NCBI GenBank assembly: GCA_015061185.1
Contig: SUWZ01000032.1
Location: 1-40,574 of the forward strand
DNA length: 40,574 nucleotides
Direction of reading: 5' to 3'
DNA from: Bacteroidales bacterium
Lineage (GTDB): Bacteria; Bacteroidota; Bacteroidia; Bacteroidales; Paludibacteraceae
The position numbers and the translations under genes are program-made. Within the stretch, counting starts at the first letter, position 1. Each line of letters starts with the position of its first letter. Positions 1-40,574 of this stretch are shown here, piece by piece. The notes beneath the pieces are model-generated. The model was given only the letters and a program-made list of their open reading frames with translations, was not told the origin of the DNA and made no database searches.

Positions 1-17
1 GACTCCTCTTGAGGTCG

Positions 18-665
18 CTAGAGTGTTACATCCTGAATATTTTTAATATCGTGCATTATCAACTTGAATTCAGCATTTATAATATCACCAATCCGATAGA
101 AACGCTTGCCTTGAATCTCTCCGGTGGGTTGTATGGTATCTTTACAACACGCTAAGTTGATACACCTTGCAACATACTCCGTACAATACAATGCAGAGTC
201 ATTATTCGCATCAAAATCTGTATCAAAGGGCGTAGGCTTACGTTCATAAAACTCGGCCCACTCAACTATTTTTTCTCCCAAAAGAGAATCTTTTAACGGA
301 AAGACTTCCCACTCCAATGACTCTCTTATAAAATCAACAGCAGAACTCTTCATCACCTCCCCTACTCCGGTAAATTCACTTGCCTCTGAATGGTATATAA
401 AAAGAGAATCTCCTTCACAAGCTACAATACCAATATGAGAAAAACGAGAATTTTCTCCATTCAGTTTTTGGAAGAACGAAGAAAAATAGCCATTGCCCAA
501 CCGGCAAATCAGGTCTCCATTTTTAACATTAGATGGCAGAGATAAATTTAGCCCATCAATTGTTTCTGATGGGCTAATTTCTTTATCTTTACTGCACATT
601 GTACAAATAAAAGGAAATAATAGAAAAAAGAAAAGAATTACTTTCCTTTCATGTTTACTTTCCAT
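18..665 (-). CDS. Permuted papain-like (YiiX/YaeF, C92-type) lipoprotein
   Basis: The 215-residue protein resembles the YiiX/YaeF family of circularly permuted papain-fold (NlpC/P60-related) cysteine hydrolases, which act on amide bonds in the cell envelope. In these the catalytic His precedes the Cys. Here the His lies in FSHIGIV, after the GDLICR strand, and the Cys in LYCTEYV. The N-terminus is a hydrophobic segment ending in a possible lipobox (FICTMC), so an outer-membrane lipoprotein is likely. It is the last gene of the thrA operon, and its ATG start (663-665) overlaps the end of the preceding gene by 28 bp. No later Met would keep the signal peptide. The substrate is unknown, and the link to threonine synthesis may be purely transcriptional. 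Confidence 0.72.
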   Translation of the reverse strand: MESKHERKVILFFFLLFPFICTMCSKDKEISPSETIDGLNLSLPSNVKNGDLICRLGNGYFSSFFQKLNGENSRFSHIGIVACEGDSLFIYHSEASEFTGVGEVMKSSAVDFIRESLEWEVFPLKDSLLGEKIVEWAEFYERKPTPFDTDFDANNDSALYCTEYVARCINLACCKDTIQPTGEIQGKRFYRIGDIINAEFKLIMHDIKNIQDVTL

Positions 666-982
666 TCTCCATCGATTTTATACAAAGTCATCATGCGCTC
701 TCTTGTCGCATCATTTTCTGTATAGAATACATACGCAGTATTATCAACGATAGAATCTCTCAAGCAATTAATTTTATAGTTGGGATTTATGTCAATTACA
801 CCCATAGAACTTGACATATCAATCATTTTTGCTGTACTTTCTGTACAATATTTTTTAGCTTCTTCCACCTTACCTTTTGCTAAGGCAGTAGCAAAATCTT
901 CTGCAACACTCATAGGAGATTGTGTACAAGCTGTCAATCCCAATAACGCTACTAGTAATACCAAATTTAAACACCTTTTCAT
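638..982 (-). CDS. DUF4878-like lipoprotein
   Basis: This is a 114-residue small lipoprotein. The signal peptide ends in a clear lipobox (LTAC, Cys19), followed by an alpha/beta domain of the NTF2-like/DUF4878 type: an N-terminal helix with AEDFATALAKGKVEEA, then strands ending in LYKIDGEWKVNM. Proteins of this kind are common in Bacteroidetes and have no assigned role. The gene sits 9 bp after the homoserine-kinase-like gene and overlaps the C92-type gene, so it is co-transcribed with both. The assignment rests on the overall pattern and the typical IDGEWKV ending. Confidence 0.75.
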   Translation of the reverse strand: MKRCLNLVLLVALLGLTACTQSPMSVAEDFATALAKGKVEEAKKYCTESTAKMIDMSSSMGVIDINPNYKINCLRDSIVDNTAYVFYTENDATRERMMTLYKIDGEWKVNMKGK

Positions 983-991
983 ACCAAATAA

Positions 992-2200
992 TTATTTATT
1001 TAATAAACGTTTAATAAACTCATCTCCGGAAAGTTCTCCATAAACACCATCTTTCACTGAATCTTCATCGTACTTTGTTACTTTATCGCCCTCTCTATCA
1101 GGATGATAAATAATAAAAGGAATGGCATCTGCAGTATGAGTTCTCAATCTACACGGAGTTGGGTGGTCCGGAAGAATAGCGATTGTAACCGGCTCGTCCC
1201 ATGTTGACACCTCATCAAAAATCGGCTTAACAACCCTATTTTCCAAAAACTCAACTGTTTTTAATTTCAATGCCACATCTCCTTCATGACCTGCCTCATC
1301 ACTTGCCTCCACATGTAAATAGACAAAATCAGACTCTTTTAAGGCACTGATTGTTGCCGCCACTTTCCCCTCATAATTTGTATCATAAAGACCTGTTGCA
1401 CCTTCAACTTCAATAGGTTTTAACCCGGCATAAACACCAATACCCTTTATCAAATCCACAGCGGAAATGACTGCACCATTTTTTAATCCGTATTGCTCCA
1501 TAAGTGTCTTCATCTGAGGCTTATAACCGGCAGACCACGGCCAAATACTATTGGCAGGGTCTTTCCCCTCTGACATACGCTTTAAATTCACAGGATGGTT
1601 AGAAAGTATCTCTTGTGATTTCAAAATCAACTGATTCAATTTTGCTGCAGTCTCTTCGGCTTCGGGACAATCAGCCTTTACCATAACCTCCCGAAATGGT
1701 GTTCCGGGAACATCGTGCGGAGGAGTACAAGAGACTCTTTTGTCTCCACCCTTAATTTTCAACAAGTGACGATACGAAACGCCGGGAAAGAATTGAACAA
1801 TATCATCACCCAATCCTTTATTCAACGCATCTATTAATTCATACGCCTCCTCGTTAGAAATATGTCCGGCAGAATGGTTCTTTATTTTCCCATCTTCAAT
1901 ACAGATTATATTGCATCGCATAGCCATTTCATTAGGCTCTATTTCAATACCCATGCTGGCAGCCTCAAGAGAACCTCTTCCCTCGAAAACTTTTGCAACA
2001 TCATATCCTAAGACAGATAAATTTGCAATTTCGCTACCAGGATGAAACCCTTGAGGAACAGTCTTAAACAAACCGCAAGAGCCCAATGAAGCCAATTTAT
2101 CAATAGTAGGAATATTGGCCGCTTGCAAAATCGTTTTGTTCCCCAATTCTGCAATTGGCTCATCAGCCATTCCGTCTCCTAAAATTATCAAATATTTCAT
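992..2200 (-). CDS. iPGM-like protein, probable homoserine kinase (ThrB2 type)
   Basis: The 402-residue protein belongs to the archaeal-type cofactor-independent phosphoglycerate mutase family in the alkaline phosphatase superfamily. Visible metal and nucleophile motifs are LGDGMAD at the N-terminus, GSEIANLSVLGYD (phosphorylated Ser), GRGSLEAASMG, HVEASDEAGHEGD and LPDHPTP. In Bacteroidetes the member lying next to thrA is the proposed homoserine kinase, which makes O-phosphohomoserine for ThrC, and no classical GHMP-type thrB appears in this window. It starts 10 bp after thrA ends, so the pair is an operon. That the substrate is homoserine rather than phosphoglycerate is inferred from the neighbour and from family knowledge. 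The start ATG at 2198-2200 gives MKYLIILGDGMAD, the usual N-terminus. Confidence 0.85.
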   Translation of the reverse strand: MKYLIILGDGMADEPIAELGNKTILQAANIPTIDKLASLGSCGLFKTVPQGFHPGSEIANLSVLGYDVAKVFEGRGSLEAASMGIEIEPNEMAMRCNIICIEDGKIKNHSAGHISNEEAYELIDALNKGLGDDIVQFFPGVSYRHLLKIKGGDKRVSCTPPHDVPGTPFREVMVKADCPEAEETAAKLNQLILKSQEILSNHPVNLKRMSEGKDPANSIWPWSAGYKPQMKTLMEQYGLKNGAVISAVDLIKGIGVYAGLKPIEVEGATGLYDTNYEGKVAATISALKESDFVYLHVEASDEAGHEGDVALKLKTVEFLENRVVKPIFDEVSTWDEPVTIAILPDHPTPCRLRTHTADAIPFIIYHPDREGDKVTKYDEDSVKDGVYGELSGDEFIKRLLNK

Positions 2201-2210
2201 AAATTCTATA

Positions 2211-4631
2211 TTAACGAATATTTGCTATACTAATAATATCGGCAAAGACACCGGCAGCAGTAACCGCAGCACCGGCACCATAGCCTCTAATCATCATTGG
2301 ATCTTTATATCGGGCAGTATTGATGATAATCAAGTTGTTGCTTCCTTCCAAATCGTAGAATGGATGACGGGAATCAACAGCCACCAAACCAACACTTGTT
2401 TTTCCATCTTCCAATTTAGCCACAAATCTCCAACGCTTGTTCTCTTTCTCTAAGACCTTACGCTTCTCTTCAAATTCAGCATCAAAAGATTCAACCTTTG
2501 CCCAAAAATCATCCAAAGAACCTTCAAAGAAATCGCTCGGAATAAACAAATTTTTCTCCACATCATCTTGCTCCACTCTTAAACCAGACTCACGAGCCAA
2601 AATAACCAATTTACGAATTACATCCTTTCCACTAAGGTCGATACGAGGATCCGGCTCAGCAAATCTAGCCTCCATAGCCATACGAATAGCTTTACTCAAT
2701 GGTATTTCTGCACTAATTGTATTGAATATAAAATTCAACGTTCCGGACAAAACTGCCTCTAACTTCAAAATTCTGTCGCCGGAATAAATTAAGTCATTGA
2801 TGGTATTGATGATAGGAAGACCTGCCCCCACATTTGTCTCAAACAAATACTTAATGCCCTTCTTTCTTGCAATCTGCTTCAACTCCATATAGTTATCATA
2901 ATCGCCTGATGCTGCAATTTTATTAGCCGCCACAACAGAAATGTTATGCAATAACAAATCCTTATAAATGCCGGCAATCGCCGGAGAAGCAGTACAATCC
3001 ACAAAGACACAATTATAGATATTCAGATCAATCAGAGCATTTTTCAATTTCTCCGGAGTTGAAGGGGTTCCCTTTTTCAACAACTCATTGTAGCATGTCA
3101 AATCAATTCCATTGCGGTCCAAAATGAAGTTAGCTACATCAGCAATACCTATAACTTTCACTTTCAATGAGTTTTGACTCATCAATAACTCTTTCTGAGT
3201 ATGAAGTTGTTCCAATAAACTACCACCAACTGTTCCGGTTCCTACAACAAAAAGATTCAACTCTTGGTACTCTGACAAGAAGAAAGATTCATGAATTGCA
3301 TTCAAGGCTTTCCTCAAATCCTCCTTACGGACAACACAAGAAATATTTGTTTCGGACGACCCTTGAGCCACTGCAATCACATTGATATTGTTGCGTCCTA
3401 AAGCATCAAACAACTTACCGGAAGTTCCTGTAGCACGCTTCATATTTTCTCCAATAATTGCAATTGTAGCCAAATCTGTTTGATAAGTTATCTCATCAAT
3501 AATATTTAATTCCAGTTCAAACTCAAACTCAGCCTTTAACACATCCACTACCAAATCAGCATCCTCATCACTTATTCCAACTGTGATAGATGTTTCTGTC
3601 AAGGCTTGAGTTACAAAAAATGATTCTACTTCAATCTCATCCAACGTCTTAAAGATACGAGTTTTGATGTCTTTACAATTACACATTCTTTGTCCATAGA
3701 ATGTAATCAAAGTTGTATCCTCAAGGGATGAGATACCTTTGATTGTCTTTTCATCATAAGAATTATTGGATATTATAGTTCCTTTTGATGATAAGTCCTC
3801 TATGTTTTTTACATAAATAGGAATATTTTTCTTAGACGCAAAATAGATTGCCGGAGGATAAACAGCACCCGACTTTAACGAACAAAATTCAGACGCTTCC
3901 TCATAACTCAAATGGTCTATTTCATACGCCTTACTAATTACCTTAGGATCAGCAGTCATAAAACTACGACCTTTATTCCAAATCTCAATGGATTTAGCAT
4001 TAAGAGCAGATGCAACCATCGCTGCTGTTTGGTCGGTTCCTCCTCTACCTAAAAGAGTTGTATAATTTTCACGTTCACTTGAAGCAATATAACCTGCCAA
4101 CACAACACGTGTAGCATCCTTCTTTATGTTTTTTCTAATATTATCAAAAGAAATCTTTTCACTTACAAAAACCTCTTCTCCTATTCCATAAGTTTTGATT
4201 AATTCCCTTGAATCAATCCATTTAGCATCTAAATAATAACTCACCATTGTTGATGCTAACAACTCTCCATACGCAACAATAGAGCAAGTAGATTTAAAGG
4301 TTGAATCTTTCAATAAAAAAACACCTTTAAGCATATTGCTCAACTCTAAGAAATAGTTATCCATTTGCTTATTCAAACTTTCTCTTGCTGCAACTGGAAT
4401 AATCCCCTCTATCAATTGATTATGAACTTCTTTTACTTTTTGCAATAAATCAACATAGGTTGCATCTCCATCGGTGGCTTTTTCAACTGCAGAAAACAAC
4501 CAATCTGTTACACCATCAACTGCAGAAACAACTATCACTACAGAATCGTTGACTTCATCAACAATTCTCTTTACATTTTGCAAATTTGCAATGGAGCCTA
4601 CGGACGCTCCGCTAAATTTCAAGACTTTCAT
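2211..4631 (-). CDS. thrA: Bifunctional aspartokinase / homoserine dehydrogenase
   Basis: The 806-residue protein has the full ThrA layout: an amino-acid-kinase domain (about 1-285), two ACT domains (about 295-455) and a homoserine dehydrogenase domain (about 460-806). The dehydrogenase half looks intact, with the nucleotide-binding FVVGTGTVGG, catalytic-Lys AANKIAASG, GAGLPIINTIND, EPDPRIDLSGKDVIRKL and the terminal GYGAGAAVTAAGVFADI. The kinase half keeps GVTD, YGELLA and GRGGTDQTAA, but the N-terminal KFGGTSVG reads KFSGASVG. The TDVDG segment after EIW reads NKGRS (residues 219-223), and the GAKV Lys segment reads KSGAV. The first ACT domain is also divergent. The dehydrogenase is therefore probably active, while aspartokinase activity is doubtful. 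It is the first gene of its operon, with a promoter-like site upstream. Confidence 0.95.
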   Translation of the reverse strand: MKVLKFSGASVGSIANLQNVKRIVDEVNDSVVIVVSAVDGVTDWLFSAVEKATDGDATYVDLLQKVKEVHNQLIEGIIPVAARESLNKQMDNYFLELSNMLKGVFLLKDSTFKSTCSIVAYGELLASTMVSYYLDAKWIDSRELIKTYGIGEEVFVSEKISFDNIRKNIKKDATRVVLAGYIASSERENYTTLLGRGGTDQTAAMVASALNAKSIEIWNKGRSFMTADPKVISKAYEIDHLSYEEASEFCSLKSGAVYPPAIYFASKKNIPIYVKNIEDLSSKGTIISNNSYDEKTIKGISSLEDTTLITFYGQRMCNCKDIKTRIFKTLDEIEVESFFVTQALTETSITVGISDEDADLVVDVLKAEFEFELELNIIDEITYQTDLATIAIIGENMKRATGTSGKLFDALGRNNINVIAVAQGSSETNISCVVRKEDLRKALNAIHESFFLSEYQELNLFVVGTGTVGGSLLEQLHTQKELLMSQNSLKVKVIGIADVANFILDRNGIDLTCYNELLKKGTPSTPEKLKNALIDLNIYNCVFVDCTASPAIAGIYKDLLLHNISVVAANKIAASGDYDNYMELKQIARKKGIKYLFETNVGAGLPIINTINDLIYSGDRILKLEAVLSGTLNFIFNTISAEIPLSKAIRMAMEARFAEPDPRIDLSGKDVIRKLVILARESGLRVEQDDVEKNLFIPSDFFEGSLDDFWAKVESFDAEFEEKRKVLEKENKRWRFVAKLEDGKTSVGLVAVDSRHPFYDLEGSNNLIIINTARYKDPMMIRGYGAGAAVTAAGVFADIISIANIR

Positions 4632-4752
4632 ATTTTTATTTTCTTATAGGGACTACAACTCCCCGATTATTATTCTTTACTATCAAAGTCCTACTAATCT
4701 CACTGAATTTCGGACCCAATCTAATGCGATAAAATTTAACAAACAAAGATAA
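4632..4752 (-). promoter_or_regulatory. thrA promoter and leader region
   Basis: On the minus strand TATCTTTG (4744-4751) matches the Bacteroidetes -7 element TAnnTTTG. No clear -33 TTTG is seen at the expected distance. The transcript leader would be about 100 nt. It can be read in one frame without a stop up to a TAA just upstream of thrA, ending in a peptide with several Ile, Val and Thr codons (...ISRTLIVKNNNRGVVVPIRK), but with no ATG. It also holds GGGGAGTTGTAGTCCC, which could form a small hairpin ahead of the start. This might be an attenuation leader; the evidence is weak. Confidence 0.4.
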
Positions 4753-4803
4753 TAAAAAGAGACGAAGTTTTATCTATGATTGAATAGATTTTAATTATAT
4801 GCA

Positions 4804-4840
4804 TAAAAAAAGGAGTTAAACACATCCTGTCTAACTCCTC
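4804..4840 (-). terminator. Rho-independent terminator after the porP-like gene
   Basis: AGGAGTTA (4811-4818) and TAACTCCT (4832-4839) form a perfect 8-bp stem with a 13-nt loop. Read on the minus strand, the stem is followed by seven T residues (4804-4810). It lies 23 bp past the stop of the PorP/SprF gene and separates the surface-protein cassette from the thr operon. Confidence 0.88.
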
Positions 4841-4862
4841 TTGTATTTTATCGAACGATAAA

Positions 4863-5804
4863 CTATTCAAAGAAATCCTCTTGGGATGCCGCTGAAGATG
4901 TTTTCTTTCTTTCGATTGAATAAGACAACATCACCTCATGAGAAGTTCCGGCTAAACGAGATACATTTCCAAAAGAGTAGTCAAAAGTATATCCTAAACG
5001 GAATCTCTTATATTCAGCCCCAAGGGTAATAGCCAATGGGTTAGTTCCAAACTTATCGCTCATATCCGGATGCCATGTCAATCCTCCCCAAATAAATCTG
5101 TTGTAGAAGGCTGTAACATTCACTTCCAAAATATTTGTTTTTTCGTGATGCATATATGTTAACATCGGAGCTATATCCCACTTATCATTAATGTTAAACA
5201 GATAACGAGCATACCAATAGAAGTGGCGACCTGTTCTTAGTGTCATAGACTCACCATTGGTTAAGTGGGTCATTGAGAATCCTACCAATAAATTCTCACG
5301 GAACGTGAACTCAGCACCGAAGTCCATGTCGAATCGAACATGTTTGTCGTAATCCTCAGTCTCTTCGAATCCCAAGTCCGGCCACTCCGTATCATCATCA
5401 AAGATATACTCATCAACATTAAACGAAGTTCCTAAAATACCCATACTTAGTCCGAGCGAAACCAACATCTCATCGTTAATTCTCAACCCATACGAATAGA
5501 CCAATTTGGCATTGGTAAAACTACGAGTGATACCCAAATTATCGTGAGAGAATGTGATACCTACTCCCGAATTAATCTGAGAAATAAAGGTCTGAGCATT
5601 AAACAAGAGCGTTTTAGGAGCATCTTCCACTCCGGCATACTGATAATGCCCCAAAAGGAAGAGGTCAACATCCTCAACGTTACCTATACCTGCAGGATTC
5701 TTGTTAATACGAGAAAAATATTGTTGGGAAAGGAGCAACTCTTGTTGCGCATTTACCGCAAATCCTAATGAAAGGAATCCTATCAAAACTAATAACTTTT
5801 TCAT
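4863..5804 (-). CDS. PorP/SprF-family outer-membrane protein
   Basis: This 313-residue predicted beta-barrel of the PorP/SprF family has a Sec signal peptide (cleavage about AVNA|QQELLL) and the family's opening pattern QQYFSRINKNPAGIGN. It continues with alternating short strands through to LGAEYKRFRLGYTFDYSFGNVS. PorP/SprF proteins work with the type IX secretion system. Members encoded beside type B C-terminal-domain cargo are known to help secrete that cargo and hold it on the cell surface. It is the last gene of a three-gene set, 17 bp after the OmpA/PD40 gene and followed by a terminator. It is probably a cargo-specific paralogue rather than the core PorP, because the core porKLMN genes are absent here. 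Confidence 0.9.
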   Translation of the reverse strand: MKKLLVLIGFLSLGFAVNAQQELLLSQQYFSRINKNPAGIGNVEDVDLFLLGHYQYAGVEDAPKTLLFNAQTFISQINSGVGITFSHDNLGITRSFTNAKLVYSYGLRINDEMLVSLGLSMGILGTSFNVDEYIFDDDTEWPDLGFEETEDYDKHVRFDMDFGAEFTFRENLLVGFSMTHLTNGESMTLRTGRHFYWYARYLFNINDKWDIAPMLTYMHHEKTNILEVNVTAFYNRFIWGGLTWHPDMSDKFGTNPLAITLGAEYKRFRLGYTFDYSFGNVSRLAGTSHEVMLSYSIERKKTSSAASQEDFFE

Positions 5805-5821
5805 CTTTCGTCCCTCCCTAA

Positions 5822-7120
5822 TTATTCGTTAATAATTTTTACATCAACACGTCTGTTCTGTTCATGCTCAGGTTCTGTTTGAGCATTTGGAACAATTGGT
5901 TCGGTTTCACCTTTACCAACAGCAACTAAAATAGTAGGATCAACACCACGCTTCAATAACAATTCGCGAACGAATTTCGCACGTTTGTCAGACAATCTCA
6001 TGTTGTAATTATCATCTCCACGAGAGTCTGTATGACCACTAATCTCAAATGTAGCTCCAGGGAATTCCTTCATCGCTTCTACCAATTCGTCCAACTGAAC
6101 CTCATACTCAGGCTTCATAACATACTTGTCCAAATCGAAGAAGAATAATACCCAATGGAACCCCTTAGGTTCATCCAAAGGTAACTCCAAAGCTAACTCT
6201 GTATCATGTGTAACATAGAATGGAGCAGGAGCATAGATGTCATCGCTTCCCTTTCCGCCCGGTCTATCAGAAATGAAAAATACTCCGATATTCTTTCCAA
6301 AAATGATATTATAATCATTGGAAGGTGTATTTACCAAATCAGACAATGCCTCAACTTCTCCCCACTTATTATCTTCACCATGAGACATGTAAATATCTTT
6401 GCCTCCATTACCATCTGTTCTATCAGACGCAAAGAACAATAAAGTATCTCCAACAATCAATGGGTAATCCTCAGACGATTGACCATTCACAACAGAATCT
6501 CCCAACAAAACCGGACGACTCCAAATTCCATTCGCCTCTTGATCTATATACCACAAGTCTCGAGACCCTTTTCCTGCCTTAAACTCACCCGAAAAATAGA
6601 TTCTCTTACCACCCTTACCTAATGAAGGATTATACAATCCGGAAGCACCTCTACCTTGTTGCACCCAACGAGAAACAGCTAAAGATGAGTTCTTATACTT
6701 TAATGGTTGTGGCATAATGCCTTTGATTTGCAACATGGTTACTTTGTCCCACTTCTTCTCCTCCTTAGACCATGAAGCCTCAAACAAATCATTTTTCTCT
6801 GCCTCACCTAATTTTGAGAAGTAAAGCTTATTGTTTTTTTCATCGTAGGCAAAAGTACCATCTATACCCAATCCCATCAACTCCGGACAAATCTCAATTT
6901 TGTCTATCATTCCCTCTGAATTAGGTTGGAACACATACGCCGTATCATTACGGAAAAAGGCTATTTTCCCATCTTTGTATGGCGACATAGGAAGTTCCTT
7001 GGCTGAGGTATTAATGTCGGACGATTCAAAATCAAACATGCCTCCACTTAACCGACTTTCAACTGAATATGCCTCCAACGAAAGCCCGACTGTCAATATT
7101 AAATAAAATATCTTTTTCAT
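5822..7120 (-). CDS. OmpA-family protein with PD40-like repeats
   Basis: The 432-residue exported protein has a signal peptide (about 1-20), then WD40/PD40-like beta-propeller repeats (GKRIYFSGEF, DTLLFFASDRTDGNGGKDIYMS, NIGVFFISDRPGGKGSDDIYAP). These are followed by a C-terminal OmpA peptidoglycan-binding domain (about 325-432). The diaminopimelate-binding signature is present: HTDSRGDDNYN and NRRVDVKI. The order resembles PorE/SprE-like proteins that tie T9SS components to the cell wall, although no TPR region is obvious. It sits between a type B cargo gene and a PorP-like gene (gaps of 21 and 17 bp), which suggests that it anchors that pair to peptidoglycan. Confidence 0.88.
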   Translation of the reverse strand: MKKIFYLILTVGLSLEAYSVESRLSGGMFDFESSDINTSAKELPMSPYKDGKIAFFRNDTAYVFQPNSEGMIDKIEICPELMGLGIDGTFAYDEKNNKLYFSKLGEAEKNDLFEASWSKEEKKWDKVTMLQIKGIMPQPLKYKNSSLAVSRWVQQGRGASGLYNPSLGKGGKRIYFSGEFKAGKGSRDLWYIDQEANGIWSRPVLLGDSVVNGQSSEDYPLIVGDTLLFFASDRTDGNGGKDIYMSHGEDNKWGEVEALSDLVNTPSNDYNIIFGKNIGVFFISDRPGGKGSDDIYAPAPFYVTHDTELALELPLDEPKGFHWVLFFFDLDKYVMKPEYEVQLDELVEAMKEFPGATFEISGHTDSRGDDNYNMRLSDKRAKFVRELLLKRGVDPTILVAVGKGETEPIVPNAQTEPEHEQNRRVDVKIINE

Positions 7121-7141
7121 ACTCCTATGACTTTAACATTA

Positions 7142-10100
7142 TCAAAATTTTGCAACCTCAAGCGTACCTTTTTGGATTGTTCCATCAGGTAAGAAAAGAC
7201 GATAGTAATATGTTCCGGGTTCTGCAATCTCGCCTCTGTATGTGGCATCCCAACCATCAGGACCCTCAAAAATCATCTGTTGATAACGATTGTAAATCTC
7301 AACTTGATAACCTTTCATAAAACTATTATTACGTTCTAAATCACTCGCATCATTATGTGGTGTAATGATATTCGGAACTTTCAATGAGACCTCCAAAGAG
7401 ACTGTATCCGAAGGAGACGCACATCTCTTATCAGCAATATTTACATCTGCAAAGAAGTCTATATTTCCATTTTTAGTTGGTTTATATTCCAACTCATAAA
7501 CACCTTCAGTCTCCTTGATTTTTTCTCCATTTCCATACCACAAGAAACTATCAATAGCAGTATTGGAAGATTCTACTGTCAATTTAACAGACTCACCGAA
7601 AGAAACCTTCGTATCAGAAATTTCAATATCCAATACAACTTGGTCTGCTGTACTCAACGAAAGTGATGTTGGAGCAGAAATTCCACATTTCTCATCTTCC
7701 AAACGAGCCACATACAACTCTCCAGCCTTAATTGCCGGCACTTCAATTGTCACAACAGCTCCCACAGAATCTTTTTCTGTACATGGTATCACTTCCGCAC
7801 TATTCCAATCAAATTCCGCTGTATCACTTGCAGTAGCAAAAGCATTCCACAAGATGTTTTTAGGTGTTCCGGAAACAATTTTCAATTTCAAATCTGCCGG
7901 AGTTTCTTTATCAGAATGAAGACAATATAAACTATTGTCCGGTTCCAACTCTACAGCCGGATCATTTGCCACAATTGTCAACGCCTCATTGATGGCATGC
8001 ATATACTTACATTCTGTTGAATTTATTGAGCCATATTTTAGTAGAGTGTCAATTGCCTCATAAGTTGCAGCTACTATGACACGGAACGTGGTCTTTTCTG
8101 TAAAGGTATTCTCTCCTTTCTTTGTTACAATCTTGATGATACTATCACCGCATATATTTCCATAATTTTTCCATTGCCCTTCAGTCGATGCGTTTTTATA
8201 TTGGTACAAATAAAGAGGGTTAGAAATAAATTGAGTTATGCCCAATTCATTGAATGCATGTAATTGGAATGTTTCTCCTAAACAAGCCTGCACATCTGTG
8301 GAAGAGCCTATTACAGAATCGCCCTCCTCATCCCAAATTCCGGCCTCTAATTCAATAGTTGGATAACAAATCGAAATAGAGATATCATCAATCAAAATAT
8401 CATTACCGCCATTAGCATTTCCTCCTATTGCATTGTTATACAATCGCATGGTATATTTTGAACCATTGATTGGGAATTTAAAGGTCAGATTAGCCCAATC
8501 AGATGCTAACAACAAGGCGTCTTCACGATTTTCTTGCACTCTTCTTTGGATATCACCGGTAGAAACAGAGTGTACCGTATCTCCATTCTCATCCAACAAA
8601 TCCAAACGAAGATTTACAGGGACATCAGAACCCTCCTTGAATACCGCATTACAAATAAAACAAGAGAACAATAACTTTACATTTTGACATAAAGTATCTA
8701 AATGAATATCTCTCTCATAAATCAAAACATTTTGTTTCCCCTCTGCACAATTCACAAACAACATACCTCCATTTTTATCCCCTGCGGTATGATCTTCTCC
8801 TTTCCAATAGTCTTGACTATCATAATTAGGGCCATCACCTAAATATGGATTAGATGTAATGATATAATACCCATCATCCAAGCGATACTTACCACACCAA
8901 TTACGGGTTGGATTAATTACATTAGGGTCGGTTAATCCATACGAATGCTCTCTCACATAGCTAAATGGATCCGGAGCCCAATAATTTTCAATCGTATATT
9001 CAATACCCGACTTGCCATCAATTGTACCTTCATGCAATTTTATTTGTCCTACGGAATCTTTAGCATAATAAGAAGTTGCAGAAGCAAACATTCCGAAGTC
9101 GTCCAACCATAAATTTCTTTCTACAAAAAAAGAATCTGCATGATGTACAACACGAATCACCACAGAATCTGGCGAAACTGCAAAAACCGGCAACCCGGAA
9201 TATTGAGACTTCCCTTTTGCAATCACTCGATACAAAGCACTTCCTTGTGGTTTAAATTTTTTCCACACTTTTGTTTTTCCACACTCAAACTCTTCCCACT
9301 CTGCATCCGCCTTTTCCAATGATTTCAAACTCAAGCAATACTCAACATCACCTTCAAAACCGACCATCGCTTCATCCAATATCTCTATTGATGCAATATT
9401 GGAAAAAGAGCTAATCTCGTACTCTTTTGCATTGAATGTTTTTCCATTAGCATTATTCACTACAAATCCTCCCATTGAAGGTTTTGCATACGACATCTTC
9501 ACCGGTGAAGAAATCAATTCCTTATCAACATCTGTATATACAATATTTGCCTTCAATGCATAATAAAGTGTTTCATAAACTTTATCTCCCATTTTCAAAC
9601 CTGAGAGAGTTAATGTTTCAGAAGTTGCCCCCTCTATCTCTTTCCAATTTTCTGCATCTTCACTCACCACCCACTGATAGGATGTAAATTGAGCAGTGTC
9701 AACAGAAGAACAACCAAAACCTGACAATTCAAATTCCTGAGTCGGTGCAGTTAAAACAGCTTTGCTTGTTGTAGCTTTCACACCATCATAAGGTGTAGTA
9801 GGCAATGATGTCTCTATCCTATTTGGGGTAACGCGAGTATTAATATAAAACGAGTAACTCCAACTCTCTCCTGAATTATCCATTTTTATTCGCCAAGCCG
9901 GTTCAGTGCCATTCCCCTCATAATAAATATTAGCATCATTGGATACCAAATCAGACTGTCCCATTGGAACTCCATCCTTTAAGATTTGAAATTGAGCAGG
10001 GGACCAACCATTCATACGTGCAGTAACTCTAAAGACAGTACCGCATTCATCAGCTTCCGTAACGGTTGCTCCTGCAAATGCATACCAATTATTAAACGTA

Positions 10101-10165
10101 AACGTTTGAGAATACGTAAATTGACATGCTGCAATAAATACGAATAAAAGCAACCACTTTTTCAT
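7142..10165 (-). CDS. Large T9SS-exported surface protein with gliding-type (type B) C-terminal domain
   Basis: This is a secreted protein of about 1007 residues. The ATG at 10163-10165 gives a clean signal peptide (MKKWLLLFVFIAACQFTYSQ); an ATG 18 bp upstream (10183) is also possible. The body contains repeated Ig/PKD-like beta segments and a middle MAM/jelly-roll-like part with DILIDDISISICYP. The last ~90 residues match the gliding-motility-associated CHU_C type B sorting domain: VPNIITPHND, EIYNRYQQMIFEG, GWDATYRGE, GTYYYRLFLPDG. The protein should be exported by T9SS and retained on the surface. It heads the cassette with the OmpA/PD40 and PorP-like genes. Its ligand or role is not recognisable; adhesion is one possibility. 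Confidence 0.88.
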   Translation of the reverse strand: MKKWLLLFVFIAACQFTYSQTFTFNNWYAFAGATVTEADECGTVFRVTARMNGWSPAQFQILKDGVPMGQSDLVSNDANIYYEGNGTEPAWRIKMDNSGESWSYSFYINTRVTPNRIETSLPTTPYDGVKATTSKAVLTAPTQEFELSGFGCSSVDTAQFTSYQWVVSEDAENWKEIEGATSETLTLSGLKMGDKVYETLYYALKANIVYTDVDKELISSPVKMSYAKPSMGGFVVNNANGKTFNAKEYEISSFSNIASIEILDEAMVGFEGDVEYCLSLKSLEKADAEWEEFECGKTKVWKKFKPQGSALYRVIAKGKSQYSGLPVFAVSPDSVVIRVVHHADSFFVERNLWLDDFGMFASATSYYAKDSVGQIKLHEGTIDGKSGIEYTIENYWAPDPFSYVREHSYGLTDPNVINPTRNWCGKYRLDDGYYIITSNPYLGDGPNYDSQDYWKGEDHTAGDKNGGMLFVNCAEGKQNVLIYERDIHLDTLCQNVKLLFSCFICNAVFKEGSDVPVNLRLDLLDENGDTVHSVSTGDIQRRVQENREDALLLASDWANLTFKFPINGSKYTMRLYNNAIGGNANGGNDILIDDISISICYPTIELEAGIWDEEGDSVIGSSTDVQACLGETFQLHAFNELGITQFISNPLYLYQYKNASTEGQWKNYGNICGDSIIKIVTKKGENTFTEKTTFRVIVAATYEAIDTLLKYGSINSTECKYMHAINEALTIVANDPAVELEPDNSLYCLHSDKETPADLKLKIVSGTPKNILWNAFATASDTAEFDWNSAEVIPCTEKDSVGAVVTIEVPAIKAGELYVARLEDEKCGISAPTSLSLSTADQVVLDIEISDTKVSFGESVKLTVESSNTAIDSFLWYGNGEKIKETEGVYELEYKPTKNGNIDFFADVNIADKRCASPSDTVSLEVSLKVPNIITPHNDASDLERNNSFMKGYQVEIYNRYQQMIFEGPDGWDATYRGEIAEPGTYYYRLFLPDGTIQKGTLEVAKF

Positions 10166-10255
10166 TAAAATAATCTGTCTCATATCTATAAATTTTATAG
10201 TAGTTCGTACTAAGTTCTATACTATTCTAATTCTATTTGCGCATAATACACATTT

Positions 10256-10285
10256 CAAAGTTAACAAAAAAAAACACATATCAAA
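10256..10285 (-). promoter_or_regulatory. Promoter of the type B cargo / OmpA / PorP-like cassette
   Basis: On the minus strand TTTG (10282-10285) is followed after 18 bp by TAACTTTG (10256-10263), the Bacteroidetes -33/-7 pattern. It lies about 90 bp upstream of the cassette's first start codon. Confidence 0.6.
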
Positions 10286-10345
10286 ATAATTATTAAAAAA
10301 AACTATATTTTTTAATGTTTGCTTTATGAAATATTACGTTTTGTA

Positions 10346-10386
10346 GAAAAAAAAGAGGATTTTGTCGATATATAACAAAATCCTCC
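10346..10386 (-). terminator. Rho-independent terminator after purL
   Basis: GAGGATTTTGT (10355-10365) pairs perfectly with ACAAAATCCTC (10375-10385), an 11-bp stem with a 9-nt loop. On the minus strand it is followed by a run of eight T residues. It lies about 20 bp past the purL stop and closes the six-gene wza-to-purL unit. Confidence 0.9.
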
Positions 10387-10407
10387 TCTCTTCCATTATA
10401 ACTGAAA

Positions 10408-13400
10408 TTACTTACAATTCTCTATCCATTTTCTTGCATTAACAAAAGCCTCCAACCATGGTGTTATTTCATCATTTGCTTTGCGGTCTTCCGGATAATA
10501 TGCCCATTGCCATGGGAATATTGCTCTTTCCAAGTGTGGCATCATGGCTAAGTGACGTCCATCCTTAGAACATACTCCGGCAACATTGTACATAGAACCA
10601 TTTGGATTTGCCGGGTATCCTTCATACTCATATTTTGCAATAACATTGTAAGCATCCTCTGCGTATGGGAAATCAAATTTACCCTCTCCATGAGCAACCC
10701 AAATTCCTAATTTGCTTCCTGACAAAGATCCAAACATTACTGAATTATTTTCAGGAATGTGCAAACCAACAAATGACGATTCAAACTTATGTGAATTGTT
10801 ATGCAACATCTTATGTTTTAACTCATGCTCCGGATACATCAATTCCAACTCTGCCATCAATTGACAACCGTTACAAATTCCTAAACTCAACGTATCTTTT
10901 CTTGCATAGAATTTAGCTAAAGTCTCTTTCGCTTTCTCGCTATAACGGAATCCTCCTGCCCAACCTTTTGCAGAGCCTAATACATCTGAGTTAGAGAAAC
11001 CGCCACAGAAAACTATCATATTCACATCTTCCAAAGTTTCCCTGCCGGTTGTCAAATCTGTCATGTGAACATCCTTTACATCAAAACCTGCCAACCATAA
11101 AGAGTAGGCCATTTCACGCTCTCCATTGGTTCCCTTCTCTCGGATAATCGCAGCCTTTATGCCAGACATTCCATTACGATCCGCAGACAATCCAAATTGA
11201 GACAATTTTCCTTGGAAATTTGCATTGAACTTAACTTGCAACGGTTGCTTTTTGTAGTTTTCAAATCGCTCTTTTGCACAAGTCTCTCCGCTTTGCTTAC
11301 GATCCAATAAGTAGGATGATTTAAACCATAAATCTCTCATCTTATCAATATCTAAACTAACGGTCTTTCCTGCTTTCTCAATAACTAACTCTCTGTCATC
11401 TGTCAAGGTGGCAATTTGAGCAAAACCTACTCCTGCATCTTGCAATAGTTTCTCTACAGCATTCTTATCCTCAACCTGAATGATAACACCCGGATTTTCG
11501 CTAAACAATATTTTAACTAAACTCTCTTCTGCTATTGCATTCAGATTTACCTTCAAACCTCCATTTGTATTAGGGAAACACATCTCTAATAAAGCTGTCA
11601 ACATTCCTCCTGCAGAGATGTCATGACCCGCCAACACTAAATTTGATTTTATCAATTCTTGAACAGCCTCAAATGCATCTGCAAAATAAGATGGGTCTGC
11701 AACGGTAGGAACCTCATCTCCCAAACGATTCAAGGACAACGCCAAAGCTGAGCCCCCTAATTTTAATGAATCAAAAGAGAAGTCGATATGATACAAATAA
11801 CTTCCTTTCTTATTTACCAAAACCGGAGAAACAATTTTTCTAATATCTTCTACTTCTGCACCGGCAGAGATAATCACGGTTCCCGGAGAATATACTTTTT
11901 CATCTCCATATTTTTGAGTCATGGAAAGCGAATCTTTTCCTGTTGGAATATTCACACCCAACTCACATGCAAAATCGCTACATGCTTCCACCGCTTTATA
12001 TAGACGAGCATCTTCTCCCGGATTTTTACACGGCCACATCCAATTGGCACTCAAAGATACACTTTCCAATCCATCTTTTAATGGAGCCCAAACGATATTA
12101 GTCAAAGCCTCTGCAATGGAAATAACCGAACCGGCAGCCGGATCTACCAATGCAACAGCCGGAGCATGTCCAATGGAAGTAGCAATTCCACTTTTTCCTC
12201 TATAATCCAATGCAACAGCACCCAAATCATTAACCGGCAATTGAATTTCTCCTGCACATTGCTGACGAGCCACCTTACCTGTTACAGAGCGGTCAACCTT
12301 ATTTGTCAACCAATCTTTACAAGCAACGGCTTCCATTTGCAACACATTCTCGATATATGATTCAATTTTTGTCTCTTCTACTTGTACCGATTCAAACTTC
12401 TCCTCAATAGTAGAATCAGTAATGACCGTACGAGGTGGCTTACCTATCATATAATCCAAACGCAAATCAATCGGCTTATCACCATTCTTGCGTTCAAAGA
12501 CAAATTGCATATCATCAGTTGTCTCTCCAACAACATACATTGGCGCACGTTCGCGATCTGCAATGCGTCTGATCAATTCTATATCTTTTTCTTCTACCAA
12601 CAATCCCATTCGTTCTTGACTCTCATTTCCGATAATTTCTTTATCAGAAAGAGTTGGGTCTCCTATCGGAAGATTATCCATATCAATTTTTCCACCTGTT
12701 GCTTCTACCAACTCAGACAAACAATTTAAATGCCCTCCTGCACCATGGTCATGGATAGAAACAATTGGGTTATTATCAGATTCAGCCAATGTCCGAATTA
12801 CGTTAGAAACACGTTTTTGCATCTCCGGATTAGCACGCTGAACAGCATTCAATTCTATGGCATTATCGTAAGAACCTGTATCAACAGAAGAGACTGCTCC
12901 ACCTCCCATTCCAATACGATAATTATCACCCCCCATCACCACAACTTTTTCGCCAGGTTTTGGCTCTCCTTTTAAACTATCATTTTTCTTTGCAAAACCG
13001 ACACCACCTGCCAACATGATTACCTTATCAAAGGCAAATTTTTTGTAATTTTCTGCATGTTCAAATGTTAAGACGGAACCACAGATTAAAGGTTGACCAA
13101 ATTTATTTCCAAAATCACTTGCTCCATTAGATGCCTTAATCAAAATTTGTTCTGGCGTTTGATAAAGCCACTTACGCTCCGGCATAGCATTCTCCCATGC
13201 TCTTGCTCCCTCTGTACGAGGATAAGATGTCATATAGACAGCTGTTCCGGCAATCGGCAAACTTGCCTTTCCTCCACCCAAACGATCTCGGATCTCACCT
13301 CCCGTTCCGGTTGCAGCCCCATTAAATGGCTCCACAGTTGTAGGGAAATTATGCGTTTCTGCCTTTAACGAAATAACCGATTTCATCTTCTTTACTTCAA

Positions 13401-14097
13401 AGAAATCCGGCTTGTCTCCGCTTTTAGGAGCAAATTGTTCTATTTCCGGACCATCGTTGAATGCAACATTATCTTTGTACGCAGAAACAATTTTATTCGG
13501 ATTGGTTTCTGATGTTCGCTTAATCAACTTAAATAACGAACTCTCCTTCTCCTCTCCATCAATAATAAACAATCCATTAAAGATCTTATGACGACAATGT
13601 TCTGAGTTTACTTGTGAAAAACCGAATACTTCGCTGTCTGTCAACTTTCTTCCAATTTTCTGACTAACTTCATTCAAGTAATCCATCTCTTGAGAACTTA
13701 GAGCCAAGCCTTCTTTCTCATTATAAGCCGCCAAATCATCGATATAAACAATAGGATCCGGTTGCTTATCAATAGTAAAAATAGATTGATCCAACCCGCC
13801 ATAAATACGTTGTAACATCGGGTCGTGTTCTGAATCTTTTCCTTTCACAGGGAAATACTCTTCTATACGAGAAATACCTGCAATAGCCATATTTTGCGTT
13901 ATTTCTACTGCATTTGTACTCCACGGAGTTATCATCTCTCTACGAGGTCCTACAAACCATCCTCCAATCTCTTTCTCTTCCGTATATTCTGCTCCACTAA
14001 AGAGCCATGTCAACTTCTCGATTTCCTCCGAAGAGAACGCATGTTCTACTTCAACTGCCAAGTAACCGGCATCCGCTTTCTTGAAAAATGAAATCAT
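10408..14097 (-). CDS. purL: Phosphoribosylformylglycinamidine synthase (single-chain)
   Basis: PurL converts FGAR, glutamine and ATP to FGAM in purine synthesis. The 1229-residue length fits the large single-chain form that carries its own glutaminase. Visible motifs: SQVNSEHCRHKIF (about 165), KAETHNFPTTVEPFNGAATGTGG (split here as ETHNFPTT and GAATGTGG), SIHDHGAGG, PTGKDSLSMTQ, and the C-terminal class I amidotransferase with nucleophile Cys in LGICNGCQL (about 1070). The end also carries HGEGKFDF and PNGSMYNVAG. The gene begins 12 bp after recN ends and is the last member of a six-gene unit, followed by a strong terminator. It is full length with no visible defect. Confidence 0.97.
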   Translation of the reverse strand: MISFFKKADAGYLAVEVEHAFSSEEIEKLTWLFSGAEYTEEKEIGGWFVGPRREMITPWSTNAVEITQNMAIAGISRIEEYFPVKGKDSEHDPMLQRIYGGLDQSIFTIDKQPDPIVYIDDLAAYNEKEGLALSSQEMDYLNEVSQKIGRKLTDSEVFGFSQVNSEHCRHKIFNGLFIIDGEEKESSLFKLIKRTSETNPNKIVSAYKDNVAFNDGPEIEQFAPKSGDKPDFFEVKKMKSVISLKAETHNFPTTVEPFNGAATGTGGEIRDRLGGGKASLPIAGTAVYMTSYPRTEGARAWENAMPERKWLYQTPEQILIKASNGASDFGNKFGQPLICGSVLTFEHAENYKKFAFDKVIMLAGGVGFAKKNDSLKGEPKPGEKVVVMGGDNYRIGMGGGAVSSVDTGSYDNAIELNAVQRANPEMQKRVSNVIRTLAESDNNPIVSIHDHGAGGHLNCLSELVEATGGKIDMDNLPIGDPTLSDKEIIGNESQERMGLLVEEKDIELIRRIADRERAPMYVVGETTDDMQFVFERKNGDKPIDLRLDYMIGKPPRTVITDSTIEEKFESVQVEETKIESYIENVLQMEAVACKDWLTNKVDRSVTGKVARQQCAGEIQLPVNDLGAVALDYRGKSGIATSIGHAPAVALVDPAAGSVISIAEALTNIVWAPLKDGLESVSLSANWMWPCKNPGEDARLYKAVEACSDFACELGVNIPTGKDSLSMTQKYGDEKVYSPGTVIISAGAEVEDIRKIVSPVLVNKKGSYLYHIDFSFDSLKLGGSALALSLNRLGDEVPTVADPSYFADAFEAVQELIKSNLVLAGHDISAGGMLTALLEMCFPNTNGGLKVNLNAIAEESLVKILFSENPGVIIQVEDKNAVEKLLQDAGVGFAQIATLTDDRELVIEKAGKTVSLDIDKMRDLWFKSSYLLDRKQSGETCAKERFENYKKQPLQVKFNANFQGKLSQFGLSADRNGMSGIKAAIIREKGTNGEREMAYSLWLAGFDVKDVHMTDLTTGRETLEDVNMIVFCGGFSNSDVLGSAKGWAGGFRYSEKAKETLAKFYARKDTLSLGICNGCQLMAELELMYPEHELKHKMLHNNSHKFESSFVGLHIPENNSVMFGSLSGSKLGIWVAHGEGKFDFPYAEDAYNVIAKYEYEGYPANPNGSMYNVAGVCSKDGRHLAMMPHLERAIFPWQWAYYPEDRKANDEITPWLEAFVNARKWIENCK

Positions 14098-14109
14098 TGT
14101 TTATGCTAT

Positions 14110-15765
14110 TTATTTAATTAATAACTCTTTTGCTGTTAATTTTGCTGCTTCTGTTGGATTTAAGCCACTTAACATTTGAGCTATCTCCAACTCCCTCTCT
14201 TCTTTTGCCAAAGCTTTGATGTGTGATATGGTTCCCTGCTCACCATCCTCTTTGTACACCTTATAATGAGCATCTCCTTTTGCCGCAATTTGCGGTAAAT
14301 GGGTAATGCTGATAACTTGCATGAATTCTCCCATCTGCAGCATCAACATTGCCATCCTTGTTGCCACTTCTCCTGAAACTCCCGTATCTATCTCGTCTAA
14401 CAAGATTGTGGGCAAATTAACATTTCTCGATAATATACACTTTAACGCTAACATTACTCGAGACATTTCTCCTCCCGATGCAATTTGATGCAATGCTCTT
14501 TCCGCAACACTCTTGTTTGCCGAAAACATGAATGTAATGCAATCCTCTCCGGTAGGCAAAAATGTTTCTGCTCTGTCAATCTGAACTTTAAAACGTGCAT
14601 TCACAATTCCCAACTCTACCAACAACCCATTCATAGATTGCTCTAAGGATGGCACCGCCTTAGTTCTTTTCTCAGAAAGCATTGCTGATTTAGAACTCAA
14701 CTCCTCCTGAATGCTTTTTATCTGCTCTTTACAAGTTGTAATCCTCTCTGAATAACTTCCTATCTGCTCCAACTTATTCTCAAAATCCTCTTGAAGCTCT
14801 ATCAACTCCTGAACAGATGACAGATGATGTTTTTTCTCTACTGCATAGATTTTATCCAAAGTCTTCTCTACGCTCTCCAAACGATTGGGATTTACTTCAA
14901 CACTCTCTACTTCTTGTTCCAAATCCCGAGCAACATCTTTCATCTCAATCATCACAGAATTGATTCTCTCTGCCCATTCTGAAACCTTTGGATAAAGAGT
15001 GGATACTCCACTCAAAATTTGTGATGCCGACTTCAACTCTGATAAAATATTATCATCTTTCCCATTCAGCAACCATGCTGTCCCTTCAATAGCATCCTTA
15101 ATTTCTGTTGCATGCGTCAGATAAGACAACTCCTCCTCCAATGCTACCTGATCAATCTCCTTCAAAGATAACTCTTTTAATTGAGATAATTGATATTCTA
15201 AGTAGTCTCTATCCGATTCTGCTGCAACAGACTGCTCTTCTAAAATTTTCAATTCACGTTGCAGCTGTACATACGTAGTAAACAACTCCTTATATTCTGC
15301 CAATTCTGCCGAATTATCAGCAACTGCATCCACCACTTGCAACTGAAAACTACTCTCTGCCAACAATAAATTAGCATGTTGCGAATGAATATCAATCAGA
15401 CGCCCCGCCAACTCCTTCAAACTACTCAATGCAACCGGAGAATCATTTACAAATGCTCTTGATTTACCTGAGGGCAAAACCTCTCTTCTGATGACAGTCT
15501 CATCGTCATACTCCAACTCTTCACTCTCGAAGAAAGAGATAAGGTCGTACTCTTTTAAATCAAATATTGCTTCAACAACACATTTCCGAGACGGATCTTT
15601 CAATGTTTTTTGGTCGGCGCGCTGACCTAATATTAATCCTAGAGCATCTAATAATATCGATTTACCGGAACCTGTTTCTCCTGTAATGACAGAAAAACCC
15701 TCATTGAAGAAGATTTCACTCTTTTCAATCAATGCATAATTTTCAACTGTCAAACTTTTCAACAT
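14110..15765 (-). CDS. recN: DNA repair ATPase RecN
   Basis: RecN is an SMC-like ATPase that acts early in double-strand-break repair. The 551-residue protein shows Walker A GETGSGKS near residue 30, the RecN-typical LGQRAD, long coiled-coil arms in the middle (about 150-370), the ABC signature ASGGEMSRVMLALK and Walker B LLDEIDTGVSGEVA, then SITHLPQIAA. The length and order are those of the family. It is 11 bp downstream of porD and 12 bp upstream of purL, so it is co-transcribed with both. The porD-recN adjacency also occurs in other Bacteroidetes. Confidence 0.97.
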   Translation of the reverse strand: MLKSLTVENYALIEKSEIFFNEGFSVITGETGSGKSILLDALGLILGQRADQKTLKDPSRKCVVEAIFDLKEYDLISFFESEELEYDDETVIRREVLPSGKSRAFVNDSPVALSSLKELAGRLIDIHSQHANLLLAESSFQLQVVDAVADNSAELAEYKELFTTYVQLQRELKILEEQSVAAESDRDYLEYQLSQLKELSLKEIDQVALEEELSYLTHATEIKDAIEGTAWLLNGKDDNILSELKSASQILSGVSTLYPKVSEWAERINSVMIEMKDVARDLEQEVESVEVNPNRLESVEKTLDKIYAVEKKHHLSSVQELIELQEDFENKLEQIGSYSERITTCKEQIKSIQEELSSKSAMLSEKRTKAVPSLEQSMNGLLVELGIVNARFKVQIDRAETFLPTGEDCITFMFSANKSVAERALHQIASGGEMSRVMLALKCILSRNVNLPTILLDEIDTGVSGEVATRMAMLMLQMGEFMQVISITHLPQIAAKGDAHYKVYKEDGEQGTISHIKALAKEERELEIAQMLSGLNPTEAAKLTAKELLIK

Positions 15766-15776
15766 AACTCCTACAA

Positions 15777-16676
15777 TTAATTCAACAACTCTTGAAATTT
15801 CGTTGATTGTGTTGGTAAGATACTTGATAATATATCATATACTTCTTTTTTCTCTTTTGATGTTGCCGGCTTAAACATATCCAACAACTCGTTTAATTTG
15901 GCTTCAACAAAAAGTTGCAATCCAATCGAATAGGGGAAAGAACGATTCATTTCTTGAAGATAGGGCAATAATCCATAAATAACGGTTCGACCCTTTTCAA
16001 CGCTATTCACCATTTCATCCAAACCAAAACGATGGTACTCATAATTTACATCTCTCAATCTTTTCAATCGCTCATCAATATAATTGCTAACCAATGCATA
16101 ACGATTTCTATCACTGTCAAATGCTTTCCACCCTGCATCATCAGAAGACTGAGCCAAGGCAGCTATCAACTCTGCTTTTTCAAAATATTTAGAGCCACCA
16201 TATCTGCCAAACGAATCAAAATGGAGTCCTAAAATAATGTTTGCATAGAATGCCATTGTTGAAAGCAGATTAGACTCATACAGATTTTCATCAAATTCAA
16301 AACGTTGAAATTGCGTATAATTAAAATTGAAGTTCTGATCTAAAAAATTAAATAAAGTGGTTGTATATCCCGAATTAAATACAGGGCGACTCGCTTGAAC
16401 TTGCAATTGCCCGGTATAAGACTCTCCTGCGACATTATCAATTGTAATCACAAAATTACACTCTATTCGCTCTTCCTCCGTAAACGTTGCATCAGTCCAT
16501 TTCCTTGAATTGATAAACTCAGTTAAACTGTTACTCAATTCATCATAGATATCCTTGTTTGTTCCCTCTATTTGATCGCTATTTATTCGAACAAATGCTT
16601 TCAACTCTTGCGAATATGCCATCGGGAATAATGCGCAAAAGAACAACAAAAACAATATGGGTCTAAACCATTTCAT
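15777..16676 (-). CDS. porD: DUF4835 / PorD-family T9SS-associated protein
   Basis: The 299-residue exported protein has a signal peptide (cleavage about MAYSQ|ELKAF) and the family's typical opening: VRINSDQIEGTNKDIYDELSNS (given in part as RINSDQIEGTNK), SLTEFINSRKWT, then TGQLQVQASRPVFNSGYTT and NFNYTQFQRFEFDE. The end is SILPTQSTKFQELLN. The family is annotated as PorD and tied to type IX secretion, but its biochemical role is unknown. Its place between coaBC and recN is typical for Bacteroidetes, which supports the call. Gaps are 8 bp after coaBC and 11 bp before recN. Confidence 0.87.
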   Translation of the reverse strand: MKWFRPILFLLFFCALFPMAYSQELKAFVRINSDQIEGTNKDIYDELSNSLTEFINSRKWTDATFTEEERIECNFVITIDNVAGESYTGQLQVQASRPVFNSGYTTTLFNFLDQNFNFNYTQFQRFEFDENLYESNLLSTMAFYANIILGLHFDSFGRYGGSKYFEKAELIAALAQSSDDAGWKAFDSDRNRYALVSNYIDERLKRLRDVNYEYHRFGLDEMVNSVEKGRTVIYGLLPYLQEMNRSFPYSIGLQLFVEAKLNELLDMFKPATSKEKKEVYDILSSILPTQSTKFQELLN

Positions 16677-16684
16677 ATCAAAAC

Positions 16685-17881
16685 TTATAATAATTGCGTT
16701 GCATAGTCCAAAATATCCTTTGCCACTTCCGACTTCGGTTTCAAATCATAAGAGGTAGAAGTGCCAAATTTATCAATAATTGTAATCTTATTGGTATCAT
16801 ACTGAAAACCTGCATTCTTATCTCTCAATGAATTTAACACAATGAAATCGAAATTCTTACGTTTGCATTTTTCAGTTGCATTACCAAATTCATTATCCGT
16901 TTCAAGTGCAAAACCAATTAGCAATTGCCCCTCTTTCTTCAGGGTTCCCAAATGAGCAGCAATATCCTTTGTCGGAGATAAATTCAACTGCATAGCACCC
17001 GTCTTTTCTCTTTTAATTTTGCTATCAGATTTGACCTCAGGAGTGTAATCTGCAACAGCTGCACTCAAAATAGCAAAATCAACCGTAGGAAAATCTGCCA
17101 CAGATGCCTCAAACATCTCTTGCGCCGATTCCACAGAAACTCTTCTTATATTAGGGTGTTGAGGATTCAATTTAACCGGTCCGGAGACTAATATCACCTC
17201 TGCACCTCGCTTTGCACACTCCTCGGCAATCGCGTATCCCATCTTACCGGACGAATAATTTCCTATAAAACGTACAGGATCTATTTTTTCGTATGTTGGT
17301 CCGGCTGTAATTAATACTCTCTTCCCCTTTAACGACTCGTTTTTGGAAAAAAACTCATCCATTGCATTCACAATCTGTTCCGGCTCTGCCATGCGTCCTT
17401 TGCCGGACAATCCGCTTGCCAAAAATCCCTCCTCAGCATCAATCACCTGAACCCCGCGTTTCTTTAATAATGAGATATTATTTTGAGTTGCTTCATGAGC
17501 ATACATATCCAGATCCATGGAGGGAGCAACAAATACCGGACATTTTGCAGACAAATAAGTAGTTAAAAGCAAATTGTCTGCTATACCATTTGCCATTTTA
17601 CCTAACGTATTGGCAGTTGCAGGGGCAATTAAATAAGCATCTGCCCATAAGCCCAAAGAGACATGACTATTCCATGCTCCATTTTCGGGATCAAAGAAAT
17701 CCACTGCGATGGGATTCTGAGATAGTGTTGCCATCGTCAATGGAGTGATAAACTGTTTTGCCATAGGAGTCATTACCACCCTAACTTCTGCTCCGCGACG
17801 TTTCATTTCACGAACCACCGTAGCTACTTTATAGGCAGCAATTCCTCCGGTTATTCCCACTATAATCCTTTTTCCTTTCAT
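16685..17881 (-). CDS. coaBC: Phosphopantothenoylcysteine decarboxylase / synthetase (CoaBC)
   Basis: CoaBC performs two coenzyme A steps: joining 4'-phosphopantothenate to cysteine (CoaB, CTP-dependent) and decarboxylating the product (CoaC, FMN-dependent). The 398-residue protein shows the N-terminal flavoprotein (GITGGIAAYK, HVSLGLWAD, APATANTLGKMANGIADN, PSMDLDMY) and the C-terminal synthetase (LITAGPTYEKIDPVRFIGN then YSSGKMG, LSAAVADYTP, KTKDIA-like segment PTKDIAAHLG). In the flexible flap the E. coli catalytic Cys region (ACG) reads ASG (FLASGLSGKGRM). I am not certain how common this is in the phylum. Its ATG overlaps the stop of the wzz-like gene (ATGA, 17878-17881), so translation is probably coupled. 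Confidence 0.96.
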   Translation of the reverse strand: MKGKRIIVGITGGIAAYKVATVVREMKRRGAEVRVVMTPMAKQFITPLTMATLSQNPIAVDFFDPENGAWNSHVSLGLWADAYLIAPATANTLGKMANGIADNLLLTTYLSAKCPVFVAPSMDLDMYAHEATQNNISLLKKRGVQVIDAEEGFLASGLSGKGRMAEPEQIVNAMDEFFSKNESLKGKRVLITAGPTYEKIDPVRFIGNYSSGKMGYAIAEECAKRGAEVILVSGPVKLNPQHPNIRRVSVESAQEMFEASVADFPTVDFAILSAAVADYTPEVKSDSKIKREKTGAMQLNLSPTKDIAAHLGTLKKEGQLLIGFALETDNEFGNATEKCKRKNFDFIVLNSLRDKNAGFQYDTNKITIIDKFGTSTSYDLKPKSEVAKDILDYATQLL

Positions 17882-19041
17882 TGCTCTCCCTCCTTCTTTT
17901 CTGTCGGCAATGTTGTAACTTCAACGGACATTTGCTCTTTCAATTGCAGATAGTAACAAAAAGCTACTAACGCCAAACAAGATAGAAATCCGCCTAAAAA
18001 TCCTCCAACCACTATTCCCTTTGCCTTTCTCATTTTGTCATTAGGTAAAGGGAAAATAGGACTATCTATAATTTGTATCAACGGAGTTTCTCTTGCCAAA
18101 TCCAATTTAAGTACCTCTATATTCTTTATCATCTCTGCATACGACGTTGCAAGAATCTGAATATCTGTTTCTAACTTTCTTAATTGCACTCCCACAATTT
18201 GTCGAGCTGCATTCATATTCCCGTCAGCATAATAAGCTCTGCTACTCAAAGCTTTATCTAATTCTCGACGTACAGAATCTGCTTGATCTTGAAAAGATTC
18301 AATATTCAAACGAGACAACTCTGTTTTTGTATTTACATAAAAAGAAGAAACTTGATTTAGATGAGATGTTGCAAAAGCTTTAGCAAATGCCTCGTCAGGA
18401 TAAGTAAAAACATACTCCACGTACGATAACTTTTTATCTCTCTTTTCCACCATCACATTTGTTTGCAATAATGCGCCTGCCTTAGATAATAAAATACTAT
18501 CTTGCACACGAGAAAAAGAGGAACGACTCTGACCGTATGGGAACTCAACGTCACAAATAGAAACCCTTTCCTCTTCTTCACCCTCTTCTGAATCACGTTC
18601 CAAACAACTTGCACGAACACTATCACAAATTAACGAATATTCCATAAAAGTAATTGTATCTCCATTGTATTCTATTGGAGACAACAACGTATTTTCCATC
18701 AAAGAACGAGACTTAAACAACTCAAGAATATTATCACCACTAAACGCTCCCATTGATGTGGACCCCAACCCCAATAATGCAGTAATAGAACCCATGCTTG
18801 AAGAAGATGAAGACGACCCTCCGATTGTGAACACATAACGTGCTTCATAATTGGTGGTTCGCAAACACGTATAAACCAAACCAAGCGCACCGCCTAATAA
18901 GCCACAGATGACCACAACCCACCATCGCTTCAATAGAAAGTCCCAATAAACTTTTAACGTCTTTATGATATCGTTTAACGAGAGGGATTCTTCCTTTGTC
19001 TCTCCTAATAACGATTTATATAATTCATCCAAATCTGCCAT
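17878..19041 (-). CDS. Wzz-type polysaccharide chain-length / export co-polymerase
   Basis: The 387-residue inner-membrane protein has the Wzz layout: a short cytoplasmic N-terminus, a first membrane helix (about 40-60, WWVVVICGLLGGALGLVY), a long periplasmic domain with coiled coil (about 225-320), and a second membrane helix (about 342-365) preceded by the Pro-rich IIDSPIFPLPNDKMRKAKG. No Walker motifs or kinase domain are seen, so it is not a Wzc-type tyrosine kinase. A Ser-rich stretch (SSSSSSMGS, about 77-86) lies after the first strand. It presumably works with the Wza-like protein encoded 10 bp upstream in capsule or exopolysaccharide export. Its stop overlaps the coaBC start. Confidence 0.88.
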   Translation of the reverse strand: MADLDELYKSLLGETKEESLSLNDIIKTLKVYWDFLLKRWWVVVICGLLGGALGLVYTCLRTTNYEARYVFTIGGSSSSSSSMGSITALLGLGSTSMGAFSGDNILELFKSRSLMENTLLSPIEYNGDTITFMEYSLICDSVRASCLERDSEEGEEEERVSICDVEFPYGQSRSSFSRVQDSILLSKAGALLQTNVMVEKRDKKLSYVEYVFTYPDEAFAKAFATSHLNQVSSFYVNTKTELSRLNIESFQDQADSVRRELDKALSSRAYYADGNMNAARQIVGVQLRKLETDIQILATSYAEMIKNIEVLKLDLARETPLIQIIDSPIFPLPNDKMRKAKGIVVGGFLGGFLSCLALVAFCYYLQLKEQMSVEVTTLPTEKKEGEQ

Positions 19042-19051
19042 ATTACCACAA

Positions 19052-21478
19052 TTATTTACTTACTACAGAAATAGCTGTTACAATAACCGAAGCCATTGAA
19101 ACGATTGAACCAAACAATGACACGAAGAACGATGCATTCTCTTTGCTATCATTTCCCTTATCAGGTTTTTCAGGAACAAAAATATGAGCTCCCGGCTCAA
19201 CCTCCGGATAATTCTTAAACCACAAGAAATGTCTTGTTGACGCAACCGAACCATTAGAATACGCAACATAAACCTTTCTCTTATCTGCACGATTTCCAAA
19301 ACCTCCGGCTCCTCTTACATATTTTCTTAAAGATGATGTCGTATAAACCTCTTTACCCGGCACTTGCACTTCTCCTCCAATTGTTATTGTTTCCAATTCC
19401 TTTGGAATGAAAATAATATCTCCATCTTCAATTTTTAAATCTCCTTCTCTTCCGGGTTTATCCAAAATTCGCTCCAATTGAATTCCGACTAAATCGGTAC
19501 GGGAACTTAGCTCTTTTCTTAAATCATCACTATTATTTTTATCTGTTTGATCCATGAGCATCGCTAATATCTTTTGATCTCTTTGTTTTTCTGCTTCTGT
19601 GCGATGTCCTGAACGAATCAAAAAAGCACCTTTCGGATAAGAATACTCCGTTAATCCTCCACTACGAGCCAAAACATCTGAAATCTTTTCTGTTTTGCGA
19701 GTAATGGCATAATAACCCGGCATCTTTACCTCTCCCACAACTTGAACTTTGCCTAACTTCTCCAAACCAACTTTCGACCGAACAGTAATTTGATCTCTTG
19801 GTTCAATTTTAAAATCTGCCCCAACACCGGACAAATCTTTAGTCATTGATAAAATAAATACCTCTGTTTTAACATCATCATACGCCAACTTTTCCCCGTC
19901 CCAAATTTGTCTGACAACTTCAACCTTTTCCGGATCTGCCTCATCTTTAAATCCTTTTGCCATGAAAAGTACATCCTTCAAGGTCATATTTTCATAGTAT
20001 GGGAATGAACCCGGTTCGAAAACTTGACCATATATCGAGACATTCTTTTTTGAATCAAAATCATTCTTTCCGCCAATGGTTACAATATCCTCTTTTTGTA
20101 ACTCTACATTGAAATTACCATCCATTAAATCTTTCACACTAAATGAAATAATCTCAGGTGTCAAATCCTCTTGCAGTCTAACCAATGATGCTTGCTCCAT
20201 AAAGGCATCTTCCGTCAAACCGTTTGCTTTCGTAATCAAATCACGAAGAGACATTCCCTTCTCTAACGCATAAACACCGGGACGAAATACACTTCCCATA
20301 ATTTGGACCCTATTCGTATATTTTTCTAAGATTTCTCCTACCTGATAAATATCACCTGATGCCGGAGTAAACATTTCAAACATCTCTGCAGGAACATCTG
20401 CAACACTTTTTTCTCCACCCTTATTACGCGATACAGAAATCCTTTCTGTGTAAGCATTATCCACAAAACCACCACAATATTTTAACAAATCATCAAGTGT
20501 CTCTCCCTCCTTCAACTCATATATTCCATCTCTTTTAACAGCTCCATTGATAGTAATTCTACTTTGATACGGAGGAACTTGAATCACATCTTGATCTTGT
20601 AATGTAATATCACTCGGCATAATTCCGTTCATCAAAAATTCATATAGGTCAACCTCCGCTAAAACTTTACCGTCACGAACTAAACGAATCGCACGCATAG
20701 AACCATTATTAGAAGGTCCTCCACAAGCATTTAATGCATTAAAGACAGAGGATACCGAAGACAATGTATAACTTCCCGGATTCGCAACCTCTCCTAAAAT
20801 ATAGACCTTAATAGAACGAATTTTATTCACGGTTACTGAAACGGTTGTCCGTCCGGATGCTATCGTACTATAAACGGATGTCATTTTTTTCTTAAGCAGA
20901 TTCTCTACCCGGTCCAAGGTAAGACCACTGACATGAATTAATCCAACTCCCGGCACTCTAATTGCTCCATCTCTCGACACCGTCAAATCGTATGTTGCCT
21001 CGCTCATTCCATAAACATCTACATGCAACACATCAGATGGTCCTACCTTATATGTTTTAGGTGTTGCCATATTTTGTCCCGGCTCAAAAGATAGCTTTGA
21101 ACTTTTGAATAAAGAGGCTCCAAAAATACGATTATCTGTTGCTCCATCTTCTATGCGCTGATTCTGAACAGCTGTTAATGTCATGTCTGATACCCCCTCT
21201 GACACGTCTGAAGTTGAAACTTGGTTAACTCGCATCTCCGAATTATTAATTCTTTGTTTTAATTTCTCGAACTCAGAAGAAGGCATATTCTTGGCTTTTG
21301 CCATTTGCTCCACATCAGACAAAGTATAGCCGGCATCTGTGTACTTCTTTACGAAGTCAGAAACCTGTGCATCCGACAAATTGTCCACCTTAACTTGATG
21401 CAAATTTTGCATTGTAATTTGTGCCGACAAACCTACACACACAAAGAAAACTGAAAGAAATAGATAAATTCTCTTCAT
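19052..21478 (-). CDS. Wza-like polysaccharide export outer-membrane protein with SLBB repeats
   Basis: The protein has about 808 residues. I chose the ATG at 21476-21478 because it gives MKRIYLFLSVFFVCVGLSAQ, a good signal peptide. Upstream ATGs at 21481 and 21499 are possible, but 21499 would leave almost no leader after the promoter. The N-terminal part holds the Poly_export domain (YKVGPSDVLHVDVYGMSE, SRDGAIRVPGVGLIHVSG). It is followed by at least five SLBB-type repeats (VYILGEVANPGSYTL, ITINGAVKRDGIYEL, VQIMGSVFRPGVYAL, VSIYGQVFEPGSFPY, VQVVGEVKMPGYYAI, ITIGGEVQVPGKEVY). The C-terminal hydrophobic segment SLFGSIVSMASVIVTAIS may insert in the membrane. It is the first gene of the operon, with a good promoter. 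Long multi-SLBB forms like this are common in Bacteroidetes. Confidence 0.92.
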   Translation of the reverse strand: MKRIYLFLSVFFVCVGLSAQITMQNLHQVKVDNLSDAQVSDFVKKYTDAGYTLSDVEQMAKAKNMPSSEFEKLKQRINNSEMRVNQVSTSDVSEGVSDMTLTAVQNQRIEDGATDNRIFGASLFKSSKLSFEPGQNMATPKTYKVGPSDVLHVDVYGMSEATYDLTVSRDGAIRVPGVGLIHVSGLTLDRVENLLKKKMTSVYSTIASGRTTVSVTVNKIRSIKVYILGEVANPGSYTLSSVSSVFNALNACGGPSNNGSMRAIRLVRDGKVLAEVDLYEFLMNGIMPSDITLQDQDVIQVPPYQSRITINGAVKRDGIYELKEGETLDDLLKYCGGFVDNAYTERISVSRNKGGEKSVADVPAEMFEMFTPASGDIYQVGEILEKYTNRVQIMGSVFRPGVYALEKGMSLRDLITKANGLTEDAFMEQASLVRLQEDLTPEIISFSVKDLMDGNFNVELQKEDIVTIGGKNDFDSKKNVSIYGQVFEPGSFPYYENMTLKDVLFMAKGFKDEADPEKVEVVRQIWDGEKLAYDDVKTEVFILSMTKDLSGVGADFKIEPRDQITVRSKVGLEKLGKVQVVGEVKMPGYYAITRKTEKISDVLARSGGLTEYSYPKGAFLIRSGHRTEAEKQRDQKILAMLMDQTDKNNSDDLRKELSSRTDLVGIQLERILDKPGREGDLKIEDGDIIFIPKELETITIGGEVQVPGKEVYTTSSLRKYVRGAGGFGNRADKRKVYVAYSNGSVASTRHFLWFKNYPEVEPGAHIFVPEKPDKGNDSKENASFFVSLFGSIVSMASVIVTAISVVSK

Positions 21479-21518
21479 CATACAATCATTGAAATTCATT
21501 TATTGCCATAATAGTTCG

Positions 21519-21550
21519 CAAAATTAAATTTTTTCATTGGATTTGCCAAA
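21519..21550 (-). promoter_or_regulatory. Promoter of the wza-wzz-coaBC-porD-recN-purL unit
   Basis: On the minus strand TTTG (21547-21550) is followed after 20 bp by TAATTTTG (21519-21526), a full match to the Bacteroidetes -33/-7 pattern. It lies about 40 bp upstream of the chosen wza start and outside the foldback element at 21619-21808. Confidence 0.68.
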
Positions 21551-22059
21551 TTAAGAAGTGCTTTTAATCACGTATTTACAAATATTTAGGTATAAATTCG
21601 ATTTTTATTAAATATTTTAGAAGTTGTTTGAATTTTATTTCGAGCATATTTGAGAGATTTTTAAATCTATTTTTAGTCTTCTTTTGCAGAAAATAGTGGA
21701 CTATTATCAAAAAAGGAGAATAAAAATAGGTTAAAAAGAATCTCAAAGATGCCGAAAATAAGAGAGTGAAACTCTAATTTTTTTTTTAATAAAATTTAAA
21801 CAACTTCTAGAAAGGTTCTATAAATTCTTTTCGAGTGATTTTTGAATTTATTTCGAGGAAATTGCTTTGCGAAAGAGGGAAGCAGTGCGAATCTTTGACC
21901 AACTGACAATCAGAAAGTTGCCTAAATAAATCAAAAGTACCGAAAAGTTTATCAATCCATGATTTGTACTTTTTAATTCTAAACGGGGAATTTAATGTAC
22001 TCTCCTTAACGACCATTTTAAGCGAACTTTAGATGAATTTGTAGAACGCAGCTCAATAT
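21551..22059. other. Intergenic stretch between divergent wza and ruvA
   Basis: Apart from the foldback element, this ~500-bp AT-rich stretch holds only small structures. Examples are CAACT...AGTTG at about 21900-21922 and repeated TTTCGAG words near 21640, 21830 and 21854. A 69-codon reading frame on the minus strand (21807-22016) reads like protein in part but has no recognisable homologue, signal or promoter, and it runs into the foldback arm. I do not call it a gene. The stretch may be the remains of a mobile or repetitive sequence. Confidence 0.45.
21619..21808. repeat. ~190-nt imperfect foldback (palindromic) element
   Basis: The outer arms 21619-21639 and 21788-21808 are inverted copies (20 of 21 positions match). 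The inner arms 21645-21681 and 21715-21751 match at 29 of 37 positions. The middle is ATAGT-GG-ACTAT (21693-21704). Inner arms and centre share one midpoint, near 21698. The right side carries about 35 extra nt between its two arms. This looks like a MITE-like or structured intergenic repeat. No transposase and no target-site duplication were identified. Confidence 0.6.
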
Positions 22060-22090
22060 TTTGCAATGTGCGAATTTTCCGCTATCTTTG
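22060..22090 (+). promoter_or_regulatory. ruvA-sprA promoter
   Basis: TTTG (22060-22063), a 19-bp spacer and TATCTTTG (22083-22090) give an excellent Bacteroidetes promoter. The expected transcription start is near 22096, about 25 nt before the ruvA ATG. This rules out the in-frame TTG at 22103 as a sensible start. Confidence 0.75.
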
Positions 22091-22120
22091 TCGGCGGTTT
22101 AATTGGCAAATTTTATAAAA

Positions 22121-22699
22121 ATGTTTGAATACATCAAAGGTGAAATTTCAGAATTGAAACCAACGGCTGCTGTGATTGAGACCGGACAAATAGGTTTTAC
22201 TTTGAACATTTCTCTAAATACATACGCTAAAATTGAAGGACAATCGAGTGCGAAATTATTCATTCACGAAGTTATTCGCGAAGATGCGTTTACCCTTTAT
22301 GGTTTCGCAGAAAAGGAAGAACGAGATATATTTCTATTACTAATTTCCGTTTCCGGAGTGGGTGCAAATACTGCAAGAACCATATTATCCTCTTTTTCAG
22401 TTGCTGAATTAGAAGCAATCATCTGTTCGGGAAATGTTAATCAACTGAAAGGGGTTAAAGGAATTGGACTTAAAACCGCTCAGCGAATTATTGTTGATTT
22501 GAAAGATAAGGTTGGTAAGTCTGAATCGGACGAATTATTCTTATCTGAAAACAATAATCGAGAAGAGGCATTAACAGCCCTCACCGTCTTAGGGTTTCTT
22601 CGTAGTAATTCAGAGAAAGTTTTAGATAAGATTTTGATAGAATCTCCAACGTTACCTTTAGAAAAATTAATCAAAGAGGCACTAAAACGATTAAGATAA
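22121..22699 (+). CDS. ruvA: Holliday junction branch-migration protein RuvA
   Basis: RuvA binds Holliday junctions as a tetramer and loads the RuvB motor. The protein is 192 residues from the ATG at 22121, which gives the standard MFEYIKGEISELKP start. The order is the OB-fold domain (about 1-62), paired helix-hairpin-helix motifs (VSGVGANTARTIL and VKGIGLKTAQRIIVDLKDK), and a C-terminal domain III that contacts RuvB (EEALTALTVLGFL). The length is normal. sprA/sov follows 29 bp later; I know this ruvA-sprA adjacency from other Bacteroidetes. Confidence 0.97.
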   Translation: MFEYIKGEISELKPTAAVIETGQIGFTLNISLNTYAKIEGQSSAKLFIHEVIREDAFTLYGFAEKEERDIFLLLISVSGVGANTARTILSSFSVAELEAIICSGNVNQLKGVKGIGLKTAQRIIVDLKDKVGKSESDELFLSENNNREEALTALTVLGFLRSNSEKVLDKILIESPTLPLEKLIKEALKRLR

Positions 22700-22728
22700 C
22701 GTTCTTAATATCTACTAAGAAAAAAAAA

Positions 22729-25700
22729 TTGAAACAGTTTTATAAATATATAATCGGTATCTCGCTACTAATCAGTGGTATTGTAGCATTTTCTGCCTAT
22801 GCTCAAAAGGTGGCGACAGACTACATTGTTTCTCCGAAAGAAAAGGAAGAAAAGATGAAGTCTGACTCAACTGAACTTCGTTTCCCAATAAAAAAAGAGG
22901 TTGTCACATACGATGATTTTAAACAAAAAACTCCTGCGGATTTAGAAGACCCGTCTAATGTTACAAAAGATGTAATATATGACCCTAATTCCGGTTACTA
23001 CATCTATCGTACAAGAATCGGGGATATGGATATTGTAACTCCTTTTGTATTGAGTGAAGATGAATATCGCGCTCACTCATTACAAGAGTCCATGAATTCT
23101 TATTGGGCAGAAAAAGCTAAAAATAATACCGATGGAGGAAATAAATTCTCCTTGAGTGAATTGAAAATTGGCTTGGGGAAAACCGGAGATAAAATTTTTG
23201 GTCCCGGTGGTATTCAATTGAAAACCCAAGGTTCTGTCGATTTAGATTTTGGATTTACCATCTCTAAACGCGAAAATCCTACCATATCGGAAAATAACCG
23301 AATTAACACGATATTCGACTTTGATACAAAAATTCAACTTTCTGCCAATGGATCTGTTGGAGACAAAATTAATTTCAATTTAAATTATAATACCGAAGCT
23401 ACGTTTAATGCCGACCAAAGTTTGGTTAATTTAGGATACAAAGGTGACGAAGATGATATCATCCAACGTATCGAAGCCGGTAACGTAAGCCTTCCGCTCT
23501 CCTCTTCATTAATATCCGGAAGTACCGACCTTTTTGGATTCAGAACTGATTTGCAATTTGGTAAATTGAAAGTTTCTGCAATCATTACTCAACAAGAATC
23601 CGAGAGAAAAACAATTTCAACTGAAGGTGCACAAACAACAGAATTTGAATTATTACCTACTGAATATGAGGAAAACAGACACTTCTTCCTCTCTACTTAC
23701 TTTTACGATCATTATGACGAATGGGCTAAAAATGCTCCTAATCCCCAATCGGGAATTGTCATCAATAAAGTAGAAATATGGACCACCAATAATTCTAATT
23801 CTACGTCTAATTACACAACGCGCAATGTTGTAGCTCTCGCTGACTTAGGAGAAACTTACAATGATGAGGATGTCTCAGAAGAATTGCCACAAAATAGCAA
23901 TGGAACTCTTTATAACACGGTCAAGAATAATCCTGGGATTAGAGATATTCAAACCGCTTCGTACTCCCTCGGTTTGATTAAAAAGGAGAATGGCGACTCA
24001 TTGGAAGCCGCCAAAGATTTTGAAATCTTAAACAATGCAAAACTATTAAACGCCTCTGAATATATCTTAAATCAGGAATTGGGTTACATCTCTTTGAAAA
24101 GTTCTGTAAATCCAGACAATATCGTCGCTGTCGCATACGAATACACAAAGGGTGGAAAAACTTATCGCGTGGGTGAATTAACAACTTCTACCACTGATAC
24201 TTCAAAGACTTCTACTCAAAATATCTATGTCAAACTGATTAAGAGTTCAATCCCCGCTCCTAATCATAAGCGTCTGTGGAATCTTGCAATGAAAAATATT
24301 TATTCATTGGGGGCTTATAATATTCCTTCTGATAATTTTGAAGTCGAAATTAAATATTATTACCAAAGCGACTCTGTCACCTCCTATTTGACATATATCC
24401 CTGCTCTAAGTAATCGTAACTTATTGCAAGTCCTTAATATGGATAGGCTGAATAAACGGAATAAGGCTATGCCGGATGGCTACTTTGATTATATAGAAGG
24501 TTACACTGTTCACCCTGCAACAGGTAGAATTATTTTCTTATCAACTCGTCCGTTTGATAAAGGGGTTAAAGATGGGTACGGAAATATGCATGGAGTGGAA
24601 AAATATGCCTTCCCTCAATTGTACGACTCTACTTTAACTGTTGCTGAACAATATACAGAAAAGAATAAGTTTATAATCACAGGAGAGTATAGTTCTACGT
24701 CCGGTTCTGAAATTCGGTTAGGTGTGACCAATATTGCCAGAGGTTCTGTTCGCGTTACTGCCGGAGGACGAACTCTGACAGAGGGAACAGGCTACACCGT
24801 GGACTATAACTTGGGTATCGTCAAAATTTTGGATGAAACTGCTTTAGCTTCAAATTCGCCTATAGATGTTTCGGTTGAAAGTCAATCATTCTTTAATACG
24901 CAAAGAAAATCTCTATTAGGAACCAATTTGGAGTATGCATTTTCTGATAAATTTACTTTAGGTGGAACAATCCTTCATCTATCTGAAAAACCACTGACTC
25001 AAAAGGTTAATTTAGGAAATGAACCTATCTCTAATACTATTTGGGGCGTAAATGGTACATTTAAGTCGGATTGGCAATGGTTGACATCTGTAATTGACAA
25101 GATTCCTCTTATCAATGCAACAGCTCCCTCTTCTATTGCATTTTCGGGAGAGTTTGCACAGTTGTTGCCTGGACACAATAAGGCCGTAAATCAAGATGAC
25201 TATGGCACCTCTTATATTGACGATTTTGAGGGGACAGAATCTTCTATCAACATAAAAAATCCAACAGCATGGGCTTTGGCAAGTACTCCTAGAATCACCT
25301 CCGGTCCACTCTCTGGGAAACGATTCATAAAGGATAATGATACATTCTGGAAAGAGCAAGTTGATAATGGGTATATTAAAAATACCGATATGCTTAATAT
25401 TGGGTATAACCTCAATCGTGCGCATATCGCATGGTACTATATCGACCAAATCTTCACCAACGGAAATGCGAATACTCCAAAGCATATCAAAAATGATAAG
25501 GAGATGCTCTCTCACCACTACATAAGACCGGTTATCGAACAAGAGATTTATCAGGATAAAGACCCTATTTTTGGAGAATCTTCTACACTCCAGACATTAC
25601 ATCTGCACTATTATCCAAGAGAGAGAGGTGCCTACAACTTGAATGTTGATATTGATGAAAATGGTTATTTAAATGCCCCTGAGAGTAACTGGGCAGGTAT

Positions 25701-28700
25701 TATGAGGAAGTTGGATAATACCAATTTTGAAACTTCCAATATCGAATATTTGGAGTTTTGGTTGATGGACCCATTTATTTATGATGATATAAATACATCT
25801 TCCGGAAAGCTTGTATTTAACTTGGGAAGCGTTTCAGAGGATGTTCTAAAAGATGGTAGAAAGGCCTTTGAAAATGGCTTGCCAACATCTAACAATAATG
25901 CTGTTAATGATACAACAATTTGGGGGCGTGTTCCTCGCTTGACCTCCATCACAAACTCTTTTGATAACTCTAATCTATATCAACAAGATTTAGGATTGGA
26001 CGGCATCTCAAATGATGATGAATATAACTTCTATACGTACAGCAAATATTACGAAGAAATAAACAGCAAAGTTACCGGTACTGCAAAATTGAGGTGGGCA
26101 GAAGAGGCATTTTCTCCATTATCTGACCCTGCCGGAGATAATTTCCACTACTTCAGAGGAGATGACTATGATGAGCGTGAATTGGATATCTTCAATAGAT
26201 ATAAATATTATAATGGTGTGGAGGGAAATTCTACCGCTAATTCTGACGAATTTACATCCACTGCAACCACATCCCCCGACTCTGAAGATTTGAACGGGGA
26301 CAATACTCTTAATGAAACAGAACAATATTACGAGTATATTGTAGAAATTGACAAAGATATGTTTGAAAATGAAGCTAACTGGGAAAGTAACTTCATCACA
26401 AACCGCGTAGAATCTACTGTTGAGCTTAAAAATGGGAATAGTGACATTGTGAAATGGTATCAATTCCGTATTCCAATTAACACAACCAGAAAACGTGCAG
26501 AGGGTAACATCAATGATTTTCGTTCTATCCGCTTCATTCGTATGTATTTGACAGGATTCGAAGAGGAAGAGCATTTAAGATTTGGTGAACTTCAATTGGT
26601 TCGTACTGATTGGAGAGTTTACGAAAAGAATGAAAAATTGGTTGATTATAGCATCGCAAGTAAACTTCAAAAAACAGGAAGAATTGACATCTCGTCTGTT
26701 TGTATCGAAAATGACTCGCGTAAAAAACCTGTTGGCTACCAATTGCCTCCGGGTATAGATAGAACCATAGATCCAAGTCAGATGCAACTAACTGAGGAGA
26801 ACGAACAGGCTATGGTGCTAAAAATTGATAGTTTGGAACCTAATGATGCTCGTGCTGTTTACAAAACAATTACGCTTGACACTCGTCAGTATAAGCGATT
26901 CAAAATGTTTGTTCATGCTGAAGAGATGATTGATGGAGAAAATATTCCAGACAATCGCCTATATGCTTTCGTACGTTTTGGCTCCGACTTTACTGAAAAT
27001 TATTACGAGTATCGCATCCCATTGAAAATTACTCCTGCAGGAGCTATCGACCAATATTCTGTATGGCCTCAAGCTAATAATTTCGACTTCGAATTTGAGA
27101 TGTTAACCAACTTGAAATTGGAGCGCGACAAAAAAAGAAATGCGGGTCAAGTGCGCTACAACGAACGTTATACCAAAATGCACGGAAATAATACAATGGC
27201 TGTTATTGGTTCTCCATCATTTGGCGATATCTCTTCTATGATGATTGGTATCGTTAACGAGGATGATGTAACCCATAATGCAGAAATATGGGTGAACGAA
27301 ATGCGCATGTCCGGATACGATGAAGAGGGCGGTTGGGCTGCTATTGCAAATTTAGGTATTGTCTTCTCTGATTTAGGTTCATTAACTGTGGGCGGACAAA
27401 TTGAAACAGTTGGTTTTGGTAATATCGAGGATAATATCACCGATAGAAATCAAGAGGATTTCTACGAATATAATATTACTGCCGCAGTTCAGTTAGGTAA
27501 ATTATTCCCGGAAAAAGCAAAAGTAAATTTGCCATTTACCTACACTAGAACTCATCAACGTACCTCTCCAAAATATGATCCAATGAACACAGATACAGAG
27601 TTGAGCAAAACGTTGGATAATTTTGATCATGAGAAAGAAAAGGATTCTATAAAAGCTATGTCTCAAACAGATAAAGTGTACCAAAGTTATACTTTAAACA
27701 ACGTTCGTGTTGGTATTACTAGTAAAAAACCTATGCCATACGACCCTGCAAACTTCTCATTCAGTTTGGGGTACAATGAGTCTGTTGAAAATAATCCGGA
27801 GGTGGAATATGAAAAGATTAAGAATTACAAAGGTACTTTCAATTATGTTTATTCAATTAATCCCAAACCGGTAGAACCTTTCAAAAAGGTAAAATTGTTT
27901 AAATCTAATAATTGGAAATTAATCCGCGATTTTAATTTCTACTACGTCCCTAAGAATATAGCATTTAGCACCTCTATGACCAGGTATTATGAAGAAATTC
28001 AATCGCGCAACTACAATTCTCCTATTGTGAAAGATACCACTTTCCAATACATGTCATTTGACAAGAATTGGCAATGGGATAGAACAGCGGATATCAAGTG
28101 GGATCTGACTCGCTCTCTTAAACTTAGATTTACATCTGCTACTAATTCTGAAATCAACGAGATTATCAGAAGTTCAGATGATGAAAGACTTGTTAATATT
28201 CCAATCAATAAAGAGTATTTGCGAGACATCAATTACTTTGATTGGTATGAACAATGGAAAGATACTGTATGGAGAAGCATCAAGGAGTTTGGTGAACCTG
28301 TCTCTTATGAACAGAAATTTACTGCAAGTTACGCAATCCCTATAAATAAATTGCCTCACTTGGATTGGATTACCTCCAACGCTCAGTACAATGCAAATTA
28401 TCAATGGGACAAGGGTACTATTCTATCATTGGGTGAAAGTCCTATCACCGGAAATATGATGGAGAATGTTAGAAATTGGACAGGTGATGTACGCTTGAAT
28501 TTTGAGAATTTCTATAACAAATTCCCTTACTTGAAAGATTTGAATAGAAGATTGAATAACAAAAATGCTGTCAAGAAAAAAGATGCAGAACCTAAAAAAC
28601 CGAAGAATTATGAGCGTAAACGTCTTCGTCTTAAAAAAGGAAATAAGACTCGTATCAATCACCGCTTAAATTCTACAAACTTAAATGTAGAGTTGACTGA

Positions 28701-30222
28701 TACTGCCGGAAATATTGTTCCGGTGAAGGTAAAAACTGTTGATGCCAATTCAATCACAATTACCAGTAAAGAGGATCTAAATAATCTTACACTGAAAATT
28801 ACTACAATTGTTAAGAAAGAAGGTCCTATGACAGCCGTAAAAGATTACTCAATCAGATTCTTGACAATGATTAGAAATATCAGCGTCAATTATCGTCACT
28901 CCGACGTATTGGAAATTAATGGTTACAAACCATTAAGCGGATTCTTGGGACAAGATCACTCCAATCCGGGCTATGACTTTACATTTGGTTTCTTTAATTC
29001 CGAAAAGTTCTTACAACGGGCATATCGTGAAGATTCTTTGTTGATTGTCAACGATAATATCACCAATCCTGTGATTCACAGTATTACCCAGAATTTGACG
29101 GTTAAATCATTGGTGGAACCTATTCCGGGCTTGAAGATTGATCTTAATGCCTCTTGGTACAAAAATCACCAAACAGACATCTACTATATGTATGGTTATG
29201 ATAGTGATTGGAATTCTCAAGACATTGCGGGCTCTTTCTCACGAACTTGCCTCCCTATCAGAACTGCATTTATGGATAATACGCATAATTCGGAAGTGTT
29301 TGAAGAATTCCTAAAAAATAGAGACATCGTCCAATCAAGAATTTATAACGAAGTGGGAAGAGAGAATCCTAACGGGAAAATCAACTACGTTGATAAAAGC
29401 TCGGCAGACGTTCTTATCCCTGCATTCTACTCTACCTATTTCGGACGTAGTGCTCACAATGTGGATTTGAATTATATCCCTAACGGAACATTCAAAAGCA
29501 TCATCACTTCGTTGATTCCAAACTGGAAAATTACTTGTGATGCTTTCATGTGGATTCCGGCTATCAAAAAACATTTTAAAGCATTTAATTTAAATCATAC
29601 GTACAAGAGTACATACAATATTGGTCCATACGAATCTTTGACTGATTGGACTAACAATGTATATGGCAGTGATTTCTATGGTACAGCAGGTGAGTTTGAA
29701 GACTTCAACAATATTACTTCAAAATACGATGTTTTGGGTGTTAGCATCAATGAGCAGTTCTCACCTCTCTTTGGAGTGGATGCAAGCATGAAAAACAGTT
29801 TGTCCATGAAATTTGAAATCAAAAAATCGCGTACCGTTCAATTGGATATTCCGGGTAACCAAATCTTAGAATCGTCCAGTTTGGAATTTGTAGTTGGTTC
29901 CGGTTATCGTTTTGATGACATTGGTATGATTTTAAATATCGGAGAAAAACAAAAGAAGTTTAAAAATGATTTGAATTTAAGAGCCGACATCGGTTTCAAA
30001 AATACAGATGCCTATATTCGTGTTATTGATGAAGAATATTCTCAGTTGAGTAGTGGTTTGAGATCATTCACTTTGAAATTCTCTGCCGACTATCTATTCA
30101 GCGAACGTTTGAATATCAAGTTGTACTATGATTGCAAATCAAGCAATCCAAAGGTGTCTGAAGGTTTCCCAACTGTTACCAATGACTTTGGTATCGCATT
30201 CAAGATTAACTTGACTCGATAA
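22729..30222 (+). CDS. sprA: Type IX secretion translocon SprA/Sov
   Basis: SprA (Sov in Porphyromonas gingivalis) is the giant outer-membrane beta-barrel that serves as the T9SS protein-conducting pore. The 2497-residue length fits the family (about 2400-2500). A TTG start at 22729 gives the signal peptide MKQFYKYIIGISLLISG...AYAQK; no ATG in frame would keep it. Recognisable parts are the N-terminal SprA region (YIVSPKEKEE, DPNSGYYIYRTRIGDMDIVTPF), the conserved DFDTKIQLSANGSVGDKINFN-type strands, a second SprA_N-like region with DYGTSYIDDFEGTESSINI near 825, and the aromatic C-terminal barrel ending FGIAFKINLTR. It probably shares the ruvA promoter, and it ends in a bidirectional terminator. 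The frame is unbroken throughout. Confidence 0.97.
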   Translation: MKQFYKYIIGISLLISGIVAFSAYAQKVATDYIVSPKEKEEKMKSDSTELRFPIKKEVVTYDDFKQKTPADLEDPSNVTKDVIYDPNSGYYIYRTRIGDMDIVTPFVLSEDEYRAHSLQESMNSYWAEKAKNNTDGGNKFSLSELKIGLGKTGDKIFGPGGIQLKTQGSVDLDFGFTISKRENPTISENNRINTIFDFDTKIQLSANGSVGDKINFNLNYNTEATFNADQSLVNLGYKGDEDDIIQRIEAGNVSLPLSSSLISGSTDLFGFRTDLQFGKLKVSAIITQQESERKTISTEGAQTTEFELLPTEYEENRHFFLSTYFYDHYDEWAKNAPNPQSGIVINKVEIWTTNNSNSTSNYTTRNVVALADLGETYNDEDVSEELPQNSNGTLYNTVKNNPGIRDIQTASYSLGLIKKENGDSLEAAKDFEILNNAKLLNASEYILNQELGYISLKSSVNPDNIVAVAYEYTKGGKTYRVGELTTSTTDTSKTSTQNIYVKLIKSSIPAPNHKRLWNLAMKNIYSLGAYNIPSDNFEVEIKYYYQSDSVTSYLTYIPALSNRNLLQVLNMDRLNKRNKAMPDGYFDYIEGYTVHPATGRIIFLSTRPFDKGVKDGYGNMHGVEKYAFPQLYDSTLTVAEQYTEKNKFIITGEYSSTSGSEIRLGVTNIARGSVRVTAGGRTLTEGTGYTVDYNLGIVKILDETALASNSPIDVSVESQSFFNTQRKSLLGTNLEYAFSDKFTLGGTILHLSEKPLTQKVNLGNEPISNTIWGVNGTFKSDWQWLTSVIDKIPLINATAPSSIAFSGEFAQLLPGHNKAVNQDDYGTSYIDDFEGTESSINIKNPTAWALASTPRITSGPLSGKRFIKDNDTFWKEQVDNGYIKNTDMLNIGYNLNRAHIAWYYIDQIFTNGNANTPKHIKNDKEMLSHHYIRPVIEQEIYQDKDPIFGESSTLQTLHLHYYPRERGAYNLNVDIDENGYLNAPESNWAGIMRKLDNTNFETSNIEYLEFWLMDPFIYDDINTSSGKLVFNLGSVSEDVLKDGRKAFENGLPTSNNNAVNDTTIWGRVPRLTSITNSFDNSNLYQQDLGLDGISNDDEYNFYTYSKYYEEINSKVTGTAKLRWAEEAFSPLSDPAGDNFHYFRGDDYDERELDIFNRYKYYNGVEGNSTANSDEFTSTATTSPDSEDLNGDNTLNETEQYYEYIVEIDKDMFENEANWESNFITNRVESTVELKNGNSDIVKWYQFRIPINTTRKRAEGNINDFRSIRFIRMYLTGFEEEEHLRFGELQLVRTDWRVYEKNEKLVDYSIASKLQKTGRIDISSVCIENDSRKKPVGYQLPPGIDRTIDPSQMQLTEENEQAMVLKIDSLEPNDARAVYKTITLDTRQYKRFKMFVHAEEMIDGENIPDNRLYAFVRFGSDFTENYYEYRIPLKITPAGAIDQYSVWPQANNFDFEFEMLTNLKLERDKKRNAGQVRYNERYTKMHGNNTMAVIGSPSFGDISSMMIGIVNEDDVTHNAEIWVNEMRMSGYDEEGGWAAIANLGIVFSDLGSLTVGGQIETVGFGNIEDNITDRNQEDFYEYNITAAVQLGKLFPEKAKVNLPFTYTRTHQRTSPKYDPMNTDTELSKTLDNFDHEKEKDSIKAMSQTDKVYQSYTLNNVRVGITSKKPMPYDPANFSFSLGYNESVENNPEVEYEKIKNYKGTFNYVYSINPKPVEPFKKVKLFKSNNWKLIRDFNFYYVPKNIAFSTSMTRYYEEIQSRNYNSPIVKDTTFQYMSFDKNWQWDRTADIKWDLTRSLKLRFTSATNSEINEIIRSSDDERLVNIPINKEYLRDINYFDWYEQWKDTVWRSIKEFGEPVSYEQKFTASYAIPINKLPHLDWITSNAQYNANYQWDKGTILSLGESPITGNMMENVRNWTGDVRLNFENFYNKFPYLKDLNRRLNNKNAVKKKDAEPKKPKNYERKRLRLKKGNKTRINHRLNSTNLNVELTDTAGNIVPVKVKTVDANSITITSKEDLNNLTLKITTIVKKEGPMTAVKDYSIRFLTMIRNISVNYRHSDVLEINGYKPLSGFLGQDHSNPGYDFTFGFFNSEKFLQRAYREDSLLIVNDNITNPVIHSITQNLTVKSLVEPIPGLKIDLNASWYKNHQTDIYYMYGYDSDWNSQDIAGSFSRTCLPIRTAFMDNTHNSEVFEEFLKNRDIVQSRIYNEVGRENPNGKINYVDKSSADVLIPAFYSTYFGRSAHNVDLNYIPNGTFKSIITSLIPNWKITCDAFMWIPAIKKHFKAFNLNHTYKSTYNIGPYESLTDWTNNVYGSDFYGTAGEFEDFNNITSKYDVLGVSINEQFSPLFGVDASMKNSLSMKFEIKKSRTVQLDIPGNQILESSSLEFVVGSGYRFDDIGMILNIGEKQKKFKNDLNLRADIGFKNTDAYIRVIDEEYSQLSSGLRSFTLKFSADYLFSERLNIKLYYDCKSSNPKVSEGFPTVTNDFGIAFKINLTR

Positions 30223-30262
30223 AAATTGAGGGAGTCAGAACACTCCTGATTCCCTCAATTTT
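30222..30262. terminator. Bidirectional terminator between convergent sprA and Nudix genes
   Basis: AAAATTGAGGGAGTCAG (30222-30238) and CTGATTCCCTCAATTTT (30246-30262) form a 17-bp stem with one mismatch and a 7-nt loop, flanked by A/T runs on both sides. It follows the sprA stop directly. The Nudix stop codon (30235-30237) and its last codons lie inside the hairpin. Confidence 0.87.
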
Positions 30263-30735
30263 GCAAAATCGACCTCAAAGTTAGGGGTAAATACCGACTT
30301 TGAAAGCGAGTTTTCTATCTCTTCTATCGACCAATATCGTCCCTCTGTCACCTCATTTTTGTCAGGTTTGGGCTCTACATCAGACACCGCATAATGCACA
30401 TAGATCATCTCTCGCTCAACTTCACTTTCCCATATATACCGAAAGAGAAACTTAGGCCGGATACCCTCTAAACCTAACTCTTCGCGAGCCTCGCGTAGCA
30501 AAGCCGACTCTATCTCTTCTCCGTAATCAACATGCCCCCCAACAGAAGTATCCCACTTGCCGGGCTGAATATCTTTCCAATCTGCTCGCTTCTGCAAATA
30601 TAATTCGCCTTTTGTATTGAATAAATGAAGATGAACAGCCACATGTAAAATCTTAGAACCATTGTGACAATCAGAACGTAATGCCTTACCAAGCACATTA
30701 CCCTCTTCATCTATTATAGGAAAATACTCTTTCAT
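30235..30735 (-). CDS. Nudix hydrolase, Idi/YfcD-like
   Basis: The 166-residue protein has a complete Nudix box, GHVDYGEEIESALLREAREELGLEG (given in parts: G-H-V-D-Y-G-E-E, REAREELG), which binds Mg2+ for hydrolysis of a nucleoside-diphosphate-linked substrate. The N-terminus (EYFPIIDEEGNVLGKALRSDCH, HVAVHLHLFNTKGELYLQKRA) resembles the IPP-isomerase-like YfcD branch, but the substrate cannot be told. I start it at the ATG at 30733-30735. An upstream in-frame GTG (30759) overlaps the -7 promoter element and so cannot be the start. The 3' end is embedded in the terminator shared with sprA. Confidence 0.9.
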   Translation of the reverse strand: MKEYFPIIDEEGNVLGKALRSDCHNGSKILHVAVHLHLFNTKGELYLQKRADWKDIQPGKWDTSVGGHVDYGEEIESALLREAREELGLEGIRPKFLFRYIWESEVEREMIYVHYAVSDVEPKPDKNEVTEGRYWSIEEIENSLSKSVFTPNFEVDFAKLRESGVF

Positions 30736-30758
30736 AATTAAATCTATTATAATTTCCA

Positions 30759-30789
30759 CAAAGATACAATCAAATCAGAAGTGAACAAA
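30759..30789 (-). promoter_or_regulatory. Nudix gene promoter
   Basis: On the minus strand TTTG (30786-30789), 19 bp and TATCTTTG (30759-30766) make a full Bacteroidetes promoter. Its position fixes the Nudix start at the ATG at 30735 rather than the GTG at 30759. Confidence 0.72.
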
Positions 30790-30824
30790 ACAAACAAATC
30801 AATCGTTTTCTTTGAAAAAAAACT

Positions 30825-31145
30825 ATGACACAATTTATTCTTAATCTCTTATTCTCTTTTTTCAAACAAGAAATAACCCTAACAAAATTTAAAATCAGGA
30901 ACAAATTGGCTGATGCATTAACCTTTTTTATTGTCATTGCTATTTGCTTAACCAACTCGATACTATTTCTATTATTTGCTTCTCTGGCAACTTACCACTA
31001 TATAAAAGAATGGCATGGTGATACAGGTATTGCGCTTCTTTGCGCTGCAAGCCTGAACATCATCACCATGCTGTTATTTGTTCTTTTCCGAAAAAGATGG
31101 ATAAAACCAACACTCTCTAAATTGGTCTCAAAATTTATGGAATAG
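30825..31145 (+). CDS. Small two-helix membrane protein, holin-family-like
   Basis: The 106-residue protein has an amphipathic N-terminus (FKQEITLTKFKIRNKLADA) and two predicted membrane helices (about 30-55 and 68-88), ending in a basic tail (FRKRWIKPTLSKLVSKFME). It looks like the Bacteroidetes 'phage holin family' or YqjE-like membrane proteins that occur as ordinary chromosomal genes; no phage gene is nearby. The function is unknown. It is divergent from the Nudix gene, with about 90 bp between them. A TTTCTTTG just before the start is a poor -7 candidate. Confidence 0.7.
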   Translation: MTQFILNLLFSFFKQEITLTKFKIRNKLADALTFFIVIAICLTNSILFLLFASLATYHYIKEWHGDTGIALLCAASLNIITMLLFVLFRKRWIKPTLSKLVSKFME

Positions 31146-31196
31146 GAGCGATACTTCTTAAGGCGGATTCCCAAAAAAGAGTTTAATAGAACCGCC

Positions 31197-31958
31197 TTAG
31201 CAAGTCAACCTAACAGGAACTCCCTGCTGGTTTAAATATTGCTTCAAATCAGGAATAGCAATTTCATGGAAATGAAAAATAGAAGCCGCCAAAGCAGCAT
31301 CAGCCTTACCCTCTGCAAAAACGTCCCTGAAATGCTCCATAGTTCCTGCCCCTCCCGACGCAATAACCGGAATGGATAGAGACTCCGACAACACCGCCAA
31401 AGCATCATTGGCAAACCCTTGTTTCACACCATCATGATTCATACTGGTAAACAGTATCTCTCCGGCTCCGCGCTCCTGAGCCTCTTTTGCCCAAGAAAAA
31501 AGCTTCTTGTCTGTTGGTATTCTACCTCCATTCAAAAAACAGGTCCACTCTCCATCCTCCAACTTGGCATCAATGGCAACAGTACACACTTGAGACCCAA
31601 AATTCTTCGCCACCTCACTGATTAAATCCGGATTTTTTATTGCAGCAGAATTTATTGAAACCTTATCCGCTCCTGCACTCAACAAGGTATCAACATCTTT
31701 CAACTCATGAATTCCTCCGCCTACAGTAAAAGGGATACTGATATTTTGAGCTATTCTGCGTACCAAATCCACAAAGGTCTTTCTCCCCTCGTGTGACGCT
31801 GTGATATCTAAAAAGACTAACTCATCTGCCCCCTGACGACTATACTCCGCACCTAACTCTACCGGATCACCAACATTGCGAATATTGACAAAATTTACTC
31901 CCTTTACAGTTTGCCCATCTTTAATATCAAGACAAGGTATGATTCTTTTTGCTAACAT
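31197..31958 (-). CDS. hisF: Imidazole glycerol phosphate synthase, cyclase subunit
   Basis: HisF takes ammonia from HisH and converts PRFAR to imidazole glycerol phosphate and AICAR, in histidine synthesis with a link to purines. The 253-residue (beta/alpha)8 barrel has its two catalytic Asp in [13 protein letters not shown] (about residue 11) and [10 protein letters not shown] (about 130). It also has phosphate-binding loops FTVGGGI and [13 protein letters not shown]. It overlaps hisH by 7 bp, typical for subunits made together. No other his genes are in the window. Confidence 0.97.
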
Positions 31959-32554
31959 ATATCCAAGAAATTTTTTAAGATTATCTCACCCAATTCTCCA
32001 CTTTTTTCTGGATGAAATTGAGTTGCGTAAAAATTATCTTTATGTAAAACCGCACTATATGGATGTATGTAATCTGTTGTCGCAATCGTATTTTCACCCA
32101 CAGTTGCATAATAGCTATGCACATAATAGAAATAGGGGTCTTCCGGCAAGCCTTTAAAGAGAGGATGATTAACGGTCTCTATAGTGTTCCAACCCATGTG
32201 TGGGACTTTATTAACCTGCTCATTGGGTATAAACAAACGAACGGCCTCGTCAAAAATGCCCAAACAATCAACGCGTCCGGAGACAGCCTCTTCAGAATAC
32301 TTACACATCAACTGCATGCCTATACAAATTCCCAATGTGGGTTGTTTAAGACTCTTTATCACCTCGTCCAAACGATGTTCTTTCAAATACTTCATCGTGG
32401 TCTCGGCCTCACCTACCCCGGGGAAAATCACTTTGTCGGCAGATTGGATACGCTCCAAATCTCCTGTAATTTCAGCCTCAACGCCTAAACGTCTCATGGC
32501 ATAATCGACAGAAAAAATATTTCCGGCATTATACTTTACAATAACTACCTTCAT
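31952..32554 (-). CDS. hisH: Imidazole glycerol phosphate synthase, glutaminase subunit
   Basis: HisH hydrolyses glutamine and feeds ammonia to HisF. The 200-residue class I amidotransferase has its nucleophile Cys in [10 protein letters not shown], preceded by [11 protein letters not shown]. The His-Glu pair is in TQFHPEKSG. The start ATG at 32552-32554 gives [12 protein letters not shown], the usual N-terminus. It lies 24 bp after thrC and overlaps hisF. Confidence 0.97.
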
Positions 32555-32578
32555 CCTCTTTTTGCTTCTTACACAATA

Positions 32579-33880
32579 TTACTCATTCATAAGAAATGCC
32601 TTGAACGATGCAAAATCTTTCGGCAAATTAATACTCTGCTTGGTTCCTTTCATAAAGGCTTGCAACTTCTCCGGAATAGAGATCTCCTCACCTAAAATTC
32701 GATCCACAGTATCTTTGAATTTCGCAGGGTGAGCAGTCTCCAAGAATACACCCACCTCATCACTCTCCAGATACTCAGACAAAGCACGATACCCCACAGC
32801 ACCATGAGGATCCAAAAGATAACCATGCTTACGATAACAATCTAACAACGTTTCGCTGATTTGTTCATCGGTATAGGTACAACCCGAAATATCATTTTTG
32901 ATTGCCTCATGAGAGTGGCCATATAAATCCAATACGCGAGCAAAGTTACTTGGATCGCCCACATCCATAGCATTTGCGATTGTCTGAACAGATGCTTTAG
33001 GGGTATAAACGCCACTGTTCAAATATTGGAAAAATACATCGTTGCGATTATTGGCAGCAATAAATCGTTTCACCGGCATACCCATTCTCTTGCCGAACAA
33101 TCCGGCAGTAATATTTCCAAAATTACCGGACGGCACACAAATAACAATGTTATCTTTTTTACCCAATTTATGAAGTTGAGCCACCGCATAGAAATAATAA
33201 AATGCTTGCGGTAAGAAACGTGCCACATTGATTGAGTTGGCAGATGTCAGATACATCTTCTTGTTCAACTCTTCGTCCATAAATGCCGACTTCACCAATG
33301 CCTGACAATCATCAAATACACCATCAATCTCCAATGCAGTAATATTTTGACCTAATGTAGTGAATTGGCATTCTTGGATAGGGCTGACTTTCCCTTTCGG
33401 GTAAAGGACATAAACATGAATTCCATCAACACCCAAAAAGCCGTTAGCCACAGCAGAACCGGTATCACCCGAAGTTGCCACCAAGACATTGACATCCTTT
33501 TGCCCCTCTTTCTTGATGAAATATCCCAAAAGACGCGACATAAATCTTGCACCAACATCTTTAAAAGCCAATGTAGGACCATGGAACAACTCTAAACTAT
33601 AGATATTGTCATTAACATGCACCAAAGGAACATCAAAGTTCAAAGTTTCATAAACGATTTTTTTCAGGTCCTCAGCCTCAACATCCTCACCAAAGAAAGC
33701 ATCCGCCACAACGTATGCAACCTCTTGAAAAGAAAGGTCTTTCATCTCTTCAAAAAACGAGTCGGGCAAACTCTTAATTACCTCAGGCATATACAAGCCT
33801 CTGTCAGAGGCCAATCCCTTTACGACAGCCTCTTGCAAAGTAGCTTGTGTCGATTTGTTATTCGTACTATAATATTTCAT
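32579..33880 (-). CDS. thrC: Threonine synthase
   Basis: ThrC converts O-phosphohomoserine to threonine with pyridoxal phosphate. The 433-residue protein shows the N-terminal YYSTNNKSTQATLQEAV, the PLP-Lys motif GPTLAFKDVGARF (Lys about 109), TSGDTGSAVA, SGNFGNITAG and ETAHPAKF. The domain order and length are those of the bacterial type. It lies about 28 kb from thrA and its kinase partner, ahead of hisH-hisF, with which it appears co-transcribed. Confidence 0.97.
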   Translation of the reverse strand: MKYYSTNNKSTQATLQEAVVKGLASDRGLYMPEVIKSLPDSFFEEMKDLSFQEVAYVVADAFFGEDVEAEDLKKIVYETLNFDVPLVHVNDNIYSLELFHGPTLAFKDVGARFMSRLLGYFIKKEGQKDVNVLVATSGDTGSAVANGFLGVDGIHVYVLYPKGKVSPIQECQFTTLGQNITALEIDGVFDDCQALVKSAFMDEELNKKMYLTSANSINVARFLPQAFYYFYAVAQLHKLGKKDNIVICVPSGNFGNITAGLFGKRMGMPVKRFIAANNRNDVFFQYLNSGVYTPKASVQTIANAMDVGDPSNFARVLDLYGHSHEAIKNDISGCTYTDEQISETLLDCYRKHGYLLDPHGAVGYRALSEYLESDEVGVFLETAHPAKFKDTVDRILGEEISIPEKLQAFMKGTKQSINLPKDFASFKAFLMNE

Positions 33881-33917
33881 TTATCTATCAATTTATTCAA
33901 AATCAATTTCTTTTGCG

Positions 33918-33925
33918 CAAAGATA
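33918..33925 (-). promoter_or_regulatory. Probable -7 element of the thrC-hisH-hisF unit
   Basis: TATCTTTG on the minus strand, 38 bp upstream of the thrC ATG, matches TAnnTTTG. The -33 element is not clear. Confidence 0.5.
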
Positions 33926-34176
33926 CAACAAAGAAACGAAAGTGAGTGCGAAATTATCATTTCAATTTTTGTATTTCGTGAGACTAAATAAAAATTTTTA
34001 AAGTAAGTACTATAAATTCACCTTGAACCGCTTGGATAACAATAAAGAATTCACATTCCCGAATGGTATTTATGTCCTCTCATTACGGCAGATGGGTACA
34101 AAGCGTACCAAAACAAATGAAAAGAACGAAATATCTAAAATTTTAAGGTGATTTCCCAAAACTTGTTAGTAGATTA
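33926..34176. other. Intergenic stretch with a start-less reading frame
   Basis: Between thrC and the HNH gene, the plus strand from about 34003 to the TGA near 34152 reads as ~50 codons without a stop or ATG (contains FTFPNGIYVLSLRQMGTKR). It may be the 3' remnant of a lost gene, or chance. A small palindrome GGTAC-AAAGC-GTACC lies near 34094-34108. Nothing else is seen. Confidence 0.3.
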
Positions 34177-34206
34177 TTTGAGTTTGTTTGTTTTTTTATA
34201 TCTTTA
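34177..34206 (+). promoter_or_regulatory. Promoter of the HNH / methyltransferase-HIT pair
   Basis: TTTG (34177-34180), 18 bp and TATCTTTA (34199-34206; one mismatch to TAnnTTTG) lie 22 bp before the ATG at 34229. This argues against the in-frame GTG at 34148 as the start. Confidence 0.55.
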
Positions 34207-34228
34207 CGGAGTGATAACTGAATATACT

Positions 34229-35281
34229 ATGAATTTACCTCAAAATACTAAACTTCCCATATCCTCGTTAGCAAGGATTTTTGACAATACTACTGCTACC
34301 TACAAATTTTATTGGTTCGTGGCGATGATGGATATTGTTATAAAAGAACATAAAACACGAATTTCATTTTGGGAAATAATCGCAGGAATGATTGCAGAGT
34401 CTTGGTATCCCATTCATTACTTTAAACTATCATTTGGGAAATCCGACTCTTTATTTGTAAAATCACTTGAAATTCAAAAGGAGTATCAAATTTCAATCGA
34501 ATCAGACAAAGAAAAGATAAAAAATCTATTAGTTGACAACCTAAAAGAAACAAAAAAGTTTTTGAAAATTTTCTCTATAAATGTACCCTATCGTTTTCTC
34601 TCTCCATGGATAAAATACACCTGCGACGAAGAAGTAATAGCTAAATCACAACAATATGAAAATAATGCTCTTTACGCAATTTATAACGATGGAATCGTAG
34701 TTAATGATATTTGGGTAGAATATCTGACAAAGCACTATAAAATTTTGCGAGATTTTGCTTTTTGGAACTTAACAGAATTTTTACAAAAACGGAATCCCAA
34801 TGTTCCAGATGTTCCATCAAAACTGATTAAGCCCATTCAAAGAGATTCTCTTACAAAACAGCGTAAATATTGGGACTCTTACATTGAAATCACAGGAGGA
34901 ATTAATTGCATATATACAGGAAAAAACATAATTGCAAAAGAATATGATTTAGACCATTTTGTCCCATGGAGTTTTGTTTCGCACAATTTGTTATGGAACT
35001 TAATTCCTTCTGATCCAAGTGTTAATTCAGCAAAAAGTAATAATCTTCCCCAATTAGATAAGTATTTACAACCATTTGCGTCCCTTCATCAAGATGCTAT
35101 GAAAATATTATATGAGAAGAACATGAATAATAAAATTTTTGAAGATTATCTGATTATTTATGATTCTATTCCAGACTTAATAAATCTTTCGAAATCGGAT
35201 TTTTTCAATGTTTTCAAGCGAACATTCACGCCAATGGTACAAATAGCAGAAAACATGGGGTTTAAAATTTGGCAACTATGA
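34229..35281 (+). CDS. HNH endonuclease domain protein
   Basis: From the ATG at 34229 (MNLPQNTKLPISSLARIFDN) the protein has 350 residues. Residues 1-200 form a domain with the conserved opening LARIFDNTTATYKFYWF. The C-terminal part is an HNH nuclease fold: Cys227 in CIYTGK, catalytic Asp242-His243 in YDLDHFVPWSFV, Asn257 in LLWNLIP, and NSAKSNNLP (266-274). This HNH subtype occurs in many bacterial genomes, often in variable regions, and its DNA target is unknown. The stop overlaps the start of the methyltransferase-HIT gene (ATGA, 35278-35281), so the two are made together. No toxin/antitoxin or restriction gene of a named type is adjacent. Confidence 0.88.
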   Translation: MNLPQNTKLPISSLARIFDNTTATYKFYWFVAMMDIVIKEHKTRISFWEIIAGMIAESWYPIHYFKLSFGKSDSLFVKSLEIQKEYQISIESDKEKIKNLLVDNLKETKKFLKIFSINVPYRFLSPWIKYTCDEEVIAKSQQYENNALYAIYNDGIVVNDIWVEYLTKHYKILRDFAFWNLTEFLQKRNPNVPDVPSKLIKPIQRDSLTKQRKYWDSYIEITGGINCIYTGKNIIAKEYDLDHFVPWSFVSHNLLWNLIPSDPSVNSAKSNNLPQLDKYLQPFASLHQDAMKILYEKNMNNKIFEDYLIIYDSIPDLINLSKSDFFNVFKRTFTPMVQIAENMGFKIWQL

Positions 35282-36150
35282 AAAAAATTAAAAACAATCC
35301 GCATTTAACTGCTAAAGAACGTACAACCGTCTCATTTCCAACTCGTTGGCTAAAAAATAACAACCTACTAAAAGGTGATATTTTAGACTTTGGGTGCGGA
35401 TTTGGATTCGATACTGACCAACTTCAAAAAGAGGGGTTCAGCATCATTGGTTATGATAACTATTATCGTCCAGAATATCCTAATAAACAATTTGATACGA
35501 TTATTTGCAATTATGTTCTTAATGTGCTTGAATCTGAAGAACAGGCAGAGGTTTTAATGTCAGTTTCTGAATTGCTTAAACCCAATGGCATTGCTTATTT
35601 TACAGTGCGAAGAGATTTAAAAAGTGAAGGATTTCGCACTCATTTCGTACATAAACAACCAACTTATCAATGCAATGTTGTTCTACCCTACAAAAGTATA
35701 TTCTCTAATGAAAATTGTGAAATTTATGAATACAAACTCTTTAACAAAACTGATTACAAAAAGAAATATAAGATTGTCAAAGAATGTCCTTTTTGCAACT
35801 TAAATCCTAAAGTGGAGATGGTAAGCGAAAGTGCAACCGCCATTGCATTCTTAGATGGTTACCCTGTCAGTAAAGGTCATACGCTAATAATCCCAAAACG
35901 TCATGTTGCTAACTATTTTGATCTAACAACACATGAACAACGAGCATTATGGCTTTTGGTAAACCGGTGCAAAAAATTATTAACAGAAAAGTTCAATCCG
36001 GATGGCTTTAATGTTGGCATTAACATTAACGAAGCTGCAGGTCAAAGCATATTCCATGTCCATATACACTTAATCCCTCGTTACAAAGGTGATGTGAAAG
36101 AGCCTAAGGGTGGTGTGAGAGGTGTTATCCCGAATAAACAGAAGTATTAA
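35278..36150 (+). CDS. Methyltransferase - HIT hydrolase fusion protein
   Basis: The 290-residue protein joins two enzymes. Residues about 1-160 form a class I SAM-dependent methyltransferase, with motif I DFGCGFG (37-43), YDNYYRPEYP, NYVLNVLES (motif IV region) and LLKPNGIAYFTVRRD. The YYxPEYP...NYVLNVLE pattern recalls methyltransferases found beside DNA phosphorothioation genes, but this is only a resemblance. Residues about 165-290 form a HIT domain: zinc-type CPFC (170-173), FLDGYPVSKGHTLIIPKRH and the histidine triad H260-V-H262-I-H264. HIT enzymes cleave AMP or GMP from phosphoesters and phosphoamidates. The ATG at 35278 overlaps the HNH stop; an in-frame TTG at 35269 is less likely. 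The natural substrate is unknown. Confidence 0.88.
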   Translation: MKKIKNNPHLTAKERTTVSFPTRWLKNNNLLKGDILDFGCGFGFDTDQLQKEGFSIIGYDNYYRPEYPNKQFDTIICNYVLNVLESEEQAEVLMSVSELLKPNGIAYFTVRRDLKSEGFRTHFVHKQPTYQCNVVLPYKSIFSNENCEIYEYKLFNKTDYKKKYKIVKECPFCNLNPKVEMVSESATAIAFLDGYPVSKGHTLIIPKRHVANYFDLTTHEQRALWLLVNRCKKLLTEKFNPDGFNVGININEAAGQSIFHVHIHLIPRYKGDVKEPKGGVRGVIPNKQKY

Positions 36151-36154
36151 TCCT

Positions 36155-36189
36155 CCTACCACTCGCAATAGGTTTTTCTGGCTAAATTG
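36155..36189 (-). pseudogene. Duplicated 3' end of the CYTH gene
   Basis: This 35-bp segment repeats 36329-36363, the last codons and stop of the adjacent CYTH gene, with three differences. Read on the minus strand it still encodes NLARKTYCEW-stop (the gene has NLARKPYCEW). It lies 5 bp after the methyltransferase-HIT stop and has no upstream coding part. It is either the tail of a deleted tandem CYTH copy or an att-like duplication left by an insertion. Confidence 0.75.
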
Positions 36190-36245
36190 TGAGTCTTAGA
36201 TTTACGGCAATCGCATCATACGTTCTACGGACTGATTCAGGAATT

Positions 36246-36278
36246 CCTTTGGGAAACCTTTGGGAAGCCTTTGGGAAA
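36246..36278. repeat. Three tandem 11-bp repeats (CCTTTGGGAAR)
   Basis: The unit CCTTTGGGAAA/G occurs three times in direct tandem, followed by CC. It sits in the 139-bp segment between the two CYTH 3'-end copies. Its function is unknown. Confidence 0.85.
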
Positions 36279-36329
36279 CCGGATGTTCCCTTATCGCCAT
36301 TAAAATGTCGTGAATATGGATTAAATACC

Positions 36330-36791
36330 CTACCACTCGCAATAGGGCTTTCTGGCTAAGTTGGCATTGGTGTAGCGTTTGTCGCCGGAAACCTCCATGC
36401 CAATCCAATCGGGTTTTTCAAAAGATTGTGTCTCGCTCTCTAACTCAATTTCTGCTACAACTAATCCTCTGTTCATGCCTAAAAACTCATCCACCTCCCA
36501 ACAATTGCCGGCATACATTATCTTGTATCGGTACTTCTCCACAATGGGGGTCTTGGCCAACGTGAAAAGTGCTTCTGCATCCTCCATCGGTATGTCATAC
36601 TCAAATTCTAACCGAGATATATTGCTGCTCTTCCCTTTTATCGTCAACTTGGCTTTTTCGCCCTCTATCCTAACTCGCACGGTATTGTCTCCTTTCTCAT
36701 TAAGATAGGCTTGCTTATAGTGAACTCCTACTGCCCCCTCTCTCCAATTATCATTCTTCAGAAGAAATTTTCTCTCTATTTCTATATTCAT
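36330..36791 (-). CDS. CYTH domain phosphatase-like protein
   Basis: The 153-residue protein folds as a CYTH tunnel enzyme, which binds a triphosphate with two metal ions. The signature ExExK is present at the N-terminus (NIEIERKFLL), followed by alternating charged strands: VRVRIEGEKAKLTIKGK, EFEYDIP, VEKYRYKI, WEVDEFLGMNRGLVVAEIELE. The ending GDKRYTNANLARKPY is typical of the short bacterial members related to inorganic triphosphatases. The substrate (triphosphate, ThTP or other) cannot be decided. The gene converges on the methyltransferase-HIT gene, and its last 35 bp are duplicated downstream. Confidence 0.92.
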   Translation of the reverse strand: MNIEIERKFLLKNDNWREGAVGVHYKQAYLNEKGDNTVRVRIEGEKAKLTIKGKSSNISRLEFEYDIPMEDAEALFTLAKTPIVEKYRYKIMYAGNCWEVDEFLGMNRGLVVAEIELESETQSFEKPDWIGMEVSGDKRYTNANLARKPYCEW

Positions 36792-36808
36792 TTTTCTGTT
36801 AATCTATT

Positions 36809-36840
36809 TTTGTTCAAAAATAAAAAATTATTTTTGCAAA
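36809..36840. promoter_or_regulatory. Possible overlapping divergent promoters, CYTH / protease
   Basis: TATTTTTG occurs on the plus strand at 36829-36836 and on the minus strand at 36815-36822, both fitting TAnnTTTG. Each has a TTTG upstream (36809-36812 plus; 36837-36840 minus), at short spacings of 16 and 14 bp. The two genes may be expressed from overlapping divergent sites. Confidence 0.35.
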
Positions 36841-36861
36841 AGGAAATCGATATTGTTCTTT

Positions 36862-39045
36862 ATGGCTAAAAGATACTTTTTATTACTATCTATACTTTTC
36901 TGTACTCACCTTAATGCTCAGATAAGTTTTGGAGGATTCCCCTACCCCGAGGTCATCAAATCAACCCAATCTGTACGAACTGCTCGTTCGTTGGAAACGA
37001 TTATTTTACCTGCGATAGACTCATCTGCTATTGCTTCTCAAGACGAAGCTATTCGCATGGGCGGAACTCAATTTGCCTTCTCCCATAAAGTCTGCTTTAC
37101 TCCTGAAAACTCTGGTGTGCTCTTAACCGATTCTTTAGGCACAAAGGTGTGGCGATTACGAGTAAGGTCTGAAGGTGCTTACTCACTCAATGTCATCTTC
37201 AATAGGTATCGTTTGGAAAAAGGCGAAAAAGTATTTATCTACACTCCATCAAAATCTCACATCATCGGAGCGTTTACAGAGAAGAATAATCTGCCGGAAC
37301 AACTCCTTGCTACGGCTCCGGTGGAGGGGGATGAGATTATTATCGAGTATATCAGTCCTAAAGGTTGTAACGGAGAATTATCTGTTGGCAGCATCAACCA
37401 CGACTTTATCGGACTTCGTAAATTGCCCTCGTTTGACAACTCTTTATATTGTCAAATTGATGTCACTTGCGAAAATAGATACTCAGAGGAGAAACGAAGC
37501 GGAGTGCTTATCATCATCAACGGAACAACCTATTGCAGTGGAAATTTGATTAACAATACGGCCTGCGATGGAACTCCTTATCTGCTTACGGCATCTCATT
37601 GCCTCAACTTTAACAGCCTAAGCAAGTCGGAAGCATTGGCCGCTACTTGTGTTTTCTTTTTTAATTATCAAACTCCTCATTGCTTCCCCGGAATAAGAGG
37701 GAATATGGAAATGAGCATCTCCGGGGCAGAAATTATGGCTTTTGATGGAGAGAGAGACTTAACCCTTTTGCAATTGAGTTCTCAACCTCCTGTCGATTAT
37801 ATGCCCTACTATGCCGGCTGGGACGCTTCAGACACCCCGGCAGAAAATGTCTTTTGCATACACCATCCCGAAGGGGACTTAAAGAAAATAGCATCCGATT
37901 CTGATTCGCCTAAGAAAGGAACCTTTTTATGCAGCGGAATGTTTGCTGCCGAAGGGCATTGGATTGTAGATTTTTGGGAGGAGGGACTGACAGAAAATGG
38001 CTCATCGGGTTCGGCCTTGTTTAATCAAGATAAAAGAATCATCGGGGCATTAAGTGGTGGTTACTCGGATGTTTCATGCGAAGAGAGAGGATTTGATGCC
38101 TTTTACAGATTAGGGATAGTATGGGAAGATAATTACAAACGAGAGGGATTGAAAACATTTTTAGACCCTACAGAGTCCGGGGCCCTCACTTGCGACGGTT
38201 TTGACCCGTACAGAAGAGGTTGCAGTCGTATCGGGAATTTTAGGACATACGACGAACTCTATTACACCACATCAGAAGAAGAATTCCTGACCGGACACAA
38301 CAATCTGAATATCCGCCACTTTGCAGAACGGTTTTATCTGCCTCAAGGCGGAGAAGTTTATGGAATACATTTTATTCCGGAGACAGGAAGTTTCAACTCC
38401 AAATATCCTATATACGTGCATCTCTATTCCGGCGACGAAAAACCGGAAAATCTACTACACAGCCAATTGGTAAAATTGCAAAATCAACAATACGTGGGCA
38501 GAACCAATGAGATTCAAAATAAAATATTGGAATCACTCACTAAAAGAGATAACTATTTGAGATTTGACCAACCCATTGTGGTTGACTCTACTTTTTTCAT
38601 TGTTTTTGAACTTCCGGAAAACTATTCGGACAAATTTTCTCTCTACCATACGAAACTAAAAACAACCGGAAATAGCAGCTATTTCAAGCAAGGGAACAAT
38701 TGGTTATCGTTTGAAAATCATCCCGTCAGTCCGGGAGCTATTTCGATGATGATAGAGCCTGTTGTTCGTCGCCCCGAAAAAACCGACTTACAAGATGTAT
38801 TTGCCAATCCGATTTCTTTTGACGTGATCCCTAATCCTTCTGATGGCGAGGTGAAGATTCTTATTAACTCTACGGAAGAGGTAAAAATCGAACTCTACGA
38901 CATTGCCGGAAGGGCTATATATAATGCGACAGAAGATAAACAAGAACATACACTTCCCTCATCTCTATTCCGAGAGAAAGGATTGTATCTTCTGAAAATC
39001 ATATCTTCTGAAACAATACAAACCCAAAAGATTATTCGAAAATGA
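36862..39045 (+). CDS. T9SS-exported trypsin-like serine protease (lysyl endopeptidase-like)
   Basis: From the ATG at 36862 (MAKRYFLLLSILFCTHLNAQ, signal peptide) the protein has 727 residues. An in-frame TTG at 36853 would spoil nothing but is less likely. The catalytic triad of the trypsin/lysyl-endopeptidase fold is visible: His in LLTASHCLN, Asp in DGERDLTLLQL, Ser in ENGSSGSALF, with paired Cys around them (YCSGNLINNTACDG). After the protease domain (about 200-450) come beta domains. The C-terminus is a type A T9SS sorting signal: VIPNPSDGEVKI, KIELYDIAGRAIY, GLYLLKIISSETIQTQKIIRK (in part). It should be secreted through the SprA pore. Its stop overlaps the next gene by 4 bp. Confidence 0.92.
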   Translation: MAKRYFLLLSILFCTHLNAQISFGGFPYPEVIKSTQSVRTARSLETIILPAIDSSAIASQDEAIRMGGTQFAFSHKVCFTPENSGVLLTDSLGTKVWRLRVRSEGAYSLNVIFNRYRLEKGEKVFIYTPSKSHIIGAFTEKNNLPEQLLATAPVEGDEIIIEYISPKGCNGELSVGSINHDFIGLRKLPSFDNSLYCQIDVTCENRYSEEKRSGVLIIINGTTYCSGNLINNTACDGTPYLLTASHCLNFNSLSKSEALAATCVFFFNYQTPHCFPGIRGNMEMSISGAEIMAFDGERDLTLLQLSSQPPVDYMPYYAGWDASDTPAENVFCIHHPEGDLKKIASDSDSPKKGTFLCSGMFAAEGHWIVDFWEEGLTENGSSGSALFNQDKRIIGALSGGYSDVSCEERGFDAFYRLGIVWEDNYKREGLKTFLDPTESGALTCDGFDPYRRGCSRIGNFRTYDELYYTTSEEEFLTGHNNLNIRHFAERFYLPQGGEVYGIHFIPETGSFNSKYPIYVHLYSGDEKPENLLHSQLVKLQNQQYVGRTNEIQNKILESLTKRDNYLRFDQPIVVDSTFFIVFELPENYSDKFSLYHTKLKTTGNSSYFKQGNNWLSFENHPVSPGAISMMIEPVVRRPEKTDLQDVFANPISFDVIPNPSDGEVKILINSTEEVKIELYDIAGRAIYNATEDKQEHTLPSSLFREKGLYLLKIISSETIQTQKIIRK

Positions 39046-39584
39046 GAGCTATAAAAAACATACTTCGCAAAGAGATAAAAAAAAGAATAAATGCTCTATC
39101 TGCAGAAGAAAGAGTCGGACTATCACAAGAAGTACTCTCTCGCTTAGAGAATAATCCGCAATTTCAATCGGCACAAACCATTTTAATGTTTTGGTCGCTT
39201 CCGGACGAAATTCACACTCACCAATTCATCGAACAGTGGAGCAAAAAAAAGAAAATACTCCTTCCTGTGGTAAAAGATGATATATTGGAGATAAGAGAAT
39301 TTAGGGGAATGGATTCGATGCAAAAAGGAGCATTTGGAATTTTGGAACCGACCGGAGAAAAATGGAAAGATTATTCAGCAATTGACTTATGCGTTATCCC
39401 GGGAGTAGGATTTGATTCCGCAGGAAATCGCTTAGGACGAGGGAAAGGATACTACGACAAACTCCTTCCGTCTATCCCCTCCTATAAAATAGGAATTTGT
39501 CTGCCATGCCAATTAGTGGAGAAGGTACCGACAGAAAAATGGGATACTGAGATGGACGAGGTTATCAGCTTAAACGAAGAGTAA
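39042..39584 (+). CDS. 5-formyltetrahydrofolate cyclo-ligase family protein
   Basis: This enzyme turns 5-formyl-THF into 5,10-methenyl-THF with ATP, recycling a folate side product. The 180-residue protein has the N-terminal basic helix (LRKEIKKRINALSAEERVGLS), MFWSLPDEIHTH, and the signature VIPGVGFDSAGNRLGRGKGYYDKLL. The size is normal. The ATG overlaps the protease stop (ATGA, 39042-39045), an odd pairing of a secreted protease with a cytosolic folate enzyme. Confidence 0.94.
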   Translation: MRAIKNILRKEIKKRINALSAEERVGLSQEVLSRLENNPQFQSAQTILMFWSLPDEIHTHQFIEQWSKKKKILLPVVKDDILEIREFRGMDSMQKGAFGILEPTGEKWKDYSAIDLCVIPGVGFDSAGNRLGRGKGYYDKLLPSIPSYKIGICLPCQLVEKVPTEKWDTEMDEVISLNEE

Positions 39585-39589
39585 AATGA

Positions 39590-39630
39590 GAAATTTGACA
39601 GTAAAACAGCAAAAAACTATGTTAAATTTC
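39590..39630. promoter_or_regulatory. Inverted repeat upstream of the Lrp/AsnC gene
   Basis: GAAATTTGACA (39590-39600) and TGTTAAATTTC (39620-39630) are inverted copies with one difference (11-bp arms, 19-nt spacer). It could be an operator for the regulator itself or a weak terminator of the folate gene; no T run follows. A -7-like TATATTTG lies at 39663-39670. Confidence 0.4.
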
Positions 39631-39688
39631 AAAATTATGTGTTATTTTGTCTAATTTCCATCTATATTTGTAGCAAAAAGTAAAAAAC

Positions 39689-40147
39689 ATGGAGAAAGTA
39701 GATGATTTAGATAGAGATATATTAAATATCATAACAAAAAATGCGCGCATTCCATTTAAAGATGTCGCAGAAGAGTGTGGAGTTTCGCGAGCAGCTATTC
39801 ACCAAAGGGTGCAACGACTTTTTGATATGGGAGTGATAATTGGTTCCGGATACCACGTAAATCCCAAGATTTTAGGTTATCAAACTTGTACCTACATTGG
39901 CGTTAAGTTGGAGAAAGGTTCTATGTATTCTGATGTGGTGCTTGAATTTGAGAAAATACCTGAAATTGTTGAGTGCCATTTCACAACAGGACCATATACA
40001 ATGATGGTGAAACTCTATGCAAGAGATAATGAACATTTGATGCAGTTGCTGAATGGTAAAATTCAGAGCATCAAGGGAGTCTCTGCCACAGAGACCTTGA
40101 TATGCTTAGAGCAAGGAATAAAGAGAGAATTACCGATTTCAATTTAA
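39689..40147 (+). CDS. Lrp/AsnC-family transcriptional regulator
   Basis: The 152-residue protein has an N-terminal winged helix-turn-helix (about 1-60: LDRDILNIITKNARIPFKDVAEECGVSRAAI-type, recognition helix SRAAIHQRVQRL). A C-terminal RAM/ligand-binding domain follows (about 65-152: CTYIGVKLEKGS, VECHFTTGPYTMMVKLYARD, LLNGKIQSIKGVSATETLI). Such proteins form octamers and sense amino acids. Regulated genes cannot be told from here; an inverted repeat upstream may be a self-binding site. A terminator follows directly. Confidence 0.94.
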   Translation: MEKVDDLDRDILNIITKNARIPFKDVAEECGVSRAAIHQRVQRLFDMGVIIGSGYHVNPKILGYQTCTYIGVKLEKGSMYSDVVLEFEKIPEIVECHFTTGPYTMMVKLYARDNEHLMQLLNGKIQSIKGVSATETLICLEQGIKRELPISI

Positions 40148-40172
40148 TGAGGAGAATAAGAGTAGGGAATTG

Positions 40173-40206
40173 GCGGAGGTAAAACGTATTTGCCTCTGCT
40201 TTTTTT
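40173..40206 (+). terminator. Rho-independent terminator after the Lrp/AsnC gene
   Basis: GCGGAGGTAAA (40173-40183) and TTTGCCTCTGC (40189-40199) pair over 11 bp with two G-T wobbles and a 5-nt loop. Seven T residues follow (40200-40206). Confidence 0.88.
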
Positions 40207-40253
40207 ATTTATAATTACTTTTGCACAGATTTGTGAATTTTATTCTAATTCTC

Positions 40254-40284
40254 TTGCTCGCTGCAATTTTCTTCTTTACCTTTG
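40254..40284 (+). promoter_or_regulatory. Promoter of the terminal lipoprotein gene
   Basis: TTG (40254-40256), 20 bp and TACCTTTG (40277-40284) fit the Bacteroidetes -33/-7 pattern, 33 bp before the ATG. Confidence 0.62.
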
Positions 40285-40317
40285 TGAAAAATTTTAACAA
40301 TTTCTAATTGTTTGATA

Positions 40318-40574
40318 ATGAAGAAAAGATTGTTTTGGGCAATGTTGCCTTTAGTGGCCATGCCCTTCTTCTCATGTGAAGACGACGAACCGGATGCTGG
40401 ATTTGACCAATCGAGCCAGTTTCAAGAATTTCAAACGGGAGAGATTCGGTTGGGAGAGAAAATTCCAAATCCCTACTCTTTATCTGTTATGCAACAAGCG
40501 TATAACGAGTTGCAAGGTGTAGAATCTACAAGGTCGGGGAAGAAATTGGAACCTACCCACTTGTACCTAAAATT
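40318..40574 (+). CDS. Lipoprotein, 5' part only (cut by window end)
   Basis: The frame is open from the ATG at 40318 to the window end (85 codons). MKKRLFWAMLPLVAMPFFSC is a signal peptide with a lipobox Cys at residue 20, followed by acidic residues (EDDEPDAG) as in surface-exposed Bacteroidetes lipoproteins. The following region (GEKIPNPYSLSVMQQAYNEL, ending in THLYLK) resembles an N-terminal segment I have seen on large Bacteroidetes surface proteins, but the family cannot be named from this part. Confidence 0.82.
   Translation, partial: MKKRLFWAMLPLVAMPFFSCEDDEPDAGFDQSSQFQEFQTGEIRLGEKIPNPYSLSVMQQAYNELQGVESTRSGKKLEPTHLYLK

Follow-up and report, generated by a model that had tools for sequence, protein, structure and literature searches.

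A portable HNH nuclease-HIT hydrolase gene pair in a Bacteroidales genome: a predicted defence module with a possible link to DNA phosphorothioation

The window, i.e., the whole stretch of DNA that was analysed, comprises 40,574 nucleotides of a Bacteroidales genome (Paludibacteraceae; contig SUWZ01000032.1 of assembly GCA_015061185.1). Toward one end it holds a gene for an HNH nuclease, followed by a gene in which a SAM methyltransferase and a HIT hydrolase are fused (Table 1). An earlier, sequence-only reading of the window had described the two genes as overlapping by ATGA and their catalytic motifs as intact. Both statements are borne out by the sequence and by Pfam, as DFGCGFG, CPFC and HVHIHL are all present and the catalytic residues are kept across the alignments. 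ATGA forms the last four bases of the HNH gene in 45 of the 77 loci that were read at that point. The promoter of its own that had been claimed for the HNH gene was not recovered: the sigma-70 scan counted 7 sites, fewer than the 11.4 that shuffled sequences gave on average, and its consensus is ill-suited to Bacteroidota. Elsewhere in the window, an open frame of 2497 aa (22729-30222) resembles by eye SprA of the type IX secretion system.

Table 1 Features of the locus (positions are those of the window)
Feature	Position	Strand	Basis and details
HNH nuclease gene	34229..35281	+	350 aa; Pfam HNH_4 1.7e-11; model pLDDT 90.5, pTM 0.79
HNH protein N-terminal domain, sulfur-binding-domain-like	34244..34786	+	residues 6-186
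HNH catalytic domain	34844..35263	+	residues 206-345; H243, N257, N266
ATGA stop/start overlap, HNH gene/methyltransferase-HIT gene	35278..35281	+	sequence
Methyltransferase-HIT fusion gene	35278..36150	+	290 aa; Pfam; model pLDDT 87.3, pTM 0.85
Class I SAM methyltransferase domain	35278..35742	+	residues 1-155; motif I DFGCGFG 35386-35406
HIT hydrolase domain	35782..36147	+	residues 169-290; CPFC 35785-35796; HVHIH 36055-36069; tail GD..P(R/K)GGVR
CYTH 3'-end repeat, copy 1, beside HIT stop codon	36146..36189		repeat search, 84% to copy 2
CYTH 3'-end repeat, copy 2, end of the CYTH gene itself	36320..36363		repeat search
Flank: threonine synthase-like gene, named by eye	32579..33880	-	ORF; dS 0.08 to L045
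Flank: CYTH-domain gene, named by eye	36330..36791	-	in 16/16 same-genus genomes; dS 0.09 to L045

The fusion protein matches Pfam HIT (8.9e-23) and Methyltransf_23 (1.3e-11). In the alignment of this protein (A1, 44 rows), H260 and H264 of the HIT domain are invariant, and H262 as well as C170/C173 are kept in 42 rows. With its HIT fold and H-x-H-x-H motif, the domain belongs to the HIT hydrolase superfamily. D37, G39, G41, and G43 of the methyltransferase are present in all 44 rows. The methyltransferase domain also matches TIGR04096, the "DNA phosphorothioation-associated putative methyltransferase" family (E 3.4e-16, model positions 5-96 of 478); by this profile match it is related to the family, yet no member, as its 59.1 bits fall below the family cut-off of 150 bits. 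In the HNH alignment (A2), H243, N257, and N266 are conserved in 47/47 rows. Compared with the nearest relative, L045, dN/dS is 0.135 for HNH, 0.065 for the methyltransferase and 0.055 for HIT; by these ratios, all three are under purifying selection.

In fold searches on the models, which reached the methyltransferase and the HNH N-terminal domain mostly via matches to the other domain, the closest solved folds of the methyltransferase are small-molecule enzymes, and the best match of the N-terminal domain is 8h0l, the sulfur-binding domain (SBD) of Hga. A structural model of the fusion was obtained, as the sequence-only reading had proposed. For the SBD, HR/HK and YP are given as conserved sulfur-recognition residues in PMC7461809. 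Candidate counterparts in alignment A2 are Y25-K26 (47/47 rows), Y60 (45/47), and P61 (34/47). Proof of an SBD at the level of sequence was sought and had to be dropped. With hhalign, the N-terminal profiles aligned weakly with 21 SBD-HNH sequences; matches among the four TYK-motif HNH types are better (P 1e-2 to 1e-6). Searches of the solved structures with phmmer (type A' L112, L127, and the window HNH) and with the A2 profile matched HNH domains and no SBD chain.

The pairing that had been proposed from the window recurs in related genomes. Using HMMs for five HNH types, we found an HNH gene within 400 bp of the HIT gene in 79/80 close GTDB loci, a near sample made up of the best 80 of 160 confirmed loci by similarity to the window protein. 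The same holds for 14/14 loci of the family search and for 26/27 loci of the class search; among the 26, three (L018, L029, and L038) have an interrupted HNH frame. Chance pairing is excluded because HNH adjoins HIT in 79 of the 80 related loci. Among 150 family genomes, the methyltransferase-HIT query matched 25 and HNH 22, all of which lie within the 25. The other three (G008, G048, and G113) retain just a HIT end of 58-62 residues. Among 395 class genomes, methyltransferase-HIT was found in 27, HNH in 22, and both in 18. Among the exceptions to the pairing, L124 (Rivularia) lacks HNH and has H-A-G-I-H as its HIT motif, and L037 is interrupted by stops. The three truncated HIT ends (G008:C16:27492-27674, G048:C27:7562-7735, and G113:C13:358585-358770) all start at residues 229-233, and a shared recombination boundary is possible. 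Their neighbours look defence-like by eye in two cases, TIR-like in L176 and a helicase in L178.

The composition of the unit varies. HNH, methyltransferase, and HIT form one frame of 723 aa in L113, and HNH is fused to HIT in L039 and L044. HIT without methyltransferase follows HNH in L028-L036, L040, L042, and L043, and in G061 the methyltransferase is reduced to a stub. HIT matched 138 plasmid records, and four of these were inspected (L125-L128). In three of them the methyltransferase is absent and HNH and HIT are present, with HIT before HNH in L125 (Polaromonas) and L127 (Aromatoleum) and after it in L128 (Hymenobacter); L126 (Jeotgalibacillus) has HIT without HNH. Over 33 loci, distances correlate at 0.62 for HNH-methyltransferase and 0.61 for HNH-HIT versus 0.90 for methyltransferase-HIT, which indicates that HNH has partly reassorted. 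From these comparisons, HNH and HIT (or methyltransferase-HIT) form a conserved unit, fused in some cases, that changes its place in the genome.

This variation bears on a restriction-modification system, in which the methyltransferase would mark host DNA, HNH would cut unmarked DNA, and HIT would be accessory. Such a system would agree with the translational coupling of nuclease and methyltransferase through ATGA and with the invariant motif I. However, methylation-based restriction is disfavoured because the methyltransferase domain is optional, being missing or a stub in the loci named above while HNH and HIT persist. The domain has only about 155 aa, the model contains no separate target-recognition domain, the nearest folds are those given above, and no DPPY motif was found on reading the methyltransferase sequence. 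Hence, we regard restriction-modification as very unlikely.

The pair is also mobile and patchy, in line with what the sequence-only reading had anticipated for an accessory module: it occurs in part of the genus, family, and class genomes, with flanks that differ between loci. The full pair was present in 7/13 same-genus genomes sampled in the family search. L072 and L083, where the match was covered by no ORF, dropped out of the neighbour tests. Of the 800 ORFs at the remaining 78 loci and in their surroundings, 400 are singletons, and no flanking family occurred in more than 12 loci. At the site common to G000 and G143, dS is 0.16 for HNH, 0.31 for the methyltransferase, and 0.44 for HIT, compared with 0.08-0.09 for the flanking genes. 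Because of this difference, the sequences suggest that the pair was exchanged at this site. In 14 same-genus genomes beyond G000 and G143, neither HNH nor methyltransferase-HIT was found within about 1.5 kb of CYTH (the L197 sequence ends about 220 bp past the 3' end of the CYTH gene). A clean empty site did not emerge, as the threonine synthase gene lies away from CYTH in those 14 genomes too. The proposed comparison of related genomes therefore gave absence of the pair near CYTH but no clean before/after site. The duplicated sequence noticed earlier beside the pair (36146-36363) is a direct repeat of 44 nt (84%) in which the tail of CYTH is duplicated. The window has an extra spacer of some 175 bp here that G143 lacks, the HIT stop of G143 being about 12 bp away from CYTH. 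Hence, the repeat is a local duplication or a small insertion rather than an established attachment site.

Next to the pair, genes that match known defence models are enriched. For this comparison, near copies and proteins of at least 1000 aa were taken out, which left 104 of the 135 nearest neighbours. The control consisted of 110 genes, drawn from related genomes in 17 stretches (20 asked for). At 1e-10, the 104 neighbours matched 314 PADLOC families and the 110 control genes 13. As one protein can match many PADLOC models, 20 randomly chosen neighbours were scanned singly, and the member counts rest on these 20; 10 of them matched, versus at most 14 of the 110 control genes. Named neighbours include SspB, SspD, JetA (Wadjet), and TIR-APAZ-type and short pAgo proteins. 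We consider it very probable that the pair is a defence-associated functional unit. In L184 (G061; 1765-6217), HNH and HIT with the methyltransferase stub immediately adjoin genes for a TIR-type pAgo partner and a short pAgo, all of which share one strand.

No system in PADLOC-DB 2.0.0 matches both genes. The best matches are the Cas9 HNH domain for HNH (5.6e-5), ThsC for HIT (3.9e-11), and mad2 for the methyltransferase (8.7e-7). PtuB is the HNH effector of Septu according to passages of PMC8565338. The window pair shares with PtuB and other defence HNH effectors the use of an HNH nuclease as effector but differs in that it has no ATPase partner and in the low score of its best PADLOC match for HNH.

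Defence islands could be a mere place of travel for the pair if its function were repair or RNA processing: HNH would cut, HIT would de-adenylate abortive ligation ends like aprataxin, and the methyltransferase would cap or mark ends. HIT proteins are not foreign to such chemistry in the sequence-only reading; the closest solved folds of the window HIT in a general fold search are bacterial HIT, Fhit, and Hint rather than aprataxin. The pair is patchy, mobile, and clustered with defence genes, unlike housekeeping repair, and we give this explanation as little credit as restriction-modification. From the initial idea of a defence, repair, or modification module, the defence part has gained support from the company, patchiness, and mobility of the pair, while methylation-based restriction and housekeeping repair have lost ground.

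HNH copies without a HIT match occur in the class genomes G214, G229, G439, and G493. Intact ones stand beside phosphorothioation (PT) genes in G439 and G229 and beside IS-type transposase genes in G214; the remaining copies are fragments or contain stops. In an arrangement resembling toxin-antitoxin pairs, HNH would harm the host and HIT or methyltransferase-HIT would restrain it, by binding or by hydrolysing an activating nucleotide ligand or adduct. Infection would then free the nuclease and lead to cell death or growth stop, and in PT clusters the PT machinery would be the restrainer. The intact HIT-less copies beside PT genes fit this, as does the persistence of HIT beside the nuclease through partner swaps and both gene orders on the plasmids. 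In phages, this HIT subfamily occurs by itself (HNH in 0/11 HIT-bearing phage loci), as would a stolen antidote. In passages of PMC8565338, an off-switch role is proposed for the HIT protein ThsC of Thoeris type II. Like ThsC, the window HIT is a HIT hydrolase in a defence locus, but its match to the ThsC model is partial (44-113 of 148) and its partner is HNH, not ThsA/ThsB. Against restraint speak the usual order, with the nuclease first and the antidote second, the Acinetobacter plasmid L264 with HNH and methyltransferase but no HIT, and 12/12 plasmid replicons on which HNH stands without HIT, 6 of them without PT genes within the flank viewed. The conserved catalytic histidines of HIT (42-44 of 44 rows) would be needless for plain binding. 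Overall, restraint is an unlikely explanation, though a better one than restriction-modification or repair.

PT genes lie near 18/80 related loci and on 6/12 plasmid replicons but in 0/17 control stretches. In G229, DndC is found beside HNH (TIGR03183 2.5e-133), and in G439, SspB, SspC, and a cysteine desulfurase are. The pSYSM and NIES-970 plasmids hold HNH and the TIGR04096 methyltransferase in one cluster. By homology, HNH and the methyltransferase both have relatives inside PT clusters. Dnd, Ssp, and type 4 BREX clusters resemble the window in this respect, whereas the window pair stands without sulfur-transfer genes and the HNH copies of the clusters have no adjoining HIT. At the level of genomes, an association with DUF4007 is unconvincing (4/25 with the pair vs 10/125). 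Neither DUF4007 nor DndC is matched in the window's genome, which fits a cutter of foreign PT-DNA but also the absence of any PT link. Taken together, we lean toward a PT link of the pair. In the Synechocystis plasmid pSYSM, a single region (L260, 14098-31192) contains a window-type HNH, a TIGR04096 methyltransferase, DUF4007, and a cysteine desulfurase.

The PT-dependent SBD-HNH enzymes (EcoWI, SprMcrA, ScoMcrA, and Hga) are the closest known counterparts of the nuclease. Like them, the window HNH combines an N-terminal sensor-like domain with a C-terminal HNH, and the SBD of Hga is the nearest solved fold of its N-terminal domain. A true SBD-HNH even fills the HNH position beside methyltransferase-HIT in L024 (8h0l E 1.7e-14); the SBD-HNH query matched 24 genomes, of which all but the partial match L241 were inspected. 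They differ from the window HNH in having HNH_2 instead of the Cas9-like HNH_4, in lacking the constant HIT or methyltransferase-HIT partner of the window family, and in having a true SBD, for which the window's N-terminal domain is a candidate by sequence. According to PMC7461809, dnd genes seldom accompany the known SBD-HNH enzymes (<3.6%); PT genes are near window-type loci more often than this. Cleavage of PT-marked DNA by the window HNH is a tentative assignment, which we rate below the PT link itself.

The best explanation, to which we assign a probability of roughly 0.5, is a portable, defence-island, PT-linked HNH restriction module, predicted to be derived from or shared with PT gene clusters. 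In such a module, the HNH protein would read a DNA mark, most likely PT, via its N-terminal domain, and the HNH domain would cut invading marked DNA. Since the window's genome lacks both PT-modification markers tested, cutting incoming PT-DNA would spare the host. The methyltransferase-HIT protein would deal with the chemistry around the mark, and we infer that its HIT enzyme either processes PT or adenylated nucleotides or else restrains the nuclease. HIT may act on nucleotide-phosphate products by desulfurating released nucleoside phosphorothioates or by de-adenylating ends that carry AMP; the methyltransferase, where present, may modify the same substrate class. PAPS-reductase-type PT enzymes probably proceed via adenylated DNA. 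Human HINT1 converts dGMPS to dGMP with release of H2S according to PMC8775712. Both the HINT1 chemistry and the adenylated intermediates would offer HIT plausible substrates in a PT pathway. That HIT acts specifically as a PT desulfurase is nevertheless doubtful.

The predicted module could go further and be complete: a diverged SBD would read PT, the Cas9-like HNH would cut, and methyltransferase-HIT would detoxify or recycle the products. S-methylation of the phosphorothioate and/or P-S or P-N hydrolysis would then stop PT nucleotides from poisoning the cell or re-entering DNA. We consider this full version improbable. If true, DNA sulfur chemistry would gain its first assigned HIT-domain enzyme, no earlier PT-linked defence would have carried a product-processing enzyme of its own, and the phage HIT copies would be counter-defence or PT-salvage enzymes.

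Modification-linked HNH restriction is the known part of the proposed module; its HIT partner is the new part. No description of an HNH-HIT pair was found in the literature searched, outside of which lay subscription papers, preprint servers, and DefenseFinder. HIT as a whole word does not occur in the PT paper PMC10853773. In the BREX paper PMC12839542, "histidine triad" occurs 0 times and HIT as a whole word 4 times. If the explanation holds, a portable HNH-HIT defence module absent from PADLOC-DB 2.0.0 is widespread in several phyla, on chromosomes as well as on plasmids, and HIT hydrolases, an old family whose role in bacteria is uncertain, become tied to DNA sulfur modification. This bears on what bacterial HIT proteins act on and on why PT clusters carry the TIGR04096 methyltransferase. 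Even without a PT link, the coupling of nuclease and HIT through swaps and fusions is a clean system for studying how a nucleotide hydrolase might control a nuclease. The pSYSM region of the model cyanobacterium Synechocystis is a tractable setting for the role of this HNH.

A first scan of viral contigs with the window protein gave no viral relative; with alignment A1, the scan returned 18 loci. Eight viral contigs from IMG/VR (L242-L249) carry the same HIT subfamily at 46-59% identity, without HNH. By eye, the HIT neighbours include a CinA-like protein in L248 and L249 and a RecA-like protein in L242. HIT on these contigs could serve counter-defence or nucleotide salvage. In Streptomyces phage phiSASD1 (L269:3042-4369), a gene annotated as AANH-like, whose product matches PAPS-reductase-type models (4.4e-7), is immediately succeeded by a HIT gene of the same tail type (44% identical). 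The two genes are possibly a sulfur/nucleotide pair of the phage.
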